Below are positions 1 through 64,000 of a stretch of 64,000 nt of DNA, piece by piece. The notes beneath the pieces are model-generated. The model did no database searches, had not been told where the DNA came from, and saw only the letters and a program-made list of their open reading frames with translations. The stretch is taken from contig NZ_JABEZU010000002.1 in assembly GCF_013149785.1 (NCBI RefSeq), forward strand, positions 620,001-684,000, given 5' to 3'. This DNA is from Isoptericola halotolerans. Lineage in GTDB: Bacteria > Actinomycetota > Actinomycetes > Actinomycetales > Cellulomonadaceae. A program made the translations under genes and the position numbers. Numbering within the stretch: the stretch's first letter is position 1; every line of letters starts with the position of its first letter.

Positions 1-396
1 CTGCTGCACGGCCACGACCGGCCCGATGAGGAACGACCCGACGACCGTCGAGGCGATCGCGGTGACGTGCGCCCACGTGGGGCCGTAGACGGTGACGGCC
101 CACAGGGCGGCGAGGACCGCGAGGTCGGAGGGGAAGAGCAGGGGGTAGCCGGCCAGCAGGTGGGCGAGCGCCACCGCGTAGACCGCCACGGCCGACGCCA
201 CCGGCCGGGTGCGTCGCCACGCGAGGGGTGCGACGGTGAGCACGGACCACACCGTCCCGGCGACGTCGATGGCCCACGGGGCGAGGACGGGGGTGGTGGT
301 GGAGAGCACGAAGAGGCCGAACGCGAGGGTGCCCGTCGCGTCGACGACGAACCGGTGGCGCTCGAACCATCCGGCGACCTGTGCGGACCATCCCAT
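1..396 (-). CDS. Sensor histidine kinase, N-terminal membrane part (partial)
   Basis: The reading frame starts at ATG 396 and runs open through the window edge, so only the first 132 residues are visible. It begins MGWSAQVAGWFERHRFVVD and then shows about four hydrophobic segments separated by short Arg/Trp loops (for example a WAHVTAIAST stretch before the last one). This layout matches the N-terminal membrane domain of actinobacterial NarL-type histidine kinases (DUF7134-like). The kinase core would lie outside the window, so the assignment rests on the membrane domain alone. The gene diverges from the response regulator at 538; the 141-nt gap holds promoters for both. It could instead be another four-helix membrane protein. 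Confidence 0.6.
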   Translation of the reverse strand, partial: MGWSAQVAGWFERHRFVVDATGTLAFGLFVLSTTTPVLAPWAIDVAGTVWSVLTVAPLAWRRTRPVASAVAVYAVALAHLLAGYPLLFPSDLAVLAALWAVTVYGPTWAHVTAIASTVVGSFLIGPVVAVQQ

Positions 397-525
397 GGTC
401 GTCAGGGTAGGCAGGTGGGACGGCTCGCGCGTCCGTCCCAGGTCGGACCCGAGGGATCACGACATGCCACCTCAGACTGACGAGGTCGTCGTGTCCCGAC
501 GTGCCGGGACCAGGCACATTGCCGC

Positions 526-537
526 TAGCATGAGGGA
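526..537 (+). promoter_or_regulatory. Predicted leaderless promoter of the response regulator
   Basis: A TAGCAT -10 hexamer (526-531) ends 6 nt before the ATG at 538. No Shine-Dalgarno sequence fits between, so transcription probably starts at or next to the A of the start codon. No convincing -35 is visible. Confidence 0.5.
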
Positions 538-1224
538 ATGACCCACGTACTGCTGGCCGAGGACGACCCGGCGATTGCCGAGCCTTTGGCGCGGGCTCTC
601 ACACGTGAGGGTTACGACGTCGTCGTGCAAGGAACCGGTCAAGGAGCGATCGACAACGCCGGGGACGCGGACATCGTCGTCCTGGACCTCGGCCTGCCGG
701 ACATCGACGGCCTGGACGTCGCACGCGAGATCCGTGGCCGGGGCCTGACCACGCCGATCCTCGTGCTGACCGCGCGCGCCGACGAGGTCGACCTCGTGGT
801 CGGCCTGGACGCCGGTGCCGACGACTACGTCACCAAGCCGTTCCGGCTCGCCGAGCTGCTCGCCCGGGTCCGGGCGCTGCTGCGGCGCACCCACGGCGAG
901 GCGGCGGAGGACGAGGAGCTGCGCGCCCAGGACGTCCGCGTCGACGTCGCCGCCCACCGGGCGTTCCAGGGGGAGCGCGAGCTGCACCTGACCACCAAGG
1001 AGTTCGACCTCCTCAGGGTGCTCGTGGGCAACGCGGGCTCCGTCGTCGTGCGTGACACGCTCATGCGTGACGTGTGGGGATCCGACCCCGTCGGCTCGAC
1101 CAAGACCCTCGACATGCACGTCTCCTGGTTGCGCCGCAAGCTCGGTGACGACGCGAACTCGCCGCGCTACGTCTCCACTGTCCGGGGCCTCGGCTTCCGG
1201 TTCGAGCTCGGCCAGCAGGCCTGA
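538..1224 (+). CDS. OmpR/PhoB-family response regulator
   Basis: This 228-residue protein has a receiver domain at about residues 2-115. The acidic pair is in LLAEDDP, the phosphoacceptor Asp50 in VVLDLGLPD, and the conserved Lys in DDYVTKPF. A C-terminal winged-helix DNA-binding domain follows (about 130-225), containing TKEFDLLRVL and the RGLGFRF wing. It is 6 nt upstream of the histidine kinase at 1231 and surely forms a two-component pair with it. The signal sensed cannot be read from sequence. The start is ATG 538 because a -10 hexamer sits 6 nt upstream. Confidence 0.93.
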   Translation: MTHVLLAEDDPAIAEPLARALTREGYDVVVQGTGQGAIDNAGDADIVVLDLGLPDIDGLDVAREIRGRGLTTPILVLTARADEVDLVVGLDAGADDYVTKPFRLAELLARVRALLRRTHGEAAEDEELRAQDVRVDVAAHRAFQGERELHLTTKEFDLLRVLVGNAGSVVVRDTLMRDVWGSDPVGSTKTLDMHVSWLRRKLGDDANSPRYVSTVRGLGFRFELGQQA

Positions 1225-1230
1225 CCTCCG

Positions 1231-2574
1231 GTGCGCCGTCGCGTCCTGCTGGCGACGATCTCGGCGGTCGCCGTCGCCGTGGTGCTGCTGGGTGTGCCGC
1301 TGGGGATCTTCGGCGCGCAGTACGTCGTCGCGACCGAGGAGCGGCGGCTCTCGGACCGGCTGGACACGTTCTCGCGCACGGTCGACCGCGCGGTCGAGCT
1401 GGGCGAGAGCCCCACGGAGTCCCAGCTCGAGCGGGCGGCCGCGGGGCGGGACGGTGACCTGCCGGCCCGGATCACGGTGAGCCTGCCCGACGGCGAGCAG
1501 CTCACCTACGGTGGCGAGCTGCGGGAACCCACCTTCTTCCTCGCGGTGCAGACCGCCCAGCGGGCGTCGGTGTCGTTCGAGGTGTCGGCCTGGGGTGCCT
1601 ACATCAAGGCCGCCCAGATCGTCGCGCTCGTCGTGGTGGCAGGGGTGGTGGCCATCGCCGCCGGGGTGGCGATGGCGGTCTGGCAGGCGAACCGGCTCTC
1701 CGCGCCCCTGGTGTACCTCGCGGCCTCCGCGGAACAGCTCGGTTCCGGTCAGGTGCGCCCGAGCCTCGAACCCTCCGGCGTGGAGGAGATCGACCTGGTC
1801 GCGGCAGAGCTCGCCCGCAGCGCGGACCGGTTGGCAGGGCGCCTGGCCGCTGAACGACAGTTCGCGCAGGACGCCTCCCACCAGCTGCGCACCCCGTTGA
1901 CGGCCCTGACCATGCGGCTCGAGGAGATCATGCTCACCAGCGGCGACGACGACGTGGTCGAGGAGGCGCGGGTGTCGCTGGAGCAGGTCGAACGGCTGGT
2001 GACCGTGGTCGACGACCTGCTCGCCACCTCCCGGCGCTCGACCGGTGGCACCACCGAGGCGGTCACGGTCCTCGACGTCGTGCACCAGCAGGAGGAGGAG
2101 TGGGCGGAGACGTTCCGCGCCGCGGGCCGTCGGCTCGCCGTCGACGTCCCCGAGGAGCACCGCGTCCTGGCCACCCCCGGGGCGCTGGCACAGGTCATCG
2201 CCACTCTGCTGGAGAATTCCCTGAAGTACGGCGACGGGACGACGACGGTCCGGTCCAAGCCGTCGGGTCCGAAGGGTGCGGTGGCGCTCGAGGTCTCGGA
2301 CGAGGGCCCCGGGGTGCAGGACGAGATCGCGCCGCGGATCTTCGAGCGGGGGGCGACGACGGGAGGCAGCACCGGTCTCGGGCTCGCGCTGGCCCGGGAC
2401 CTGGTCGCGGCCGACGGCGGACGTCTCGAGCTGGCACAGCGGCGGCCGCCGGTCTTCCGTATCTTCCTGGTCGGCGTCCCACGCACCCTCGACCCGAGCG
2501 TGGTGCTGCCACCGGGGACGACCATCTCGTCGCGCGGCCGGCGCCGCGGCTGGCTCCATCACCACGATGGCTGA
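1231..2574 (+). CDS. Two-component sensor histidine kinase
   Basis: This 447-residue membrane kinase starts at GTG 1231, 6 nt after the response regulator. It has TM1 at about residues 5-33, an extracytoplasmic sensor of about 90 residues, TM2 at about 127-150, then a HAMP-like linker. The H-box DASHQLRTPLT carries His217. The N-box is ENSLKYGDG, and the G-boxes are in DEGPGV and GLGLALARDL. It would phosphorylate the Asp of its partner regulator. A 32-bp-stem hairpin follows 6 nt after the stop. The last 30 residues (to ITTMADG-like frame end at 2574) are basic and probably disordered. Confidence 0.93.
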   Translation: MRRRVLLATISAVAVAVVLLGVPLGIFGAQYVVATEERRLSDRLDTFSRTVDRAVELGESPTESQLERAAAGRDGDLPARITVSLPDGEQLTYGGELREPTFFLAVQTAQRASVSFEVSAWGAYIKAAQIVALVVVAGVVAIAAGVAMAVWQANRLSAPLVYLAASAEQLGSGQVRPSLEPSGVEEIDLVAAELARSADRLAGRLAAERQFAQDASHQLRTPLTALTMRLEEIMLTSGDDDVVEEARVSLEQVERLVTVVDDLLATSRRSTGGTTEAVTVLDVVHQQEEEWAETFRAAGRRLAVDVPEEHRVLATPGALAQVIATLLENSLKYGDGTTTVRSKPSGPKGAVALEVSDEGPGVQDEIAPRIFERGATTGGSTGLGLALARDLVAADGGRLELAQRRPPVFRIFLVGVPRTLDPSVVLPPGTTISSRGRRRGWLHHHDG

Positions 2575-2580
2575 CCGAAG

Positions 2581-2652
2581 GTTGTGGGCGTGATTTCTGG
2601 TCCGTCTCGCCCGTTTCGAGGGGCGAGACGGACCAGAAATCACGCCCACAAC
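2581..2652. terminator. Perfect 32-bp hairpin between convergent genes
   Basis: Arms 2581-2612 and 2621-2652 are perfectly complementary over 32 bp around an 8-nt loop (GTTTCGAG). It lies between the ends of the histidine kinase (+) and the GtrA-like gene (-), so it can act on both transcripts. There is no U-tract. Its arm sequence differs from the related hairpins at 36529, 37767 and 47568. Confidence 0.85.
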
Positions 2653-2683
2653 ACCGCGGTGCAGTGGAGTGGGCGGTCGACGG

Positions 2684-3169
2684 TCAGCTCGCTCCGCGGA
2701 ACACGACCGTGCGGTACATCACGTAGCGGAACACGGTGCTCAGCACGAGCCCGATCCCGTTGGCGGCCACGTTGTCCGCGAGGGGCGAGTCCAGCCCGAG
2801 CACGTAGCGGGACACGGCCAGGCAACCTGCCGAGATGGCCAGCCCCCCGACGTTGACGGCTGCGAACTCCAGCAGCTCACGGGTACGACGGCGGGTGCGA
2901 CGGGCCGCGAAGGTCCAGTACCGGTTGCCGACCCACGCCACGAGCGTCGCGACCGCCGCGGCGATGACCCGCACGGTGATCGGCTTGTGGGCGAGGACGT
3001 CGACCGGTCCGTGCAGCATGAGGTTGAACACCGCGAGGTCCACCACGAAGGCGACGGCCCCGACGGATCCGAAGCGCAGCAGCTCGCCTCGGCGCCCCCA
3101 GAGCCCGGAGACCAGGCGGCCTGCCCAGCCGCGGGCTGCGGGGGTGGCCGGGGCGGGGGCGCGGGACAT
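2684..3169 (-). CDS. GtrA-family membrane protein
   Basis: This 161-residue protein has four predicted membrane helices and the GtrA-type opening LLRFGSVGAVAFVVDLAVF, followed by VGNRYWTFA and a final VMYRTVVFRG. GtrA-like proteins are thought to move or flip lipid-linked sugars (undecaprenyl- or decaprenyl-phosphate glycosides) or anchor glycosyltransferases at the membrane. The start ATG 3169 was chosen because upstream codons overlap the divergent purK promoter; an in-frame GTG three codons earlier is possible. It fits the wall-glycan theme of the window but has no glycosyltransferase partner directly beside it. Confidence 0.85.
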   Translation of the reverse strand: MSRAPAPATPAARGWAGRLVSGLWGRRGELLRFGSVGAVAFVVDLAVFNLMLHGPVDVLAHKPITVRVIAAAVATLVAWVGNRYWTFAARRTRRRTRELLEFAAVNVGGLAISAGCLAVSRYVLGLDSPLADNVAANGIGLVLSTVFRYVMYRTVVFRGAS

Positions 3170-3195
3170 GCGGGTCACCTTATCGGCCTGGCCGG

Positions 3196-3209
3196 TATCC
3201 TCGACGTCC
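3196..3209 (+). promoter_or_regulatory. Predicted leaderless promoter of purK
   Basis: TATCCT (3196-3201) ends 8 nt before GTG 3210, with no ribosome-binding site between. It also helps choose the purK start within a longer open frame. Confidence 0.5.
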
Positions 3210-4442
3210 GTGACGTCCCCTGCCAGTGCTCCAGTCCCTCCCGTGGTCGCCGTCGTCGGCGGTGGCCAGCTCGCGCGCATGATGGCGCCGGCCGCCGCCG
3301 AGCTCGGTGTGCACCTGCGGGTGCTCGTCGAGGACCCGACGACGGCGGCCGCGCAGGTCGTCGTCGACGCCCCGGTGGGCGCCGCGTCCGACGAGGAGGC
3401 GATCCGCGCACTGGTGACGCCCGGTGGCGCGAGCCCGGGTGCCGACGTGCTCACCTTCGAGCACGAGCACGTCCCGAACGCCCTGCTGGCGGCGCTGGTC
3501 GACGAGGGCACCCCGGTGCGGCCCGGTCCCGCCGCGCTGGTGCAGGCGCAGGACAAGATCGTGATGCGTCGCCGGCTCACCGAGCTCGGGATCCCCTGCC
3601 CCCGCTGGGCGGCCCTGCCCTCCGACCCGGACCAGGCGCGTGCCGCTCTCACGGAGTTCCTCCGGGCGACGCCGGGCGGCGAGGCGGTCGTCAAGACCGC
3701 CCGCGGCGGCTACGACGGCAAGGGCGTCCGGGTGGTCGCGGAGGCGACCGCGGCGGACGACTGGATCGACGCCCATCTCGCGGGCGGCCCCGAGCTCCTG
3801 GTCGAGGACAAGGTGCCGTTCACCCGAGAGCTGGCGGTGCTCGTGGCCCGGCGGCCCTCCGGCGAGGTCCGCACCTGGCCGGTGGTGGAGTCGGTCCAGC
3901 GAGACGGGGTGTGCGCCGAGGTGATCGCACCGGCGCCCGGTCTGGCACCGGAGCTGGCCGAGCAGGCCCGGGCCGTGGCGGTGCAGGTCGCGGAGGGTCT
4001 CGACGTCACGGGGGTGCTCGCCGTGGAGATGTTCGAGGTGCCGGAGCGTGACGGCCGAGGTTCCGGCCCGGCTGTGCTGGTCAACGAGCTCGCCATGCGA
4101 CCGCACAACTCCGGGCACTGGACGATCGACGGGGCGGTGACCAGCCAGTTCGAGCAGCACCTGCGAGCGGTGCTGGACCTGCCGCTGGGGGGGACGGCAC
4201 CGACGGCTCGGTGGACCGTCATGGCGAACGTCCTCGGCTCGACGCTCGAACGCCTCACGGACGCGCTGCCGGAGCTCGGCGCGCGCTTTCCCGAGGCGCG
4301 CGTCAACCTGTACGGCAAGGGCGTGCGCCCGGGCCGCAAGCTGGGCCACGTGAACGTGAGCGGTGAGGACCTGGACGAGGTCCGCCGTCGGGCCGTCGCA
4401 GCGGCAGCCCTGCTGCGCGGCGAGAGCATCGAGGAGAGCTGA
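3210..4442 (+). CDS. purK: N5-carboxyaminoimidazole ribonucleotide synthase
   Basis: This 410-residue ATP-grasp enzyme makes N5-CAIR from AIR, bicarbonate and ATP in purine synthesis. The N-terminal Rossmann-like part has [11 protein letters not shown]. The ATP-grasp centre includes [14 protein letters not shown], and the late metal/substrate segment reads [15 protein letters not shown]. Length fits the family. The frame is open far upstream, but GTG 3210 is favoured by family alignment and by the -10 hexamer 8 nt before it. Its stop overlaps the purE start (TGATG), so the pair is translationally coupled. Confidence 0.95.
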
Positions 4443-4987
4443 TGAACGACAACGCACCCGTCGTCGGGATCGTCATGGGGTCGGACTCGGACTGGCCGGT
4501 CATGCAGGCCGCGGCCGAGGCCCTCGACGAGCTGGGCGTGCCGAGCGAGGTGGACGTCGTCTCCGCGCACCGCATGCCGACCGAGATGATCGACTACGGC
4601 CGCCAGGCGGCCGACCGCGGGATCCGGGTGATCGTCGCCGGGGCCGGGGGAGCTGCGCACCTGCCCGGGATGCTGGCCGCCGTGACACCGCTGCCCGTCA
4701 TCGGTGTCCCGGTGCCGCTCAAGCACCTGGACGGCATGGACTCGCTGCTGTCGATCGTCCAGATGCCGGCCGGCGTGCCCGTCGCCACGGTCTCGATCGG
4801 CGGGGCGCGCAACGCGGGCCTCCTGGCGGCGCAGATCCTCGGGGCCGGGGTCGACGCCGAGTCGCTCGCGCTGCGCGAGCGCATGGTGGCCTTCCAGGCG
4901 GAGCTGCGGGACGTCGCGCACGCCAAGGGCGAGCGGCTGCGTGCGAGCCGTCGCGGCGCCACCACCACGGGCTTCACCGCAGGGTAG
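4442..4987 (+). CDS. purE: N5-CAIR mutase, class I PurE
   Basis: This 181-residue mutase converts N5-CAIR to CAIR. Diagnostic motifs are [13 protein letters not shown] (about 9-21), SAHRMP (41-46) and [11 protein letters not shown], which build the carboxylate-binding active site of the octamer. It is slightly longer than typical (about 160), with an Arg-rich C-terminal tail. It overlaps the purK stop by one base. It ends convergently with the LCP gene stop at 5042; no strong hairpin was found in the 54-nt gap. Confidence 0.95.
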
Positions 4988-5041
4988 CGCTCCCTCGGCG
5001 AGACCTGCTCGACCCTCCGAGAGCCCTCCTCGACGTCGCGG

Positions 5042-6472
5042 TCAGAGCCCGCCGACGGTCGAGCCGGGCTCGAGGTCGCCGTCGCGCACGTCGACCCAGA
5101 ACTGGTCGGCGTCGTCGGCGAGGAGGACGGTCGACCCGACGCCGCCGCCGGGGTTGTACCCCGGGTTGGCGATCGGCGGGGTGCCGGTGACGCCCTCGGG
5201 CCCGGTCGCCGCCTTGAAGGCCAGCGCGAGGCGGCCGAGGTCGACCAGTCCCGTCTTCTCGTCCACGACCATGGCGTCCGTCCCGGCGCCCACGAGCTGG
5301 ACCTGGTCGATCGGGTTCAGGAGCACGCTCGGCTTGACGACCGTGTCCGCGAGGGCGCCGATGACCTGCTGCTGGCGCTCCCCGCGACCGATGTCGCCCG
5401 TGGGGTCGGAGTACCGCATCCGGGAGAACGCGAGGGCGGTCGTGCCGTCGGCCTCGTGGCAGCCCGCCTCCCACTCCAGCTCGGACCTCTTGTCGGAGAC
5501 GTCGTAGTCCAGGCACAGCTCCACGCCCCCGACGGCGTCGACGAGCTGCTCCAGGCTGCCGAAGCCCACCTCGGCGTAGTGGTCCACGGTCAAGCCGGTC
5601 AGCTGCTCCACCGACCTGACCAGCAGCGGCGCGCCGCCCCAGGCGTAGGCGGCGTTGATCTTGCTCATGCCCTCGCCGGGGATCTCCGCGTAGGTGTCCC
5701 GCGGGATCGAGATCAGGGCCGTGGGGCCGCTGCGGGGCTTGTGCAGCACCATGATCGTGTCCGTGCGGGCTCCGGAGGTGTCGTCGTCCACGCCTCCCGA
5801 GCCCCGGGCGTCGGAGCCGGCCAGCAGGTACGTCGTCCCGGCGGTGTTCTCCGCGTCCGAGAGGGCGTCGACGTGCTGGATCTGTCCGTTCGCCCACACG
5901 ACGAGCCCGATCGGCCAGGCGAGCAGCAGCACCAGGACGAGGAGGGCCACCAGTCCGGCCACCCGGCCCTTGCGCAGACGGATGCCGCCGGACCCGCCGG
6001 TGGGCGTGGCCGGAGCGCCGCGGCGTCCGGCGCCCCCGCCGGATCCGTGCGCGGCGGCAGCGGCCGGGGCGGCCGCCGCCGGGCGCTGCCGGGCGGGCAT
6101 CACGCGGGTGCCGTGGTCCGGGGCGGGCCGCGACGCCCCGGGGGCGGGCCTGGCGGCGCCGGGGGCGGGGCGGGCCGCGCCGGTGCGAGAGCTGCCGACG
6201 GCCGGCGCGTACGACTGCGGCGGGCGGGCCGGGGCGGCCGAGCGCCGCTGCGGCGGCGGGGTGACGGGGATCTCGCGGGACGACTGCCGGCGGACCCGGG
6301 GCTCCCGGGGCTCCATCGGCACGGCGTCGTCGCGGCGACCCACGCGGGCTCCGGCGGGGGGCGGCGGGGACGGCGGACCGCCGACGGAGATCGCGTCACC
6401 CGTCGGCTGCGGGCGCGATCCTCGGCCGCCGGACGGCGTGAAGCTCGGGGGGATGCGTCGTTCGTCGTTCAT
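5042..6472 (-). CDS. LytR-CpsA-Psr (LCP) family wall-polymer ligase
   Basis: This 476-residue protein has about 170 cytoplasmic residues rich in Pro/Ala/Arg, with a tandem ARPAPGA repeat near 100-118. One TM helix (about 170-192) is followed by an extracytoplasmic LCP domain. LCP hallmarks are GSDARG, a GARTDTIMVL segment, SIPRDT, the AVGGVELCL core and FSRMRYSDPTGDIGR. LCP proteins transfer polyprenyl-diphosphate-linked glycopolymers to peptidoglycan or other acceptors. It starts 4 nt after the paralogue at 6477, so the two form an operon. The cargo is not determined by sequence; the surface glycan made in this window is a candidate. Confidence 0.92.
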   Translation of the reverse strand: MNDERRIPPSFTPSGGRGSRPQPTGDAISVGGPPSPPPPAGARVGRRDDAVPMEPREPRVRRQSSREIPVTPPPQRRSAAPARPPQSYAPAVGSSRTGAARPAPGAARPAPGASRPAPDHGTRVMPARQRPAAAAPAAAAAHGSGGGAGRRGAPATPTGGSGGIRLRKGRVAGLVALLVLVLLLAWPIGLVVWANGQIQHVDALSDAENTAGTTYLLAGSDARGSGGVDDDTSGARTDTIMVLHKPRSGPTALISIPRDTYAEIPGEGMSKINAAYAWGGAPLLVRSVEQLTGLTVDHYAEVGFGSLEQLVDAVGGVELCLDYDVSDKRSELEWEAGCHEADGTTALAFSRMRYSDPTGDIGRGERQQQVIGALADTVVKPSVLLNPIDQVQLVGAGTDAMVVDEKTGLVDLGRLALAFKAATGPEGVTGTPPIANPGYNPGGGVGSTVLLADDADQFWVDVRDGDLEPGSTVGGL

Positions 6473-6476
6473 GCGA

Positions 6477-7835
6477 TCACCCGCAGACCGAGGTGACGTC
6501 GGCGCCGGTGAAGGCCTCCGCGCCCGCCTCGCGAGTCTCGGCGGGTTCCGGGTCCGGCTCCGCCTCGGTGGTGTCGTCCGTCGCGGGCTCGTCCGCTGCC
6601 GGCTCGTCGGTCTCGTCCTGGGCCGGCTCGTCCTGGCCGTCGCCGTCGTCGCCGGACGTCCCGGAGCCCTCGCCGTCCTCGGCGGGCGCGTCGGCCTCGT
6701 CCTCGGGAGCCTCGTCCTCCACGATGACGTCGCTGAGGAGACGGTCGTGCTTCAGGTTGTCGAACACGGTCGCGGCTTCTTCCGTCAGGACGACGTTGTT
6801 CGGGTTCGACGGGTCGTACTGCCAGGGGACCGTCATGAAGGCGATGGTGTCAGGTCGCACCCCGCGGGCGCTGTACGCCAGCCCGGCGAGTCCCTGGATC
6901 GAGCCGAGGTTGCTGCTCATCGTCAGCGACCCGGTCACGGCGCCGAGGAACTGCAGGAGCTGCGGCGAGTCGGTGAGCAGGTTCTGGTCGAGCACGGTGC
7001 GCGACAGCGCGGCCATCAGCTCCTGCTGCCGTCCGATGCGCCCGATGTCCGACCCGTCGCCGAGGCCCTTGCCGGTGCGGGCACGGGCGTACTGCAGGGC
7101 GGTCTTGCCGTCGAGCGTCTGCACCCCGGCCTGGAGCACGAGGTTGTCGGCCTTGGGCGCGTCGATGTCGGTCGGGATGCACATCTCGACGCCGCCGAGC
7201 GCCTCGATCATGTTCTCGAACCCGGCGAAGTCCACGACGATGAACCCGTCCAGGAACACGTCGGAGATCGTCTCGACGGTCTTCATCGCGCACAGCGCCC
7301 CCGACTCGACGTCGCCACCGGTCATGATGCCCTGGGCGAACGCGGCGTTGAACTTCACGCCGTACATCGGTGAGGTCTCGCCGCCGGACGTCGTGGGGCA
7401 GGAGGGGACGTCGACCGTGGTGTCGCGCGGGATGGACATCAGCTCGATGCGTGACCGGTCCGCGGCGATGTGCAGCACCATCGTGGTGTCGGCGCGGGCA
7501 CCGGACACCCCGTCGTTCACGACGTCGGCGTTGTCGCCGCCGCGGGAGTCCGAGCCCAGCAGCAGGATGTTCAGCGGCATCCCGGCGGACGGGTCCTCGG
7601 GGGCGACGACCTCCGGCCGGTCGGTCCCCAGAGCGGCGTCGGCGTCGACGGTCTGGATGTTGCCGGTCAGGGTGACCGCGGCCGTCGCGGCACCCACGCC
7701 GGCGAAGGCGACGACGGCGGTCGCCACCATCCCGACCGCACGCAGCACCGAGTGCCGTCGCAGGGTGCGGGCGTGCGCGGGCCCCCGGGACGGGACGTGC
7801 CGCGGCGCGACGTGGCGGGCAGGGGTGTGCTTCAC
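6477..7835 (-). CDS. LytR-CpsA-Psr (LCP) family wall-polymer ligase
   Basis: This 452-residue paralogue of the neighbouring LCP protein starts at GTG 7835. It has a short basic N terminus, one TM at about 34-56, and an LCP domain with LLLGSDSRGGD, SGARADTTMVL, SIPRDTTVD, ALGGVEMCIP and LQYARARTG. The last 70 residues are almost entirely Asp/Glu/Pro/Thr/Ser and end in a lone Cys (TSVCG), an extracellular acidic tail not needed for LCP activity. It is first in a two-gene operon and has its own leaderless -10 (TATGCT). Confidence 0.92.
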   Translation of the reverse strand: MKHTPARHVAPRHVPSRGPAHARTLRRHSVLRAVGMVATAVVAFAGVGAATAAVTLTGNIQTVDADAALGTDRPEVVAPEDPSAGMPLNILLLGSDSRGGDNADVVNDGVSGARADTTMVLHIAADRSRIELMSIPRDTTVDVPSCPTTSGGETSPMYGVKFNAAFAQGIMTGGDVESGALCAMKTVETISDVFLDGFIVVDFAGFENMIEALGGVEMCIPTDIDAPKADNLVLQAGVQTLDGKTALQYARARTGKGLGDGSDIGRIGRQQELMAALSRTVLDQNLLTDSPQLLQFLGAVTGSLTMSSNLGSIQGLAGLAYSARGVRPDTIAFMTVPWQYDPSNPNNVVLTEEAATVFDNLKHDRLLSDVIVEDEAPEDEADAPAEDGEGSGTSGDDGDGQDEPAQDETDEPAADEPATDDTTEAEPDPEPAETREAGAEAFTGADVTSVCG

Positions 7836-7849
7836 GATAGGTGAGCATA
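7836..7849 (-). promoter_or_regulatory. Predicted leaderless promoter of the LCP operon
   Basis: On the minus strand TATGCT (7849-7844) ends 8 nt before GTG 7835. Confidence 0.45.
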
Positions 7850-7853
7850 GATG

Positions 7854-7874
7854 CCGCAGCCGTCCGCGCTGCGG
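7854..7874. terminator. Small hairpin after the amidase gene
   Basis: A perfect 7-bp stem (CCGCAGC/GCTGCGG) with a 7-nt loop lies 37 nt past the amidase stop and just upstream of the LCP promoter. It has no U-tract, so terminator function is uncertain. Confidence 0.3.
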
Positions 7875-7910
7875 TCTCCCCGGTCCGATGCCGTAGAGGT
7901 CCTGTGACGG

Positions 7911-10031
7911 TCAGAGCCGCGAGCCCTGGGGAAGCTCCTTCATGGTGCGGGCGAGGACCACGTGCACCCGCGGCATGGTGCCGCCGTTGACCTGGCGGGC
8001 TCGGGCGTTCGTCACGGGCCGCAGGACGCCGTCCCGCAGGATGTACACCTGGTCCTTGTTGCGCTGCCGCACCGCGACGACGCTGGGCCGTCCGGAGATC
8101 CGGGGCACGTTCGCCATGGTGACCTTGCCCCAGTTCTGGCCGGTGGAGGAGGCGCGGAGCCTGCCCGTCCCGTCGACCCGCACCAGCCCTCGTGTCGTCA
8201 GCAGGAACTGGCGGCCGTTGGACCTCTTGACGATGCCGGTCGTCGTGCGCACGTTCGGCATGCGGGCGACGCTCGCGCCGTCGAGGCGTTCGCGGTCGAG
8301 CTTCTGCAGCGGGGTGCGGTCGCGCATCGCCGACCCCAGGAACCCGTGCTTGCGACCGGCCACGACGAGCCGGTGGTTGCCGTTGTCGCGGTTGACCACG
8401 ACCACGCCGGGACGCACGATCGGATTGCCGTGGCTCAGCTTCTTGATCGCGTTCGCGTGCAGGGTGACGACCTTGGTCTTCTTCTTCGCGCGCTCGAGCG
8501 ACGCCATGTCGAACGCCTCGCGCTTCTTGCCGTTGACGACCCGGTAGAGCCGGCCGTCGGTGGTCTTGACGGTGCGCTGCAGACGGCCGCCCGGCACGAA
8601 GGCCTTCCACTGCGCGGACGTCACCTTCCTCGCGCCGCTGCACTTGCCCCCGAAGTCCTGCACCACGGAGCAGTGGGCGACGTGCTTGCGCCCCTTCTCG
8701 ACCATCGCCAGGTTCCCGTTCGGGTTGACGACGAAGCTGCCGTCGGGGATGTTCCCCTGGATCTGCTGCGCCGCGGCCTTCTCCTGCGCCGCGGCGGCAC
8801 GGCGGCGGATCTCACCCATCTTGGCGTACAGGGTGCGCCCGGGGCAGGCGGTCGCGGAGACGTCGCGGTGCCCGAAGATGCGCTGCACGCTGCGCCCGTT
8901 GATCGTCGTGCTGCCCGTCGCCGGCACCCCGTGCAGGGAGAGCTTCCAGGCGACGAGGCGGACGACGGCGCTGACCGCGGCGTTCGAGACGGTCGCGGTC
9001 TCGTAGTTGCCGAGCACCGAGATGCCGGTCGCGTTCGTGTTGTACCCGACGGCGTGCCCGCCGATGGTCTGCCGGTTCACGCCACCGGCGCGCCCCTCCC
9101 AGACCCGGCCGTACTTGTCGACGACGAAGTTGTACCCGATGTCGCCCCAGCCACGTGTCTGGGCGTGGTAGGCGTAGATGCCGCGGATGATGCCGGGGAC
9201 CTGGGCCTGGGAGTAGGAGTTGGTGCCGGCGGTGTGGTGGATCGTCGCGCCGCGGATCGAGCCCTGGCGTGGGGTCCACGTCATGATCCGTTCGTCCGCG
9301 CCCCAGGCGGCCCGGCTGGAGATCGTGGGCCGGCTGGTCACGGCGGCCGCCGCGACCGAGGCGCCGGCAGGAGAGGTCTCGGCCGGGGGGACGGGGACGT
9401 CGTCGTCCGCGGCGGACGTCCCCGGGTCGACGACGGTGAGCTTGAGGTCACGGACCGGCTCGGGGCTCGTGATGCGCGCCTGCACGCGGGCGACGTCCCC
9501 GACGACGACGGGCTCGGTGCCGTCGAGCGTGCCGTCGGGGGACGGTTCGGCGTCGACCTCCTCCCAGGCACCCCAGCCGGTGTCACCGGCGTCGGGTGCG
9601 GACGGGTCGTCGGTGGTGCGCACCTCGATGACGAGCGCGTCCTCGGCGACGTCGCCGGACCAGGTGACCCCGACGACGGCGAACCCGCTCGCGTCGGCCG
9701 TGGCGACCAGCGGCGCGACGGCGCCCGGAGCGAGCAGGGGGGCGACCTCGTCGGGCTCGCTCGCGCCGACGGTTCCCTCGGCGGAGGCTGATGGGGCGGG
9801 GCCGTCCGGCTCGGGCGCGAACGTGGCCTCCTCGGCCTGCGGCGCGACGGGCCGGGCGTCGCCGGTGCTCAGGTCGTCGGCGGTGTCCTCGGCGACCTGC
9901 TCGTCCGTGGACCCTTCCGCGACGAGAGGGTCCGCCTGCGCGCCCGGCGGGACGACGAGGGCGAAGGTCAGCAGTCCGACGACGCCGGACGCGAACGCGG
10001 TACGGCCCCGGGCCAGAGTGGTACGTGTCAC
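7911..10031 (-). CDS. Secreted PGRP/N-acetylmuramoyl-L-alanine amidase
   Basis: This protein of about 706 residues begins with a Sec signal (TRTTLARGRTAF, then a hydrophobic run ending near PGAQADP). A Ser/Glu/Asp-rich low-complexity stretch and a beta-rich segment follow. The PGRP/amidase domain comes next, with zinc-site signatures TIHHTAGTNSY, WGDIGYNFVVD, GHAVGYNTNATG and FGHRDVSATACPG. The C-terminal 300 residues contain repeated basic blocks of about 45 residues (each with a G-R/K-x-Y/F-L core), probably wall-binding. It would cut the muramoyl-Ala bond of peptidoglycan outside the cell. The GTG at 10031 is preferred over GTG 10040 because a -10 hexamer overlaps the earlier codon. Confidence 0.9.
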   Translation of the reverse strand: MTRTTLARGRTAFASGVVGLLTFALVVPPGAQADPLVAEGSTDEQVAEDTADDLSTGDARPVAPQAEEATFAPEPDGPAPSASAEGTVGASEPDEVAPLLAPGAVAPLVATADASGFAVVGVTWSGDVAEDALVIEVRTTDDPSAPDAGDTGWGAWEEVDAEPSPDGTLDGTEPVVVGDVARVQARITSPEPVRDLKLTVVDPGTSAADDDVPVPPAETSPAGASVAAAAVTSRPTISSRAAWGADERIMTWTPRQGSIRGATIHHTAGTNSYSQAQVPGIIRGIYAYHAQTRGWGDIGYNFVVDKYGRVWEGRAGGVNRQTIGGHAVGYNTNATGISVLGNYETATVSNAAVSAVVRLVAWKLSLHGVPATGSTTINGRSVQRIFGHRDVSATACPGRTLYAKMGEIRRRAAAAQEKAAAQQIQGNIPDGSFVVNPNGNLAMVEKGRKHVAHCSVVQDFGGKCSGARKVTSAQWKAFVPGGRLQRTVKTTDGRLYRVVNGKKREAFDMASLERAKKKTKVVTLHANAIKKLSHGNPIVRPGVVVVNRDNGNHRLVVAGRKHGFLGSAMRDRTPLQKLDRERLDGASVARMPNVRTTTGIVKRSNGRQFLLTTRGLVRVDGTGRLRASSTGQNWGKVTMANVPRISGRPSVVAVRQRNKDQVYILRDGVLRPVTNARARQVNGGTMPRVHVVLARTMKELPQGSRL

Positions 10032-10044
10032 AGGTGGCACGCTA
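10032..10044 (-). promoter_or_regulatory. Predicted leaderless promoter of the amidase
   Basis: Minus-strand TAGCGT (10044-10039) ends 7 nt before GTG 10031 and overlaps the alternative start at 10040. This argues for the downstream start. Confidence 0.45.
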
Positions 10045-10191
10045 CGACCGCCCGAGCAGTTGCGCAGGGCGACAACGGGCGGATCGCGACGCGGGCGGAA
10101 TGTCGGATCCGTGCACCTCCGTCGACCGAGATTTCACCTGCCCGCCACCCGGGTTTCGTCTGGCTGCTCTGCCCGGGACGCCGGCCCTCCC

Positions 10192-10204
10192 TACACTCGC
10201 CAGC
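10192..10204 (+). promoter_or_regulatory. Predicted leaderless promoter of ugd
   Basis: TACACT (10192-10197) ends 7 nt before ATG 10205. Confidence 0.5.
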
Positions 10205-11518
10205 ATGCGGATCTCCGTGATCGGTCTGGGTTACCTCGGTGCCGTGCACGCGGCGGCGCTCGCGGCGTCCGGGCACGAGGTCGTCGGCGTCGACGTCGAT
10301 GCCGAGCGGGTCGCCTCGCTCGCCCTGGGCAAGGCGCCCTTCTACGAGCCCGGGTTCGACGACCTGCTCGCCGACGTCGTGCGCGACGGTCGGCTGCGGG
10401 TCGGCACGGACGTGAGCGAGGTGGCCGGGTGCGCCGTGCACTTCGTGTGCGTGGGCACACCGCAGGCCGCGGACTCGGCCGCGGCGGACCTGCGGTTCGT
10501 GGACGCGGCCGTGGACTCGCTGCTGCCGCACCTGGGGGCCGGTGACGTCGTCGTCGGCAAGTCGACGGTGCCGGTGGGCACCGCCGAGCGGCTGGCCGCC
10601 GTCGTCGGCGCCGCCGCACCGGAGGCCGTCCTGGTCTGGAACCCCGAGTTCCTGCGCGAGGGGCACGCGGTGGACGACACGCTGCACCCCGACCGGATCG
10701 TCTACGGGGTGCCGGCGGGTCCCGCGGGAGTGCGAGCCGCGGAACGGCTCGACGCGGTGTACGAGGCCGCCCTGTCCCGGGGGGTCCCCCGGATCCTCGC
10801 GGACTACCCGACGGCCGAGCTGGTCAAGGTGGCGGCGAACTCGTTCCTCGCCACGAAGATCTCGTTCATCAACGCCATGGCCGAGCTGTGCGAGGTGGCC
10901 GGCGGCGACGTGACGCAGCTGGCGGACGCGATCGGCCACGACGCGCGGATCGGGCGGTCGTTCCTCAATGCCGGTCTCGGGTTCGGCGGAGGCTGCCTGC
11001 CGAAGGACATCCGGGCGTTCACCGCCCGTGCGGACGAGCTCGGTGCGGGGGAGGCCGTCGCGTTCCTCGGCGAGGTGGACCGCATCAACAACCGCCGTCG
11101 GGAACGGATGGTCGAGCTGGCGACCGAGGTGCTGGGCGGGTCCGTGTCAGGGCGGCGGGTGGCGGTGCTGGGCGCGGCGTTCAAGCCCGAGAGCGACGAC
11201 GTGCGCGACTCGCCGGCGCTCGACGTCGCGGCGCGTCTCGGAGAGGCCGGTGCCGACGTGATCGTCACGGACCCGCGAGCGGTCCCCACGGCCAGGGTGC
11301 GCCAGCCGCGGCTGGCCTTCACCGAGGACCTCGAGGTGGCGCTCGCCGGCGCGGACGTCGTCCTCGTCCTGACCGAGTGGCGACAGTTCCGCGACCTCGA
11401 CCCGGTGCGTGCGGGGGAGCTGGTCGCCCGCCGCACGGTGCTCGACGGCCGCCATGCTCTCGACCGCACGGCGTGGGAGTCGGCAGGCTGGCGCTACCGC
11501 GCGCTGGGCCGGGCCTGA
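10205..11518 (+). CDS. ugd: UDP-glucose/GDP-mannose 6-dehydrogenase family
   Basis: This 437-residue NAD-dependent enzyme oxidises a nucleotide sugar to its uronic acid, most likely UDP-glucose to UDP-glucuronate. The N-terminal Rossmann site is ISVIGLGYLGAVHAAALA, with VGKSTVPVGT and a WNPEFLREG segment. The catalytic Cys264 lies in GFGGGCLPKD. The C-terminal domain has AFKPESDDVRDSPAL. The open frame extends upstream, but the Rossmann motif fixes ATG 10205 as the start. GDP-mannose as substrate cannot be excluded. It ends 7 nt from the convergent gene's stop. Confidence 0.92.
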   Translation: MRISVIGLGYLGAVHAAALAASGHEVVGVDVDAERVASLALGKAPFYEPGFDDLLADVVRDGRLRVGTDVSEVAGCAVHFVCVGTPQAADSAAADLRFVDAAVDSLLPHLGAGDVVVGKSTVPVGTAERLAAVVGAAAPEAVLVWNPEFLREGHAVDDTLHPDRIVYGVPAGPAGVRAAERLDAVYEAALSRGVPRILADYPTAELVKVAANSFLATKISFINAMAELCEVAGGDVTQLADAIGHDARIGRSFLNAGLGFGGGCLPKDIRAFTARADELGAGEAVAFLGEVDRINNRRRERMVELATEVLGGSVSGRRVAVLGAAFKPESDDVRDSPALDVAARLGEAGADVIVTDPRAVPTARVRQPRLAFTEDLEVALAGADVVLVLTEWRQFRDLDPVRAGELVARRTVLDGRHALDRTAWESAGWRYRALGRA

Positions 11519-11525
11519 CCGGTCC

Positions 11526-12266
11526 TCACGACCGCGTGACCTGCTCGGTGGCGAGCAGGCGTTCGAACCGGGCCGGGTCAGCGCTGAGCTCCCGGGTGGT
11601 GGCGGCGGACGTGAGCACCACGGAGCCGCCGCCGGCCCACGTCCCGAGGGTCTCGCCGAGCACCGTGGCGACCCCTCGGTCGCCACGGACCAGGGTGCGG
11701 CCGCTGCCCGCCTCGCCCGTGCCGACTGCGCCGCTCGTGGCACCCGGCAGCGCGGTGAGCGCGGGCGGGTTGCCGGCCACGGGGTCGAAGCCGATGACGT
11801 CGCCGTAGGTCATGACGGCCGCGGCGGCGTCGATCGCCCCGGGCGGGAGCTCGCCGTCGAAGCGTCGCGCCAGCGCGGGCAGGGCGACGGCGACGAGGTC
11901 GGCCGTCGTGGCGGTCCAGGTCCCGGGCCGGGACGTGACGACGACGTCGGCGCCGTCGGTCGGGGCCGCGGGGCTGCCGGGCACGGCCGGGTCGCCGAAG
12001 GTGACCGTCGCCCCGCAGCGCGCCGCGGACAGCGCCCACACGGTCTGGCGCCAGCCGACGGGCAGGTCGACGACGACGTGGGTGCCGGGACCGGCGTCGA
12101 ACTCCTCGACGAGGAGGTTGACCGTCTTGGCGACCCAGTTGCCGAGCACCGCGCCGGAGAGCTCGATGCGCTCGCCGTCGTCGCCGTACCAGGTCAGGGC
12201 CGGTCGGCCGGCGGTGGCGACGAAGTCGTCGAGGAGGGCGGTCACGGTGCCGGGTGCGGTGCTCAC
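11526..12266 (-). CDS. TIGR03089-family protein (adenylate-forming-enzyme fold, function unknown)
   Basis: This 246-residue actinobacterial protein begins with TVTALLDDFVATAGRPALTW and has the RIELSGAVLGNWVAKTVNLL segment. These resemble the N-terminal part of AMP-binding enzymes, but it lacks the P-loop and the adenylation C-terminal lid. The family (TIGR03089) is commonly beside UDP-sugar dehydrogenase or whiB2/wall-glycan genes in actinomycetes, as here. No catalytic role can be assigned. The ATG/GTG start at 12266 leaves about 175 nt of shared upstream region with whiB. Confidence 0.75.
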   Translation of the reverse strand: MSTAPGTVTALLDDFVATAGRPALTWYGDDGERIELSGAVLGNWVAKTVNLLVEEFDAGPGTHVVVDLPVGWRQTVWALSAARCGATVTFGDPAVPGSPAAPTDGADVVVTSRPGTWTATTADLVAVALPALARRFDGELPPGAIDAAAAVMTYGDVIGFDPVAGNPPALTALPGATSGAVGTGEAGSGRTLVRGDRGVATVLGETLGTWAGGGSVVLTSAATTRELSADPARFERLLATEQVTRS

Positions 12267-12292
12267 GCCGCCAGCCTACGAGCAGCCGGCAG

Positions 12293-12325
12293 CCTCAGGG
12301 GGACCTCAAGTCGACCTCAGACAGT
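12293..12325. repeat. Three 11-bp phased direct repeats (CCTCA-N6) upstream of whiB
   Basis: CCTCA occurs at 12293, 12304 and 12315, exactly 11 bp apart. This phasing is typical of tandem half-sites for OmpR/PhoB-type regulators. The array is about 45 bp upstream of the whiB -35 element and 27 bp from the start of the divergent gene, so it could act on either. Confidence 0.5.
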
Positions 12326-12367
12326 TGTGAACACGCGGTGCAGTTTGGCGACTTAGCACATTTCGGC

Positions 12368-12396
12368 TTGACGCCCTGGAAAGACACGCGTGTAAT
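12368..12396 (+). promoter_or_regulatory. SigA-type promoter of whiB
   Basis: TTGACG (12368-12373) and TGTAAT (12391-12396) are separated by 17 bp. This is the best -35/-10 pair in the window and leaves a leader of about 40 nt. Confidence 0.7.
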
Positions 12397-12440
12397 TCCA
12401 GGTATGCAGTTTCCGACAGAACGGCATGGAGGGGCACGCC

Positions 12441-12776
12441 ATGTGGAACTTGCTCGACGGGGGCGAGGTCTTCCCGTCTGATGTGACGAGCGAGCCGGAC
12501 CGGGTAGCACCGGTCCTGCCGCTGTTCGGGCAGGAGGTCGTCGAGGACGACGAGACCCTGCTGGGGTGGCAGGAACGAGCTCTGTGCGCCCAGACCGACC
12601 CGGAGGCCTTCTTCCCGGAGAAGGGCGGGTCCACGCGCGAGGCCAAGAAGGTCTGCGCCTCCTGCGAGGTCCGGTCCGAGTGTCTGGACTACGCCCTCGA
12701 GAACGACGAGCGCTTCGGGATCTGGGGCGGGCTGTCGGAAAGGGAGCGACGCAAGCTCAAGCGGCGCGCCGTCTGA
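12441..12776 (+). CDS. whiB2: WhiB-family iron-sulfur transcription factor (WhiB2/WhmD type)
   Basis: This 111-residue regulator has the four cluster-binding cysteines Cys49, Cys72, Cys75 and Cys81 (C-x22-C-x2-C-x5-C). They are followed by the FGIWGG turn and a basic ERERRKLKRR tail for DNA contact. WhiB2/WhmD controls septation and cell-wall functions in actinobacteria. The ATG at 12441 is chosen over ATG 12426 because GGAGGGG (12428-12434) sits 6 nt upstream of it. Its position ahead of the GT2-DUF5719-metallopeptidase-DUF3499-manB block matches the conserved order around Rv3260c. Confidence 0.93.
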   Translation: MWNLLDGGEVFPSDVTSEPDRVAPVLPLFGQEVVEDDETLLGWQERALCAQTDPEAFFPEKGGSTREAKKVCASCEVRSECLDYALENDERFGIWGGLSERERRKLKRRAV

Positions 12777-12812
12777 CGGATATCCCACGCGGTCCGCCTC
12801 CGGCGCCGCATC

Positions 12813-15800
12813 ATGGCGGACAGGATGACTGCTCCGCACCTGACCCAGGAACCTCTGCACGGCGGGGACGCGCCACCCGGCGCGACCCCGGGGCCGCTGC
12901 CGTCCCCGCCCGGGAGCGGCCGCGTCGCGGTCACCGTCACGACGGTGGTCGTCACCCAGGGCCGCACGCCCTACCTGCAGGCGACGCTCGACGCCGTCGC
13001 CGCGCAGGATCGCGCGCCCGAGGAGGTCGTCGTCGTCGACGTCGACACCACGGCATCGACGGCGGGCCACACCGACCTGCGCATGGGCGGGCGCCGGTTC
13101 GTCGGCGGTGCCGGTGCCCGTACCCTCGGCGAGGCGGTCGACCGCGCCCTCGCCGTGACGGACCTGCCGCCGACCACGTGGCTGTGGATCCTGCACGACG
13201 ACTCCATCCCCGCACCCGACGCCCTCGGCCGGCTGCTGCGGGCCGTGGAGCACTCCGCCGCGGTCGCCGTCGCCGGCTGCAAGCAACGCCGGTGGCGGGC
13301 CGCCGAGGACGGCCACGCCACCGCACCCGACCCGGACCGGCCGGGACTGCTCGTGGAGGTCGGCTACACCGTCTCGCCGCTGGGTCGGCGGATGACGGGG
13401 GTCGACGACAGCGAGATCGACCAGGGTCAGCACGACGCGAACGAGGACGTGCTGGCCGTCGGGCTCGCCGGAGCCCTCGTGCGCCGCAGCGTCTGGACCG
13501 CTCTGGGCGGCACCGACCCGGAGCTCGGCCGGTTCGGCGACAGCCTCGACCTCTGCCGCCGTGCCCGCCTCGCCGGACACCGGGTGATCGTGGTGCCCGG
13601 CGCCGTCGTGCACCACGTCCAGGCCTCGCTGCACGGGCTGCGGGGTCACCGGGCGCACGGTGGGACCGAGTCCTCCGCGTACGCCCGACGGCGCAGCCAG
13701 CTGTACGCCCGGCTCGTCACGGTGCCGCTCGGGCTGCTGCCGGTGGCCGTGGTCGCGATGCTCGTCTGGGCGCCGTTCGCCGCGGCGTACCGCCTGGCGC
13801 TCAAGCGTCCGGCGCGCGCCCGCGACGAGGTCGTCGCGCCCCTGGTGACGGTCCTGCGGGTCGTGCCGTGGGTCCGAGGACGACGCCGGGCCGCGCGTAC
13901 CCGCACGCAGCCGCGTCGGGTGCTGCGTCCGCTGCAGGGGAGCTGGCGGCGAGTCGTCGCCGAGCGACGCGACGCCCGCCTCGCCCGCGCCGAGGTGCAC
14001 CGTGCCGTGCGACAGCCGACCGACCTGGAACGCATCGAGCTGCGACACCTCGCTCGCCGCCGGCGCACCGCGCTGCTCGGCGTCCTGACGGTCACCGTCG
14101 CGGTCGCGGCCGCAGCCTTCGGGTCCTGGCAGGGCCTGCTGGCCGACGGCGGCCGGATCGTCGGTGGCGCGCTGCTGCCCGCGCCCGCCGGTCTCGGTGA
14201 GACGGCCGTGGCGGCGACGTCGGGATGGGTGCGCGACGGCCTGGGCACCGGCGCCCCGGCCGACCCGGTGCTGCTGGTGCTCACCGCGCTGGCCGCCCTG
14301 GCCGGCGGGAGCGCCCAGACGGCCGTGAACACGCTCGTGGTGGCCGCCGTGCCCGTCGCGGCGCTCGGTGGGTGGTTCGCCGCGGGTGTCGTGACGCGGT
14401 CGGTCTGGGCCCGGGCTGCCGGAGCGCTCGTCTGGGCGGCCGCGCCCACGTCCGTCGAGAGCCTCGGGTCCGGACGCACCAGTGCGCTGATCGCCCACCT
14501 GACGCTGCCGTGGGTGCTGGTCGCCGTGACGCGGGCCGTCGGTGCGCAGGCCCGCGACGCGGCCTCGCCGGCCGCGCCGCACCGAGGGTCCCTCGGTGCC
14601 GCCGCCGCCGCCGGGCTGCTCCTGGCCGTCGCGGTCTGCGCGGCGCCGGTCCTGCTGCCGGTCGCGGTGGTCGCCGTCCTGGGCGGGCTCGTCGTGGCCT
14701 GGCGTCAGTGGCGGCGCCTCGTGCTCGTGCTCGTGCCGGCCGTCGTCGCCCCGCTGCCGTTCTGGTGGCACGCCGTGGCGACGTGGTCCGACGGCGGTTG
14801 GCGACTGCTGCTCGCGGAGCCGGGCGTCCCGGTGGCCACCGCGTCGCCGCACGGCCTCATGCTGCTGCTGGGCCGGCCGACGGACCCGGACCCGTGGCTG
14901 TCGGGGACGATCCCGGCCGACGGTCCGGCAGGGGTCCTGCTCGGCGCGGGTCCGTGGCTGCTCGGGGCCGGTGTGCTCGTGCTCGCGACCGCCGGGCTGC
15001 TCGTGCGACGCCGCCTGGTGGCGTCACGGGCGGGGATCGCGTTGGCGGTCCTGGGCCTGGGGGCGGCGCTGCTCGCCGCCGGGACCACCGTCGCGTCCGG
15101 GCGTGCTGCCGACGGCGCCGTCACCGCGGTGCACGGCTGGCCGGGCGCGGGACTGTCGGTCCTCCTGCTGGGACTGGGTGTCGCGGCGCTGGCGGCGACA
15201 CCCGAGCCCGGGTCGGGACGCCCGCGACGCATCGCGGTCGGCGCGCTCGCCGCCGTGGCGCTGCTCGTCCCGGTCGCGGGACTGGCCGCCTGGTGGCAGG
15301 ACGACGCGCGAGGCGAGTCCGTGGCAGGCCTGCGGGTGACGGACGCCGCCGTCGTCCCCGCCGTCGGGCAGCAGATGCAGGCCGATCCCCGGGCGGCCCG
15401 CGTGCTCCAGCTCGACCGGGCCGACGGCGTCGTCGACTACGCGCTGCTGCACGCCGACGGCACCAGCCTGCTCGACTCCTCGGTCGTGGTGCGGGCCCGG
15501 GACGCCGGCCTCGTCCCCGGTCCGCGCCGTGACGACGTCGCCGCGCTGGACGAGCTCGTCGCGCAGGTCGCCGTCGGCCGGGCACCGGACCTCGCCGCCC
15601 GCCTGGGCACGATGGGCATCGGGGCGGTCCAGCTCCCGCGCGGCGGGGACGCCGAGCTCGCCACCACGCTCGACCTGGTGCCGGGACTGACCCGCGTGAC
15701 CGAGGGTGGAGTGCCCCTGTGGCGCGTCGACCTCGAGGACGGGCCGCCCCCGGGCTGGGCCACCGTCCTCGAGGCTGCTCCCGAGGACGGAGCCAGCGGC

Positions 15801-16106
15801 GTACCGGTGCAGACGCTCGCCGCGGACGGCGTTCGTGTCGTCGACGTCGTCGACGAGGGCGAGGAGGCCAGGGTGCTCGTGCTCGCCGAGACGGCCGGTC
15901 CCGGATGGCGTGCCGGCCTGGACGGACGCCGGCTGACGGCGCTCGAGGTGGACGGCCGGCAGGCGTTCGAGCTCGGGGCGGCCGCAGGCCGTGTGGAGGT
16001 GTCCTACGACGCCTCGTCCAGGCCACCGTGGTTCGCGCTGGCCGGGTTCGTGCTGGTCGTCTACACGCTGCTCGCGCTGCCGGTCGGCCGACGGAGGTCC
16101 CGATGA
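12813..16106 (+). CDS. Large membrane glycosyltransferase, GT2 N-terminal domain
   Basis: This 1097-residue protein opens with a GT-A/GT2 domain (about residues 38-260): TTVVVTQGRTPYLQATL, an ILHDDSIPAPD nucleotide/metal motif and the late FGDSLDLCRRARLAGH. A single TM near 305 and a basic linker lead to about ten further hydrophobic segments (about 410-840). An extracytoplasmic region and a last TM (WFALAGFVLVVYTLLAL) follow, then a basic tail. This giant GT2 is a constant partner of WhiB2 in actinobacteria and is thought to act in envelope glycan assembly; donor and acceptor are unknown. It overlaps the DUF5719 gene by 4 nt (ATGA), indicating coupling. ATG 12825 is an alternative start. Confidence 0.85.
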   Translation: MADRMTAPHLTQEPLHGGDAPPGATPGPLPSPPGSGRVAVTVTTVVVTQGRTPYLQATLDAVAAQDRAPEEVVVVDVDTTASTAGHTDLRMGGRRFVGGAGARTLGEAVDRALAVTDLPPTTWLWILHDDSIPAPDALGRLLRAVEHSAAVAVAGCKQRRWRAAEDGHATAPDPDRPGLLVEVGYTVSPLGRRMTGVDDSEIDQGQHDANEDVLAVGLAGALVRRSVWTALGGTDPELGRFGDSLDLCRRARLAGHRVIVVPGAVVHHVQASLHGLRGHRAHGGTESSAYARRRSQLYARLVTVPLGLLPVAVVAMLVWAPFAAAYRLALKRPARARDEVVAPLVTVLRVVPWVRGRRRAARTRTQPRRVLRPLQGSWRRVVAERRDARLARAEVHRAVRQPTDLERIELRHLARRRRTALLGVLTVTVAVAAAAFGSWQGLLADGGRIVGGALLPAPAGLGETAVAATSGWVRDGLGTGAPADPVLLVLTALAALAGGSAQTAVNTLVVAAVPVAALGGWFAAGVVTRSVWARAAGALVWAAAPTSVESLGSGRTSALIAHLTLPWVLVAVTRAVGAQARDAASPAAPHRGSLGAAAAAGLLLAVAVCAAPVLLPVAVVAVLGGLVVAWRQWRRLVLVLVPAVVAPLPFWWHAVATWSDGGWRLLLAEPGVPVATASPHGLMLLLGRPTDPDPWLSGTIPADGPAGVLLGAGPWLLGAGVLVLATAGLLVRRRLVASRAGIALAVLGLGAALLAAGTTVASGRAADGAVTAVHGWPGAGLSVLLLGLGVAALAATPEPGSGRPRRIAVGALAAVALLVPVAGLAAWWQDDARGESVAGLRVTDAAVVPAVGQQMQADPRAARVLQLDRADGVVDYALLHADGTSLLDSSVVVRARDAGLVPGPRRDDVAALDELVAQVAVGRAPDLAARLGTMGIGAVQLPRGGDAELATTLDLVPGLTRVTEGGVPLWRVDLEDGPPPGWATVLEAAPEDGASGVPVQTLAADGVRVVDVVDEGEEARVLVLAETAGPGWRAGLDGRRLTALEVDGRQAFELGAAAGRVEVSYDASSRPPWFALAGFVLVVYTLLALPVGRRRSR

Positions 16107-17698
16107 GCCGCCTCAGGAACGCCGGACGGACCGCGCTCGCGACCGTCTCGGGACTCGCCGTCGTCGGCGTGCTCGGGGTGACCGCGGCGGTCGGTGACCA
16201 GTGGGTCGGGCGCTGGACGGGAGCGAGCCAGGCGGCCCTCGACGCCGGCACCCGGGAGATGCCCGTCGAGCCTGCCGAGCTGCCGTCCGTCTGCCCCGGC
16301 CCGGTGGCGCTCCCCGCCGGTGCGGACGTCGGCGACCAGCAGTTCAGCGCGGCACCCGTGCAGACCTCGACCACGCTCGCCGCGGCCGTCGACGGTGCGA
16401 CCCGGGCCCCCGGTCTGACCGGTCTCGACGGCTCGGACGCCGGTGCGCTGACCGAGGGGCCGGAGGCGGACGTGTCCGTCGGGCCGACGGACGACGTCCG
16501 GGTCCTGCGCGTCCAACCGTCCGCGGCCGACCCGCTGCGGGGCTCCGCCGCGGTCGCGTCGGTGACGACGGCCGGAGACCTGCGCGGGCTCGCCGCCGCC
16601 TCCTGCACGACGCCCAGCACGTCGCACTGGCTGGTCGGCGGCAGCAGCCGGGTCGGCTCCAGCGCCCTGCTGGCCGTGCAGAACCCCAGCAGCCGCCCCG
16701 CGTCCGTGGCGCTGGAGGTCTTCGGGCCGTCCGGCCCGGTCGCGGTGGGCGGCCAGGCCGCCTTCACCGTCGCGCCGGGCGAGGAGGTCGTCACCCGTCT
16801 CGACTCGCTCGCGCCCGAGCAGCGGCGTCTCGGGGTGCACGTGCAGGCCAGGGGCGCCCGCGTGACGGCATCGTTGCAGAGCCAGGAGATCGACGGGCTG
16901 GTCGCCGCGGGGACGGACCTGGTCGAGCCGGGCGGGGTGCCCGCGTCCTCCTTCGCCGTGACGGGTGTCGTCAGCCGCGGCGAGCCGGCGGACGACGAGC
17001 ACGCGGCAGCGCTGTGGCTGCTGGCCCCGCAGGAGGCCGGCACCGCGCACGTCAGCGTCTACGGCCCGGAGGGTCGGGTGACGCTGCGTGGCGCGGAGGA
17101 GGTCCCGCTCGCGGCGGGCGCCGTCACCGGGGTACCGCTCGGCGGCCTGGAGGCCGGCACCTACGCGGTGGTCGTGGACGCCGACGTCCCCGTGACCGGC
17201 GCGGCACGGTTCGCCGTCCCGGGGGAGCTTCCCGACGACGACGTCGTCGACGGCACCCCCTACGACGTCGCGTGGAGCGCCGCACGGGCGGTCGCAGCCC
17301 CCCAGGAACCGGCGTCGGGCCAGGTGGCGCTGCCACGGGGGGCCGACGGCGCGACCGTCGTCCTCGCGGGCGTCCCCGCGGTGCGCGACCCCGACGTGGC
17401 GCCCGACGGCGAGGTCGTGGCGACGGTCCGTGGGCTGGACGCCGAGGGCGCGGTCGCCGGCGAGCGGGAGGTCCGGGTCCCCGTGGGCGGGAGCGTCGAG
17501 GTACCGGCCGAGGACGTCGGGGCGTCGACGGCGGTCGTGGTCGACGCCGCGGCCGGCCCGGGATCGCTCGCCTGGTCGGTGCGGCTCACGACGGCCGACG
17601 CCGCAGAGACCCCCGGCGCACTGGTCGCCACGCTCGACCCGACGCCGACGCTCGTCGCACCCGGCGGGGTCGAGGTCCGGCGCGTCGACGCCTGGTGA
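16103..17698 (+). CDS. DUF5719-family secreted/anchored protein
   Basis: This 531-residue protein has a short basic N terminus and one hydrophobic segment (about 12-33), a signal anchor or uncleaved signal. A long Ala/Val/Asp/Gly-rich extracytoplasmic part follows, of beta-sandwich type (for example SSALLAVQNPSSRPASV and AGTYAVVVDADVPVTGA). No catalytic motif is visible. It is the conserved partner of the upstream GT2 in this locus (DUF5719), with which it overlaps by 4 nt. It may help fold, localise or present the product of that enzyme; the function is unproven. Confidence 0.8.
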   Translation: MSRLRNAGRTALATVSGLAVVGVLGVTAAVGDQWVGRWTGASQAALDAGTREMPVEPAELPSVCPGPVALPAGADVGDQQFSAAPVQTSTTLAAAVDGATRAPGLTGLDGSDAGALTEGPEADVSVGPTDDVRVLRVQPSAADPLRGSAAVASVTTAGDLRGLAAASCTTPSTSHWLVGGSSRVGSSALLAVQNPSSRPASVALEVFGPSGPVAVGGQAAFTVAPGEEVVTRLDSLAPEQRRLGVHVQARGARVTASLQSQEIDGLVAAGTDLVEPGGVPASSFAVTGVVSRGEPADDEHAAALWLLAPQEAGTAHVSVYGPEGRVTLRGAEEVPLAAGAVTGVPLGGLEAGTYAVVVDADVPVTGAARFAVPGELPDDDVVDGTPYDVAWSAARAVAAPQEPASGQVALPRGADGATVVLAGVPAVRDPDVAPDGEVVATVRGLDAEGAVAGEREVRVPVGGSVEVPAEDVGASTAVVVDAAAGPGSLAWSVRLTTADAAETPGALVATLDPTPTLVAPGGVEVRRVDAW

Positions 17699-17728
17699 CG
17701 CGCCGGACGACCTGCTCGGCCGACCCGC

Positions 17729-18202
17729 TCAGCGCCGCCCGAACCCGGGGTCGATCTCCTCCGGCGTGCGCGCCAGGAGGTGTGCCACCTGCTCCACGAC
17801 GACGTCGTGCACCAGGACCGCGAGGTCCTCGCCGTCGAGGCTGCGCGACTCGACGGGTCGCCGGTACACGACGATCCGCGCGGGCTGCCCCGACTCGGCA
17901 GGGAAGAGCCTGCCCAGCAGGACGCCGCCGGACTCCCACGGTGCCGGGTCCGACGGCGGTACGTCCTCGACGGCGAGCTCGGTGCCACCCACCGCGGGCC
18001 AGGAACGCTCCACCCGGGCCAGGGCGTCCAGGACGAGGTCGTCGAACCGCTCGGCCCGTGTGCGGTACCCGGGCGAGCCCGGGGGCAGCAGCGGGCCGCG
18101 GATCCCGCGCCCCCGGCGGTCCCGCCGACGACGCGCCTCCGGCGCGGGCGCCGTCTCGACGTGCCGGTCGCCGCCCGCAGGGCTCAGGTCGGAGCTGCTC
18201 AC
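17729..18202 (-). CDS. Metallopeptidase-family protein (Rv3259-like, zincin-like)
   Basis: This protein of about 157 residues starts at GTG 18202. It has a charged disordered N terminus, then RAERFDDLVLDALARVE and IVVYRRPVESRSLD. The C-terminal helix HDVVVEQVAHLLARTPEEID is where the family keeps its zincin-like site. Here the helix gives H-x3-V-E-x3-H rather than a clean HExxH, so peptidase activity is uncertain. It lies between DUF5719 and DUF3499 genes as in mycobacteria (Rv3259-Rv3258c). The longer open frame up to 18331 is not used because it would run into the DUF3499 coding region. Confidence 0.8.
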   Translation of the reverse strand: MSSSDLSPAGGDRHVETAPAPEARRRRDRRGRGIRGPLLPPGSPGYRTRAERFDDLVLDALARVERSWPAVGGTELAVEDVPPSDPAPWESGGVLLGRLFPAESGQPARIVVYRRPVESRSLDGEDLAVLVHDVVVEQVAHLLARTPEEIDPGFGRR

Positions 18203-18257
18203 CGTCCGAGGGTATCCGTGACCGGCGCGCCTGGACGGGGAGGGCGCAGCGGGCGCG

Positions 18258-18269
18258 TATCCTCCCTGC
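18258..18269 (+). promoter_or_regulatory. Predicted leaderless promoter of the DUF3499 gene
   Basis: TATCCT (18258-18263) ends 6 nt before GTG 18270; the same hexamer and geometry are seen at purK. Confidence 0.5.
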
Positions 18270-18638
18270 GTGAGATCGACCAGGCAGTGCTCGCGCACGG
18301 CATGCACGGAGGCTGCTGTGGCGACCCTCACCTACGTCTACGCGGACTCCACCGCGGTGCTCGGCCCCCTCGCCCAGCACGCGGAACCGCACAGCTACGA
18401 CCTGTGCTCCGTGCACGCCGAGCGACTGACCGCTCCGCGCGGGTGGGAGGTCGTCCGCCTGCAGCCGGAGTTCGCGGTCCCGCCGCCGTCGAAGGACGAC
18501 CTCTCGGCGCTGGCCGAGGCGGTGCGCGAGGCGGGACGGGCGCGTCCCGAGGTCACACCGTCCTCCGGTGAGCCGGACACGGTCACCGAGACCGCGCGCC
18601 GGGGTCATCTGCGCGTGCTGCGCGCCGAGTCCGACTGA
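18270..18638 (+). CDS. DUF3499-family protein (Rv3258c-like)
   Basis: This 122-residue protein is of unknown function. It has the DUF3499 core: CSRTACTEAAVATLTYVYAD near the start, then YDLCSVHAERLTAPRGWEVV. Cys7, Cys12 and the later Cys-x2-H suggest a small zinc-binding fold; this metal role is inference. It starts at GTG 18270 with a leaderless -10 and ends 3 nt before the convergent manA stop. The gene is conserved beside manB/manA and WhiB2 in actinobacteria. Confidence 0.85.
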   Translation: MRSTRQCSRTACTEAAVATLTYVYADSTAVLGPLAQHAEPHSYDLCSVHAERLTAPRGWEVVRLQPEFAVPPPSKDDLSALAEAVREAGRARPEVTPSSGEPDTVTETARRGHLRVLRAESD

Positions 18639-18641
18639 CCG

Positions 18642-19844
18642 TCACGGCACCCACGCGCACACGAGGTGCCCCGCACCGGTGGCGTGCAGCGGACCGGCGT
18701 CGTGCGGCACGAAGGCCGAGGACCCCTGGGGCAGGACGGCCGGTTCCGCGGCACTCTCCGCGCACAGGGTGACACGACCCCCCAGGCAGAGCACGACGCG
18801 CGGCCCGACGGCCGGCAGCACGACCTCCTGGCCCGGGCCCACGTCCGCGGTCGTCAGGGCGAACTCCGTGACCGGCGCGCGGTACGTGTGCACCGTGCCG
18901 TCCGGCCCGGACACCGTGCGCTCCGGCGCCACGGGTGGGCGCGGGACGAACGACGCGCACTCGAGCAGCGCGTCGCTGTCGACCCGCTTGGTCGTCAACC
19001 CGGCGCGCAGGACGTTGTCGCTCGACGCCATCACCTCGACCGCCAGGCCCGACAGGTAGGCGTGCACCTCGCCCGGCGGGAGGAACAGCCCCTCGCCCGG
19101 GTCGAGCGTGACCCGGTTGAGCAGCAACGAGGCGAGGGCACCGGGGTCGCCCGGGTGCTGGGCGGCCAGCGCCAGGACGGTCGCGTCGGCCCGGGCCGAC
19201 GGCGAGGAGGCCAACCGGTCCCGGACGGCGTCGACGGTGGCGGCCACCTCCTCGGCGCACCGGTCCGTCCCGCGTGCCGCCAGGAGGTGCGTGAAGGCTG
19301 CCCGGATGCCCCGCGGCGAGCGGTCGGCCTCCAGCGCGCCGCGGACCCGCTGGATCAACGGGCCGTCGAGACCGGCGAGCAGCTCCAGCACGGTCCGCGC
19401 CGTGCGGAACCCGGCCAGCCCTTCGAACTCGGTCAGGGCGACGACCATCTCGGGCTTGTGCTGGTCGTCGTGGAAGGACCGGTCGGGCGAGCCCGGTGCG
19501 ACGCCGAGCCGGTTCTCCCGGTTGAAGCCGGCCCGGGCGAGGTGCGGCCGGGGGTGCACCTGCAGGGAGAGCGCGCGGTCGGCGGCCAGGACCTTGAGGA
19601 GGAACGGGAGCCGGGGGCCGAAGAGGTCCGAGACCCGTCGGCCGAGCATCGCCTCCGGCGCCGACCGGACGAGCTCGTGCAGCGGGACGCCGTCGGCGCG
19701 GCTCGGGGCGCTCGGGTGCGCACCCAGCCACAGCTCGGCGACGGGGCCGCCGTCCGCGGGCGATCCCAGCAGCGCCGGGATGCGCGTCGGGGAGCCCCAG
19801 TCGTAGCGCCGCAACGGGTTCTCCAGAGGGTGCAACGCGGTCAC
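18642..19844 (-). CDS. manA: Mannose-6-phosphate isomerase, class I (copy 1)
   Basis: This 400-residue zinc enzyme interconverts fructose-6-P and mannose-6-P. Metal ligands are visible in LQVHPRPHLARAGF (Gln, His), DQHKPEMVVALT (Glu) and the later LPPGEVHAYL (His). The N terminus LENPLRRYDWGS is typical. The start GTG 19844 was set by alignment to copy 2 and to the family; the open frame continues upstream without family similarity. It provides mannose-6-P for ManB (GDP-mannose route) and perhaps for nonulosonate synthesis. It is about half identical by eye to the second ManA at 37842. Confidence 0.93.
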   Translation of the reverse strand: MTALHPLENPLRRYDWGSPTRIPALLGSPADGGPVAELWLGAHPSAPSRADGVPLHELVRSAPEAMLGRRVSDLFGPRLPFLLKVLAADRALSLQVHPRPHLARAGFNRENRLGVAPGSPDRSFHDDQHKPEMVVALTEFEGLAGFRTARTVLELLAGLDGPLIQRVRGALEADRSPRGIRAAFTHLLAARGTDRCAEEVAATVDAVRDRLASSPSARADATVLALAAQHPGDPGALASLLLNRVTLDPGEGLFLPPGEVHAYLSGLAVEVMASSDNVLRAGLTTKRVDSDALLECASFVPRPPVAPERTVSGPDGTVHTYRAPVTEFALTTADVGPGQEVVLPAVGPRVVLCLGGRVTLCAESAAEPAVLPQGSSAFVPHDAGPLHATGAGHLVCAWVP

Positions 19845-19892
19845 GGAGCCAGCCAACCACAGCAGCGCGGCGCGTCCAGGCAGGCGTCTCGT

Positions 19893-19914
19893 GTTCACCC
19901 GCAGGTCGCCTCCC
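19893..19914 (+). promoter_or_regulatory. PHO-box-like 11-bp direct repeat (acyltransferase-manB)
   Basis: Two adjacent 11-mers, GTTCACCCGCA and GGTCGCCTCCC, match the Streptomyces PhoP repeat unit G(G/T)TCAYYYR(G/C)G at 10 and 8 of 11 positions. The second unit overlaps the -35 region of the TAGCGT -10 at 19931, the usual position for PhoP activation. Confidence 0.5.
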
Positions 19915-19930
19915 GGCCACCGGCCGGGGC

Positions 19931-19936
19931 TAGCGT
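19931..19936 (+). promoter_or_regulatory. Probable -10 of the acyltransferase operon
   Basis: TAGCGT lies about 16 bp after the PHO-like box and would give a leader of about 40 nt carrying the GAGGAG ribosome-binding site (19973-19978). Confidence 0.4.
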
Positions 19937-19983
19937 TCGTCGGACGTGCCGAGACGCTCGGCTTCCGGACGTGAGGAGTGGTC

Positions 19984-22047
19984 GTGGCGGAGTCCGCGCG
20001 CGCCGTCGACCGGCCCCTCACCGGCGGGCCGCGGCACATCGTCGAGCTGCACGGGCTGCGCGGCCTGGCCCTGCTGCTCGTCGTCGTCTTCCACCTGTTC
20101 GGCGACGGCCGGGTCTCCGGCGGGGTCGACGTCTTCCTGATGGTCTCAGGGTTCCTCGTGACGACCGCGCTGGTGCGGCGGGCGGGCAGCGGGCGGCTGT
20201 CCCTGCGCGAGCGCTACGGCAGCTACGCCACGCGGCTCGTCCCTCCTGCGCTGGTGGTGCTGGTCTTCGTGGCGATCGCGGCCCGGACGGTGCTCCCTGC
20301 GGAGCAGGCGCTGCAGACCGGCCGAGAGATCGTGGCCTCGGCGCTGTACGTCGAGAACTGGGAGCTCATCGTCTCGCAGCTCACCTACGACGCGGCGGGA
20401 GCGGCGACGAGCCCCGTCCAGCACTTCTGGTCGCTGGCGGTCCAGGGCCAGTTCTTCCTCGTCTGGCCGGCCGTCGTCGTCGCGCTCGCGATGCTCGCCC
20501 GTCGACGCTCGCTGCGCCTCGAGCTCCTCGTGGCCCTCGTGGCGGGGGCAGGCACCGTGGCCTCGTTCCTGTGGGCTGCCCAGATGGTCGACAGAGACCA
20601 GCAGGTGGCCTACTTCCACTCGGCCGCCAGGTTCTGGGAGCTCGGTGCCGGTGCCCTGCTGGCGGTCGCCCTGCCGTACCTCGCGCTGCGCGGACCGGTG
20701 CGGGACGCGCTGGCGTGGGTCGGGCTGGTGATGGTGGTCGCCTCGGGCCTCCTCGTCGACGGCGCGACGCAGTACCCGGGCCCGTGGGCCCTCGTGCCCG
20801 TCGGTGGGGCCGTCCTCGTCGTCGTCGGCTCCGGCAGCGCGACCGGCCGCGGGCCGTCCATGGTGCTCGGGGCAGCGCCACTGAGGGGTGTCGCCCGGAT
20901 CTCCTACTCGTTGTACCTGTGGCACTGGCCGTTGCTGATCACCTACCTCGCGCTGCGTCAGCGGGACGCCGTCGGCTGGCGGGGGGCCGTGCTGGTGCTC
21001 GTCGCCTCGGTGCTGCTCGCCTGGGCGACGCACGGTCTCGTGGAGGAGCGTGGCAGAGCGCTGCTGGTCCGTCGCGGGACCGGGCGCGGGGGACTGACGG
21101 CAGCGGTCGCCACGTCCGTCCTGTGCCTGGTGGTCGGTGGAGCCGTGGCCGTGGTGGAGTCCCGCCAGAGCGCACACCTCGACCTGCTCGCCGAGCCGTC
21201 CCGCGACCACCCCGGCGCAGCGGTGCTGGCAGCGGGCTACACCGGGCCCGGCACGTGGACGGCGGCGCCGCGTCCGCAGCCGGAGATCGCGAGCCGGGAC
21301 GCGGCGCAGAGCAACGTCGACGGGTGCGCCGTGGACTCCGGTCCCGCAGAGGCCGAGGTCCGGGTGTGCCCGGTCGTCGAGCCGGCCCGCGCGACCCGCA
21401 CCGTGGTCCTGCTCGGCGCCTCGCACGTCGTCCAGTACGAGCCCGCCTTCGAGATGCTCGGTGCGGCGCACGGCTGGCGCGTGCTGACGGTCTCCAAGTC
21501 GGGGTGCCACTTCCAGCGGCCCGACGACGGCACGGAGGCCAGCTGTGCGACGTGGAACCGGGGTGCGCTCGACCGCGTCGTCGCGCTCGAACCCGACCTG
21601 GTGGTCGTCCTCGGGGCGGTCACGCGACGCGACGGCCCGGACCGGGTCCTGCCAGGGCACGTGGAGGCATGGCGAGACCTGGAGGCCGCCGGTCTGCGGG
21701 TGGCCACGCTGCGCGACAACCCGCGGTTCGAACGGTCCCCGACGATGTGCCTGCGGGACGACGGCCCGGACGCATCCTGCGGGAGGAGCCGCGACGAGGT
21801 GCTCGCTCCGCGCAACCCGGCGGAGCACGCCGACGGTGTCCCGGCGACGGTGGCCCACGTCGACCTGACGCGCTGGATCTGCGACGGCGCGCAGTGCCCT
21901 GCGGTCGTCGGCAACGTGCTCGTCTACCGGGACAAGGGCCATCTCTCGGCGACGTACGTCCGGTCGCTCGCGCCCTACCTCGACGAGCAGCTGCGCCGCG
22001 AGGTGCCGTGGCTCCACGCCGCCGGTGAGCAGGCCGTCGCACCGTAG
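19984..22047 (+). CDS. OafA/YrhL-type membrane acyltransferase with SGNH domain
   Basis: This 687-residue protein has an acyltransferase-3 membrane domain (about residues 12-370). It opens with HIVELHGLRGLALLLVVVFH and has the GGVDVFLMVSGFL motif and YSLYLWHWPL, with about ten or eleven TMs. An extracytoplasmic SGNH-hydrolase-like domain follows, with a LLGASHVVQYEP block and the late DKGHLSATYVRSL segment carrying the Asp/His pair. Such proteins transfer acetyl groups to surface polysaccharides. GTG 19984 is favoured over GTG 19978 because GAGGAG lies 5 nt upstream. Its TAG stop forms part of the next gene's -10. Confidence 0.9.
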   Translation: MAESARAVDRPLTGGPRHIVELHGLRGLALLLVVVFHLFGDGRVSGGVDVFLMVSGFLVTTALVRRAGSGRLSLRERYGSYATRLVPPALVVLVFVAIAARTVLPAEQALQTGREIVASALYVENWELIVSQLTYDAAGAATSPVQHFWSLAVQGQFFLVWPAVVVALAMLARRRSLRLELLVALVAGAGTVASFLWAAQMVDRDQQVAYFHSAARFWELGAGALLAVALPYLALRGPVRDALAWVGLVMVVASGLLVDGATQYPGPWALVPVGGAVLVVVGSGSATGRGPSMVLGAAPLRGVARISYSLYLWHWPLLITYLALRQRDAVGWRGAVLVLVASVLLAWATHGLVEERGRALLVRRGTGRGGLTAAVATSVLCLVVGGAVAVVESRQSAHLDLLAEPSRDHPGAAVLAAGYTGPGTWTAAPRPQPEIASRDAAQSNVDGCAVDSGPAEAEVRVCPVVEPARATRTVVLLGASHVVQYEPAFEMLGAAHGWRVLTVSKSGCHFQRPDDGTEASCATWNRGALDRVVALEPDLVVVLGAVTRRDGPDRVLPGHVEAWRDLEAAGLRVATLRDNPRFERSPTMCLRDDGPDASCGRSRDEVLAPRNPAEHADGVPATVAHVDLTRWICDGAQCPAVVGNVLVYRDKGHLSATYVRSLAPYLDEQLRREVPWLHAAGEQAVAP

Positions 22048-22056
22048 GCTGGCCCG
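22045..22056 (+). promoter_or_regulatory. Leaderless promoter of manB built on the upstream stop codon
   Basis: TAGGCT (22045-22050) begins with the TAG stop of the acyltransferase and ends 6 nt before GTG 22057. Confidence 0.5.
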
Positions 22057-23493
22057 GTGACCGACCTGTCGAGCATCATCAAGGCCTACGACGTCCGTGG
22101 CGTGGTCCCCGACCAGCTCTCGCCCTCCGTGGCCCGGGCGATCGGCGTGGCGTTCGCCACCGCCGTCGTGCGGGCCGACGGCGCCACGCGCGTCGTCGTC
22201 GGGCACGACATGCGCGACTCCGGGCCCGCCCTGGTGGAGGCCTTCACCGAGGGCGTGACGGCGACCGGCGTCGACGTGGTGCGGATCGGCCTGTGCTCCA
22301 CCGACGGCCTGTACTTCGCCTCGGGCCGGCTCGACGCCCCCGGTGCGATGTTCACCGCGTCGCACAACCCCGCGCGCTACAACGGCCTCAAGCTCTGCCG
22401 CTCCGGCGCCCGGCCCGTGGGGCAGGACACCGGGCTGGCGCAGGTCCGGGAGCTGGCCGAGCAGATCCTCGACGGCGACGGCGTCGCGGCAGCCGACGCT
22501 CCGGGCCGGGTGAGCGACGTGGACCTGCTGGGCGAGTACGCGGCGTTCCTGCGGGACCTGGTGGACGTCTCGGACGTGCGGCCGCTGAAGGTCGTGGTCG
22601 ACGCGGGCAACGGCATGGCCGGTCTCACCGTCCCCGCCGTGCTCGGCACCGGCGCGGGCCTGCCCGCGCTGCCGCTCGACGTCGTCCCGCTCTACTTCGA
22701 GCTCGACGGGACCTTCCCGAACCACGAGGCGAACCCTCTCGAGCCCGCGAACCTCGTCGACCTGCAGGCCGCGGTCGTCGCCCACGAGGCGGACCTCGGT
22801 CTCGCCTTCGACGGCGACGCCGACCGCTGCTTCGTGGTGGACGAGCGCGGAGGGGCGGTCTCGCCGTCCGCGATCACGGCGCTGGTCGGCATGCGCGAGG
22901 CCGCCCGCGAGCAGGCCGCCGGACGCACCCCGACGATCATCCACAACCTCATCACGTCGCGTGCCGTCCCCGACCTGCTCGGGTCGGGCGCCACGCGCCT
23001 GGTGCGCACGCGGGTGGGACACTCGTTCATCAAGCAGTCCATGGCCGAGCACGACGCGGTGTTCGGCGGGGAGCACTCGGCGCACTACTACTTCCGGGAC
23101 TTCTGGTTCGCCGACACCGGGATGCTCGCGGCGCTGCACGTGCTCGCCGCCCTGGGCGAGCAGGCCCACCCGCTGTCGGCGCTGGCCGAGATGTACACGC
23201 CGTACAGCGCCTCCGGGGAGATCAACACGGCGCTCGGCCCGGGCGCCGACGTCACCGCCGTCGTCGACCGTGTGCGGGACGCCTACGTCCGGGCCTACCC
23301 GGACGCGGTCGTGGACTCGCTCGACGGCATGACGATCGCCCACTGGGACGGGATGCACCCGCAGTGGTGGTTCAACCTGCGGGCGTCCAACACCGAGCCG
23401 CTGCTGCGCCTCAACGTCGAGGCGGCCGACGAGGACATCATGATCAAGGTGCGCGACGACGTCCTGTCGCTCGTGCGGGAGGAGAAGGCATGA
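22057..23493 (+). CDS. manB: Phosphomannomutase/phosphoglucomutase
   Basis: This 478-residue alpha-D-phosphohexomutase interconverts mannose-6-P and mannose-1-P (or the glucose esters). The active phosphoserine is Ser102 in TASHNPARYNG, the Mg loop is AFDGDADRCFVVD, the sugar loop is FGGEHSAHYYFRDF, and the phosphate loop is RASNTEPLLRLNVE. All four motifs are intact. Length is normal. The start GTG 22057 has a -10 hexamer at leaderless spacing. It overlaps the small Trm112-like gene by 4 nt, the usual actinobacterial order. Confidence 0.95.
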   Translation: MTDLSSIIKAYDVRGVVPDQLSPSVARAIGVAFATAVVRADGATRVVVGHDMRDSGPALVEAFTEGVTATGVDVVRIGLCSTDGLYFASGRLDAPGAMFTASHNPARYNGLKLCRSGARPVGQDTGLAQVRELAEQILDGDGVAAADAPGRVSDVDLLGEYAAFLRDLVDVSDVRPLKVVVDAGNGMAGLTVPAVLGTGAGLPALPLDVVPLYFELDGTFPNHEANPLEPANLVDLQAAVVAHEADLGLAFDGDADRCFVVDERGGAVSPSAITALVGMREAAREQAAGRTPTIIHNLITSRAVPDLLGSGATRLVRTRVGHSFIKQSMAEHDAVFGGEHSAHYYFRDFWFADTGMLAALHVLAALGEQAHPLSALAEMYTPYSASGEINTALGPGADVTAVVDRVRDAYVRAYPDAVVDSLDGMTIAHWDGMHPQWWFNLRASNTEPLLRLNVEAADEDIMIKVRDDVLSLVREEKA

Positions 23494-23690
23494 CCACCGA
23501 CCACACCCCCTGGATCGACCCCTGGGTCCGCTCCGTGCTGCGGTGCCCCGTGACCGGCGCCGAGCTCGTCGACGCGCACGGTCCGGACGGTGAGCCCGAG
23601 CTCCGCTCGACCGACCCCGAGCGGCCGCTCGCCTACCCGGTGCGGGACGGCATCCCGGTGCTCCTGGAGTCGGAGGCGCGGGCGGTCTGA
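23490..23690 (+). CDS. Trm112-family small protein
   Basis: This 66-residue protein overlaps the manB stop (ATGA). It shows the Trm112 fold signature: SVLRCPVTGAELV, a short insert, then YPVRDGIPVLLESEA. Only one Cys is left of the zinc-ribbon pairs seen in eukaryotic Trm112, as is usual in bacterial members. The partner may be a methyltransferase; its role beside manB is unknown. Confidence 0.88.
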   Translation: MTTDHTPWIDPWVRSVLRCPVTGAELVDAHGPDGEPELRSTDPERPLAYPVRDGIPVLLESEARAV

Positions 23691-23711
23691 TATCGCTCGA
23701 ATGAACTGGCG

Positions 23712-23747
23712 GTGAATAGATGTCCGCCGCGGAGTGAACATCTGTCC
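23712..23747. repeat. GTGAA-N4-TGTCC direct repeat, 22 bp apart, upstream of the GT29 operon
   Basis: GTGAATAGATGTCC (23712-23725) and GTGAACATCTGTCC (23734-23747) are spaced by 22 bp, two helical turns. The flanking 6-mers AGATGT/ACATCT also form an inverted repeat. Read on the minus strand, units one and three of the 11-bp register (GTTCACTCCGC, ATTCACCGCCA) resemble PHO half-sites. The region is AT-richer than its surroundings and ends in a short T-run (23756-23760). Confidence 0.4.
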
Positions 23748-23785
23748 AGCGGCTCTTTTTCGCCAGAATGCGTCTTTGCTCTCGC

Positions 23786-23791
23786 TACGAT
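23786..23791 (+). promoter_or_regulatory. Probable -10 of the GT29-GT8 operon
   Basis: TACGAT lies 38 nt before ATG 23830. GAGGGAAG (23813-23820) supplies the ribosome-binding site. No good -35 is visible. Confidence 0.35.
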
Positions 23792-23829
23792 TCCTCGGGT
23801 CAGCAGGTGTCTGAGGGAAGTTGAGATCG

Positions 23830-25203
23830 ATGAGCCGGACGGTGTCGGTGGCCAAGCAGAGATTGCGCGGCGCCGCGATGGAGCGGTTGCGAGGAGGGCC
23901 ACGGACCCGGCGTCAGAACGTCGAGCTCTCGGTCCTCGTCGCCGAGCTGGGTGAGCTCGCCTCGGTCCTGTCGGCGAGCGCCGCGTGGCGGGACGTCCAG
24001 CTCGTCCGCGCCGTCGTCGACCTCCAGGCCGCGCTGGCGGCCGACCGGACCGACGAGGACGTGGCCGTGGACCTCGCCCTCGGCAGGCGGTCCTGGCACG
24101 CACGCCCCTCGCAGGCGTGGGAGGCCCTGCTGCTGGTCGCCCGTCGCGCACGAGCCGGCGAGCCCGACCTGGCGGCCCGTGCGGCCGCGCTCCTGCTGGC
24201 AGCCCGCCCCGACGACCCCGACGCCACGGCGGTCTCCCAGGAGTCGCTGCGGGCGCTGCAGGCCCGTGGGGACCAGTCGTGGCGCAAGCGCGCCGCGCGG
24301 CGGTCTGCCGACGACGCCGTCGCCGCGACGCTCGCGGCGCTCACCGTGCCGGGCGCGCCCGGTACGGGATGGTTCGGTGTCGAGGAGTCGCTGCGTGAGG
24401 GGACCGACCTCGCGGAGGCCGCCGCCCACGAGCTGCGGCAGGCCTACCTGGGCGACCCGTCGGCCGCCCGCCCCTACCTGCCGGCGCTGCGGGCCACGGT
24501 CGCCCGGGGCCTGGCGAACGACCTCCCGCTCGCCCGCACGCGGGAGATCTTGGCCGCCACGGCCGAGGAGTTCTCCGCCAAGGCGCGACCGGAGCTGGTC
24601 GATATCGACACGGTGAACATCTCCGGGCTGCGCGACGAGCTCGCCGGCAGGTCGGTCTGTCTCGTCGCGAACTCTGCCGTCCTGCTCGAGCACGAGCTCG
24701 GTGCGCAGATCGACACCTATGACGTCGTGGTGCGATTCAACTCCTTCGCGATCGACCCGGTCCGCACCGGTGAGAAGACGGACGTGCACGCGACGATCCA
24801 CCTGCACGACTTCAACTGGGACGTCCCCGTCGACGTCCGGCTCGTGTTCGGAGGGGCCCCGGCAGCGTGGGCCGAGAACGTGCGCGGCTTCGTGCACCCG
24901 GGCGCGCAGCGGCTGCTCGGTGACGAGTCGCTGCGATGGCCCCGGCGCTCCCTGCTCGGACCGGCGCTGCGCGAGCGCTGCACGGTCCCCACGACCGGGT
25001 TCAACATGCTGCTGCTGCTCGACTACCTCGACGTCAGCACCCGGATCGACCTCTTCGGCTTCGACTTCCACTCCGGGGCCCCCTACCGCCGTGACGACGC
25101 CATGCACCTCCCGATCGCGGAGGCCCACTCCTACGAGGTGGAGCGTGAGTGGGTCGCCGAGCGAACCGTCGCGACCGCCCCGGGAAGGATCTCCCTGCGA
25201 TGA
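23830..25203 (+). CDS. GT29 sialyltransferase-like glycosyltransferase
   Basis: This 457-residue protein has about 270 helical N-terminal residues, Ala/Arg-rich and possibly repeat-like. The C-terminal half carries the eukaryotic-type sialylmotifs. The L-motif (about 275-310) is SVCLVANSAVLLEHELG followed by IDTYDVVVRFN and a GEKTD. The S-motif (about 386-411) is PTTGFNMLLLLDYLD followed by IDLFGFDF. A late HSYEVEREW resembles the VS-motif His/Glu pair. GT29 enzymes use CMP-sialic acid or CMP-KDN as donor. The start ATG 23830 has a GAGGGAAG site 9 nt upstream. The stop overlaps the next start (ATGA). The donor could come from the CMP-nonulosonate ORF at 41895. Confidence 0.75.
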   Translation: MSRTVSVAKQRLRGAAMERLRGGPRTRRQNVELSVLVAELGELASVLSASAAWRDVQLVRAVVDLQAALAADRTDEDVAVDLALGRRSWHARPSQAWEALLLVARRARAGEPDLAARAAALLLAARPDDPDATAVSQESLRALQARGDQSWRKRAARRSADDAVAATLAALTVPGAPGTGWFGVEESLREGTDLAEAAAHELRQAYLGDPSAARPYLPALRATVARGLANDLPLARTREILAATAEEFSAKARPELVDIDTVNISGLRDELAGRSVCLVANSAVLLEHELGAQIDTYDVVVRFNSFAIDPVRTGEKTDVHATIHLHDFNWDVPVDVRLVFGGAPAAWAENVRGFVHPGAQRLLGDESLRWPRRSLLGPALRERCTVPTTGFNMLLLLDYLDVSTRIDLFGFDFHSGAPYRRDDAMHLPIAEAHSYEVEREWVAERTVATAPGRISLR

Positions 25204-27557
25204 CCACGAACACCGGACGACGCGCCTACGTCTCGTTCGTCGACGACAACTACTTCGTGGGGTTCGTCGCGCTGCTCAAGAGCCTGCACCTGACGGAGCC
25301 GGGCACCACCGCCGACCTGGTGGTGCTGCACGACGGGCTCGACCCGACGAACGTGGCTCGCCTGCGGGTGCTGCGGCCCGACGTACGGTTCGTCCGTATC
25401 GACCCCGCGCCGTACGAGAGGTACCGCAAGGGCGACGACGCGAACTATCTGTACACCAAGGCGTACTACATCCTCGACGCGTTCCGGCTGCGCGACTACG
25501 ACCGGGTCGTGACGCTGGACACCGACATGATCGTGACCGGCCCGATCGAGGAGCTCTTCGACCATCCTGCGGCGTTCGCCGCCGTGCCACAGCTCTTCGA
25601 CTCCGACGACGGCCGCAAGCTCAACAGCGGACTGCTGGTCTTCGGCCGCGAGCACATGAGCGACGAGTTCGTCGCACGGCTCGACGAGATCGGCGAGTCC
25701 GGGCGGTACGAGCTCGAGCGGCACGACCAGGGGGTGCTCACCGCCGCGCTGGACGGCGACTACACGCCTCTGGACAGGATCTTCAACTGGGTCAAGCGCG
25801 CGACGAGACCGGGCGGCGCACCGCCGGCCGACGCCCGCATCATCCACTACACGGGCCGGTTCAAGCCCTGGACCGGGGGCGAGCAGGGCTACGCGCAGCT
25901 GGAGAGCGTCTGGCACCGGTACGCCGTCTCGGACGCGGCGTTCTTCTGCCGGTTCGTCGAGGCCGCCCGTGCGCACGCCGCTGCCGGCGGGACCGTGCAC
26001 GAGGAGCTCGTCGCCTACTGCGCGGACCAGGTGACCGACCTGCCCGCGGAGCTCGTGGCCGGGCTCCAGCAGGAGGACCTGCCGGTCAAGGCGCTCATGC
26101 AGACGGCGGGCGAGCTGTCGGCCCAGGGCGACTTCGCCGCGGCCGTCGCGGTGCGCCGTCTGGTCGCCGCGCAGCTCGGCAGGGTCGACCAGGGGCTGCG
26201 CCACGCCGCGGACCTGCGAGCCGTCGGGCGGTACGACGACGCCATGGCCGTCGCCGGCCTCGCGGCCCTCGACGGGGACGCGGCCGACGGCCGGTACTTC
26301 CAGGGCGAGACGGCCTGGGTGCGGGGCGACGTCGAGGCCGCCGCCGCGTACGTCGACGACGCCCTCGCACGCCAGCCCGTGCACGCCAAGGCGCGTTCCT
26401 TGCGGCGCCGCCTCGCGTGGCCCAGCCCTGACGCCCGGGTCGAGTCGACCCTGACCGAGGGTGGGCTCCGCCTCTCCCACGCTGCCTTCTACGTGGACGA
26501 GCTCGGGAACTTCGGGGACGAGCTCCTGCCGGTCGCCGTCCGCGAGAGCGTCGCCGCGCTGCGACCGGTCGAGTCCTGGACGGGCGTGCACGTGCACCAG
26601 GTCTTCGACGGGGAGGTCGTCGACCGGGTCAACGCCACCGACGCGCTGCTCGTCGGAGGGGGTGGGCTCTTCCTGCCGGACACGATGCCCAACGCCCACA
26701 GCGGGTGGCAGTGGAACGTGCCCGACGAGAGCCTCCGCCGGTTGAGGGTGCCGCTGGCGCTGACGGCGGTCGGCTACAACCTCTTCGACGGCCAGCAGAT
26801 CCACGGCAGCAGGTTCGCCGAGTCCTTGCGGCAGACGGTCGACACCGCGGCGCTGGTCGGGCTGCGCAACCACGGGTCGATCGACAGGGTGCGGTCGATC
26901 CTCCCGGCGGACCTCGCCGAGAAGGTCGTCTACATGCCGTGCCCGACGACGTTCCTGGGCCTGCTCGACCACGGCCCGGCTGCCCGGGTCCGACGTCGCA
27001 CGGAGGCCCAGGCGGCCCCGGTGGTCTATCTCAACATCGCCTACGACCGGTCGTCGTTGCGGTTCAAGGACGACTACCCGGCCTTCCTGGCGGCGATCGA
27101 CACGTTCGTGCGCGCCGTGCGGGACACGGCAGACGTCCGGGTGGCTGCTCACACCGTGGGGGACGAGAAGGTGGCGCACGACCTCTACGCCCACCACGGC
27201 ACCCGGATCCCGGTGGACGCCTTCTTCCGGATGGGTGTCGGGCGCGCGGTCCAGGCCTACGCGGACGCAGCCGTCGTCGTCGGTATGCGCGGCCACGCGG
27301 GCATGATCCCCTTCGGCGTCGGGACGCCGATCGTCTCCCTGGTGTCGCACCCCAAGCTCCGCTACTTCCTGGAGGATGTCCAGCACCCCGAGTGGGGTCT
27401 GGACATCCGCGAGCCGGACCTCGCCGAGCGCCTGGTGGAGCTGGTGAGTGACGTCGTCGGTGACCAGGAGCGGTACCGCGCACAGGTCGCGGCGGCCCGG
27501 GAGACGCTGCGCGACGGCTACGACGAGGCGCTCGGCAAGCTGCTCGCCCTGCTCTGA
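25200..27557 (+). CDS. GT8 glycosyltransferase fused to polysaccharide pyruvyltransferase
   Basis: This 785-residue bifunctional protein has a GT8 (GT-A) domain at residues 1-270: YVSFVDDNYFVGFVALLKSL, the metal motif TLDTDMI, then KLNSGLLVFG and the acceptor-side HYTGRFKPW. A helical TPR-like linker spans about 290-410. Residues about 420-775 form a pyruvyltransferase (CsaB/WcaK-type) domain with ELGNFGDELLPVAV, LLVGGGGLFLPD and VVGMRGHAGMIPFGVG near the end. The first half would add a sugar from a nucleotide donor. The second would transfer a ketal pyruvate from PEP to a sugar. It overlaps the GT29 stop by 4 nt. Confidence 0.85.
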   Translation: MTTNTGRRAYVSFVDDNYFVGFVALLKSLHLTEPGTTADLVVLHDGLDPTNVARLRVLRPDVRFVRIDPAPYERYRKGDDANYLYTKAYYILDAFRLRDYDRVVTLDTDMIVTGPIEELFDHPAAFAAVPQLFDSDDGRKLNSGLLVFGREHMSDEFVARLDEIGESGRYELERHDQGVLTAALDGDYTPLDRIFNWVKRATRPGGAPPADARIIHYTGRFKPWTGGEQGYAQLESVWHRYAVSDAAFFCRFVEAARAHAAAGGTVHEELVAYCADQVTDLPAELVAGLQQEDLPVKALMQTAGELSAQGDFAAAVAVRRLVAAQLGRVDQGLRHAADLRAVGRYDDAMAVAGLAALDGDAADGRYFQGETAWVRGDVEAAAAYVDDALARQPVHAKARSLRRRLAWPSPDARVESTLTEGGLRLSHAAFYVDELGNFGDELLPVAVRESVAALRPVESWTGVHVHQVFDGEVVDRVNATDALLVGGGGLFLPDTMPNAHSGWQWNVPDESLRRLRVPLALTAVGYNLFDGQQIHGSRFAESLRQTVDTAALVGLRNHGSIDRVRSILPADLAEKVVYMPCPTTFLGLLDHGPAARVRRRTEAQAAPVVYLNIAYDRSSLRFKDDYPAFLAAIDTFVRAVRDTADVRVAAHTVGDEKVAHDLYAHHGTRIPVDAFFRMGVGRAVQAYADAAVVVGMRGHAGMIPFGVGTPIVSLVSHPKLRYFLEDVQHPEWGLDIREPDLAERLVELVSDVVGDQERYRAQVAAARETLRDGYDEALGKLLALL

Positions 27558-27576
27558 GCGGGGGCGGCCGGCGCGT

Positions 27577-28782
27577 TCAGGCGAGCAGCTCCGCGAGTCC
27601 TCGGGCCACCGTGGCGCCGTTGGTGCGCGCGCTGTGGCGCACCTGCTGGCGTGGTGCCCGGCGGCCCGCGACGTCGCCGACGGCGAGGGTCAGCGCCTCG
27701 GCCTGGGCCCGGCCACCGGTGAAGAACGGCTGCTCGTCGGCCCGCCACCCGCTGTCGACGACGTCGAGCAGCGACCGGGTCTTGTGGGAGTTGGACGCCA
27801 TGAGCAGGAACGGCGTGCCACCGAGCGAGGCCAGGATGCTGGGGTGGTACCGGCCCGAGATCATCGCGGCGGCGTGCCAGAGCAGCAGGGACGCCGCCGC
27901 GAGCGGCACCCGAGGGTCGACCTGGTGCACGTCCAGGCCGGTCAGCGACTCGGCGAGCTTGCGGTCCGGGGTGTCCGAGCCGGCGAACACCAGGTGGGTC
28001 CCGTCAGCACGCAGGCGTTCACCGAGCGGGGCGACGGTCGCGCGGAAGTCGTCCGTGTCGACGCCGGCGAGGGACGTCCCGGACAGGACGACGTACGGGT
28101 CGCCGTCCGCGAGCATCCGGTGAACCGCCAGGGGCAGGCCTTCTGCGACGGGGGAGAACCCGACGCGGTCCGCGAGCCGGTCGGCGTGGGGTGCCCAGGC
28201 GAAGAGCGCATCCGGCAACCACGAGGCCGAGATCTCGGGGTAGAGCTCGCCGTGCAGCGCCAGGCTGGCGGGGTCGCGGTAGCAGACCGCGTCGCACCGG
28301 GCGAGCGTGCGCCCCACCTCCTCGCGGGCGAGCGCGTGGGCGTCCGACCGGCCCCCGGCGTAGGACAGGATGCTGTTCACCAGGAACACGGGCTTGCCGA
28401 GCAGCTTCGCCGCCCGCATCATCGCCATCGTCCGCACGAGGGTCAGGCGCTCGGTGAGGATGAAGTCTCCCTCGCCGTTCACGACCAGCTCGTCGGCCGC
28501 GGTGAGGGCGTCATGGATCTCCGCGAGCTTCGTCGTCGCCGGTCGGGGGGCAGCGATCTCGACCGCCAGGTCGTCGACCAGCTCGAACACGCTGCGGCCG
28601 TCCGTGCGGACGTCGATGTCGCAGAGCTGGCCCAGGATGTGCGGCGCGCCGATCGTGGAGACGATGCTGCGCCCGGCGTGCTGCTCGAGGATCTCCGCGA
28701 GCGCCAGGCTCGTCGACCGCCCTCCCCAGTTCAGCCGGGTCTGTGCCTCGTGCATCCGCAGCACGCACGTGCGACGCCTCAC
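27577..28782 (-). CDS. Polysaccharide pyruvyltransferase family protein
   Basis: This 401-residue GT-B-like protein starts at GTG 28782 with GAGGAGG about 8 nt upstream. Features are LNWGGRSTSLALAEIL (N-terminal G-rich turn), ELVVNGEGDFILT, CYRDPASLALHGE and the late AAMISGRYHPSILASLGG, where the family binds PEP/product. It should add a 4,6-ketal pyruvate (or act as an amino/PEP transferase) on a surface glycan. The sequence upstream carries a PHO-box-like tandem repeat and a TAACGT -10. It converges on the GT8 fusion gene with a 19-nt gap. Confidence 0.85.
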   Translation of the reverse strand: MRRRTCVLRMHEAQTRLNWGGRSTSLALAEILEQHAGRSIVSTIGAPHILGQLCDIDVRTDGRSVFELVDDLAVEIAAPRPATTKLAEIHDALTAADELVVNGEGDFILTERLTLVRTMAMMRAAKLLGKPVFLVNSILSYAGGRSDAHALAREEVGRTLARCDAVCYRDPASLALHGELYPEISASWLPDALFAWAPHADRLADRVGFSPVAEGLPLAVHRMLADGDPYVVLSGTSLAGVDTDDFRATVAPLGERLRADGTHLVFAGSDTPDRKLAESLTGLDVHQVDPRVPLAAASLLLWHAAAMISGRYHPSILASLGGTPFLLMASNSHKTRSLLDVVDSGWRADEQPFFTGGRAQAEALTLAVGDVAGRRAPRQQVRHSARTNGATVARGLAELLA

Positions 28783-28823
28783 CTGGTTGCCTCCTCGTCG
28801 GACCGTCTCGTGACTGTCCGGCC

Positions 28824-28829
28824 ACGTTA
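28824..28829 (-). promoter_or_regulatory. Probable -10 of the pyruvyltransferase gene
   Basis: Minus-strand TAACGT (28829-28824) lies 41 nt before GTG 28782 and about 28 nt after the PHO-like repeats. Confidence 0.35.
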
Positions 28830-28857
28830 GTCCGGCGAGGAGCTCCGTCCGTCGCGG

Positions 28858-28879
28858 CAGCGATGAACGTCAGGTGAAC
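28858..28879 (-). promoter_or_regulatory. PHO-box-like tandem repeat upstream of the pyruvyltransferase
   Basis: On the minus strand GTTCACCTGAC and GTTCATCGCTG are adjacent 11-mers matching the Streptomyces PHO unit at 9 and 8 of 11 positions. The surrounding 28864-28885 is also an exact tandem copy of TGAACGTCAGG and reaches into the SpoIID stop codon. Confidence 0.45.
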
Positions 28880-28880
28880 G

Positions 28881-30194
28881 TCAGGAGCCTCGGATCCCGG
28901 TGATCCACGCCGCCGGCATGCTGCCGTGCGTCGTCGCCCGGCCCACCCAGGCGCGCATCTGGTCGGCCTTGCCGGTGATGGTCGCCGTGCGGCCGTTCGG
29001 CTGGGTGGCGGTGAGGGTGCGCACCTGGCCGCTGGACCAGGTACGGGTCACCGTGATGGAGGCGACGTTGTTGAGCCCGAAGAGGTTCCTGGCCTGCTGC
29101 TGCGTCATGGTCCTGGTCCAGGACGCCATGGAGTTGCCGGGTGCCCGCAGGCTGTACGGGTCGTCGACGCTGCGCTCGTACGACAGCACCGAGGACCACA
29201 CGTCCTCGGAGTTGGCGGTGCGTCCGCCGCTCGAGGAGAAGTAGTGGGCGGCGACCGAGCGGCCGCCCACCTGGAGCACCCGGGCCGAGCTCGCGCTGCG
29301 GGTGGTGGCGTCGACCGCCTTCTTCCACACCGCGCCGTACCGGCCGCCGCTGCCCTCGTTCTCCTTCTTCCAGCCGCTGAAGTACTGGTCGCGCACGTCG
29401 TCGACGAGGTGGCAGCGGCAGGCGGGCTTGCCGGTGTGCTTGGAGATCGCGTAGGAGCGGGCGGTCATGGCCTGAGCCCGCAGGGCGTTCGCGCCGCCGT
29501 TGAGGCCCCACGAGGACGGCATCTCCGCGATGCCGTACAGGTACTCGGTGTTGAGCAGCACGTCGTTGGTGATGTTCGGCGTCGACTTCCGGTTGACCAC
29601 GGTCAGCCGCCCGTGCCGGTAGGAGCCGTGCGCGCCGTCGATCGTGGCCACGGCCTTCTTGCCGTTCGGACGCCAGTACGTGGTCCCGGACCACTGGATC
29701 CGCATCATGTCGCCCTTGTAGACCTTGCCGTTCACCTTGACGCGTACCGCGCCCTTGGTGCCGATGCGCACCTTCATCCGCACGTCGCCCGAGCCCCTGG
29801 CGACCTCTCCCGTGCCGGGCTTCATCACGCGCCAGTCCCCGCCCCGGATCGTCACCCAGGTGTTGCGCCCCGAGTCGCCGTAGCCCGAGAAGCTGTACGG
29901 GTCGGGACCGTGGACCTGCACACGGACGCGCTTCGGCGTCGACGTGTACGGCGCCTTCGACCCCGTGTAGTAGTGCTTGAGGATGCCCACGCCGCTCTTG
30001 CCCTGCCGGGCGAGCTCGTAGGCGCCGTACTGGCTCATGCCGACCCCGTGCCCGTAGCCCGACCCGGAGATCGTGAACCGGTCGGGATAGCTCGCGGCCG
30101 ATGCGGGCGCGCCGACCGCCACCCCTCCGGCTGCTGCGACGAAGAGCGCGGTGACGACGGCGACGGTGCGTCGGTACCAAAGATGTTGCTTCAT
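28881..30194 (-). CDS. Secreted SpoIID/LytB-domain protein
   Basis: This 437-residue protein starts at ATG 30194 with a GAGGGGG site upstream. A signal peptide (KQHLWYRRTVAVVTALF onward, cleaved near PASAASYP) is followed by a SpoIID N-terminal domain (SGSGYGHGVGMSQYGAYELA). A middle beta-rich part and a second SpoIID region follow (LRAQAMTARSYAISKH, HYFSSSGGRTANSEDVWSS). In sporulating Firmicutes SpoIID is a lytic transglycosylase on denuded glycan; in actinobacteria such proteins are secreted wall enzymes of unproven role. The basic middle part may bind wall polymer. It is the first gene on its strand before the sulfotransferase at 30329, with which it diverges. Confidence 0.88.
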   Translation of the reverse strand: MKQHLWYRRTVAVVTALFVAAAGGVAVGAPASAASYPDRFTISGSGYGHGVGMSQYGAYELARQGKSGVGILKHYYTGSKAPYTSTPKRVRVQVHGPDPYSFSGYGDSGRNTWVTIRGGDWRVMKPGTGEVARGSGDVRMKVRIGTKGAVRVKVNGKVYKGDMMRIQWSGTTYWRPNGKKAVATIDGAHGSYRHGRLTVVNRKSTPNITNDVLLNTEYLYGIAEMPSSWGLNGGANALRAQAMTARSYAISKHTGKPACRCHLVDDVRDQYFSGWKKENEGSGGRYGAVWKKAVDATTRSASSARVLQVGGRSVAAHYFSSSGGRTANSEDVWSSVLSYERSVDDPYSLRAPGNSMASWTRTMTQQQARNLFGLNNVASITVTRTWSSGQVRTLTATQPNGRTATITGKADQMRAWVGRATTHGSMPAAWITGIRGS

Positions 30195-30328
30195 GTGGAC
30201 TACCCCCTCAGCCACTGTGCCTCAGGCATCCGTCGTGGGCATCTCGAAGCGTTCGGTCGCCACGGATGCCGTCCCGCGCGGTCGACTATCGTGGCCTGCG
30301 ATCTCCCGCCATGCCGACCAGGAGCACC

Positions 30329-31627
30329 ATGACGACGAACCGTCCGAGCCCTCACGACCTGCTGCTGCCGGAGCGCTCCCGGCTGCTGCACATCGGCCTG
30401 ATGAAGACGGGCACCACGAGCCTGCAGCACGCGGCGTCGGTGCTGCGTGACGAGCTGCTGGAACGCGGTGTGCGCTACCCGGGCACCGGGCTCAACCACC
30501 GCACCGCGCTGACGGCGGTCATGGGACGCGGGTGGGGGTGGGACTCCGCGCCGAACCCGGCCGCCTGGGAGACCCTGCGAGCCGAGATCGACGCCGAGAC
30601 CTCGCGGCGCGTCTGGGTCGGTCACGAGCTCGTCTCGGAGGCCGAGGAGACAGACGTCGAGGCCTACCGCGACGGACTCGGCGACCGCACCCACGTCGTG
30701 GTGACGCTGCGCAACTACGCGGCGATGCTGCCTTCCGCCTGGCAGCAGATCATGAAGGGCGGCCGGCACCGGACGTTCGAGAGCTGGTTGCGCGGCCACC
30801 TGTCCGCGAAGCCGAACCTGGAGCGCACCCGACTGGAGCAGGAGCGGCTCGACCAGGGGGCCGTGGTCCGGCGCTGGGCGCAGGTGTTCGGTCCCGAGAA
30901 CGTCACCGTCGTCGTGGTGGACAAGTCCACCCCGAACCTGTTGTTCGAGGCGTTCGAGGACATGCTGGGGCTCGACCGCGGCTTCCTGTCGACGGCGGAG
31001 CAGGACGGCTTCGCCTCGAACCGGGGGATGAGCGCCGAGGAGGCCGAGCTGTTGCGGGCGATCAACGTCGAGCTGCGCGACGAGATCTCCTGGCCCGACT
31101 ACCGCCGGTGGGTGCGGACGGGGGCTGCCGGCACGATGCTCGCGCAGCGCTCCCCGGGCGAGCACGACACCAGGCTGGTGCTGCCCACCTGGGCCGCGGA
31201 GAAGGCCGCCCGGCGCGCCGCCCGGTTCGTCGAGGAGATCGACACGTCGGGCGTGCGCGTCGTCGGCGACCTCGCGCTGCTGAACCAGCCCGTCCCGCAC
31301 ACCGACGAGCCGCTCACCGAGCCCACCAGCGTGCCGGTCGACGCGGCGGCCCAGGCCGTCCTCGGGGCCGTCCGGCAGGCGCAGGCCGAGCGGGAGCGGG
31401 CCGAGTACTACCGCGAACGGCTGCGCATCTGGGCGGAGTCGGGCCGCACCTACGGTCCCCGGGTGGGCAAGGCCTCGGGCCGGGAGCTGGCCGTCGCGCT
31501 CGCGCAGCGCGTGCGCCGTCGCCTGGCGGGCGCGGGCCGTCCCAGCCGGGTGGACGACGCCGAGAACCTGGGCGCCGTGGAGCAGTACGAGGCCGACGCG
31601 CTCCGACGCGAGGAGGAGAGCCAGTAG
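30329..31627 (+). CDS. Sulfotransferase-family protein (PAPS-dependent)
   Basis: In this 432-residue protein the 5'-phosphosulfate loop is LLHIGLMKTGTTSLQHAA and the 3'-phosphate segment is VVVTLRNYAAMLPSAWQQ. Both are intact, so PAPS binding is likely. The C-terminal 110 residues are charged and Arg-rich, perhaps membrane-associating. ATG 30329 is preferred to ATG 30311 because AGGAG lies 5 nt upstream. It is related to the pair at 39882-41695 (same HxGxxKTGTT loop). Its TAG stop is the first half of the -10 for the next gene, so it can be both operon leader and promoter donor. The acceptor is unknown; a galactofuranose-containing glycan is suggested by its neighbours. Confidence 0.8.
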   Translation: MTTNRPSPHDLLLPERSRLLHIGLMKTGTTSLQHAASVLRDELLERGVRYPGTGLNHRTALTAVMGRGWGWDSAPNPAAWETLRAEIDAETSRRVWVGHELVSEAEETDVEAYRDGLGDRTHVVVTLRNYAAMLPSAWQQIMKGGRHRTFESWLRGHLSAKPNLERTRLEQERLDQGAVVRRWAQVFGPENVTVVVVDKSTPNLLFEAFEDMLGLDRGFLSTAEQDGFASNRGMSAEEAELLRAINVELRDEISWPDYRRWVRTGAAGTMLAQRSPGEHDTRLVLPTWAAEKAARRAARFVEEIDTSGVRVVGDLALLNQPVPHTDEPLTEPTSVPVDAAAQAVLGAVRQAQAERERAEYYRERLRIWAESGRTYGPRVGKASGRELAVALAQRVRRRLAGAGRPSRVDDAENLGAVEQYEADALRREEESQ

Positions 31628-31637
31628 GCTCGCCGTC
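31625..31637 (+). promoter_or_regulatory. Leaderless promoter of glfT2-like gene built on a stop codon
   Basis: TAGGCT (31625-31630) starts with the sulfotransferase TAG stop and ends 7 nt before GTG 31638. Confidence 0.5.
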
Positions 31638-33497
31638 GTGCATCTCGCCCACCGCCTGATCTTCTCCGACCGGCCCGAGCGGCGGTTGCTCTGCCTCGAG
31701 GAAGGTCCGGGGGTGCTCGACGACGGTGCGCTGCGGGTTCCCCCCGGCACGACGCAGGGGATGGGCGCCTACCTCAACGGCTTCCCGGGCGCGTACTGGG
31801 CCTGCTGGGCCGGCGCGACCCGGGTCCGGTTGCAGCTCCATGCCTCCGGGGACGGGACCGTGCGGCTGCTGCGCTCGGACGCCGCGGGGCGGGTGAGCGA
31901 GGTCGCGTCCGGCCCGGTCGGCGAGCCGCTGGAGTCGGACCTGAGCGCCGTCGGCGGCTGGCTGTGGTGCGAGGTGACGGCCGGCGCCGCCCCCTCGGCG
32001 TCCGCGGACCCGCCCGGTGTCGTGGTCACCGGCGGCGAGTGGTCGGTGGACGCCTCCGTGCGCCGGGACGGCGAGGTCGTGGTGTCCGTCACCACCATGG
32101 ACAAGCCCGAGTACTGCGTCGCCACGCTGGCGACCCTCGCGGGCGCACCGGAGCTGGCCGAGGCCGGTGTCCGGATCCAGGTCGTCGACCAGGGCACCCG
32201 CAAGGTGGCCGGCCACCCCGGGTTCGCGGAGGTCGCCGCGGCGCTCGGGCAGCGGCTCCGGATGGTCGACCAGCCCAACCTCGGGGGGTCGGGCGGTTTC
32301 TCGCGAGGCATGCTGGAGACCCTCGACGGCGGCGCCGACGCGGTGCTGATCTGCGACGACGACGTCGAGGTCGAGCCCGAGGCGCTGCTGCGGGCCGTCC
32401 GGTTCCACCGTGCCGCCACCGCGCCCGTGGTCGTGGGCGGCCACATGCTCGACCTCGCCCGGCCCACGGTGCTCAACTCGTTCAGCGAGGTGATCCACCG
32501 GCGCGCGTTCAACTGGGGGCCGCCCGTCATGGACCGCCAGTGGCACGACCTCGCCGGTGGCCTGCGCGCCACGCCGTGGCTGCACGAGCGCGCCGACTCC
32601 GACTTCAACGGCTGGTGGATGTGCCTCATCCCCACCGCCGTGCTGCGCGAGGTCGGCCTCAGCCTGCCGCTCTTCCTCAAGTGGGACGACGCCGAGTTCT
32701 GCCTGCGCGCCGGCGAGGCCGGCTTTCCGACGGTCTCCCTGCCCGGCGCCTGCCTGTGGCACATGGCCTGGACCGAGAAGGACGACTCCGTCGAGTGGCA
32801 GGCCTACCTGCACGTGCGCAACCGGGTGATCACCGCGCTGCTGCACGCCGACGGTGCCGGGCTGCTGCCCCTGGCGCTCCTCGCGACCGACCTCAAGCTG
32901 TTGCTGGCCCTGCGCTACTACCCCGTCGACCTGCACGTGCGCGCGCTGCGCGAGGTGCTCGCCGGGCCGGGTCGCCTGCACCCCGAGCTCGCGTCCGTCG
33001 TCGGGCAGGTGCGGGCCGTCGGGGTCGGGCACCCCGAGACGGTGCGGCACCGCGCGGGCGACCCCGCCTTCGACGCGGTCGCGCCGGCAGGGGCGACGGA
33101 ACAGGACGGGACGACACCCGGTGGTGGCCCCACGGCACGGCCCTCGGGGCCGCTCGGGCTGGCCGGGTTCGTCCTGCGCGGCCTGGCCCGCACCCTGCGG
33201 CCGCTCCCTGCCGACGCGCGCCGGGCGCCGACCGCGGTCCTGCCACGGACGGAGGCGACCTGGTGGCGGGTCCCCGCCCACGACTCCGTGCTGGTGCTGG
33301 ACTCCGACGGCGGCTCGGGCGTGTGGCTGCGCCGGGACAGCCGGACGTTCTGGCGCCTGGCGGGTGCCGCCGTCGTCGGCCACGTGCGGCTGGCGCTGCG
33401 CTGGCGGTCCCTCGCCCGCACCTGGCGTGAGGCCGCACCGGGCCTGGTCTCCCCGGAGGCCTGGCGGGCGGACTTCGCACCTGCTCACGCCGACTAG
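31638..33497 (+). CDS. GlfT2-like galactofuranosyltransferase
   Basis: This 619-residue GT2 protein has an N-terminal beta-sandwich (about 1-130) and a GT-A core (about 145-400). Motifs are QPNLGGSGGFSRGM, the metal-binding DDDVEVEPEAL, FNGWWMCLIP, WDDAEFCLRAGEAG and the catalytic HMAWTEKDDS. This layout and these motifs are those of mycobacterial GlfT2, which polymerises galactofuranose from UDP-Galf. The C-terminal 120 residues are basic and helical. It sits with a GlfT1-like protein and UDP-galactopyranose mutase, which supports a Galf polymer. Actual linkage and chain length are unknown. Confidence 0.88.
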   Translation: MHLAHRLIFSDRPERRLLCLEEGPGVLDDGALRVPPGTTQGMGAYLNGFPGAYWACWAGATRVRLQLHASGDGTVRLLRSDAAGRVSEVASGPVGEPLESDLSAVGGWLWCEVTAGAAPSASADPPGVVVTGGEWSVDASVRRDGEVVVSVTTMDKPEYCVATLATLAGAPELAEAGVRIQVVDQGTRKVAGHPGFAEVAAALGQRLRMVDQPNLGGSGGFSRGMLETLDGGADAVLICDDDVEVEPEALLRAVRFHRAATAPVVVGGHMLDLARPTVLNSFSEVIHRRAFNWGPPVMDRQWHDLAGGLRATPWLHERADSDFNGWWMCLIPTAVLREVGLSLPLFLKWDDAEFCLRAGEAGFPTVSLPGACLWHMAWTEKDDSVEWQAYLHVRNRVITALLHADGAGLLPLALLATDLKLLLALRYYPVDLHVRALREVLAGPGRLHPELASVVGQVRAVGVGHPETVRHRAGDPAFDAVAPAGATEQDGTTPGGGPTARPSGPLGLAGFVLRGLARTLRPLPADARRAPTAVLPRTEATWWRVPAHDSVLVLDSDGGSGVWLRRDSRTFWRLAGAAVVGHVRLALRWRSLARTWREAAPGLVSPEAWRADFAPAHAD

Positions 33498-33507
33498 GAT
33501 GTTCCGG
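33495..33507 (+). promoter_or_regulatory. Leaderless promoter of the tandem GT2 gene built on a stop codon
   Basis: TAGGAT (33495-33500) starts with the upstream TAG stop and ends 7 nt before ATG 33508; this also supports ATG 33508 over ATG 33499. Confidence 0.5.
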
Positions 33508-35367
33508 ATGCCCGCCCCCGTCGTTGTCGCCGTCGTCGTGTCGTACAACCGAGCCGAGCTGCTCGGTGCCGCGCTCGACGCCCTCGGTGACCAGAACCGC
33601 CCCGTGGACCGTGTCGTCGTCGTGGACAACGCCTCGACCGACGACGCGCTCGCCGTCGCGCGCGGCCACGCCACGGCCCCGCACGTCGTCGCCCTGGCGC
33701 GCAACACCGGGGGAGCGGGCGGGTTCGCCGTCGGTATCGCGACCGCCGTCGCGGAGCTCGGCGCCGACCTCGTGTGGGTCATGGACGACGACACCATCCC
33801 GACCCCCACGGCGCTGTCGGCTCTCCTGGAGGCCCGCGAGGCCTACGACGGCGAGGTCGCCGCGCTGTGCAGCCGGGTCGTGTGGACCGACGGCTCCGAC
33901 CACCCCATGAACACGCCGCGACGGCGGCCCGGTGCGTCCGCCGCCGACGTGGAGCGGGCGCGAGCCGTCGGCGCGATCCCCGTGCGGTCGATGTCGTTCG
34001 TGTCGATGATGATCGACGCCGCCGCCGTGCGGCGTGCGGGCCTGCCCGTCACCGACTACTTCATCTGGAACGACGACTTCGAGTACGCGACCCGCCTGCT
34101 GCGCCATCGCGTCGGGCTGGCCGTGCCCGGCAGCGTCGTCGAGCACCGCACCAAGAAGCTCGGCGCCACCGACGCCGACCCGGGTCCGCGCTTCTACTAC
34201 GAGGTGCGCAACAAGATCTGGATGTTCTCCCGGTCCGGTGCCCTGTCGTTCCGCGAGCGGGTGCTGTACGGCGGGTCCACGGTGCGACGCTGGTTGCGCA
34301 CCGTGGTGCGGTCGAGCGACCGGCGGACCCTCCTCGGCGCCGGGTGGCGGGGTTTCTGGCACGGCATCACCCGTGGGCCGCGCCCGGACACGGAGGTGCT
34401 GTCCGGCGTCGGGCCGGCGGCGCTGACGGTCGCACGTCTCGAGGCGGGCGCCTCCCTGCCCGCGCCGGTGCACGTCAACCGCAGCGCGGCCTCGGCCGGC
34501 ACCTTCGGTGCGGGCGAACCTCTGGACGACCAGCGCTTCTCCGTGCTGCTACCCGTGTACCGCGGCGACGACGCCGGGCACCTGGAGCGTGGCTTCCGTT
34601 CCGCGACCGTGGACCAGACGCTGCGACCCGACGAGATCGTCGTCGTGCGCGACGGGCCCGTCGGCGACGACATCGCGGCGGTGCTCTCCCGGCTCGAGGA
34701 GATCACCGACGTGCCCGTCACGGTCGTGGCGCTCCCGCACAACCTGGGCCTCGCCCGGGCGCTGGAGGAAGGGCTGGCCGTGTGCCGCCACGAGATCGTG
34801 GCCCGCGCCGACGCCGACGACATCTCGCTGCCCGAGCGGTTCGCGGAGCAGGTGCCGCTGGTGGCCAAGGGGTACGACATCGTCGGCTCGGCCATCTGGG
34901 AGTTCGAGGACGACGAGGACGACCACGGGATGGTGCGGGTGCCGCCCACCGGCGAGGGCATCGCCGAGGCCGCGCGGTTCCGGGACCCGTTCAACCACCC
35001 GTCGGTGGTCTACCGGAAGTCCGCCGTCGCCGCCGTCGGGGGCTACCAGCACCTCGACCTCATGGAGGACTACCTGCTGTTCGCCCGGATGCTCGCCGCC
35101 GGGGCGCACGCGCAGAACATCACCGACCCGCTCGTGCTGTACCGCGTGGGCGCCGGCGCCTACGCGCGGCGGGGCGGACGACGACTGCTCGCCTCCGAGC
35201 TGGCGCTGCAGCGCACCCTGCACGAGGAGGGCTTCGTGTCCACGCCGCAGATGGTGCGCAACGTGGTCGTGCGTGCCGGGTACCGGCTCGTGCCGCAGCG
35301 GCTGCGCCAGGCCGGGTACCGCCGCTACACCCGCCAGCGGGGCGGTTACGTCCCCGACGACCTCTAG
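33508..35367 (+). CDS. Tandem GT2 protein: GlfT1-like domain plus second GT2 domain
   Basis: This 619-residue protein contains two GT-A domains. Domain 1 (about 1-300) has VVSYNRAELLGAALDAL, NTGGAGGFAVG, WVMDDDTIPTPTAL and FIWNDDFEYATRL, closely resembling GlfT1-type starter galactofuranosyltransferases. Domain 2 (about 345-590) has FSVLLPVYRGDD, ARADADDISLPERF and FNHPSVVYRKSAV, like capsular/amylovoran GT2 enzymes. Both metal motifs are present, so it may add two different sugars in sequence. The gene is followed 18 nt later by glf. Confidence 0.85.
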   Translation: MPAPVVVAVVVSYNRAELLGAALDALGDQNRPVDRVVVVDNASTDDALAVARGHATAPHVVALARNTGGAGGFAVGIATAVAELGADLVWVMDDDTIPTPTALSALLEAREAYDGEVAALCSRVVWTDGSDHPMNTPRRRPGASAADVERARAVGAIPVRSMSFVSMMIDAAAVRRAGLPVTDYFIWNDDFEYATRLLRHRVGLAVPGSVVEHRTKKLGATDADPGPRFYYEVRNKIWMFSRSGALSFRERVLYGGSTVRRWLRTVVRSSDRRTLLGAGWRGFWHGITRGPRPDTEVLSGVGPAALTVARLEAGASLPAPVHVNRSAASAGTFGAGEPLDDQRFSVLLPVYRGDDAGHLERGFRSATVDQTLRPDEIVVVRDGPVGDDIAAVLSRLEEITDVPVTVVALPHNLGLARALEEGLAVCRHEIVARADADDISLPERFAEQVPLVAKGYDIVGSAIWEFEDDEDDHGMVRVPPTGEGIAEAARFRDPFNHPSVVYRKSAVAAVGGYQHLDLMEDYLLFARMLAAGAHAQNITDPLVLYRVGAGAYARRGGRRLLASELALQRTLHEEGFVSTPQMVRNVVVRAGYRLVPQRLRQAGYRRYTRQRGGYVPDDL

Positions 35368-36522
<1,155 letters not shown>

Positions 36523-36528
36523 CCCCGC

Positions 36529-36596
36529 CGGTGCCGAACAGGAACCTGGGCCCGCTTTGGCACGCCAAAGCGGGCCCAGGTTCCTGTTCGGCACCG
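36529..36596. terminator. Perfect 32-bp hairpin (AGGAACCTGG family, copy 1)
   Basis: Arms 36529-36560 and 36565-36596 pair perfectly around the loop CACG. The stem contains CAGGAACCTGGGCCCGCTTT, shared with copy 2 at 37767 and in diverged form with copy 3 at 47568. It follows glf by 6 nt on the same strand as the next gene and has no U-tract. Confidence 0.85.
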
Positions 36597-36674
36597 ATCG
36601 GACGCCGTCCCCAGGGGTGCGGTGCCCACAGCTGGGCCCGACGGCGCAGCGCGCGCCGGCGCAGGGTCGCTGTC

Positions 36675-37763
36675 ATGGCCTCCATGCGGACCTTCGCCCA
36701 GCTCCCGGATGCCCTGACCTGGACCGCCGAGGCCCAGGAAGGGCTGCTCAGCGCCCACCAGTGCGACCTGCACGGCGTCGGTTCGTCCCGACGCTCTCGC
36801 CTGGTGCAGGCGGGACGGTGGCGTGCCGTGACCCGCGGGGTCGTCGACACGATCCCCACGGACCCGTTCCGTCGGACGGCCGAGGACGTCCCCGTGCGAC
36901 CGGCGCTGCCGCTGGTGGTGCGCGACAGTGCTGCCGCCCGGGCGCGGTCGCGGGCAGCCCGCGCGGCCGCGCACCGGCCTCGGTCGGACACGGACCGGCT
37001 CTTCGACCACCTCCGCCGACGCGCCGCCTGGATCGGCCTGCTCGCGCACGGCCCCGGCGCGATCGCCGTCGGGACCAGCGCCCTGGCGCTGCACGGCGTC
37101 GAAGGGCTCGCCTGGCCGGCGATCCCTGAGGTGGCGCTGGACCGCGCGGGACGTCGTCCGCACCGTCCCGGCGTCCGGCTGCGACAGTTCGACGACGGGA
37201 TGACCGTGGTCGGGTTCGGCGATCCCCGGACGGCGGAGGCACGTGTCGCCACGATGGGCTGGGCCCTGGCGCAGGCGGTGCCCGAGCAACCGCCTGCGCG
37301 AGGACTGGCACTGCTGGACTCGGCTCTGCAGCTCGGGCTCGTCGACGCGCGAGGCCTCGAGGTGGCGCACGACCAGGCGCGGGGTCGTCGCGGTGTGGCG
37401 TCGAGGCACGTCCTGTGGGAGGTGGCCGACGCGCGGGCGCAGTCGCCGCTGGAGTCCTTCGGGCGCTGGCAGTGCATCGAGGCGGGGGTGCCGCCCGACG
37501 TCTTGCAGCTGCCGGTCAGTGGCCGGGACGGGTCCCTGCTGGGCCTCGGCGACATGGCGTGGCGGCAGACGTCGGGCCGGACCCTCGTCGTCGAGATGGA
37601 CGGTCGTGACTGGCACGAGTCGAGTACTGATGGCGGGCGGCGGGACCGCGACCGGGACAACGCCTTCGCGGCGGTCCCGGGCGTCGACGTGCTCAGGTTC
37701 GACGTGCGTCACGTGCGCGACGGGGTGGTCGGCCGCCGCGTCCGCACCTTCCTCCGCCGGTGA
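36675..37763 (+). CDS. AbiEi-like winged-helix/DUF559 (Vsr-fold) protein
   Basis: This 362-residue protein has an N-terminal winged-helix part (HQCDLHGVGSSRRSRLVQAG followed by RWRAVTRGVVDT), of the type annotated as AbiEi antitoxin-like domain. A middle part has SALALHGVEGLAW. The C-terminal domain has LVVEMDGRDWHESS and RDRDNAFAAVPGVDVLRF, matching the DUF559/Vsr-endonuclease fold with its E-x-D...H pattern. No AbiEii toxin partner is next to it, so a toxin-antitoxin role is unlikely. The biological function of this common actinobacterial family is unknown. It is the only gene between two near-identical hairpins (36529 and 37767). Confidence 0.75.
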   Translation: MASMRTFAQLPDALTWTAEAQEGLLSAHQCDLHGVGSSRRSRLVQAGRWRAVTRGVVDTIPTDPFRRTAEDVPVRPALPLVVRDSAAARARSRAARAAAHRPRSDTDRLFDHLRRRAAWIGLLAHGPGAIAVGTSALALHGVEGLAWPAIPEVALDRAGRRPHRPGVRLRQFDDGMTVVGFGDPRTAEARVATMGWALAQAVPEQPPARGLALLDSALQLGLVDARGLEVAHDQARGRRGVASRHVLWEVADARAQSPLESFGRWQCIEAGVPPDVLQLPVSGRDGSLLGLGDMAWRQTSGRTLVVEMDGRDWHESSTDGGRRDRDRDNAFAAVPGVDVLRFDVRHVRDGVVGRRVRTFLRR

Positions 37764-37766
37764 AAG

Positions 37767-37838
37767 CTCGGTGTCGAACAGGAACCTGGGCCCGCTTTGG
37801 CGGAGCAAAGCGGGCCCAGGTTCCTGTTCGACACCGAG
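37767..37838. terminator. Perfect 33-bp hairpin (AGGAACCTGG family, copy 2)
   Basis: Arms 37767-37799 and 37806-37838 pair perfectly around a 6-nt loop. It lies between convergent gene ends (DUF559 gene and manA copy 2). Inner stem sequence is identical to copy 1 over about 25 nt; one base pair in the outer stem differs by a compensated change (GTGCCG versus GTGTCG). Confidence 0.85.
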
Positions 37839-37841
37839 GGG

Positions 37842-39074
37842 TCAGGGGACCCAGGCGCACACGAGGTGGGCGGCGCCGTCCGCGGTCACCGGCCCGGCGG
37901 CATCGGGCACCAGGCAGGACTCGCCACGGCGCAGCTCGGTCTCGCCCGACTCCGTGAGCAGCCGCACCGCACCGTCCAGCACGAGCACCACGCGCGGGCC
38001 GTCGGGGGCGAGCGCCACCGGTTCGGCGGGGTGGACGTCGGCGGTCATGAGCGCGAACTCGCTCACCGGCGCCCGGTAGCTCGTCACCAGGCTCTCGGTG
38101 CCCGCCACGACGGTGTCGGGGCGGACCGGCGGACGGGGGGAGAACGCCGAGCACTCGACCAGCGCGTCCGCGTCGACGTGCTTGGTCGTCAGGCCGGCCC
38201 GGAGCACGTTGTCCGAGGCGGCCATGACCTCGACGCCGAGCCCGGACAGGTAGGCGTGCACCTCGCCCGCCGGGACGAACATCGCCTCGCCCGGCTCGAG
38301 GGAGACCCTGTTGAGCAGCAAGGAGGTCACGGCACCCGGGTCGCCGGGATGCTCGTCGGCGAGCTGCAGCACGGTCGCGTCGGCGCGGTCCGACGGCGAA
38401 CCGGCCGCCGCGCGCGCCCGGACCGACGCGACGGTCGTCGCGACGTCCTGCGCACACCCGGCGGTGCCGCGTGCCGCGACGAGCAGCTCCATGGCGGCGC
38501 GCAGCCCGGCGGAGGACCGGGTGCCGTCCAGCGCACCGCGGATCCGGCCGACGAGCTCACCGTCGAGACCGTCGAGCAGCTCCAGGACGGCGCGCGGGCT
38601 GCGGAACCCCGCCAGTCCCTCGAACGGGGTGAGGGCGACGAGCATCTCGGGCTTGTGCTCGGTGTCGTGGAACGACCGGTGCGGTGCGCCCGGCGCCGTC
38701 CCTGCGCGGTTCTCCCGGTGGTAGCCGGCCCGGGCCTGGTGGGGGCGGGGGTGCACCTGCAGCGACAGCGCCCGCCGTGCCGCCAGGACCTTGAGGAGGT
38801 ACGGCAGCCGCGGCCCGAACCGGTCCGCCACGCGGCGCCCCAGCACCTCGACCGGCGCGGTGGCGATCAGGTCGGCGAGCGTCGAGCCGGCGCTCAGGCG
38901 CGACGGTGCCGAGGGGTGGGCACCGAGCCACAGCTCGGCGGCGGGCCGCCCGTCGCGCGGCAGGCCGAGCAGGTCCTGGATGTGGTCGTGCGACCCCCAG
39001 TCGTAAGGCTGGACGGTGTTCTCGAGCCGGTGCGCGGAGGCGAGAAAGACCGGTGCTGTTGGTGAGGTGTTCAT
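37842..39074 (-). CDS. manA: Mannose-6-phosphate isomerase, class I (copy 2)
   Basis: This 410-residue paralogue of the gene at 18642 has the metal-site motifs LQVHPRPHQARAGY, TEHKPEMLVALTPF and VPAGEVHAYL intact. The DNA of the two copies is clearly diverged. ATG 39074 is chosen because copy 1 starts a similar distance before the shared LENxxxxYDWGS; GTG 39113 is an alternative. It is the nearest central-metabolism gene to the NeuB-type synthase (2.8 kb), so it may supply mannose-6-P for KDN-type synthesis. The stop lies 3 nt past hairpin copy 2. Confidence 0.9.
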   Translation of the reverse strand: MNTSPTAPVFLASAHRLENTVQPYDWGSHDHIQDLLGLPRDGRPAAELWLGAHPSAPSRLSAGSTLADLIATAPVEVLGRRVADRFGPRLPYLLKVLAARRALSLQVHPRPHQARAGYHRENRAGTAPGAPHRSFHDTEHKPEMLVALTPFEGLAGFRSPRAVLELLDGLDGELVGRIRGALDGTRSSAGLRAAMELLVAARGTAGCAQDVATTVASVRARAAAGSPSDRADATVLQLADEHPGDPGAVTSLLLNRVSLEPGEAMFVPAGEVHAYLSGLGVEVMAASDNVLRAGLTTKHVDADALVECSAFSPRPPVRPDTVVAGTESLVTSYRAPVSEFALMTADVHPAEPVALAPDGPRVVLVLDGAVRLLTESGETELRRGESCLVPDAAGPVTADGAAHLVCAWVP

Positions 39075-39090
39075 CAGCAATTCATCGACT
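39069..39090 (+). promoter_or_regulatory. Weak PHO-box-like tandem 11-mers at the start of manA copy 2
   Basis: GTTCATCAGCA and ATTCATCGACT are adjacent and match the PHO unit at 9 and 8 of 11 positions. They overlap the proposed start codon of manA copy 2 and precede the divergent sulfotransferase at 39154, so function is doubtful. Confidence 0.25.
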
Positions 39091-39153
39091 TTCGTGAGGC
39101 GGTTGTGATTCACTCGGCGCTCGATCTACGCGCCTCGAAAGACCGGAGCCCCC

Positions 39154-39930
39154 GTGCACGCTTTTCATTCCCTGGCCTATCTCGACGTCGAGAAGTCCGG
39201 CTCGACGTACGTCTCGCGCTTTCTGCGTGACTTCCTGGACGACGACGAGGTCGCGTTCCGCAAGCACGTCGAGCTGGAGGACCGGCCCCCGGCGGGTCGC
39301 CTGCACGTCATCTCGGTGCGTGACCCGCTGGACACCTACCTGTCGCTCTACTCCTACGGCTGCCAGGGCAAGGGCGGTCTGTCCGGCACGATCCGGGAGG
39401 CCGGCCTCGGTCACCTCTACGACGGCACGGCCGAGGGGTTCGACGGGTGGTTGGACGTCGTGCTCGACCCGGCGTACGCCTCGGCCCTCAACCCGCGCAG
39501 CTACGACAAGTCGGGCGTCGCGCCGCACACGGGGCTGCTGTCCTACCGGGTGGCGCGCCTGTCGAGCCCGCGACCGCGCCGTTGGATGCGTCAGGCCACC
39601 TCGGCGGACGACTTCGTGGCCCGGTACCGCAGCAACACCGTCGTCGACGTGGTGCTGCGCAACGAGTCGCTCACCGAGGACCTCGAGGCGCTGGTGCGAC
39701 GCACGGACCTGGAGTGGCGCCCGTCGCGCGCCGTCGCGCTCGAGACGCTGCGGGCGCAGCGGCGGCTGAACACGAGCCGCCGGCTCGACGACGACGGCGC
39801 CTTCACCGTCCCGCACGACGCCCGACGCCGCGTGGCGGCCCGCGAGCGCCTGCTCACGGAGGTCTTCGGCTACGACGACGGTCATCGCAGCTCCACCACC
39901 GAGGCGACCCACGCGAGGTCCTCGGCGTAG
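39154..39930 (+). CDS. Sulfotransferase-like protein
   Basis: This 258-residue protein starts at GTG 39154. A phosphosulfate-loop-like AYLDVEKSGSTYVSRFL lies near the N terminus and a 3'-phosphate segment LHVISVRDPLDTYLSLYSYG at about 50-70, both usual for PAPS-dependent sulfotransferases. The rest is helical and Arg-rich. It belongs to a different subfamily from its neighbours. The last 49 nt overlap the 3' end of the convergent sulfotransferase at 39882. The acceptor is unknown. Confidence 0.75.
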   Translation: MHAFHSLAYLDVEKSGSTYVSRFLRDFLDDDEVAFRKHVELEDRPPAGRLHVISVRDPLDTYLSLYSYGCQGKGGLSGTIREAGLGHLYDGTAEGFDGWLDVVLDPAYASALNPRSYDKSGVAPHTGLLSYRVARLSSPRPRRWMRQATSADDFVARYRSNTVVDVVLRNESLTEDLEALVRRTDLEWRPSRAVALETLRAQRRLNTSRRLDDDGAFTVPHDARRRVAARERLLTEVFGYDDGHRSSTTEATHARSSA

Positions 39931-40820
39931 CGCTCGTCCAGGGCGGAGACGGCGCCGTCGTCCAGGAACGACGCCGGGACGTCACCGGGGGCGGGGTGGC
40001 GACCGAGCGCCCCGGTGACGAACCGGTGGAAGGCCACGCGCTCGTCGGACCCGCGCAGCAGCGGGAGCACGTCGAGGGACAGGTCGGCCATGCGCTGGGT
40101 GTACCGCGTGTTGGTGCGGCGGGAGACCTCCTCGCCGACCTCCACGCCGCGCGCGCCGAGCCGGTCGAGGGCGTCGGCGAGGATCTGCCCCACCAGCGGG
40201 CGGCTGCCGCTGCGGTCGCGGTCGTAGTCGTAGACGGTGACGTGCTCGGCGCCGAAGGTGCGCACGAGCTCCTCGACGACGCCGCGCCAGGACAGCGTCG
40301 ACCCGACGCGACCGGCCAGCTCCTCGAACCGGACGACCTTGCCGTGCTTGAGCTGCTGCTGGTAGGCGGACTCCAGGAACGCGGCGTAGCCGCGCACGGT
40401 GAACTGCACGTGGCGGGGCACGCCGTCGGTGGCGCGGTCGATCCCGGCGAGGTTCTCGGCGATCCGGGGGTACAGCTCGGCGCTGTCGGGCGCGAAGGCC
40501 GGTCCGGTGTTGGACTCGCAGGAGTAGAACAGCCCGGGTGACCGGCTGGTCCGCCACGCGTCGTCGAGGAACTCGCGCAGCCGCTGGTCGGCGCCGGGCC
40601 TCGCGACGTCGTACCACCCGTCGAGGGCGGCCCGGATGTCGGGCTGCGTGGTCCGTGTGGTGACCCCGGCGGCGGCGAGCTCGGCGGTGTGCTCGCGGCA
40701 CCAGGACTGCACGGCGGTCGTGCCGGTCTTCTGCGAGCCGAGGTGCAGCACGACCTGGTGCCCGGTGGGCAGGGGGCGGCGCGCGGCGAGGGTGTCGCGC
40801 AGCCGCTGGGCGAGCTTCAT
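39882..40820 (-). CDS. Sulfotransferase-family protein (intact PAPS motifs)
   Basis: This 312-residue protein starts at ATG 40820 with GGAGG 5 nt upstream. The phosphosulfate loop is VVLHLGSQKTGTTAVQSWC (about 23-41) and the 3'-phosphate segment is QFTVRGYAAFLESAYQQQ. It is a relative of the protein at 30329. It overlaps the upstream degenerate paralogue by 4 nt (ATGA), so the two are translated together. It also overlaps the convergent sulfotransferase by 49 nt, leaving no room for a terminator. Confidence 0.82.
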   Translation of the reverse strand: MKLAQRLRDTLAARRPLPTGHQVVLHLGSQKTGTTAVQSWCREHTAELAAAGVTTRTTQPDIRAALDGWYDVARPGADQRLREFLDDAWRTSRSPGLFYSCESNTGPAFAPDSAELYPRIAENLAGIDRATDGVPRHVQFTVRGYAAFLESAYQQQLKHGKVVRFEELAGRVGSTLSWRGVVEELVRTFGAEHVTVYDYDRDRSGSRPLVGQILADALDRLGARGVEVGEEVSRRTNTRYTQRMADLSLDVLPLLRGSDERVAFHRFVTGALGRHPAPGDVPASFLDDGAVSALDERYAEDLAWVASVVELR

Positions 40821-41695
40821 CGGACCTCCACGATGTCGCGCAGTCGGGCCAGGTCGGCGTGGTCGCGGGCGGCGAGCTCGGCCTCCTGGACAGGGCTGAG
40901 GGGCTGGGCGGGGGCGCCGCCGTCGTCGACGTGATGGTCGACGAAGGCGCGCAGCTCCCGGCGCTCGTCGTGGGAGCGCAGGTGGGGCAGCGCGGTGCGT
41001 GCCACCTCGAGCTGGCGTGCGCTCCAGTGCTGGGCGTCGACGTGCTCGACGTCGTCGAGGGGCAGCGCCCCGACGTCGTCGGTGAGATGCCCGAGAGCGC
41101 TGGTGAGCACGGAGCGTGCGACGACGGCGCTCGCCGCGGCGGGGTCGGTGGCGGTCCGGACGCCGGTCGCGTCGTGGACGCGGACCCGGTCGGGGCCCAC
41201 GGCGGCGACGAGCGCCTCGACGAGCGGGACCCAGCTCGGCTCCTGCACGCCGGCCCAGAAGGCGTCCAGGCCGACGTCGTGCCCGTGCCGCACGGAGGCC
41301 ACCCACGCGGTGGCGACGGCGTCGGCGTGGGCCGTCAGGGTGACGTCCACGGTCCAGGGGACGTCGCGGAGCGCCGCCGCGAGGCCGTCGACGCCGGCAC
41401 CTGCGTGCGGGTACAGGGTGCCCCCGCGCGGCAGGTAGGCGGGGCCGAGCGGGGCCGAGCCGGAGAAGAGCACCGGGCCGTCCGCGACGAGGTGCGCGCG
41501 CAGCCGGGCCCGGCTCTTGTCGGAGCGCCAGTCGAGCCCGGGGACCGCGTCGCGCAGGTCCGACCAGGACGTCCGAGCCGCGACCTGGCGTTCCGTGAGC
41601 GACGCGCGGTGGACGCCGCACCACGTCCGCACGGCACGCACGGTGGGCCGGTGGGTGCTCAGGTGGACGGCCACCGGCGATCTCGCCTCGGGCAT
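40817..41695 (-). CDS. Degenerate sulfotransferase paralogue lacking the PAPS loop
   Basis: This 292-residue protein aligns end to end with its partner at 39882. The conserved loop region reads AVHLSTHRPTVRAVRTWC where the partner has LHLGSQKTGTTAVQSWC, so the Lys-Thr-Gly-Thr-Thr that binds the 5'-phosphosulfate is gone. The 3'-phosphate Arg region (TVDVTLTAHADAVATAWV) is also changed. The rest of the frame is intact and well coded, arguing against a simple pseudogene. It may be a non-catalytic partner of the coupled sulfotransferase. GAAGGAG lies about 10 nt upstream of the start ATG 41695. Confidence 0.7.
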   Translation of the reverse strand: MPEARSPVAVHLSTHRPTVRAVRTWCGVHRASLTERQVAARTSWSDLRDAVPGLDWRSDKSRARLRAHLVADGPVLFSGSAPLGPAYLPRGGTLYPHAGAGVDGLAAALRDVPWTVDVTLTAHADAVATAWVASVRHGHDVGLDAFWAGVQEPSWVPLVEALVAAVGPDRVRVHDATGVRTATDPAAASAVVARSVLTSALGHLTDDVGALPLDDVEHVDAQHWSARQLEVARTALPHLRSHDERRELRAFVDHHVDDGGAPAQPLSPVQEAELAARDHADLARLRDIVEVR

Positions 41696-41810
41696 CTTCT
41701 CGAACTCCTTCTCGCCATGTTCCGGACGGAGGGAACGTTAGTCCCCTCGATGGGTCGGAAGTGACATCTTCATGGCCTCGGAGCACAATGCGCGACGGAA
41801 TGGGCGAACT

Positions 41811-41843
41811 GTTCACCGACGGGTCACGGAGTGTTCGTCGACA
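41811..41843 (+). promoter_or_regulatory. PHO-box-like triple 11-bp repeat upstream of the nonulosonate gene
   Basis: GTTCACCGACG, GGTCACGGAGT and GTTCGTCGACA are contiguous and in 11-bp register; the first matches the Streptomyces PHO unit at 10 of 11 positions, the second at 8. The array ends 38 bp before the TAGTGT -10. Confidence 0.5.
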
Positions 41844-41881
41844 GTTTCCAAGATATGGCCGAATTCGCCGTCTCGGGCTCA

Positions 41882-41894
41882 TAGTGTCGCCGCC
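41882..41894 (+). promoter_or_regulatory. Predicted leaderless promoter of the NeuA-HAD-NeuB gene
   Basis: TAGTGT (41882-41887) ends 7 nt before ATG 41895 with no ribosome-binding site between. Confidence 0.5.
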
Positions 41895-43985
41895 ATGAAC
41901 GAATCCGTGCTCGTCGTCGTCCCCGCTCGTGGCGGGTCGGCCGGCGTGCCGCTGAAGAACCTGCAGCGGGTCGGGGGCAGCTCCCTGGTGGCCCGCGCGG
42001 TGCGTTCGGCGGCCGCCGCGCCGGCAGTGACCGACGTCGTCGTCTCCACCGACCACGCCGAGATCGCCCGCGAGGGGGCGCTGCACGGCGCCCGGGTGGT
42101 CGAGCGTCCCGCGGACCTGGCGGGAGCGACCGCCAGCTCGGAGTCCGCCGTGCTGCACGTCCTCGACGCGCTCGTGGCCGAGGGTGCCGAAGAACCGGCG
42201 GTCACCGTGCTGCTGCAGGCGACGAGCCCGTTCGTCGACCCCTCCGACCTGGACACCGCGGTGCGCCAGGTGCTGGCCGGGCGGCACGACGTCGTCGTCG
42301 CCGTCGCGCCGACGCACGACTTCCAGTGGCGGATGGACGACGACGGACCGGTGCCGGTCGGGCACACCGCCGACCACCGCCCGCGGCGGCAGGACCGCGC
42401 CCCGCACTTCCGAGAGACCGGCGCGTTCTACGTGATGCGTACGGCGGGCCTGCGCGAGCACGGGACCCGGTTCTTCGGGTCGGTCGGCCTGCAGGCCGTC
42501 GCGCCGCAGTGGGCCGTGGAGATCGACGACCCCCGCGACCTGTGGCTCGCGCGGACCCTCCTCGACCAGCCCGCCGACCAACCGTCCGACGCCGAGCCCG
42601 GCCCGGTGGAGCGGATGGACGTGGACGCCCTCGTCACGGACTTCGACGGCGTGCACACCGACGACGGCGTGTACGTCTCCCAGGACGGCGTCGAGCAGGT
42701 GCGGGTCCACCGCGGCGACGGCCTGGGCGTCGGCCACCTGCGCGCGGCCGGCATCCCGCTGCTCATCCTGTCCAAGGAGACCAACCCGGTCGTGACGGCC
42801 CGGGCTCGCAAGCTCGGCGTCGACGTCCTGCAGGGCATCGACGACAAGGAGACGGCGCTGCGCGACTGGTGCGCCGCGAACCGGCTCGACCCCGACCGGG
42901 TCGCCTACGTCGGCAACGACGTCAACGACCTCCCCGCCCTGCGCGTCGTCGGCTGGCCCGTGGCCGTCGCCGACGCCCACCCCGACGTGCTCGCCGCCGC
43001 GCGGGTCGTCACCGAAGCGCGAGGCGGCCACGGCGCCGTCCGCGAGATCTGCGACCGCATCACCACCCATCGGAAGGACCCCGTCATGACCGCCACCTCC
43101 ACCGCCCCCGTGGCCCAGCCCGTCCAGATCGGCGAGCACGCCGTGGGCGTCGGCGAGCCCGTGTACGTGATCGGGGAGATCGGCATCAACCACAACGGTG
43201 ACGTCGAGATCGCCAAGCAGCTCATCGACGTCGCGGTGGCCGCGGGCTGCCAGGCCGTGAAGTTCCAGAAGCGCACCCCGGAGATCTCCACCCCGAAGGA
43301 CCAGCGGGACAAGATCCGTCAGACGCCGTGGGGCGAGATGACGTACCTGGAGTACAAGTACAAGGTCGAGTTCGAGCACGAGCAGTACTCGGAGATCGAC
43401 CAGTACGCCAAGGCGCAGGGCATCCAGTGGTTCGCCTCGCCGTGGGACGTGCCCTCGGTCGGGTTCCTCGAGGAGTTCGGGGTGCCCACCCACAAGATCG
43501 CCTCGGCCTCGGTGACCGACCACGAGCTGCTGCGGGCGCTCGCCGACACCGGCAAGCCGCTCATCCTGTCGACCGGGATGTCCACCCTGGAGCAGATCGA
43601 CCAGGCCGTGGAGATCCTCGGCAGCGACGACCTGGTGATCCTGCACTCCACCTCGACGTACCCGCTGCCTCCCGAGGAGGCCAACCTGCGCACGATCAAC
43701 ACGCTCCAGGAGCGGTACGGCGTGCCGGTCGGCTACTCCGGCCACGAGACCGGTCTGCAGATCTCCGTGGCCGCCGTCGCCCTCGGTGCGGTCGCCGTCG
43801 AGCGGCACATCACCCTCGACCGCGCCATGTGGGGCTCGGACCACGCCGCGTCGCTGGAGCCCAAGGGCCTGACCAACCTCGTGCGTGACATCCGCATCCT
43901 CCAGGACGCCCTGGGCGACGGCGAGAAGAAGGTCATGCCGGGCGAGCTCGCGCCGATGTCGCGCCTGCGCCGCGTCGACGCCTGA
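41895..43985 (+). CDS. CMP-nonulosonate synthetase / KdsC-like HAD phosphatase / NeuB synthase fusion
   Basis: One open frame of 696 codons holds three enzymes. Residues 1-235 are a NeuA-type cytidylyltransferase (VVPARGGSAGVPLKNLQ, LLQATSPFVDPSDLD, the RETGAFYVM strand). Residues about 240-395 are a KdsC-like HAD phosphatase with LVTDFDGVHTDDGV, LSKETN and YVGNDVNDLPAL. Residues 398-696 are a NeuB-type synthase (GEIGINHNGDVEIAKQLI, CQAVKFQKR, STGMSTLEQ, GYSGHETGLQISVAAVALGA, ERHITLDRAMWGSDHAASLE) that condenses PEP with a hexose(amine) or its 6-phosphate. There is no stop between parts, but ATG 43086 has GGAAGGA 7 nt upstream, so NeuB may also be made alone. NeuB lacks the C-terminal SAF/antifreeze domain. 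No NeuC epimerase is present, so KDN from mannose-6-P is a simple interpretation. Confidence 0.85.
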   Translation: MNESVLVVVPARGGSAGVPLKNLQRVGGSSLVARAVRSAAAAPAVTDVVVSTDHAEIAREGALHGARVVERPADLAGATASSESAVLHVLDALVAEGAEEPAVTVLLQATSPFVDPSDLDTAVRQVLAGRHDVVVAVAPTHDFQWRMDDDGPVPVGHTADHRPRRQDRAPHFRETGAFYVMRTAGLREHGTRFFGSVGLQAVAPQWAVEIDDPRDLWLARTLLDQPADQPSDAEPGPVERMDVDALVTDFDGVHTDDGVYVSQDGVEQVRVHRGDGLGVGHLRAAGIPLLILSKETNPVVTARARKLGVDVLQGIDDKETALRDWCAANRLDPDRVAYVGNDVNDLPALRVVGWPVAVADAHPDVLAAARVVTEARGGHGAVREICDRITTHRKDPVMTATSTAPVAQPVQIGEHAVGVGEPVYVIGEIGINHNGDVEIAKQLIDVAVAAGCQAVKFQKRTPEISTPKDQRDKIRQTPWGEMTYLEYKYKVEFEHEQYSEIDQYAKAQGIQWFASPWDVPSVGFLEEFGVPTHKIASASVTDHELLRALADTGKPLILSTGMSTLEQIDQAVEILGSDDLVILHSTSTYPLPPEEANLRTINTLQERYGVPVGYSGHETGLQISVAAVALGAVAVERHITLDRAMWGSDHAASLEPKGLTNLVRDIRILQDALGDGEKKVMPGELAPMSRLRRVDA
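43072..43088 (+). promoter_or_regulatory. Internal ribosome-binding site and in-frame ATG of NeuB
   Basis: GGAAGGA (43072-43078) stands 7 nt before ATG 43086, in frame with the fusion ORF. It could give a separate 299-residue NeuB. Confidence 0.55.
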
Positions 43986-44043
43986 TCGCCGAGCACCACC
44001 GAGCCCGCCCGAGCAGCTCCGAGCAGCCCGAAGGACCGTCCGC

Positions 44044-45015
44044 ATGACCGCCTCCCGACCTCAGGTGTCCGTCGTCGTCCCCGCCCGGGACGCCGGCGGG
44101 CACCTGCCCGACGCCCTGGGCAGCCTGCAGCGGCAGGGCCTGGACCTGTGCGACCTCGAGGTGGTGGTGGTCGACGACGGCTCCACCGACGACACCCTCG
44201 CCGTGCTGGAGGAGGCCTCGTCCCGGCTGCCCGTCCTGCGGTGGGTGCACCACCGCACGCCGTTGGGGGTCTCCGCGGCCCGCAACCGTGGTGTCCGTGA
44301 GTCGCGCGGTCGCTGGGTGACGTTCCTGGACCCGGACGACTGGTTCTTCCCCGGTCATCTGGCCGCGATGGTGGACGCCGCCGCACGGTACGAGGTGGAC
44401 TTCCTGGTGTGCGACCAGGTGCAGGCGTACGGCAACGACCGTCGCCGGGTCCGGGCGCCCGAGCCGCGCCGGCACGTGCCGCTCGACCCGCGCAGCGGCA
44501 TCATGCCGACCTCTCGTTCCACGATGGTCAACTACGTGCAGGTCTCGTCGCGGTTCCTGTCGCGGCGGGTGGTCGACGACGGTCTGGTGGTCTTCGACGA
44601 GGACCTGCCGACGGCGGAGGACCGCGAGTGGGCGTGGCGCCTGCTGCTCGGGACCCGCCGCTACGCCGTCGTGGACGCGCCGGGGTACGTGTACCGGCGG
44701 GCGGTGTCCGGGTCGCTGACCGACGTCGGTGACGCCCGCCAGCTCGGCTTCCTCGAGGCCTATGACGCGGTCCTGGACCGGCTGCGCCGCGACGACCTGC
44801 CGCAGTACGAGCCCAAGGTGCTGCGTGACGTGCTCGCCGTGCTCCACCATCACGTGGCGCGCCGCACGGTCTACCCGGACGACGTCTGGCGGACGATGAC
44901 GGCGCGTGCCCGCGAGGTGGTCGGGCGCTTCGACAAGCAGGTGGTCGCCCAGCAGGTCGCGGCGCTCGGTCCGGAGCGGGTCCGCGCGGTCCGCAAGCAG
45001 GGGGTGTCCCTGTGA
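44044..45015 (+). CDS. GT2 glycosyltransferase
   Basis: This 323-residue GT-A enzyme has VSVVVPARDAGGHLPDALGS, VVVVDDGSTDDTLAV, SAARNRGVRESRG, the metal-binding FLDPDDWFFPGHL and TAEDREWAWRLLLG. It most resembles capsule/teichoic-acid-type GT2 proteins. AAGGA lies 9 nt upstream of ATG 44044. Its stop overlaps the start of the polysialyltransferase-family gene (GTGA), placing both in the nonulosonate operon. The sugar donor is not predictable. Confidence 0.88.
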   Translation: MTASRPQVSVVVPARDAGGHLPDALGSLQRQGLDLCDLEVVVVDDGSTDDTLAVLEEASSRLPVLRWVHHRTPLGVSAARNRGVRESRGRWVTFLDPDDWFFPGHLAAMVDAAARYEVDFLVCDQVQAYGNDRRRVRAPEPRRHVPLDPRSGIMPTSRSTMVNYVQVSSRFLSRRVVDDGLVVFDEDLPTAEDREWAWRLLLGTRRYAVVDAPGYVYRRAVSGSLTDVGDARQLGFLEAYDAVLDRLRRDDLPQYEPKVLRDVLAVLHHHVARRTVYPDDVWRTMTARAREVVGRFDKQVVAQQVAALGPERVRAVRKQGVSL

Positions 45016-46481
45016 GCGCGGTGACCACCCAGATCGTCACGGCGTCGACCCTGTTCGGCGCGGCCACGGTCGCGGCGGCCTGGGACGCGGGGGCTCTGCC
45101 CCGGCGCGACCGCACGGTGCTCGTGGTGCAGCACAACGTGCCGGCACCCGAGTGCTCCGACGACTTCACGGCGAGCCCGGCCTTCGCGGCGCTCGGCGAC
45201 CGGTTCGACGCCGTCGTCGCCTGGAACGACGTCGTCACCCCGCACCACCCCAAGGAGTGGAAGCCGCGACCTGCGGACGTGCCCCTGTGGGAGCGGCTGC
45301 TGCGGCAGCGGTGGGACCTGGGCGACGGTCCGCTGGAGATCGTGGGGGAGTCGGTGGCCACACCGCCGACCGGTGCCCTGGTCGCGATCTTCGCGTCGGC
45401 CGCCGTGAGCGTGTATGCGGACGGCCTGATGGTCTACGGCCCGACCCGCTTCGACCTGCGCCACGAGGTCGGCGGACGGGTCGAGCGGCTGCTCCACCTG
45501 GACCTGCTGCCCGGGGTGCGCCCCACGCTGCTCGCGGAGTGGGACGTTCCCGGAGCGGTGGTCCCGGCCGAGGCGTTCCGCAAGGTCGTGGGTGCGCTGA
45601 CCGAGCAGGCCGTCGCCACCGACGTGGCGCGCGCGGAGCGGGAGGGGCCCACGAACGGCCACGCCGCCGTCGTCCCGCGCACGCTGGCCGACCGGCTGCC
45701 GGAGGAGGGCACGTACGCCCTGCTGCTGGGTCAGTACATGGCGGCGATCGGGTTGCTGACCGAGGCCGAGGAGGCCGAGTTGCACCGCGGCATGGTGGAC
45801 GCGGCTGCTGAGCGGGGGTTCACGCGGGTGCTGCTCAAGCCGCACCCGTCGGCGCCCCGGCAGGGCACCGCGGAGCTGGTCGAGCACGCCCGCACCGTGG
45901 GGGTGGACCTCGAGGTCGCTCCGGCCGCGGTGCTGGCCGAGTCGTTGTACGGCGAGTCGGCCCCTGGCCTGGTGGTGTCGTGCTTCTCGACGGCGCTGGC
46001 CACGGCCCGGGCGTTGTACGGCGTGCCGACGCTCAACGTGGGGACCGGGATGCTGCTGGAGCGGCTGGAGCCGTACCCCAACTCGAACCGGGTGCCCGCC
46101 GTCGTCGTGGACGCCCTCGGACGGCAGGACGGGCGGTGGCAGGACCCGGCCGCGATGCAGCGCCTGGTCCGGGCGGTGTCGTACTGCCAGCAGCCGCGGC
46201 TGCTGGCGCGCTTCCGTGACGAGTCCGCGGATCTGCTGCGGGAGCTCGACGACGCGACGCTGCGGCAGTGGTTCCGCCGCAAGCGGCTGACCGCGCTCGC
46301 GCTGCCCGGTGGGATGCCGGTGCCGCGCTGGCGCTCGGCGCGGGTGATCGCCTCGGTCGACGCCCTGGACCGTCGCCTGCTCGGGGGTCGGCTGCGGCGC
46401 CTCGTGCGACGGCGGTACGCCGGTGCGGGGGACGACCTGCAGGCGGCGGTCGGTGCGGCGAAGGGGCAGCTGGATGGCTGA
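45012..46481 (+). CDS. Alpha-2,8-polysialyltransferase-family glycosyltransferase
   Basis: This 489-residue GT-B protein resembles bacterial polysialyltransferases (PF07388). The N-terminal STLFGAATVAAAWDAGAL and VLVVQHN turn start the acceptor half. The donor half has VLLKPHPSAPRQG (the HP motif that contacts CMP-sugar) and LVVSCFSTALATARALYG (the Ser-rich motif). Members polymerise sialic acid from CMP-Neu5Ac; here the donor is probably the CMP-nonulosonate made by the upstream gene. The C-terminal 60 residues are Arg-rich and may bind the membrane. It starts at GTG 45012 and overlaps the next gene by 8 nt. Confidence 0.78.
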   Translation: MSAVTTQIVTASTLFGAATVAAAWDAGALPRRDRTVLVVQHNVPAPECSDDFTASPAFAALGDRFDAVVAWNDVVTPHHPKEWKPRPADVPLWERLLRQRWDLGDGPLEIVGESVATPPTGALVAIFASAAVSVYADGLMVYGPTRFDLRHEVGGRVERLLHLDLLPGVRPTLLAEWDVPGAVVPAEAFRKVVGALTEQAVATDVARAEREGPTNGHAAVVPRTLADRLPEEGTYALLLGQYMAAIGLLTEAEEAELHRGMVDAAAERGFTRVLLKPHPSAPRQGTAELVEHARTVGVDLEVAPAAVLAESLYGESAPGLVVSCFSTALATARALYGVPTLNVGTGMLLERLEPYPNSNRVPAVVVDALGRQDGRWQDPAAMQRLVRAVSYCQQPRLLARFRDESADLLRELDDATLRQWFRRKRLTALALPGGMPVPRWRSARVIASVDALDRRLLGGRLRRLVRRRYAGAGDDLQAAVGAAKGQLDG

Positions 46482-47556
46482 GCCGCTGGACGCCGGCGCG
46501 CTGCGGCTGGTGGGCGACCTGCCGGTCGACTGCGGGGTGACGGTCGTCGCGTGCGTGCGCGACGAGGAGGCCTACCTGGCCGCGGCCGTGCGGTCGGTGC
46601 TGGCGCAGGACCACGACGGCGACCTGCGGCTGGTGCTGGCGGTGGGGCCGTCCCACGACGCGACGGCGGCGATCGCCGAGCGGCTCGCCGAGGACGAGCG
46701 GGTGACCGTGGTGGACAACCCGACCGGGTCCCGGTCGATCGGTCTGAACCTGGCCATCGAGCACGGCGCGCGGGACCAGGCGTCGGCCGAGCACGCGGTG
46801 GTGGTGCGCGTCGACGGTCACACGGAGCTCCCGCCGGACTACGTGCGGCGCTGTGTGGAGCTGTTGCGGACCACGGGCGCCGTGGGCGTGGGCGGGATGA
46901 TGACGCCGGTGGGCCACGGGACCGTGCAGGAGGCGGCGGCCCGGGCCATGAGCCACCCGGCGGGCATCGGAGCCGTGCAGTTCCACACGGGTGGTCGTGC
47001 GGGGGAGGCGGAGACCGTCTACCTGGGGGCGTTCCGCCGCGCGGCCGTGCAGGCCGTGGGGGGCTACGACCCGACGCTGTTCCGCGCGGAGGACTGGGAC
47101 CTGTGCCTGCGGCTGCGACGAGCAGGTGGTCTGCTGTGGTTCGACCCGTCGCTGGTGGTGGAGTACCGACCGCGGCGGACGTTGCGGGCGGTGGCCAAGC
47201 AGTTCTGGCGGACGGGGATGTGGCGCCGCGAGGTGGTGCGGCGCGACCCGTCGACGGCGGGTCTGCGGTACCTGGCGCCGCCGCTGCTGGTGCTGGCGCT
47301 GGGGCTGTCGGTGCTGCTGGTGGTGTGCGGTGCGGCGGTGGGCTCGTCGTTCGTGCTCGTGGCGGGGCTGGCCGTGCCGGTGGGGTACGTGGTGGGAGTC
47401 CTGGGCGCGGCCGTCCATGCGGCGTCGCGGCGTCCGGCGCTGCGTGGGCAGGCGGCGGTGGTGCTGCCGGTGGTCCTGGTGGTGATGCACGTGTGCTGGG
47501 GATGCGGGTTCGTGCGCGGGCTGACGGCGAGGGCCGCGGCGGACCATCGCGCCTGA
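46474..47556 (+). CDS. ExoA-like membrane GT2 glycosyltransferase
   Basis: This 360-residue protein has a GT-A domain (about 20-245): GVTVVACVRDEEAYLAAAV, NPTGSRSIGLNLAI, VVRVDGHTELPPDYV and FRAEDWDLCLRLRRAGG. Three or four C-terminal TM helices follow (from LLVLALGLSVLLVVCG), as in succinoglycan ExoA. It would add a sugar at the cytoplasmic membrane face. ATG 46474 is inside the end of the previous gene (8-nt overlap). It is the last gene of the nonulosonate operon, 11 nt before hairpin copy 3. Confidence 0.88.
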   Translation: MAEPLDAGALRLVGDLPVDCGVTVVACVRDEEAYLAAAVRSVLAQDHDGDLRLVLAVGPSHDATAAIAERLAEDERVTVVDNPTGSRSIGLNLAIEHGARDQASAEHAVVVRVDGHTELPPDYVRRCVELLRTTGAVGVGGMMTPVGHGTVQEAAARAMSHPAGIGAVQFHTGGRAGEAETVYLGAFRRAAVQAVGGYDPTLFRAEDWDLCLRLRRAGGLLWFDPSLVVEYRPRRTLRAVAKQFWRTGMWRREVVRRDPSTAGLRYLAPPLLVLALGLSVLLVVCGAAVGSSFVLVAGLAVPVGYVVGVLGAAVHAASRRPALRGQAAVVLPVVLVVMHVCWGCGFVRGLTARAAADHRA

Positions 47557-47567
47557 CCTCCACCCCG

Positions 47568-47633
47568 GGTGCCGAGCAGGAACCTGGTCCCGCATTCCGG
47601 CTTGATAGCGGGACCAGCTTCCTGCTCGGCACC
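47568..47633. terminator. 26-bp hairpin (AGGAACCTGG family, copy 3)
   Basis: Arms 47568-47593 and 47608-47633 pair with one mismatch around a 14-nt loop, between convergent gene ends. It shares CAGGAACCTGG and the GTGCCGA outer arm with copies at 36529 and 37767, but the inner stem has decayed. Confidence 0.8.
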
Positions 47634-47646
47634 GACTTCGGGGAGG

Positions 47647-48849
47647 TCAGCGGGTCAGGCGGGCGGAGAGCGCCACGGGCAGCGCGGACCGGGCCACCGA
47701 CCACAGGTGCCGTGGCCGGGACCAGGGCACGACGGCGTCGCGCGGGGCGAGCGTCCCGGCCCGGGAGCTCTCGGCGAGCTCGCGGACCGCTCCGGCGAGC
47801 TCGTCGCCGGTGTGCAGGTAGCCGTCCTCGCACCAGGCCCGGTCCGGTGTCGGCCCGCCGGCGCGCAGCGTGGCGGCGACCTCGTCGAGGCGGCGCAGGC
47901 AGCCTGACCCGGTGTAGGCCTCGTTGAGCTGTTCCGGCCCCACCCCGAAGTCGGTGAGGAACACGGTGGGCAGCCCCCGGGCCAGCGACTCCAGCGCGGC
48001 GGTGGAGCTGACGGTGAGCAGCGCGGTCCCCGGGGTGAGGTGGTCGCCCATGGGCCCGACGGCGAAGCCCACCGTGTCGGCGGACCTGCCGAGCCGACGG
48101 TGCTCCGTGGCCCACAGGGTGTCGAGCGGGTACGGCTCGTTGTGCGTCTGGCGTTCTCCGGCGCGTGCCCGCAGCTTGACGGTCACCTCGAGACCGTCGT
48201 CGGCGAGCCGGGCCAGACCGTCGAGCAGCGCGACCCTGTCCTCGCGGGTCGCGGGCACCTTCGCCTGGGCGGCGAGCACCACCCGGTGCGGGACGCCCTG
48301 CGGCGGGGTGCCCGTTGCACGGGTGCCCGCCGGCGGGTCGAGGAACGGCAGCCGGGACAGCACGATCCGTGGGTCGGCGTCGTGCCGGGCGAACGCGTCG
48401 CGGTAGGGGGCGGCCTCTCGCCGCCCGTGCACCACGAAGGCGTCGGTCCAGCGTCGCCAGCCCGTCCCGCGATCGGTCGCGGGCAGCGCCATGCCGGGCA
48501 GCCCGGTGACCAGGGCCGGCCGGTGCCCGTGCCGGGTGGCGCGCAGCACCCGGTGGGCGACGAGCTCGGCGACGGGGCCGGTGGCGGCGACCAGCACCAC
48601 GTCGGGCAGGTGGGTGCGCACGTACCGGGTGAGCGCTCCTGGCGTGAGCACGGACGGTGGGTGCAGGCCGGTGCCGGCGACGGCGGCTCGTGCCTGCTCG
48701 GCCGTGGGGGCCAGCGGTGAGCGGAGGACGACGACGGCGGGCTCGACGACGGGCTCGCCGTCGTGATCCCGCAGCCGGGCGAGGCTCCATGCCGCCCACT
48801 TGAGGTAGGAGTCGGCGTCGGCGACCGCGAGGACGCGCACGCGACTCAT
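47647..48849 (-). CDS. Putative GT-B glycosyltransferase (DUF6716-like)
   Basis: This 400-residue protein begins VRVLAVADADSYLKWAAWSL and has the mid-region LVAATGPVAELVAHRVLRA. In the donor half are LEVTVKLRARAGERQTHNE and ALLTVSSTAALESLARGLP, the kind of Ser-Thr loop that holds the nucleotide sugar in polysialyltransferase/Kdo-transferase-like GT-B enzymes. I believe it belongs to the DUF6716 putative glycosyltransferase family, but did not verify this. It overlaps the upstream GT gene by 4 nt (ATGA). The donor may be a CMP-nonulosonate. Confidence 0.7.
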   Translation of the reverse strand: MSRVRVLAVADADSYLKWAAWSLARLRDHDGEPVVEPAVVVLRSPLAPTAEQARAAVAGTGLHPPSVLTPGALTRYVRTHLPDVVLVAATGPVAELVAHRVLRATRHGHRPALVTGLPGMALPATDRGTGWRRWTDAFVVHGRREAAPYRDAFARHDADPRIVLSRLPFLDPPAGTRATGTPPQGVPHRVVLAAQAKVPATREDRVALLDGLARLADDGLEVTVKLRARAGERQTHNEPYPLDTLWATEHRRLGRSADTVGFAVGPMGDHLTPGTALLTVSSTAALESLARGLPTVFLTDFGVGPEQLNEAYTGSGCLRRLDEVAATLRAGGPTPDRAWCEDGYLHTGDELAGAVRELAESSRAGTLAPRDAVVPWSRPRHLWSVARSALPVALSARLTR

Positions 48850-49874
48850 GCGACGGAGCGAGAACCGTGCCGGCCGGCGGTGCTGCGAGGTCCGGCGGCG
48901 CGCGCGAGGTGCGCGGCGAGGCCGAGGTGGTCGCGCAGCGCGGGCGTGGCCCGGGTGGTCCACCACGCGTCCGGCACGTCCTGCGGCAGCACGGCGACCC
49001 CGCGGGGCGTGAGGAGCCGGGTGAGGGTGACGGCAGAGGTGGACGGCAGCGACACGACCCGCTGGTCGGGACGGAGACCCCGCAGCCGCAGCTCGACCGG
49101 GGCGCCGGGGTCGTCCACCCGCACCCCGGGCAGCTGCTCGAACAGGGCGGTCACCAGCGTGTCGTGGCGGCGGTGCGGGATGTAGCGCACGGGGCCGTCG
49201 GCGGCGAGGCCGGTCAACCAGGCGGCGTACTGGTCGGCGTGGACGAGCCGGTCGGCGACGAGACCGGAACCGACCACGACGGTCGGCTCGTCGACGTCGG
49301 ACGAGGCGTCGTCGGCGGGCCGGGAGGCCAGCCAGCCGAAGGCGTGGCCGACGACGTCGACCCCGAGAGCGGTCAGCGCACCGGTGAGCTCGTCGTCGAG
49401 CGGGAGCATGGTGCACAGGGTGAGGCGACCGGCCCGCGCCAGGCGCCGCAACCGGCGCGTGGTGAGCATGCCGAGGGTGTGGCGCAGCGGCCCGGCCGGG
49501 GCGGTGAGACGGATCATCGGCGCGGCGTCGACGAGGCGCCGCGCGACGTCGAGGGTGGCCAGGCCGTCGTCGACGACCACGAGCCGCCCTACGGTGCGGC
49601 TGCGGGCCAGCGCGGTCTGGAACACGCCCGAGAAGGGGTCGCCGACCAGGTGCACGGGGGCGTCGTCCAGGGTGCGGCTCGTGGGCCCGACGGTGACGTC
49701 GAGGCCGTCGGGCAGCCCGAGGTCGCGGACGGCGCCGACGGCGGTGGCGAGCGTCGGGACGTCCGAGCGGGCCACCACCCGGGTGCGGTCGCCGGGCGGG
49801 GTGCGCAGGTGTCCGTCGGCGAAGGCCTCGACGGCGCACAGCAGCTGCAGCGGGGACTCGACCAGGGCGCTCAC
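48846..49874 (-). CDS. GT52/polysialyltransferase-like glycosyltransferase
   Basis: This 342-residue protein starts at GTG 49874 with ALVESPLQLLCAVEAF, the opening shared by many bacterial sialyltransferase-like GT-B proteins. Matching later elements are LVVVDDGLATLDVAR, VRYIPHRRHDTLVTA (an H-x-R form of the HP motif) and VVSLPSTSAVTLTRLL (donor Ser/Thr loop). It has no membrane segment. It is translationally coupled to the DUF6716-like gene. A role in adding or extending a nonulosonic acid chain is suggested but not proven. Confidence 0.65.
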   Translation of the reverse strand: MSALVESPLQLLCAVEAFADGHLRTPPGDRTRVVARSDVPTLATAVGAVRDLGLPDGLDVTVGPTSRTLDDAPVHLVGDPFSGVFQTALARSRTVGRLVVVDDGLATLDVARRLVDAAPMIRLTAPAGPLRHTLGMLTTRRLRRLARAGRLTLCTMLPLDDELTGALTALGVDVVGHAFGWLASRPADDASSDVDEPTVVVGSGLVADRLVHADQYAAWLTGLAADGPVRYIPHRRHDTLVTALFEQLPGVRVDDPGAPVELRLRGLRPDQRVVSLPSTSAVTLTRLLTPRGVAVLPQDVPDAWWTTRATPALRDHLGLAAHLARAAGPRSTAGRHGSRSVA

Positions 49875-49958
49875 GCCCTCAGGGAAGCACGGCCGGGCGT
49901 CGTGCGGGCGACCCGCGGGTGTCCACGGGGTGAACGCGGGACGCCGGGCCGTTCCCCT

Positions 49959-52241
49959 CTACGGGAGCGTCGTGACGTCCGGGCCGACGAACAGGTGCAG
50001 CACCTGGTGCAGGCCGAGGCCGAACGCACGGTGGTCGGCGAGGACGACGTCGGAGAACCGGCGCCGGCGCAGCTCGTCGAGGTCGAGCACGAGGACGCTG
50101 GTGTCGAACGCCTCGAAGTCGAACACCTGCCGGGCGTGCATGGAGCGGTAGAGCTCGAACGCCACCTCGGGCCGGTCGTCCAGCGCGCGGGCCGCCCGGT
50201 ACAGGACGCCGAACCCGCTCGTGTCCCAGTGCGCGCTCGGTCGGGCACCGACGGGCCGGCCGGCCAGGTCGACGGCACCGAGGGCGGTGGCGTCGACGTC
50301 GGTCTCGCCGACCGGCACGACGACCACCCGGTCGAGGTGCAGCAGCACGCTCGGCAGGAGCATCCCGGCCCGTTGCCCGCCTCCCTTCGTCGTGGGGCCG
50401 AGGACGTCGTCCAGGGCGCCCGCGGTGTCGGGCTCGACGACCCAGACGCGGACCGGCCCGGACGCGGCCTCCTCGATCGAGCGGACCGCGTCGTCGACGG
50501 CATCGAGCTCGGAGCGGTCGGGCAGCAGGACGACGTCGGTCCCGGTCTCGGTGGTGTCCGCCTCCTGGTCGGTGGTCGTCGCCCGCTGCGAGACGGAGAG
50601 GCGCCCGGCCAGCTCGGCCGCGGGGACGGACAGCGGCGGAGGAGCGGGCTCGGCCTCGTGCCGGCGTCGGGCCTCGGCGACCTCCGGGGCGACGGTCTCG
50701 CGCCAGGCGGCGTAGACCTCGTCCGCGGGACGCCCGGCGAGGATCGCGTCGAGTGCGGGCCGCAGCCGCTCGAGCATGCCGGTGCGGATGGCCTCGAACT
50801 CTTGCGCGGAGAGGCGGAACAGGCCGTTGAACCGGACGTCGGCGTTGTGGGCGGGCCGGAAGTCGACCTCCATCCCGAGCGAGGTGGTCGGCAGGTAGCA
50901 GTGCAGGCGCTTGGTGACCACGCGGGTGAAGCTCGTGCGGTACCAGTCGAGCAGCCGGTAGGCCTCGCGCATGTTCTCGACGTAGGTGCGGTCCTTGACC
51001 TTGCGGTAGCTCTGGCGGACCTTCGTCGCACCGTCGGGCACCGGTTCGCGGACGGCGTCGACGTACACGGTGGCAGGTTCGGGGCGGGCGTCCGTCGGGG
51101 GGAAGACGGTGCTGACCGTGGTGGTGAGGCAGCCGGAGAAGAACGCGGGCACGTCGAGCGAGAGCAGCAGGTCCACGGTGGTCCAGTCCCGGCAGCCGAT
51201 CGGGCCGTGCTCGCGCAGGTAGTCCAGCACCTTCGGGGTCAGGAGCCCGCGCTTGTTGCAGTGGAACGAGACGAACAGCGGACGCAGGTTCCGGTGCGGG
51301 GGGAAGTCCCACACGCCGGTGCCGGCGAGGTCGTGCATGAACCACCCGAACTCCAGGAGCCACGTCTCGTCGGGAAAGCGCTGGAAGGTGGACCCGTCGC
51401 GGTCCACGCGGTAGAGCTCGACGTCGGTCGGCTCGTCGCCGTCGAGGTGCAGCTCGGGCCGGACGTTCCCCTGCAGCTCGGACACGAAGTCCGCCAGGTC
51501 CGGGTCGTCGCTGTGGAAGCGCAGGTTCGTCCGGCGGGCCAGGTGGCCCATCGACGCGAGGGTCTGGACGTGGTCGCCGATGTTCTGCGAGGACTTCCCC
51601 TTGCCGGGCTGCACGTAGTCCAGCACACCGAACGCCACCCGGCCGGCAGGGGCGGGGGCGTCCTCGTGCTCGCCCGCGCCACGCCACCGCTCCAGCCACG
51701 CGATCTCGGCGGTGCCCTCGGGCCATCGGTCCTCGTCACCCGCGTAGGTCTGGACCATCCGGTCGTGGACGGTGTGGCGCAGCTCCGGCACGCCCAGCGG
51801 GAAGAGGTGCCTCAGCACGGTGTGCCAGGTGCGGGCGCGCACGGTCAGGGACCCGTCGGCCAGCCACTCCTCGGCCCGGGCCACGCCCTGCGTCGGTTCG
51901 ACACGGAACAGGGAGTCGACGTAGGGCACGGGGGTCACGTGGGACGCGCGCTCCTCGTCGTGGCGGAAGTGGGCGAGCGCCCTGCGGTAGTGGCGCCGGT
52001 CGTGGTCGATGAGACCGGCGGCCAGGTGCGTGTCGCTCGACTCTCCCGACCGGGCCAGCTCCGCGTCCAGGAGCGCCTGCGCGGCCTCGTGGCCCTTGTT
52101 CCGGAGGGCGCGGCGAACCGTGCGCACGAAGTCGTTGCGCGAGCGGTCCGGCGGCGGGCTCGCCGGGGGAGGGGTCGGCGGCGGCACCGGATCGGGTCGT
52201 GCGGTCGCCCGTGTCAGCCTGTTCCAGATCTGTCGCAACAA
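49959..52241 (-). CDS. Pyruvyltransferase-like protein with TPR-like N-terminus and GT8-like C-terminal domain
   Basis: This protein of about 760 residues starts at TTG 52241 or 52238 (the second has GGAGG 7 nt upstream). The N terminus has a Pro-rich stretch (PPPTPPPASPPP), then a helical repeat region to about 190. The middle (about 200-470) is pyruvyltransferase-like: KSSQNIGDHVQTLASMGHLA, GPIGCRDWTTVDLLLSL and AFFSGCLTTTVSTVF. The last 210 residues read like a GT8 fold without a clear DxD: LHLDRVVVVPVGETDVDATA, then FDTSVLVLDLDELRRR. This is the reverse domain order of the gene at 25200. Function as pyruvyl- or glycosyltransferase is inferred. Confidence 0.65.
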   Translation of the reverse strand: MLRQIWNRLTRATARPDPVPPPTPPPASPPPDRSRNDFVRTVRRALRNKGHEAAQALLDAELARSGESSDTHLAAGLIDHDRRHYRRALAHFRHDEERASHVTPVPYVDSLFRVEPTQGVARAEEWLADGSLTVRARTWHTVLRHLFPLGVPELRHTVHDRMVQTYAGDEDRWPEGTAEIAWLERWRGAGEHEDAPAPAGRVAFGVLDYVQPGKGKSSQNIGDHVQTLASMGHLARRTNLRFHSDDPDLADFVSELQGNVRPELHLDGDEPTDVELYRVDRDGSTFQRFPDETWLLEFGWFMHDLAGTGVWDFPPHRNLRPLFVSFHCNKRGLLTPKVLDYLREHGPIGCRDWTTVDLLLSLDVPAFFSGCLTTTVSTVFPPTDARPEPATVYVDAVREPVPDGATKVRQSYRKVKDRTYVENMREAYRLLDWYRTSFTRVVTKRLHCYLPTTSLGMEVDFRPAHNADVRFNGLFRLSAQEFEAIRTGMLERLRPALDAILAGRPADEVYAAWRETVAPEVAEARRRHEAEPAPPPLSVPAAELAGRLSVSQRATTTDQEADTTETGTDVVLLPDRSELDAVDDAVRSIEEAASGPVRVWVVEPDTAGALDDVLGPTTKGGGQRAGMLLPSVLLHLDRVVVVPVGETDVDATALGAVDLAGRPVGARPSAHWDTSGFGVLYRAARALDDRPEVAFELYRSMHARQVFDFEAFDTSVLVLDLDELRRRRFSDVVLADHRAFGLGLHQVLHLFVGPDVTTLP

Positions 52242-52296
52242 CGGTCCTCCTCGGATCCAGCGGGTGTCCGTCCGGCGGGCTCGGTCCCCGCGTGCC

Positions 52297-52308
52297 TACC
52301 ATCATGGG
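52297..52308 (+). promoter_or_regulatory. Predicted leaderless promoter of the GT4 gene
   Basis: TACCAT (52297-52302) ends 6 nt before ATG 52309. Confidence 0.5.
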
Positions 52309-53787
52309 ATGTCGTTGCTCCGCGCACTACGCGACAGGCTGCGAGAACCGGACCCGGGTTCGTCCACCGCTGCCGGGAAGGTGCTGCCCGCCGGGAACCA
52401 CGTGGCGGTGACGTGGACGGTCCCCTCGGACTACGGAGGGATGACCTCGGCGATGCTGCGGCGGTCGCGCGCCTTCGCGCAGGACACCGCGTCGCCGGTC
52501 CGGATCCTGACGTTCGACCCCACGCTGGATGCCGCGGCGGCGCGGACGCGGCTGAGCCGGGCCGGTGAGCTGGTCGGAGGGACGTTGCTCCAGCACCTGT
52601 GGGAGGACCTGGCGGCCTGGCCGGACGAGGACCTCGGCGTCGAGCCGGACGCCCGGCCGGCCGTCTGGCCGCGGGCCGACGGTGGCCAGCTCTACCGCTC
52701 GGAGACGGACGAGGCGGGCAACCTCGTGCGACGGCTGCACTTCCGGCCCGACGGCACGCCGGCGGCGGTGGAGCGGGTGCGGGGCCGGGGACGTGTCGTG
52801 CGGCTCGTCGACCGCCAGGGGCGCCGAGGACGTCGGTGGACGTCGATCTGGCAGCTCTACGCCGACTGGATCGACCGGATCCTGCCGCCCGGGCCCACGT
52901 ACGTGGTGGTCGACAGCAAGTCGATGGTCCGGCCGTTCGCACGGCTCGACCGGCCGCGCACGGTGGTGGCGCACGTCGTGCACGGGGCGCACCTGCGCAG
53001 CGGGGCCACCGACCCGCACGGGCCGCTCTCCGGGAGCCGCCGGGCTCTGGTGCAGCACCTGGACGACTTCGATGCCGTGGTGCTGCTCACGGACGGGCAG
53101 CGTCGCGACCTCCTGGAGCGCGTGGGGCCGCGGGACCACGTCCACGTGGTGCCCAACAGCACCGACCTGCCGCGGGTCGACCCGGACCGGCCCCGGCCGC
53201 GAGGGGCCGGGGCGGTGATCGCCCAGCTCTCGGACCGCAAGCGGGTGGACCACGCCGTCGCGGCGCACGCCCGAGCCGTGGAACGGACCGGATCGGCGCT
53301 GCGGCTCGACGTCTACGGGGACGGTCCGCGCCGCCAGGACGTGGAAGCACTGGCCAGGACGACGCGCGGGGTCCGGCTGCACGGCTACGTGCCGCGGGCC
53401 GCCGACCGGCTGAGCGAGGCGTCGTACCTGCTCCTGACCAGCCGGAGCGAGGGGCTCCCGCTGGTGCTGGCCGAGGCCATGTCGCGAGGCTGCCTGCCCA
53501 TCGTCTACGACGTGCGCTACGGCCCGGCGGACTTCGTCACCGACGGCACCGACGGGTTCCTGGTGCCGGACGGCGACGTCGACGGAGTCGCTGCCCGTGT
53601 CGAACGGCTGCTCCGCCTCGACGACGACGCCGTGCGCCGGATGCGCCGGGCCGCACGGAGGACGGCGGAGCAGTACGCCGACGACGCCGTGGTGGCGCGG
53701 TGGGCGCAGGTCTTCGAGGCGGCGATGCGACGGGCGGACGCACGGGTGGCCGGTGGGGCCGTGCCCGTGACGTCCTCCCCGTCGTGA
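52309..53787 (+). CDS. GT4 glycosyltransferase, TagE-like
   Basis: This 492-residue GT-B enzyme has an N-terminal acceptor part with WTVPSDYGGMTSAMLRRSRAF and VVHGAHLRSG. The GT4 donor site has AQLSDRKRVDHAV, VYGDGPRRQDVEAL, LLTSRSEGLPLVLAEAM (the E-x7-E pair) and GCLPIVYDVRYGPADFV. The combination matches glucosyl- or GlcNAc-transferases that decorate poly(polyol-phosphate) teichoic acids. Its TGA stop abuts the stop of the convergent TagF-like gene with no base between, which supports a shared polymer but leaves no terminator. Confidence 0.88.
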   Translation: MSLLRALRDRLREPDPGSSTAAGKVLPAGNHVAVTWTVPSDYGGMTSAMLRRSRAFAQDTASPVRILTFDPTLDAAAARTRLSRAGELVGGTLLQHLWEDLAAWPDEDLGVEPDARPAVWPRADGGQLYRSETDEAGNLVRRLHFRPDGTPAAVERVRGRGRVVRLVDRQGRRGRRWTSIWQLYADWIDRILPPGPTYVVVDSKSMVRPFARLDRPRTVVAHVVHGAHLRSGATDPHGPLSGSRRALVQHLDDFDAVVLLTDGQRRDLLERVGPRDHVHVVPNSTDLPRVDPDRPRPRGAGAVIAQLSDRKRVDHAVAAHARAVERTGSALRLDVYGDGPRRQDVEALARTTRGVRLHGYVPRAADRLSEASYLLLTSRSEGLPLVLAEAMSRGCLPIVYDVRYGPADFVTDGTDGFLVPDGDVDGVAARVERLLRLDDDAVRRMRRAARRTAEQYADDAVVARWAQVFEAAMRRADARVAGGAVPVTSSPS

Positions 53788-55065
53788 TCAGCGGGTGCCG
53801 GACGCCCTGGCGGTGACGAGCTCGTCGCGGTGCTGGACGCACTCGTCGACGAAGTCGAGGAACCGTGTGCTCGACTCGCCCCGCTCGAAGCCGAAGTAGT
53901 GGTTGCGGGCGGTGGTCCGGGCGTCGCGGTGCGGGTCCTCGGACAGGTTGCGGCGGATGATGCCGGCAAGGTCCCCCACGGTGTCGGCGTCGACGACGTC
54001 GACGGCGCCGGCGATCGGCGACTCCGAGACGAGCTGGGCCCGGTCGGTCCGCCGGTCGGTGAGCACGACGGGCGTCTGCGGGTGCAGGTAGAGGAAGTCG
54101 AGGCCGATGGAGGAGATGTCCGTGACCAGCAGGTCGACCCCCTCGAAGACGCTCAGCGGGTCGGCGTCGAACGGCAGGAGGTGCTTGCCGCCGTCGTCGT
54201 TCGCCGCCTGGACGAGCTGGAGGATCTCTTCGTGCGCGGCACCGCAGCCGGGGTCGGTGTTGTTGATGACGCGCGGGTGCGGCTTGTAGACGACGCGCAC
54301 GTCGTCCTGGGCGAGGAGGGTGCGCACGATGTCCACGCCGTAGGGGTCGAGCGAGGTGTAGTTGTTGGCGTCGTTCTCCCCGGACCAGGTGGGGGCGTAG
54401 AGGACGGTCCGGCGGCCGGAGCCGTCGGGGTGGAGGGTCGGCGCGACGTCGAGGTCGAGCTGGGGGCGGCCGCAGACGGCGAGCCGGCTCGCGTCGAAGT
54501 TGACGAGGGCGCGTCGGTGACGCTCGATCGCGGCCTGACCGGCGACGACGACGCGGTCGTACGCCTTGGCCTGGTTGGAGACCATGGAGACCTTGTCGGA
54601 CTCGCCGTGGTTGACGTGCACGTGCAGCGCGCTCTGGTAGATGAGGGACTGGAAGTTGCGCATCCCGTTGTTGACGTAGACGACCGTCTTGACCTCGACC
54701 TGGTCGTAGAGCGCGATGACGCCGTCGATGGTGCGGGCGTAGGCCACCGGGAGGTCCGTGAGCCCGCGCAGCTGGCGGGTCGTGTCCATCTTGCGGGTCA
54801 CGATGAGGAAGGGCTGGCGCTGCGCCACCTGCTCGAAGACGGGTAGCCACTGCTTGATCTGGTAGATCGTCGCCGGGGAGTCCGCGAAGTACGCCACGAC
54901 CGGCACCTGCGGCATCTGCGTCAGCGGTAGGTCGAACGGTGGTCCGCTGCCGGCGGTCGTGCGCAGGGTTCGCTTGAGTCGCGCCCCGAGGGACAGGATC
55001 GCGTTGGCGACCCCGGCGCGGGCGCGGGCGAACGGGTGACGGGCAGGGGCGCTGGTTCTCGGCAT
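53788..55065 (-). CDS. CDP-glycerol/ribitol phosphotransferase family (TagF/TagB-like)
   Basis: This 425-residue protein has the Glyphos_transf domain (about 120-400): VVYVNNGMRNFQSLIYQ, HVHVNHGESDKVSMVSNQA (the catalytic His loop), LYAPTWSGENDANNY, VRVVYKPHPRVIN and DLLVTDISSIGLDFLYLHP. This family moves polyol-phosphate from a CDP-polyol onto teichoic acid chains. The basic N terminus (about 1-40) probably binds the membrane. GAGGAA precedes ATG 55065. No CDP-glycerol synthase is in the window, so the donor must be made elsewhere or differ. It is divergent from the ABC exporter. Confidence 0.9.
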   Translation of the reverse strand: MPRTSAPARHPFARARAGVANAILSLGARLKRTLRTTAGSGPPFDLPLTQMPQVPVVAYFADSPATIYQIKQWLPVFEQVAQRQPFLIVTRKMDTTRQLRGLTDLPVAYARTIDGVIALYDQVEVKTVVYVNNGMRNFQSLIYQSALHVHVNHGESDKVSMVSNQAKAYDRVVVAGQAAIERHRRALVNFDASRLAVCGRPQLDLDVAPTLHPDGSGRRTVLYAPTWSGENDANNYTSLDPYGVDIVRTLLAQDDVRVVYKPHPRVINNTDPGCGAAHEEILQLVQAANDDGGKHLLPFDADPLSVFEGVDLLVTDISSIGLDFLYLHPQTPVVLTDRRTDRAQLVSESPIAGAVDVVDADTVGDLAGIIRRNLSEDPHRDARTTARNHYFGFERGESSTRFLDFVDECVQHRDELVTARASGTR

Positions 55066-55132
55066 CGGTTCATTCCTCGGCCATGGGCCGTCGTCCTGGG
55101 GGCGGGCGGCGCTCAGTATCTCACCTTGTGGG

Positions 55133-55138
55133 TAGTAT
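55133..55138 (+). promoter_or_regulatory. Probable -10 of the ABC exporter operon
   Basis: TAGTAT lies 42 nt before GTG 55181; no clear -35 is seen. The same gap also holds a minus-strand GATACT (55121-55116) that could serve the TagF-like gene. Confidence 0.35.
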
Positions 55139-55180
55139 CAGGCGGTCGGATCCCCCTGAAGGACAGGTTCGCAACCCACC

Positions 55181-56176
55181 GTGACCTCTGAGAAGACCCC
55201 GGCCGCGGGCGCGGCCTCGCCGGGCGGCGAACGACCCCCGGCGCCGGTGCCCCCGGACCCGATCGTGCCGGCCATCTCGTCGGCCGAGCGCCTCGCGCTG
55301 GCCGAGCGGTACGGCCTGACCAAGATGGGCGTCCGGCCCCCGTTGTGGGCGTACGTCAAGGACGTCGCCTCACGCTGGGCGTTCATCCGCGTGCTCGGCA
55401 CGGCGTCGGCCTACGCTCGCAACCAGAACACCTACCTCGGCCAGCTCTGGGCCGTGCTGAACCCGATCCTCAACGCGACCGTCTACGTGCTGATCTTCGG
55501 GCTCCTGCTCGACATCGCCCGCGGCGGCGTGGAGAACGTCGTCGCGTTCATCGTCATCGGCGTCTTCCTCTTCCGCTTCGTGGAGCAGTCCGTCAACGGC
55601 GGGGCGCAGTCGATCGCGAAGCGGACCAACCTCATCCGCTCGTTGCACTTCCCCCGGGCGGTGCTGCCGATCTCGAACGTGATGTCGCACCTGACCACGC
55701 TCGTCCCGGCCCTCGTGGTCATGTGCCTCATCGTGTGGAGCTCGGGCTACATGGGGGAGAACGACCTCGTGCCGGTCACCTGGGAGTGGCTCCTGCTGGT
55801 CCCGGCGGTGGCCCTGCTGTGGATCTTCAACATGGGCCTGGCGTTCATCATGGCCCGCGTGGTGGCGATCACCCCGGACCTGGACAACGTCATCTCGTTC
55901 GTCCTGCGGTTCGCGATGTACGGCTCGGGCGTCATCTTCCCGGTGGTGCGGTACGTCCAGGAGCTGCCGGACGCCCTCCAGGTCTGGCTGGGTCCGATCC
56001 TGGAGTACCAGCCGATCGCCGTCTACCTCTACCTGGGCCGCTCGTCGTTGATGGACGAGGAGGCCTTCGTGCAGGACCCCACCATGTGGATCCTCGGCGT
56101 GATCTGGGCGATCGTGTTCTTCGTGGCCGGGTTCATCATCTTCTGGCGCGGTGAGGAGAGGTACGGACGTGACTGA
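55181..56176 (+). CDS. ABC-2 exporter permease for teichoic acid/polysaccharide
   Basis: This 331-residue membrane protein of TagG/Wzm type has a charged 70-residue cytoplasmic N terminus followed by the permease signature RNQNTYLGQLWAVLNPILNA. Six TMs follow (from TVYVLIFGLLLD to FFVAGFIIFW). It moves an undecaprenyl- or decaprenyl-linked glycan across the membrane. GTG 55181 lacks a close ribosome-binding site (GAAGGA is 18 nt upstream), so the exact start is uncertain. The 3' end overlaps its ATPase partner by 8 nt. Confidence 0.92.
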   Translation: MTSEKTPAAGAASPGGERPPAPVPPDPIVPAISSAERLALAERYGLTKMGVRPPLWAYVKDVASRWAFIRVLGTASAYARNQNTYLGQLWAVLNPILNATVYVLIFGLLLDIARGGVENVVAFIVIGVFLFRFVEQSVNGGAQSIAKRTNLIRSLHFPRAVLPISNVMSHLTTLVPALVVMCLIVWSSGYMGENDLVPVTWEWLLLVPAVALLWIFNMGLAFIMARVVAITPDLDNVISFVLRFAMYGSGVIFPVVRYVQELPDALQVWLGPILEYQPIAVYLYLGRSSLMDEEAFVQDPTMWILGVIWAIVFFVAGFIIFWRGEERYGRD

Positions 56177-57134
56177 CGACGTGACCGAGGCCGACGCCCA
56201 TCTCGACTTCGACCTGGAGGTCGAGGAGGACGACGTCGGCGAGCACGCGGAGGCGATCCCGCTCGGGGACCCGTGCCTCGTCGTGGACGACCTGCACATC
56301 GTGTTCCGGGTGTTCGGCGGCAAGAGCCGCGAGCAGGCGGAGAAGTCCGGGGCGCACGTCGAGAAGGCCGCGCCGCCGAAGAAGCCGTTCGTCAAGCGCC
56401 TCCTCGGCGCGGGACGCCAGCACGTCGGGGCGGTGAGCGAGGTGCACGCCGTGCGCGGGGTGTCGTTCACGGCGCGCCACGGCGAGTCGATCGGCATCGT
56501 GGGCATCAACGGGTCGGGCAAGTCGACGCTGCTGCGGGCGGTGACGGGACTGATCCCGCCGCACTCCGGCTCCGTCTTCGTCGACGGGGAGCCGGCGCTG
56601 CTCGGCGTGAACGCTGCGCTGATGCCGCAGATGACCGGGGCGAAGAACATCGAGATCGGTGGTCTGGCCCTGGGCATGACGCCCAAGCAGATCGACGAGA
56701 AGTTCGACGAGGTCGTGGAGTTCGCCGACATCGGCAGCTTCGTGGACCTGCCGATGAAGACGTACTCCTCGGGCATGGCTGCCCGCCTGCGGTTCGCGAT
56801 CAGCTCGGCCGCGATCCCGGACATCCTCATGGTGGACGAGGCGCTGGCCACCGGCGACGCCGCCTTCAAGGCGCGGTCCAAGGCCCGGATCGAGGAGGTG
56901 CGTCAGCAGGCGGGCACCGTGTTCCTCGTCAGCCACTCGATCTCGACCATCGAGGCGATGTGCACCCGCGTGCTGTGGATGCACCAGGGCAAGCTCGTCA
57001 TGGACGGGCCGGTCGAGGAGGTCACCGCCGCCTACCGGCAGTTCGTCCGGGCCCACCGTCAGGCGCGCTCGGGCGGCCGTGCCGGGGGTACCCGCCGCGG
57101 TCGCAACGGGGGGAAGAACAAGCGGAAGGGCTGA
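56169..57134 (+). CDS. ABC exporter ATPase for teichoic acid/polysaccharide
   Basis: This 321-residue TagH/Wzt-type ATPase starts at GTG 56169 with GAGGAGAGG upstream, inside the permease gene end. The acidic N terminus (1-35) is followed by a short strand VVDDLHIVFRVFGG. A 40-residue basic insert (about 55-90) then interrupts the usual first beta-sheet. Walker A is GINGSGKSTLL, the signature is TYSSGMAARLRF, Walker B is DILMVDEALATGD, and the H-loop is FLVSHS. It has a basic tail but no C-terminal carbohydrate-binding domain. It works with the permease at 55181. Confidence 0.93.
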   Translation: MTDDVTEADAHLDFDLEVEEDDVGEHAEAIPLGDPCLVVDDLHIVFRVFGGKSREQAEKSGAHVEKAAPPKKPFVKRLLGAGRQHVGAVSEVHAVRGVSFTARHGESIGIVGINGSGKSTLLRAVTGLIPPHSGSVFVDGEPALLGVNAALMPQMTGAKNIEIGGLALGMTPKQIDEKFDEVVEFADIGSFVDLPMKTYSSGMAARLRFAISSAAIPDILMVDEALATGDAAFKARSKARIEEVRQQAGTVFLVSHSISTIEAMCTRVLWMHQGKLVMDGPVEEVTAAYRQFVRAHRQARSGGRAGGTRRGRNGGKNKRKG

Positions 57135-57156
57135 CGGCCCTGCCCGGTGCGCGCGG

Positions 57157-58389
57157 TCAGAGGACCGAGCGCACCTGGGCGACGGCGTCCTCGACGGACG
57201 TCACCGACGTGTCGATGACCAGGTCGGCGTCGTCCGGCTCCTCGTACGGCGAGGAGATGCCGGTGAACTCAGCGATCTCGCCGGCGCGCGCCTTGGCGTA
57301 CAGGCCCTTGCGGTCGCGTGCCTCGCAGACCTCCAGCGGCGTCGACACGTGGACGAGCACGAAGCGCCCCGCGGCCTGCGCGAGCTCGCGCACGCGGGCC
57401 CGCCCGCTGGCGAACGGTGCGATGGGGGCTGCGACGGCGATCCCGCCGTGGTGGGCGACGAGCGAGGCCACGTAGCCGATCCGTTCGACGTTCAGCTCGC
57501 GGGAGGCCTTGTCGAAGCCGAGGCCCTTGGACAGGTGCTGGCGCACCTCGTCCCCGTCGAGGAGCGTGGTGGGCAGCCCCTCGTCGTCGAGCTCGGCGGC
57601 CAGCGCACGGGCGACCGTCGACTTGCCCGAGCCGGACAGGCCGGTGAAGAACACGACGGTGCCCTCGCGGCGGGCGCCCTGGGCGGTGCGGGAGATCTCT
57701 GCGGCGACCGGGTCGGGGTACAGGGCGGCGACCTCGTCGGCCCAGAGGCGGTCGAGGCGCGCCAACCGGTCGCGGGTCTCCTGGGTGCGGCGGTCGGCGA
57801 GCCGGAGGGCCCGGTCCGCCCCGTAGGCGGCGGCGACGTCGTCCCAGCGCAGCTCGGCCGTGACCGGCATGGCCGCGGGCCAGGGGACGACGGCCGCGGT
57901 CGCGCGCGCCCCGGCGCCCAGGAGCGCGTCGCGCACGACGGCGGCGGCGCGGGCCAGGCCGGGGCCTCCGAGCGTGCCGGGCGGGGGGGTGCGGCGCGTG
58001 GCGGGTGCGAGGACGACGACGGCGGCAGTGCCGGCCGCGAGGTCCGCGAGGGCGTCGATCTCGTCCCGGGTGGGCGGTTCGTCGACGACCAGGGCCAGGA
58101 CGTCGGCGTCGGGTCCGACGGCACGCCGGACCTCGTCGCGGACGTCGTGGGCGCCGCGGCGCAGGGCGGCGTCCCAGTGGGGTCCGGCGGCGCGGGCCAA
58201 GGGCTTCACGGGGGTGGCGCGCCCGTCGCTCTCCAGGACGGCGAGGGGCGTGTTCTCGGCGTCGGTGAGGGTGACGGGTCGGTCCGTCACCGTGCCGAGC
58301 GCCATCGTGGGCGTGCCGCCGCCCAGGTGGAGCTCGAGCAGGTCCAGCTCGTCCGAGGTCAGGACGTGCGTCGTCGCGGGGAGGTTCAT
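57157..58389 (-). CDS. cysC: APS kinase with degenerate ATP-sulfurylase-like N-terminal domain
   Basis: This 410-residue protein has an adenylylsulfate kinase C-terminal half (about 235-410). The P-loop is [17 protein letters not shown]; other motifs are [29 protein letters not shown] and the lid [12 protein letters not shown]. It makes PAPS from APS and ATP. The first 220 residues resemble the PUA-like front of ATP sulfurylase ([17 protein letters not shown]) but have no HxxH or QxRN motif, so that part should not make APS; CysDN does. It is divergent from cysQ. Confidence 0.92.
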
Positions 58390-58467
58390 GGGATCGTGGT
58401 GCCGTCCGGGGTGCCGGGTCGTGGGTGTCTCGGCCGTCGGTGGATCCGGGTGGCAGGCATGCTCGAA

Positions 58468-58477
58468 ATGGTAGCCT
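58468..58477. promoter_or_regulatory. Divergent -10 elements between cysC and cysQ
   Basis: Minus-strand TACCAT (58473-58468) and plus-strand TAGCCT (58472-58477) overlap by two bases, giving leaders of about 70 nt (cysC) and 47 nt (cysQ). Confidence 0.3.
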
Positions 58478-58530
58478 CAGCGACGGCCTGGAGCCGACGC
58501 GCGCCACCTCCCGAGACACCGAGGAGCTCG

Positions 58531-59430
58531 ATGACCACGATCACCCCCGCCTACCCGGAGCGGGTGCTCGACGACGCCGCCCTGGCGGCCGCACTGGCCG
58601 AGGGTGCCGGGTCCGTCCTGCTCGCGCTGCGTGCCGAGACCGACGCCGCCGGTGGCACGTTCGAGCCACGCGTGTTCAAGGACGCCGGTGACGCGGCCGC
58701 CCAGTCGTGGCTGGCCGCCGCGCTCGCGCACGCCCGACCCGGCGACGCCGTGCTGTCCGAGGAGGCCAAGGACGACGCCGCGCGGACGGACGCCGACCGG
58801 GTCTGGATCATCGACCCGCTGGACGGCACGCGCGAGTTCGCCGAGCGTTCGGCGGACGTTCAAGCGGGCACGGCACCCTGGCGCGACGACTTCGCCGTGC
58901 ACGTCGCCCTGTGGGTCCGTGGCGTCGAAGACGTCACGGACGGTCCCGGTGGCCTGGCCGCCGGGGCGGTGGCCCTGCCCGCGCGCGGCGTGGTGCACAC
59001 GACCGGTGCGCCGTCTCCGGCCGCTGACCGGGAGGCGGACGCCCGTGCCGTGCTCGCGGGGGAGCGGCCGCTGCGGATCGCCGCCAGCCGGAGCCGTCCG
59101 CCCGCGTTCGTCGCCGAGCTGGCCCGGCGCGACGACGTCGAGCTGGTCCCGATGGGGTCGGCCGGTGTGAAGGTCGTCTCCGTCGTGGACGGTACGGTCG
59201 ACGCCTACGTGCACGGCGGCGGCCAGTACGAGTGGGACTCCGCGGCTCCGGTCGCGGTCGCGCTCGCGGCCGGGTACGACTGCACGAGGCTCGACGGCAC
59301 CCCGCTCGAGTACAACCGCCAGGATCCCTGGCTCCCCGATCTGTTCGTCTGCCACCCGGCCCTGGCCGTGCACCTGCGCGCGGCGCTCCAGGGAGTCGGC
59401 GTGGCGATCAAGGAAGGTGCCCAGTCGTGA
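58531..59430 (+). CDS. cysQ: 3'(2'),5'-bisphosphate nucleotidase
   Basis: This 299-residue inositol-monophosphatase-superfamily enzyme hydrolyses PAP (left after sulfotransfer) to AMP. The first metal site is LSEEAKDD, the second is WIIDPLDGTREF, and the third is YEWDSAAPVAV. All are complete. The start ATG 58531 has GAGGAG upstream. It overlaps cysD by 4 nt (GTGA), so PAP removal is translationally coupled to PAPS synthesis. Confidence 0.92.
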   Translation: MTTITPAYPERVLDDAALAAALAEGAGSVLLALRAETDAAGGTFEPRVFKDAGDAAAQSWLAAALAHARPGDAVLSEEAKDDAARTDADRVWIIDPLDGTREFAERSADVQAGTAPWRDDFAVHVALWVRGVEDVTDGPGGLAAGAVALPARGVVHTTGAPSPAADREADARAVLAGERPLRIAASRSRPPAFVAELARRDDVELVPMGSAGVKVVSVVDGTVDAYVHGGGQYEWDSAAPVAVALAAGYDCTRLDGTPLEYNRQDPWLPDLFVCHPALAVHLRAALQGVGVAIKEGAQS

Positions 59431-60329
59431 CATCCCACGTCCTGAGCCAGCTCCGCAGCCTCGAGGCGGAGAGCATCCACATCATCCGTGAGGTGGTCGC
59501 CGAGATGCAGCGGCCCGTGCTGCTGTTCTCCGGCGGCAAGGACTCGATCGTCATGCTGCACCTGGCGGCCAAGGCCTTCGCGCCGGCGCGGATCCCGTTC
59601 CCGATCATGCACGTCGACACGGGGCTGAACTTCCAGACCGTGCTCGACTGCCGTGACCGGTGGGTCGAGCGGCTGGGCATCCAGCTGGTCGTCGCCTCCG
59701 TGCAGGACGCGATCGACCGCGGTCTGGTCAAGGAGGAGCCGAACGGCTCGCGCAACCGGATCCAGACGCCGGTGCTGCTGGAGGCCGTCGAGAAGCACGG
59801 CTTCGACGCGGCGTTCGGCGGGGGCCGCCGCGACGAGGAGAAGGCACGGGCCAAGGAGCGCGTGTTCTCCTTCCGTGACGACTTCGGTCAGTGGGACCCC
59901 AAGAACCAGCGCCCGGAGATCTGGAGCCTGTACAACGGCCGCGTCCACCAGGGCGAGTCGATCCGGGTCTTCCCGCTGTCGAACTGGACCGAGCTGGACA
60001 TCTGGTCCTACATCGCCGCGGAGAACATCGACATCCCGGACCTGTACCTCGCCCAGGAGCGCGAGGTCGTGGAGCGCGACGGCATGCTGTTCGCGGTCAA
60101 CGAGTTCACGCCGCTCAAGGAGGGCGAGACGTCCGAACGTCGCTCGGTGCGCTACCGCACCGTCGGTGACGCCAACCTGACGGCCGCCGTCGCGTCCGAC
60201 GCCACCACGCTGACCGCCATCGTCGAGGAGACCGCCGCGGTGCGCATCACCGAGCGCGGCGCCACGCGAGGCGACGACAAGGTGAGCGAGGCAGCCATGG
60301 AGGACCGCAAGCGAGAGGGCTACTTCTAA
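59427..60329 (+). CDS. cysD: Sulfate adenylyltransferase subunit 2
   Basis: This 300-residue PP-loop ATPase subunit adenylates sulfate to APS with CysN. The PP-loop VLLFSGGKDSIVMLHLA is near residue 33. Further motifs are MHVDTGLNF, FGGGRRDEEKARAKER, and WTELDIWSYIAAENID. Length is usual. It starts at GTG 59427 within the cysQ stop and is 3 nt upstream of cysN. Confidence 0.96.
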   Translation: MTSHVLSQLRSLEAESIHIIREVVAEMQRPVLLFSGGKDSIVMLHLAAKAFAPARIPFPIMHVDTGLNFQTVLDCRDRWVERLGIQLVVASVQDAIDRGLVKEEPNGSRNRIQTPVLLEAVEKHGFDAAFGGGRRDEEKARAKERVFSFRDDFGQWDPKNQRPEIWSLYNGRVHQGESIRVFPLSNWTELDIWSYIAAENIDIPDLYLAQEREVVERDGMLFAVNEFTPLKEGETSERRSVRYRTVGDANLTAAVASDATTLTAIVEETAAVRITERGATRGDDKVSEAAMEDRKREGYF

Positions 60330-60332
60330 GCC

Positions 60333-61643
60333 ATGAGCACCACGACCGAGAACCTGGCCGAGGCCCTGACCGACGGCTCCACGGACCTGCTGCGCTTCGC
60401 GACGGCCGGGTCCGTCGACGACGGCAAGTCGACCCTCATCGGCCGCCTGCTGTTCGACTCGAAGACGATCTTCGAGGACCAGCTCGACTCCGTGGAGAGT
60501 GTCTCCAAGGACCGCGGCAACGACTACACCGATCTCTCGCTGCTCACCGACGGCCTGCGGGCCGAGCGGGAGCAGGGCATCACGATCGACGTCGCCTACC
60601 GCTACTTCGCGACGCCGAAGCGCAAGTTCATCATCGCGGACACCCCGGGCCACACCCAGTACACGCGGAACATGGTCACGGGCGCCTCGACGGCCGACGT
60701 CGCGCTCATCCTCGTGGACGCGCGCAAGGGAGTCATCGAGCAGTCGCGCCGGCACACCTTCCTCGCGACGCTCCTGGGCGTGCCGCACATCGTGGTGTGC
60801 GTCAACAAGATGGACCTCGTGGACTACTCCGAGGAGGTCTTCGAGAGCATCCGTCGCGACTTCACGGAGTTCGCCTCACGGCTGCGCGTCCCGGACCTGA
60901 CGTTCATCCCCATCTCCGCGCTGGAGGGCGACAACGTCGTCAACCGCTCGGAGAACACCCCGTGGTACGAGGGCTCGCCGCTGCTCAGCCATCTCGAGCG
61001 GCTGCACGTGGCCTCCGACCGCAACCTCGTGGACGTCCGCTTCCCGGTGCAGTACGTGATCCGGCCCCAGTCCCACGACTCGCGCGACTACCGCGGGTAC
61101 GCGGGCACGGTGGCCTCCGGCGTGATGAAGCCCGGCGACAAGGTGGTGGCGCTGCCGGCCGGCCTGGAGACGACGATCGCGTCGATCGAGACCGCCGACG
61201 GCCCCGTCGAGGAGGCCTACCCCCCGATGGCCGTCACGGTGCGCCTGACCGACGAGATCGACATCTCGCGCGGTGACATGATCGCCCGTCCGAACAACAC
61301 GCCGGCCTCGCTGCAGAACATCGACGCGCAGATCTGCTGGATGGACGAGTCGGCTCCGCTGACGGTGGGCAAGAAGTACGCGATCAAGCACACGACCCGC
61401 TGGGCGCGTGCCATGGTCAAGAACATCAACTACCGCGTGGACGTCAACACGCTGCACCGCGACGAGGACGTCACCGAGATCAAGCTCAACGAGATCGGTC
61501 GCATCCAGCTCCGGGTCACCCAGCCGTTGTTCGTCGACCCGTACCAGCAGAACCCGGAGACCGGGTCCTTCATCCTGGTCGACGAGTCCACCAACAAGAC
61601 GGTCGCCGCCGGCATGGTCGGCGGACTCCCGCACCGGGTCTGA
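60333..61643 (+). CDS. cysN: Sulfate adenylyltransferase subunit 1 (GTPase)
   Basis: This 436-residue GTPase drives APS synthesis by CysD. GTP motifs are TAGSVDDGKSTLIGRLL (P-loop), EREQGITIDVAYRYF (switch I), IADTPGHTQYTRNM (G3), CVNKMDLV (G4) and ISALEGDN (G5). Domains II and III follow. Unlike many CysN proteins it has no C-terminal APS kinase; cysC is a separate gene. No cysH or sulfite reductase gene is nearby, so the PAPS may be meant for sulfation. Confidence 0.96.
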   Translation: MSTTTENLAEALTDGSTDLLRFATAGSVDDGKSTLIGRLLFDSKTIFEDQLDSVESVSKDRGNDYTDLSLLTDGLRAEREQGITIDVAYRYFATPKRKFIIADTPGHTQYTRNMVTGASTADVALILVDARKGVIEQSRRHTFLATLLGVPHIVVCVNKMDLVDYSEEVFESIRRDFTEFASRLRVPDLTFIPISALEGDNVVNRSENTPWYEGSPLLSHLERLHVASDRNLVDVRFPVQYVIRPQSHDSRDYRGYAGTVASGVMKPGDKVVALPAGLETTIASIETADGPVEEAYPPMAVTVRLTDEIDISRGDMIARPNNTPASLQNIDAQICWMDESAPLTVGKKYAIKHTTRWARAMVKNINYRVDVNTLHRDEDVTEIKLNEIGRIQLRVTQPLFVDPYQQNPETGSFILVDESTNKTVAAGMVGGLPHRV

Positions 61644-61654
61644 GGGGCGCTGCC

Positions 61655-62296
61655 ATGCCGATCTTCACCAAGGACGGCCGCGGGGTGCTCTTCATCCATG
61701 TCCCGAAGACGGGGGGCTCCTCGATCGAGAAGCACTTCGTCGGTGCAGGGTGGAAGATGTCCTACCACGACGGGCGTATCGGCAAGGGGACGGTCAACGA
61801 CTACCGGCGGACGACGCCGCAGCACATGCATGCGGCGATGTTGCGGCAGAACTTCCGGCTGGGCAGGTTCGACGCGGTCTTCATGGTCGTGCGCGAGCCG
61901 GTCGCGCGCTTCAGGTCCGAGTACGCCTGGCGCAACGGTTCCGAGATGCGGCCCGGTGCCGCTGAGGTCGACACCTCGGCGGACGCCGTCGACGCCTGGG
62001 CCGACAAGGTGCTCGACCGCTACGGTCGGAACCCCTATGTCCTGGGCAACCATCTGCGGCCGCAGGTGGAGTTCCATGTCGACCGGGCGAAGGTGTTCTG
62101 GTTCGAGGACGGCTTGGACCGCGCGATCACCGTCCTGAACCAGGACTACGACCTCGGCCTCCCCTCGGGGATCGGCCGGGCGCGCACCAGCGAGAAGGCC
62201 AGCGGGGTCCCGAGCGGCGACGTCGAGGTGAGCCGACGGCTGGAGCGGCGCCTCAAGAAGTTCTACGCCAAGGACTACGAGACCTTCAGCTACTGA
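61655..62296 (+). CDS. Sulfotransferase family 2 protein
   Basis: In this 213-residue protein the phosphosulfate loop is VLFIHVPKTGGSSIEKHF (about 11-28) and the 3'-phosphate segment FMVVREPVARFRSEYAWR (about 80-97); both are intact. It is the shortest sulfotransferase in the window and lies 11 nt after cysN in the same operon, so PAPS supply and use are linked. GAGGGG precedes ATG 61655. The acceptor sugar is unknown. Confidence 0.88.
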   Translation: MPIFTKDGRGVLFIHVPKTGGSSIEKHFVGAGWKMSYHDGRIGKGTVNDYRRTTPQHMHAAMLRQNFRLGRFDAVFMVVREPVARFRSEYAWRNGSEMRPGAAEVDTSADAVDAWADKVLDRYGRNPYVLGNHLRPQVEFHVDRAKVFWFEDGLDRAITVLNQDYDLGLPSGIGRARTSEKASGVPSGDVEVSRRLERRLKKFYAKDYETFSY

Positions 62297-62303
62297 CGCG
62301 GCC

Positions 62304-62341
62304 CCCCGGCCGGCCTCCCCGCGAGGGGGAGCCGGCCGGGG
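62304..62341. terminator. GC-rich hairpin between convergent sulfotransferase genes
   Basis: CCCCGGCCGGC (62304-62314) pairs with GCCGGCCGGGG (62331-62341), with further C/G pairing inside around a short GCGA loop. There is no U-tract. Confidence 0.75.
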
Positions 62342-62360
62342 ACGCGCACCGACAGCCCCG

Positions 62361-63383
62361 CTACCCGGGCAGCCAGCGTCGTGCGCGACGCTTGGCCCGC
62401 CGCGCGGCGACGTGCCACAGCGGTTCGGACTCGAGGTCGGCGGCGCGTCGGCGCGCGTCGGCGAGCTGCCGTTCGGTGTCCCGGAGCAGTGCGGCGACCT
62501 CCTTGCGCTCCTGGTTGAACTCTCGTGCACGGGTGCTCAGGGCCCCGATGCGCTCGTTCGCGGCCACCTGGGCACGGACGTTCGCCAGCGCGTCGTCGCT
62601 CCAGGAGTCGACGAACCGGACCTGGTCGAGAGTCCAGCGGCCCGGGAAGGCCTCGAAGTCTGCGGCGTAGGCGTCCTCGACGGAGCGGCGCACCTCGTCG
62701 TCGAACAGGTCTCGCACCGGGGGGAGCGGTGTCTCGTTCGCACGGGGGACGTAGAGCTCCTGGTCCCTGCCGAGCGCTGCCAGGTGCTGGTGCACGTCCG
62801 CGAGCAGCTCGGGCATCGTGTGGACGTCGTACACGCGCGAGTAGGGAACGACGTCCAGCGCCAGGGCGGCGGACTGCGTACGGAAATGAGTGTCCGTCGA
62901 CAGCAGGGGGTGGCTCCGCCAGGGCTGCTGGACGGCGAACTGCCTGAAGTCCTCGATCACCTCGCCGGCGCTGGTCGGTACCCGCGGGTAGAACGGCTCG
63001 TCCGCGTAGTCGCGCAGGTACTTGCCGTGCTGCACGAGGAACTTCGACTGCCACGCGGACCAGAGCCGGCTCCAGGGATCGCGCACGACCGCGAAGACGA
63101 ACCAGCCGTTGTCCGGGTGGACCGCGCTCAGGGCCTCGGCACCGAGCTCGCCGAGGGTCGGCGTCTTCTTCCACCGTTCCCGTCCACCGTGGATCGTCAT
63201 GAGCTGGGTCTGGGTCGCTCCGGTGCTCCGAGGGAAGCTCGCGAGGTCCTCGCCGGACAGGTCGGCGACCATCCAACGCAGGGAGGTGCAGGCGGCCTTG
63301 GTGACCGACAGGTAGGCGATCTTCCGGTCGGGGATGACGAAGGAGTTGGGGGGAGCGGTTCGTGTCGTGAGCGGGGAGGCCAT
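62361..63383 (-). CDS. Sulfotransferase family 2 protein with C-terminal coiled coil
   Basis: This 340-residue protein starts at ATG 63383 (TTG 63386 is possible). The phosphosulfate-loop region IAYLSVTKAACTSLRWMV is a variant form (KAACTS in place of KTGGSS), as in some chondroitin/heparan-type family members. The 3'-phosphate segment VFAVVRDPWSRLWSAWQS is normal. Residues about 265-340 form a charged helical, probably coiled-coil tail ending RRAKRRARRWLPG. Sulfotransferase activity is likely; the acceptor is unknown. Confidence 0.82.
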   Translation of the reverse strand: MASPLTTRTAPPNSFVIPDRKIAYLSVTKAACTSLRWMVADLSGEDLASFPRSTGATQTQLMTIHGGRERWKKTPTLGELGAEALSAVHPDNGWFVFAVVRDPWSRLWSAWQSKFLVQHGKYLRDYADEPFYPRVPTSAGEVIEDFRQFAVQQPWRSHPLLSTDTHFRTQSAALALDVVPYSRVYDVHTMPELLADVHQHLAALGRDQELYVPRANETPLPPVRDLFDDEVRRSVEDAYAADFEAFPGRWTLDQVRFVDSWSDDALANVRAQVAANERIGALSTRAREFNQERKEVAALLRDTERQLADARRRAADLESEPLWHVAARRAKRRARRWLPG

Positions 63384-63419
63384 CAATCCGGTCCGGGGTC
63401 GTCGAGTACGGGGGATCGG

Positions 63420-63425
63420 ATCATA
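63420..63425 (-). promoter_or_regulatory. -10 element of the sulfotransferase at 62361
   Basis: Minus-strand TATGAT (63425-63420) lies 36 nt before ATG 63383; no clear -35. Confidence 0.4.
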
Positions 63426-63558
63426 TCGTCGGCGGGGCGCGGACGGCTCCGACGGTCACGCCGGCGGCGCAAGGGCGCCACGAGCCGACCCCGTACCCTT
63501 CTCCTGGGACAGATCGTCCTGATCCCGCCAGTCGGGACCATCGACAAGGAGTTCCTCT

Positions 63559-64000
63559 ATGACGAGTGCCCTGGTGATCGGCGACCTGGGGTTCACTTCG
63601 ATGTACCACCTGGGCGACGAGGCGATGTCGGAGGCGGCGGCCGAGGTGCTGACCGGGGTCGGCATCGACGTCACCCTGATCGCCGGCCAGCCTGCCGCGG
63701 CGACCGAGCGCTACGACCTGCCGGCGGTCGCACGCCCGGGTTTCCGCAAGGTCATGTCCCGGCAGCAGAAGGACGCGCTGCTCGAGGAGATCACCGACGC
63801 GCTCGCGTCCTCGCGCCCGCTTCCGGGCCCCGCCGCAAAGGTGTTCCAGGCGGTCGAGGCCGCGGACGTCATGGTCATCGGCGGCGGTGGAAACCTCAAC
63901 TCCCAGGGGACGCACCACCTGTACGACCGGGTGGCCCTGGCGCGGATGGCCGGCGCCACCGGTACGCCCTTGGTCGTGAGCAGCCAGACCGTCGGCCCGG
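63559..64000 (+). CDS. Polysaccharide pyruvyltransferase family protein (partial)
   Basis: The first 147 residues are visible, and the frame runs off the window. It starts at ATG 63559 with AAGGAG 7 nt upstream. Motifs are LVIGDLGFTSMYHLGDEAMS (the usual G-D-E turn) and DVMVIGGGGNLNS, followed by VVSSQTVGP at the edge, all typical of the CsaB/WcaK family. It is the fourth pyruvyltransferase-type protein in the window. A TACCCT at 63494-63499 may be its -10. Confidence 0.88.
   Translation, partial: MTSALVIGDLGFTSMYHLGDEAMSEAAAEVLTGVGIDVTLIAGQPAAATERYDLPAVARPGFRKVMSRQQKDALLEEITDALASSRPLPGPAAKVFQAVEAADVMVIGGGGNLNSQGTHHLYDRVALARMAGATGTPLVVSSQTVGP

What the first reader, a model, noticed from the sequence alone, without database searches (positions are those of the whole stretch)
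41895..43985. One ORF joins NeuA, a KdsC-like phosphatase and NeuB: a possible single-chain CMP-nonulosonate factory
The sequence shows an uninterrupted 696-codon frame with complete cytidylyltransferase, HAD phosphatase and NeuB-type motifs. In the usual bacterial pathways these are two or three genes; NeuA-HAD fusions are known (for example the vertebrate CMAS layout), but I do not know a described NeuA-HAD-NeuB protein. A GGAAGGA site 7 nt before an in-frame ATG (43086) suggests that a free NeuB may also be made, giving two products from one gene.
Basis: partly seen in the sequence, partly recalled or inferred. Interest (0 to 1): 0.85.

Follow-up and report, generated by a model that had tools for sequence, protein, structure and literature searches.

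The report
One-gene, three-domain CMP-Kdn enzyme
An actinobacterium and its relatives carry one gene whose three joined enzyme domains should make the activated sialic-acid-like sugar Kdn for their cell wall, and the gene appears to keep a second, internal start that would also make the first enzyme of the route on its own.

Summary
One open frame (41895-43985, 696 codons) encodes NeuA, a KdsC-type HAD phosphatase and a NeuB without its SAF domain. It is no sequencing error: the fusion recurs in 13 of 18 genomes of the genus (relatives are Isoptericola) and in 69 distinct Streptosporangiaceae-type loci. Separate NeuA-HAD and NeuB genes appear commoner elsewhere in Actinomycetota, and the tree rejects a single origin of the fusion (AU p 8e-7). 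The product is most probably CMP-Kdn: this genome has no UDP-GlcNAc 2-epimerase family member and no NanE over cut-off, but two ManA-type genes, both in the window. A polysialyltransferase-family gene follows, and the window holds sulfotransferases and pyruvyl transferases, fitting the sulfated, pyruvylated Kdn polymer reported for Promicromonospora citrea. The chemistry and the S. coelicolor teichulosonic-acid cluster are known; ten searches of the held library found no description of the three-domain fusion. Nothing was assayed. New variant of a known kind.

The parts
41895..43985 (+). Fused gene: NeuA - KdsC-type HAD phosphatase - SAF-less NeuB, 696 aa (frame open from 41772; the nearest relatives' matches begin at query residue 1)
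41895..42566 (+). CMP-nonulosonate cytidylyltransferase (NeuA) domain, residues 1-224
   Evidence: nearest solved structure 9t4z, titled PpNeuA CMP-Kdn synthetase; S15, K21, N22, Q108, R165, Q166, E209, D211 the same in 112 of 112 loci, R12 in 111 (one gap)
42618..43073 (+). KdsC-type HAD phosphatase domain, residues 242-393
   Evidence: D249, D251, S293, K318, D342, D345 in 84 of 84 fused loci; closest solved structure 3mmz, of Streptomyces avermitilis
43074..43112 (+). Linker between HAD and NeuB, residues 394-406; pLDDT under 50 at 392-405
43072..43078 (+). Internal Shine-Dalgarno GGAAGGA
43086..43088 (+). Internal start codon ATG (M398) of the predicted free NeuB, 299 aa
43113..43985 (+). 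NeuB (PEP-condensing synthase) domain without the C-terminal SAF domain, residues 407-696
41811..41843 (+). Three 11-nt direct repeats resembling a PHO box, 84 nt before the start (post hoc; consensus recalled)
44044..45015 (+). Family 2 glycosyltransferase, next gene downstream
45012..46481 (+). Alpha-2,8-polysialyltransferase family protein (PF07388)
46474..47556 (+). Family 2 glycosyltransferase
47647..48798 (-). DUF6716 putative glycosyltransferase, conserved neighbour (start not settled)
48846..49874 (-). Conserved neighbour without Pfam or NCBIfam match
37842..39113 (-). Mannose-6-phosphate isomerase ManA (source of Man-6-P)
18642..20039 (-). Second ManA-type isomerase
23821..25203 (+). 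GT29 sialyltransferase-like protein (PF00777, 25.3 bits against cut-off 23, 43 residues matched)

Best explanation
The gene encodes a three-domain enzyme for the whole route from mannose-6-phosphate to CMP-Kdn. The C-terminal NeuB domain condenses Man-6-P with PEP to Kdn-9-phosphate, the middle HAD domain removes the phosphate, and the N-terminal NeuA domain activates Kdn with CTP. CMP-Kdn then feeds a Kdn-containing cell-wall glycopolymer (teichulosonic acid) built by the neighbouring transferases. The fusion arose by loss of the stop between an older NeuA-HAD gene and the NeuB gene behind it. In the Promicromonosporaceae the old NeuB ribosome site and start were kept inside the reading frame, so the gene most likely makes both the 696-residue chain and a free NeuB of 299 residues. 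Shown here: architecture, conservation, more than one origin, conservation of the internal start, gene context. Inferred: the three activities, the sugar, the two products, the polymer, the route by stop loss.
For: Domains and catalytic columns. Fusion in 84 of 112 distinct loci (chosen for similarity to the query, so not a frequency). Internal start in 15 of 15 Promicromonosporaceae fusions against 1.12 expected, and 13 of 15 with at least 5 nt of Shine-Dalgarno against 0.18 expected. In 13 of these genes AGGA is 100% and the start codon 95% pairwise identical, against 56% for the rest of the 30 nt upstream. The encoded peptide and even the codon phase of the site vary while the site stays, and the same site stands before the separate NeuB of Promicromonospora. 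Kdn: the own genome has no PF02350 member and no NanE over cut-off, but two ManA-type genes, both in the window; the nearest NeuA structure is a CMP-Kdn synthetase; the Promicromonospora citrea wall polymer contains 7,9-pyruvylated Kdn and sulfated Glc (PMC6801904 passage); the window has sulfotransferases, pyruvyl transferases, a GT29-like and a PF07388 protein. Streptomyces coelicolor, with a Gal/Kdn wall polymer and the cluster SCO4873-SCO4882, is the published counterpart (passages).
Against: No NCBIfam equivalog cut-off is met by any of the three domains. 10 of 13 fused genomes of the genus have a PF02350 member or NanE over cut-off, so ManNAc routes are open there. Related genomes are not independent tests of the internal start. 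Position 16 of NeuA, a Lys in the meningococcal and mouse enzymes, is Ala here. The GT29 match is short and weak and the exporter permease match is under its cut-off. No assay, no proteomics. The predicted model has low overall confidence (pTM 0.41), so nothing is said on channelling or domain packing.
Confidence: 0.68

Rival explanations
1. Same fused enzyme, but the sugar is Neu5Ac (through ManNAc-6-P) or a diacetylated nonulosonate rather than Kdn.
For: NeuB scores higher on NeuB_NnaB than on PseI; the closest NeuB structure is titled N-acetylneuraminic acid synthetase, from Leptospira; PF02350 members occur in 11 of 18 genomes of the genus and NanE over cut-off in 6 of 18.
Against: The own genome, 100% complete, has neither, nor have 2 further fused genomes, G012 and G013; chemistry in the same family shows Kdn; a phosphatase domain fits a phosphorylated substrate; the SAF domain, whose Arg is recalled to contact the N-acetyl group of ManNAc in N. 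meningitidis NeuB, is missing.
Confidence: 0.15
2. Only the long chain is made; the internal Shine-Dalgarno and ATG are leftovers of the former separate NeuB gene.
For: The site is homologous in place to the start of separate NeuB genes; nearly all Streptosporangiaceae-type fusions lack it and still persist.
Against: In 15 of 15 Promicromonosporaceae fusions the site is kept while the linker ranges from 51 to 201 nt and the flanks in 13 of them are only 48-62% identical; ATG to GTG in one lineage keeps a start codon; peptide and codon phase change around the site.
Confidence: 0.25
3. The open frame is a sequencing or assembly error joining two genes.
For: None found; in-frame stops do separate the genes in near relatives such as Promicromonospora.
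Against: 13 of 18 genomes of the genus and 69 distinct Streptosporangiaceae-type loci are fused.
Confidence: 0.01
4. The HAD domain is only a structural oligomerisation module, as in vertebrate CMAS, and the phosphatase step is done elsewhere.
For: Vertebrate CMP-sialic acid synthetase has a C-domain of unsettled function (start of the abstract of PMC8636478; that it is HAD-like is recalled).
Against: The canonical HAD residues (recalled motif) are the same in 84 of 84 fused and in 27 or 28 of 28 separate sequences.
Confidence: 0.08

Closest known systems
Streptomyces coelicolor teichulosonic-acid genes SCO4873-SCO4882
   Same: Cluster for a Kdn-containing wall polymer, phosphate-regulated (passages of PMC7831098, PMC13011467, PMC2267785); Planobispora rosea genes matched to SCO4877-SCO4882 include a sialic acid synthase (passage of PMC8269224). 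Group f37 g63, with genomes of 5.8-11 Mb and taken to be Streptomyces, mostly has a NeuA-HAD match beside a NeuB match.
   Different: In the f37 loci fetched (L126, L138, L139) the two are separate genes; here they are one reading frame. SCO4881/4882 themselves could not be aligned.
Bacteroides thetaiotaomicron CMP-Kdn pathway and Prymnesium parvum Kdn-9-P synthetase / CMP-Kdn synthetase
   Same: The same chemistry: Man-6-P + PEP, phosphatase, CMP transfer (passages of PMC6200933); the nearest NeuA structure is PpNeuA.
   Different: Separate proteins as described in those passages; no phosphatase homologue was found in P. parvum.
Vertebrate CMAS (NeuA plus C domain)
   Same: NeuA followed by a second domain, HAD-like as recalled.
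   Different: No NeuB domain, and its second domain is not known as an active Kdn-9-P phosphatase (recalled).
Leptospira interrogans NeuB2 with fused C-terminal phosphatase domain
   Same: A NeuB fused to a phosphatase, taken as a sign of the phosphorylated route (abstract and passages of PMC3438082; passages of PMC4758666); a Leptospira NeuB structure is the nearest to this NeuB.
   Different: The phosphatase lies C-terminal and is described as homologous to endonucleases; neuA2 is a separate gene. PMC4758666 also mentions an N-terminal transferase domain without details.
Promicromonospora (same family)
   Same: Nearest separate relatives with the same NeuB ribosome site; P. citrea wall holds 7,9-pyruvylated Kdn and sulfated Glc (passage of PMC6801904).
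   Different: NeuA-HAD and NeuB are separated by an in-frame stop in 6 of 6 named Promicromonospora loci.

Membership tests
CMP-nonulosonate synthetase (NeuA) | Cytidylyltransferase fold with the N-terminal motif, Lys21 and the two metal-binding acids (residue roles recalled) | tested here: met
   PF02348 over cut-off; aligned to 1eyr and 9t4z; K21, N22, Q108, E209, D211 in 112 of 112. Position 16, Lys in the meningococcal and mouse enzymes, is Ala
CMP-nonulosonate synthetase (NeuA) | Activity on Kdn with CTP | not testable with these tools
   no assay
KdsC / Kdn-9-phosphate phosphatase (HAD) | HAD motifs I-IV (recalled) | tested here: met
   D249, D251, S293, K318, G340, D342 and D345 in 84 of 84 fused
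KdsC / Kdn-9-phosphate phosphatase (HAD) | NCBIfam equivalog cut-off (NF058599 180 bits; NF007019 208 bits) | tested here: not met
   96.3 and 118.5 bits: like these enzymes, not a member of either named equivalog
NeuB-type synthase | NeuB barrel with conserved catalytic residues (roles recalled) | tested here: met
   PF03102 281 bits, cut-off 22.1; E428, N432, H433, K456, Q458, K534, Y589, H617, E636, H638, D649 in 112 of 112; Foldseek to 6ncs, 8h2c, 1xuu
NeuB-type synthase | C-terminal SAF (antifreeze-like) domain of canonical NeuB | tested here: not met
   no SAF match at E 0.001; only 286-305 residues from query position 409 to the stop in 112 of 112 loci
NeuB-type synthase | NCBIfam NeuB_NnaB equivalog cut-off 399.65 bits | tested here: not met
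   271.9 bits
Actinobacterial teichulosonic-acid (Kdn) locus | NeuA-HAD and NeuB beside glycosyltransferases of the polymer | tested here: met
   in the window; genes like the downstream GT2 and PF07388 within the flanks of 64 of 65 Streptosporangiaceae-type, 5 of 9 Isoptericola-type and 2 of 6 Promicromonospora loci
Actinobacterial teichulosonic-acid (Kdn) locus | Kdn in the wall polymer of this organism | not testable with these tools
   chemistry seen in print only for relatives
Gene with internal in-frame start (two products) | Conserved ribosome site and start codon inside the frame | tested here: met
   15 of 15 Promicromonosporaceae fusions; for the Streptosporangiaceae type 4 of 69 at 4 nt or more and 0 of 69 at 5 nt or more
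Gene with internal in-frame start (two products) | Both proteins present in cells | not testable with these tools
   no proteomics

The most novel reading that the evidence does not exclude
Actinobacteria have at least twice welded the three steps of CMP-Kdn synthesis into one chain. In the Isoptericola lineage selection has kept a second ribosome site and start inside the frame, so that a single gene yields a complete three-step enzyme plus extra free NeuB, the first enzyme of the route, in a set ratio. The Streptosporangiaceae went on to an obligate fusion. The repeated difference at NeuA position 16 (K/Q/R when separate, A/V/T when fused) that goes with fusion in both lineages may reflect altered handling of Kdn or CTP in the joined enzyme.
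Probability: 0.5. Interest if true: 0.6.

Novelty: new variant of a known kind. Interest (0 to 1): 0.48.

Why it matters
It gives a single-protein catalyst candidate for CMP-Kdn from Man-6-P, PEP and CTP. It also offers a natural experiment on why pathway enzymes fuse: the same joint arose at least twice, once with and once without a retained internal start. And it supplies candidate genes for the sulfated, pyruvylated Kdn polymers known from actinobacterial walls, whose enzymes in this family I did not find described in the ten searches made.

Tried and rejected
Sequencing error or frameshift: rejected by conservation in relatives. Single origin of all fusions: rejected (AU p 7.9e-7); a single origin inside the Promicromonosporaceae is not rejected (p 0.0516, same call), so two fusions, or one fusion and one later split, are both open there.

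Worry that the NeuA is dead because a Lys of the motif is missing: the alignment shows that the residue aligned with Lys21 of the meningococcal enzyme is kept and that it is position 16 that differs; PpNeuA, a CMP-Kdn synthetase, has Val there. Not taken as proof of activity.

PHO box: the pattern was chosen after reading the upstream sequence and the unit was recalled. The three-unit match in the window scores 19 of 21. A match stands at -84 in L033-L036 (scores 18-19, 0 of 100 shuffles as high), a weaker one at -111 to -99 in L037, L038 and L040 (15-16), while L039 and L041 have only other, distant best places (14 and 16). It was not found in 6 Promicromonospora loci (best 15) or in 65 Streptosporangiaceae-type loci (0 at 18 or more). 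Random 330-nt stretches of the window reach 18 or more in 4 of 600 draws, some of which may overlap the site. Kept as a side observation only.

Literature: ten searches listed no paper on a NeuA-HAD-NeuB fusion; the library holds open-licence papers only. Of papers I saw listings, abstracts and found passages, no whole text; Ostash et al. 2014 and Dmitrenok et al. 2017 were seen only as citations. The umbrella-toxin paper PMC13274773 names teichulosonic acids only in a reference. One search asked for the S. coelicolor chromosome by accession and found no record.

Structure: the model has pLDDT 73.9 and pTM 0.41 on 25 fused sequences; the 50 Foldseek matches listed confirm each domain but say nothing on packing.

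Script errors: the rows 'min SD length 5' are wrong (a loop ended early); one search replaces them. One search used a broader ribosome-site pattern and is superseded.
Full report
What is there. Positions 41895-43985 hold one frame of 696 codons. Profile searches place a cytidylyltransferase at residues 7-143, a KdsC-type HAD phosphatase at 242-393 and NeuB at 443-678. Solved relatives map the same way: 9t4z and 1eyr within residues 5-224, 3mmz on 241-389, 6ncs, 8h2c and 1xuu within 407-684. None of the 34 distinct chains and none of the 50 Foldseek matches listed covers two of the domains. Catalytic columns are kept across 112 distinct loci, with few exceptions, all but one (a gap at R12) among separate genes. 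The NeuB part ends 286-305 residues after query position 409 in 112 of 112, so it lacks the SAF domain.

Is it real and how common. The window lies in a 3.97-Mb genome, 100% complete, whose nearest named relatives are Isoptericola. In its genus code 13 of 18 genomes have the unbroken fusion, one (G014) has two adjacent genes, and four have no NeuB match. Of 18 further genomes of the family, one per genus, two are fused (L019, L021), three have the parts as separate genes (G023, G029, G034), two have only a distant NeuB and eleven no NeuB match. The scan of public genomes kept the best 80 of 173 relatives. Of 139 loci held, 126 carried both parts and 13 were dropped for lacking one; 112 remained after removing copies: 84 fused and 28 separate. 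The 84 are 15 Promicromonosporaceae and 69 of Streptosporangiaceae type (65 named by genus, four unnamed of family code f35). These loci were selected for likeness to the fused query, so 84 of 112 is not a frequency. In an even draw of the class 84 of 296 genomes had a match at E 1e-30, of which 10 show one unbroken match (the own genome and nine of f35) and five a single match with one stop inside; genomes shown as two pieces were tested for fusion only where a locus was fetched. In an even draw of the phylum 16 of 296 had a match at E 1e-60 and only the own genome shows an unbroken one. The separate pair NeuA-HAD, NeuB thus appears to be the usual state.

Origin. On FastTree trees the fused label needs 3 changes (NeuA-HAD, and both parts together) or 4 (NeuB). 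On a 57-row IQ-TREE (29 of the 84 fused rows: 13 of 15 Promicromonosporaceae and 16 drawn from 69; all 28 separate rows) it needs 3, all forced by starred branches. Holding all 29 fused rows together is rejected (p-AU 7.9e-7). Holding the 13 Promicromonosporaceae fusions together is not rejected (p 0.0516). Promicromonospora, nearest to Isoptericola, has the two genes in the same frame with an in-frame TAG about 60 nt before the NeuB start in 6 of 6 named loci. Three f35 genomes (L118-L120) also have a stop between genes in one frame; 13 of 28 separate pairs are in the same frame. Loss of a stop codon is the simplest route, inferred.

The internal start. In the window GGAAGGA (43072-43078) lies 7 nt before ATG 43086. 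The six named Promicromonospora loci have CGGAAGGA with 7 nt before the NeuB ATG. Among the 15 Promicromonosporaceae fusions 15 have an in-frame ATG or GTG with at least 4 nt of Shine-Dalgarno in the linker (14 ATG), against 1.12 expected from codon shuffles; with at least 5 nt it is 13 against 0.18. Other in-frame ATG/GTG codons of these genes have such a site in 48 of 519 cases at 4 nt and 23 of 519 at 5 nt. The 69 Streptosporangiaceae-type fusions show 4 (expected 7.39) and 0 (expected 2.95), none with ATG; their other start-like codons have one in 364 and 165 of 3180. In the 13 Isoptericola-clade genes AGGA is 100%, AAGGA 97% and the start 95% pairwise identical, against 56% for the rest of the 30 nt upstream and 62% for the 30 nt downstream. 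The peptide is not the cause: L015 reads RED and not RKD, and in L019 and L021 the site lies in another codon phase.

Which sugar. The phosphatase domain implies a phosphorylated route. The own genome has no PF02350 member (UDP-GlcNAc 2-epimerase family) at E 0.001 and only a sub-threshold NanE hit (22.5 bits, cut-off 27). It has two ManA-type isomerases, both inside the window. Among the 13 fused genomes of the genus, 3 (G000, G012, G013) lack both epimerase families over cut-off and 10 have one or the other, so this argument holds for the own genome and is only permissive for most others. The NeuA domain's best solved relative is titled CMP-Kdn synthetase. A review passage reports for Promicromonospora citrea a polymer with 7,9-pyruvylated Kdn and glucose 3-sulfate, and a pyruvylated galactan (PMC6801904). 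The window carries matching gene types: GT29-like, pyruvyl transferases at 25203-27554 and 27580-28782, a GlfT2-like transferase and UDP-galactopyranose mutase, PF07388, proteins at 59472-61640 whose matches (PAPS reductase domain, GTPase) I read as sulfate activation, and sulfotransferases at 61655-62293 and 62364-63386. For S. coelicolor the Gal/Kdn polymer and the cluster SCO4873-SCO4882 are in print and phosphate-regulated (passages of PMC7831098, PMC13011467, PMC2267785). In Planobispora rosea a sialic acid synthase gene is listed among genes matched to SCO4877-SCO4882 (passage of PMC8269224).

Context conservation. Genes like the downstream GT2 and PF07388 lie within the fetched flanks (up to 8 kb) in 64 of 65 Streptosporangiaceae-type loci, 5 of 9 Isoptericola-type and 2 of 6 Promicromonospora loci. 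DUF6716 does in 61 of 65, 9 of 9 and 5 of 6. ManA lies there only in the Isoptericola-type loci (9 of 9; 0 of 71 others). Matches at this cut-off need not be orthologues.

Position 16. It is Lys in the meningococcal and mouse CMP-Neu5Ac synthetases, A, V or T in 83 of 84 fused and K, Q or R in 27 of 28 separate proteins; the exceptions are L019 (R, fused) and L136 (V, separate). By the filter used, 4 columns of NeuA-HAD and none of NeuB differ between fused and separate in both clades. With two or three fusion events this is a correlation without a tested meaning.

Structure. The AlphaFold2 model (25 fused sequences) has mean pLDDT 73.9 and pTM 0.41, with low-confidence joints at 226-237 and 392-405. 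It supports three folded units on flexible linkers and does not show how they pack.

Verdict. Known chemistry in an unusual single-gene form, conserved, with at least two origins, and with a probable retained internal start in one lineage. I found no description of it in ten searches of the held library, which lacks most subscription papers.

Noticed in passing
23821-63386: Most of the right-hand 40 kb of the window reads as one anionic wall-glycopolymer locus: GT29-like, GT8 plus pyruvyl transferase in one frame (25203-27554), a second pyruvyl transferase (27580-28782), GlfT2-like, UDP-galactopyranose mutase, PF07388, CDP-glycerol-type transferase (53791-55065), ABC transporter pair (permease match under cut-off), probable sulfate activation and sulfotransferases.
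   Followed up: partly
25203-27554: Another fused gene: a GT8 glycosyltransferase and a polysaccharide pyruvyl transferase in one frame.
   Followed up: no
36529-36596, 37767-37838, 47568-47633: Three related long hairpins (33-nt perfect arms twice, 26-nt arms of 96% once) between genes, copies 68-84% like the first; perhaps two-way terminators or a small repeat family.
   Followed up: no
41811-41843: Three 11-nt direct repeats like a PHO box 84 nt before the fused gene, at the same place in L033-L036; would fit phosphate control as in Streptomyces coelicolor (chosen post hoc).
   Followed up: partly
41940-41942 (NeuA position 16): Position 16 of NeuA is A/V/T in 83 of 84 fused and K/Q/R in 27 of 28 separate proteins, in both fused clades.
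   Followed up: partly
39154-41695: Three small genes of the locus (39154-39930 +, about 39885-40769 -, 40817-41695 -) without Pfam match over cut-off; the first has a sub-threshold sulfotransferase hit, and they are found in only 4-5 of 9 Isoptericola-type loci.
   Followed up: no
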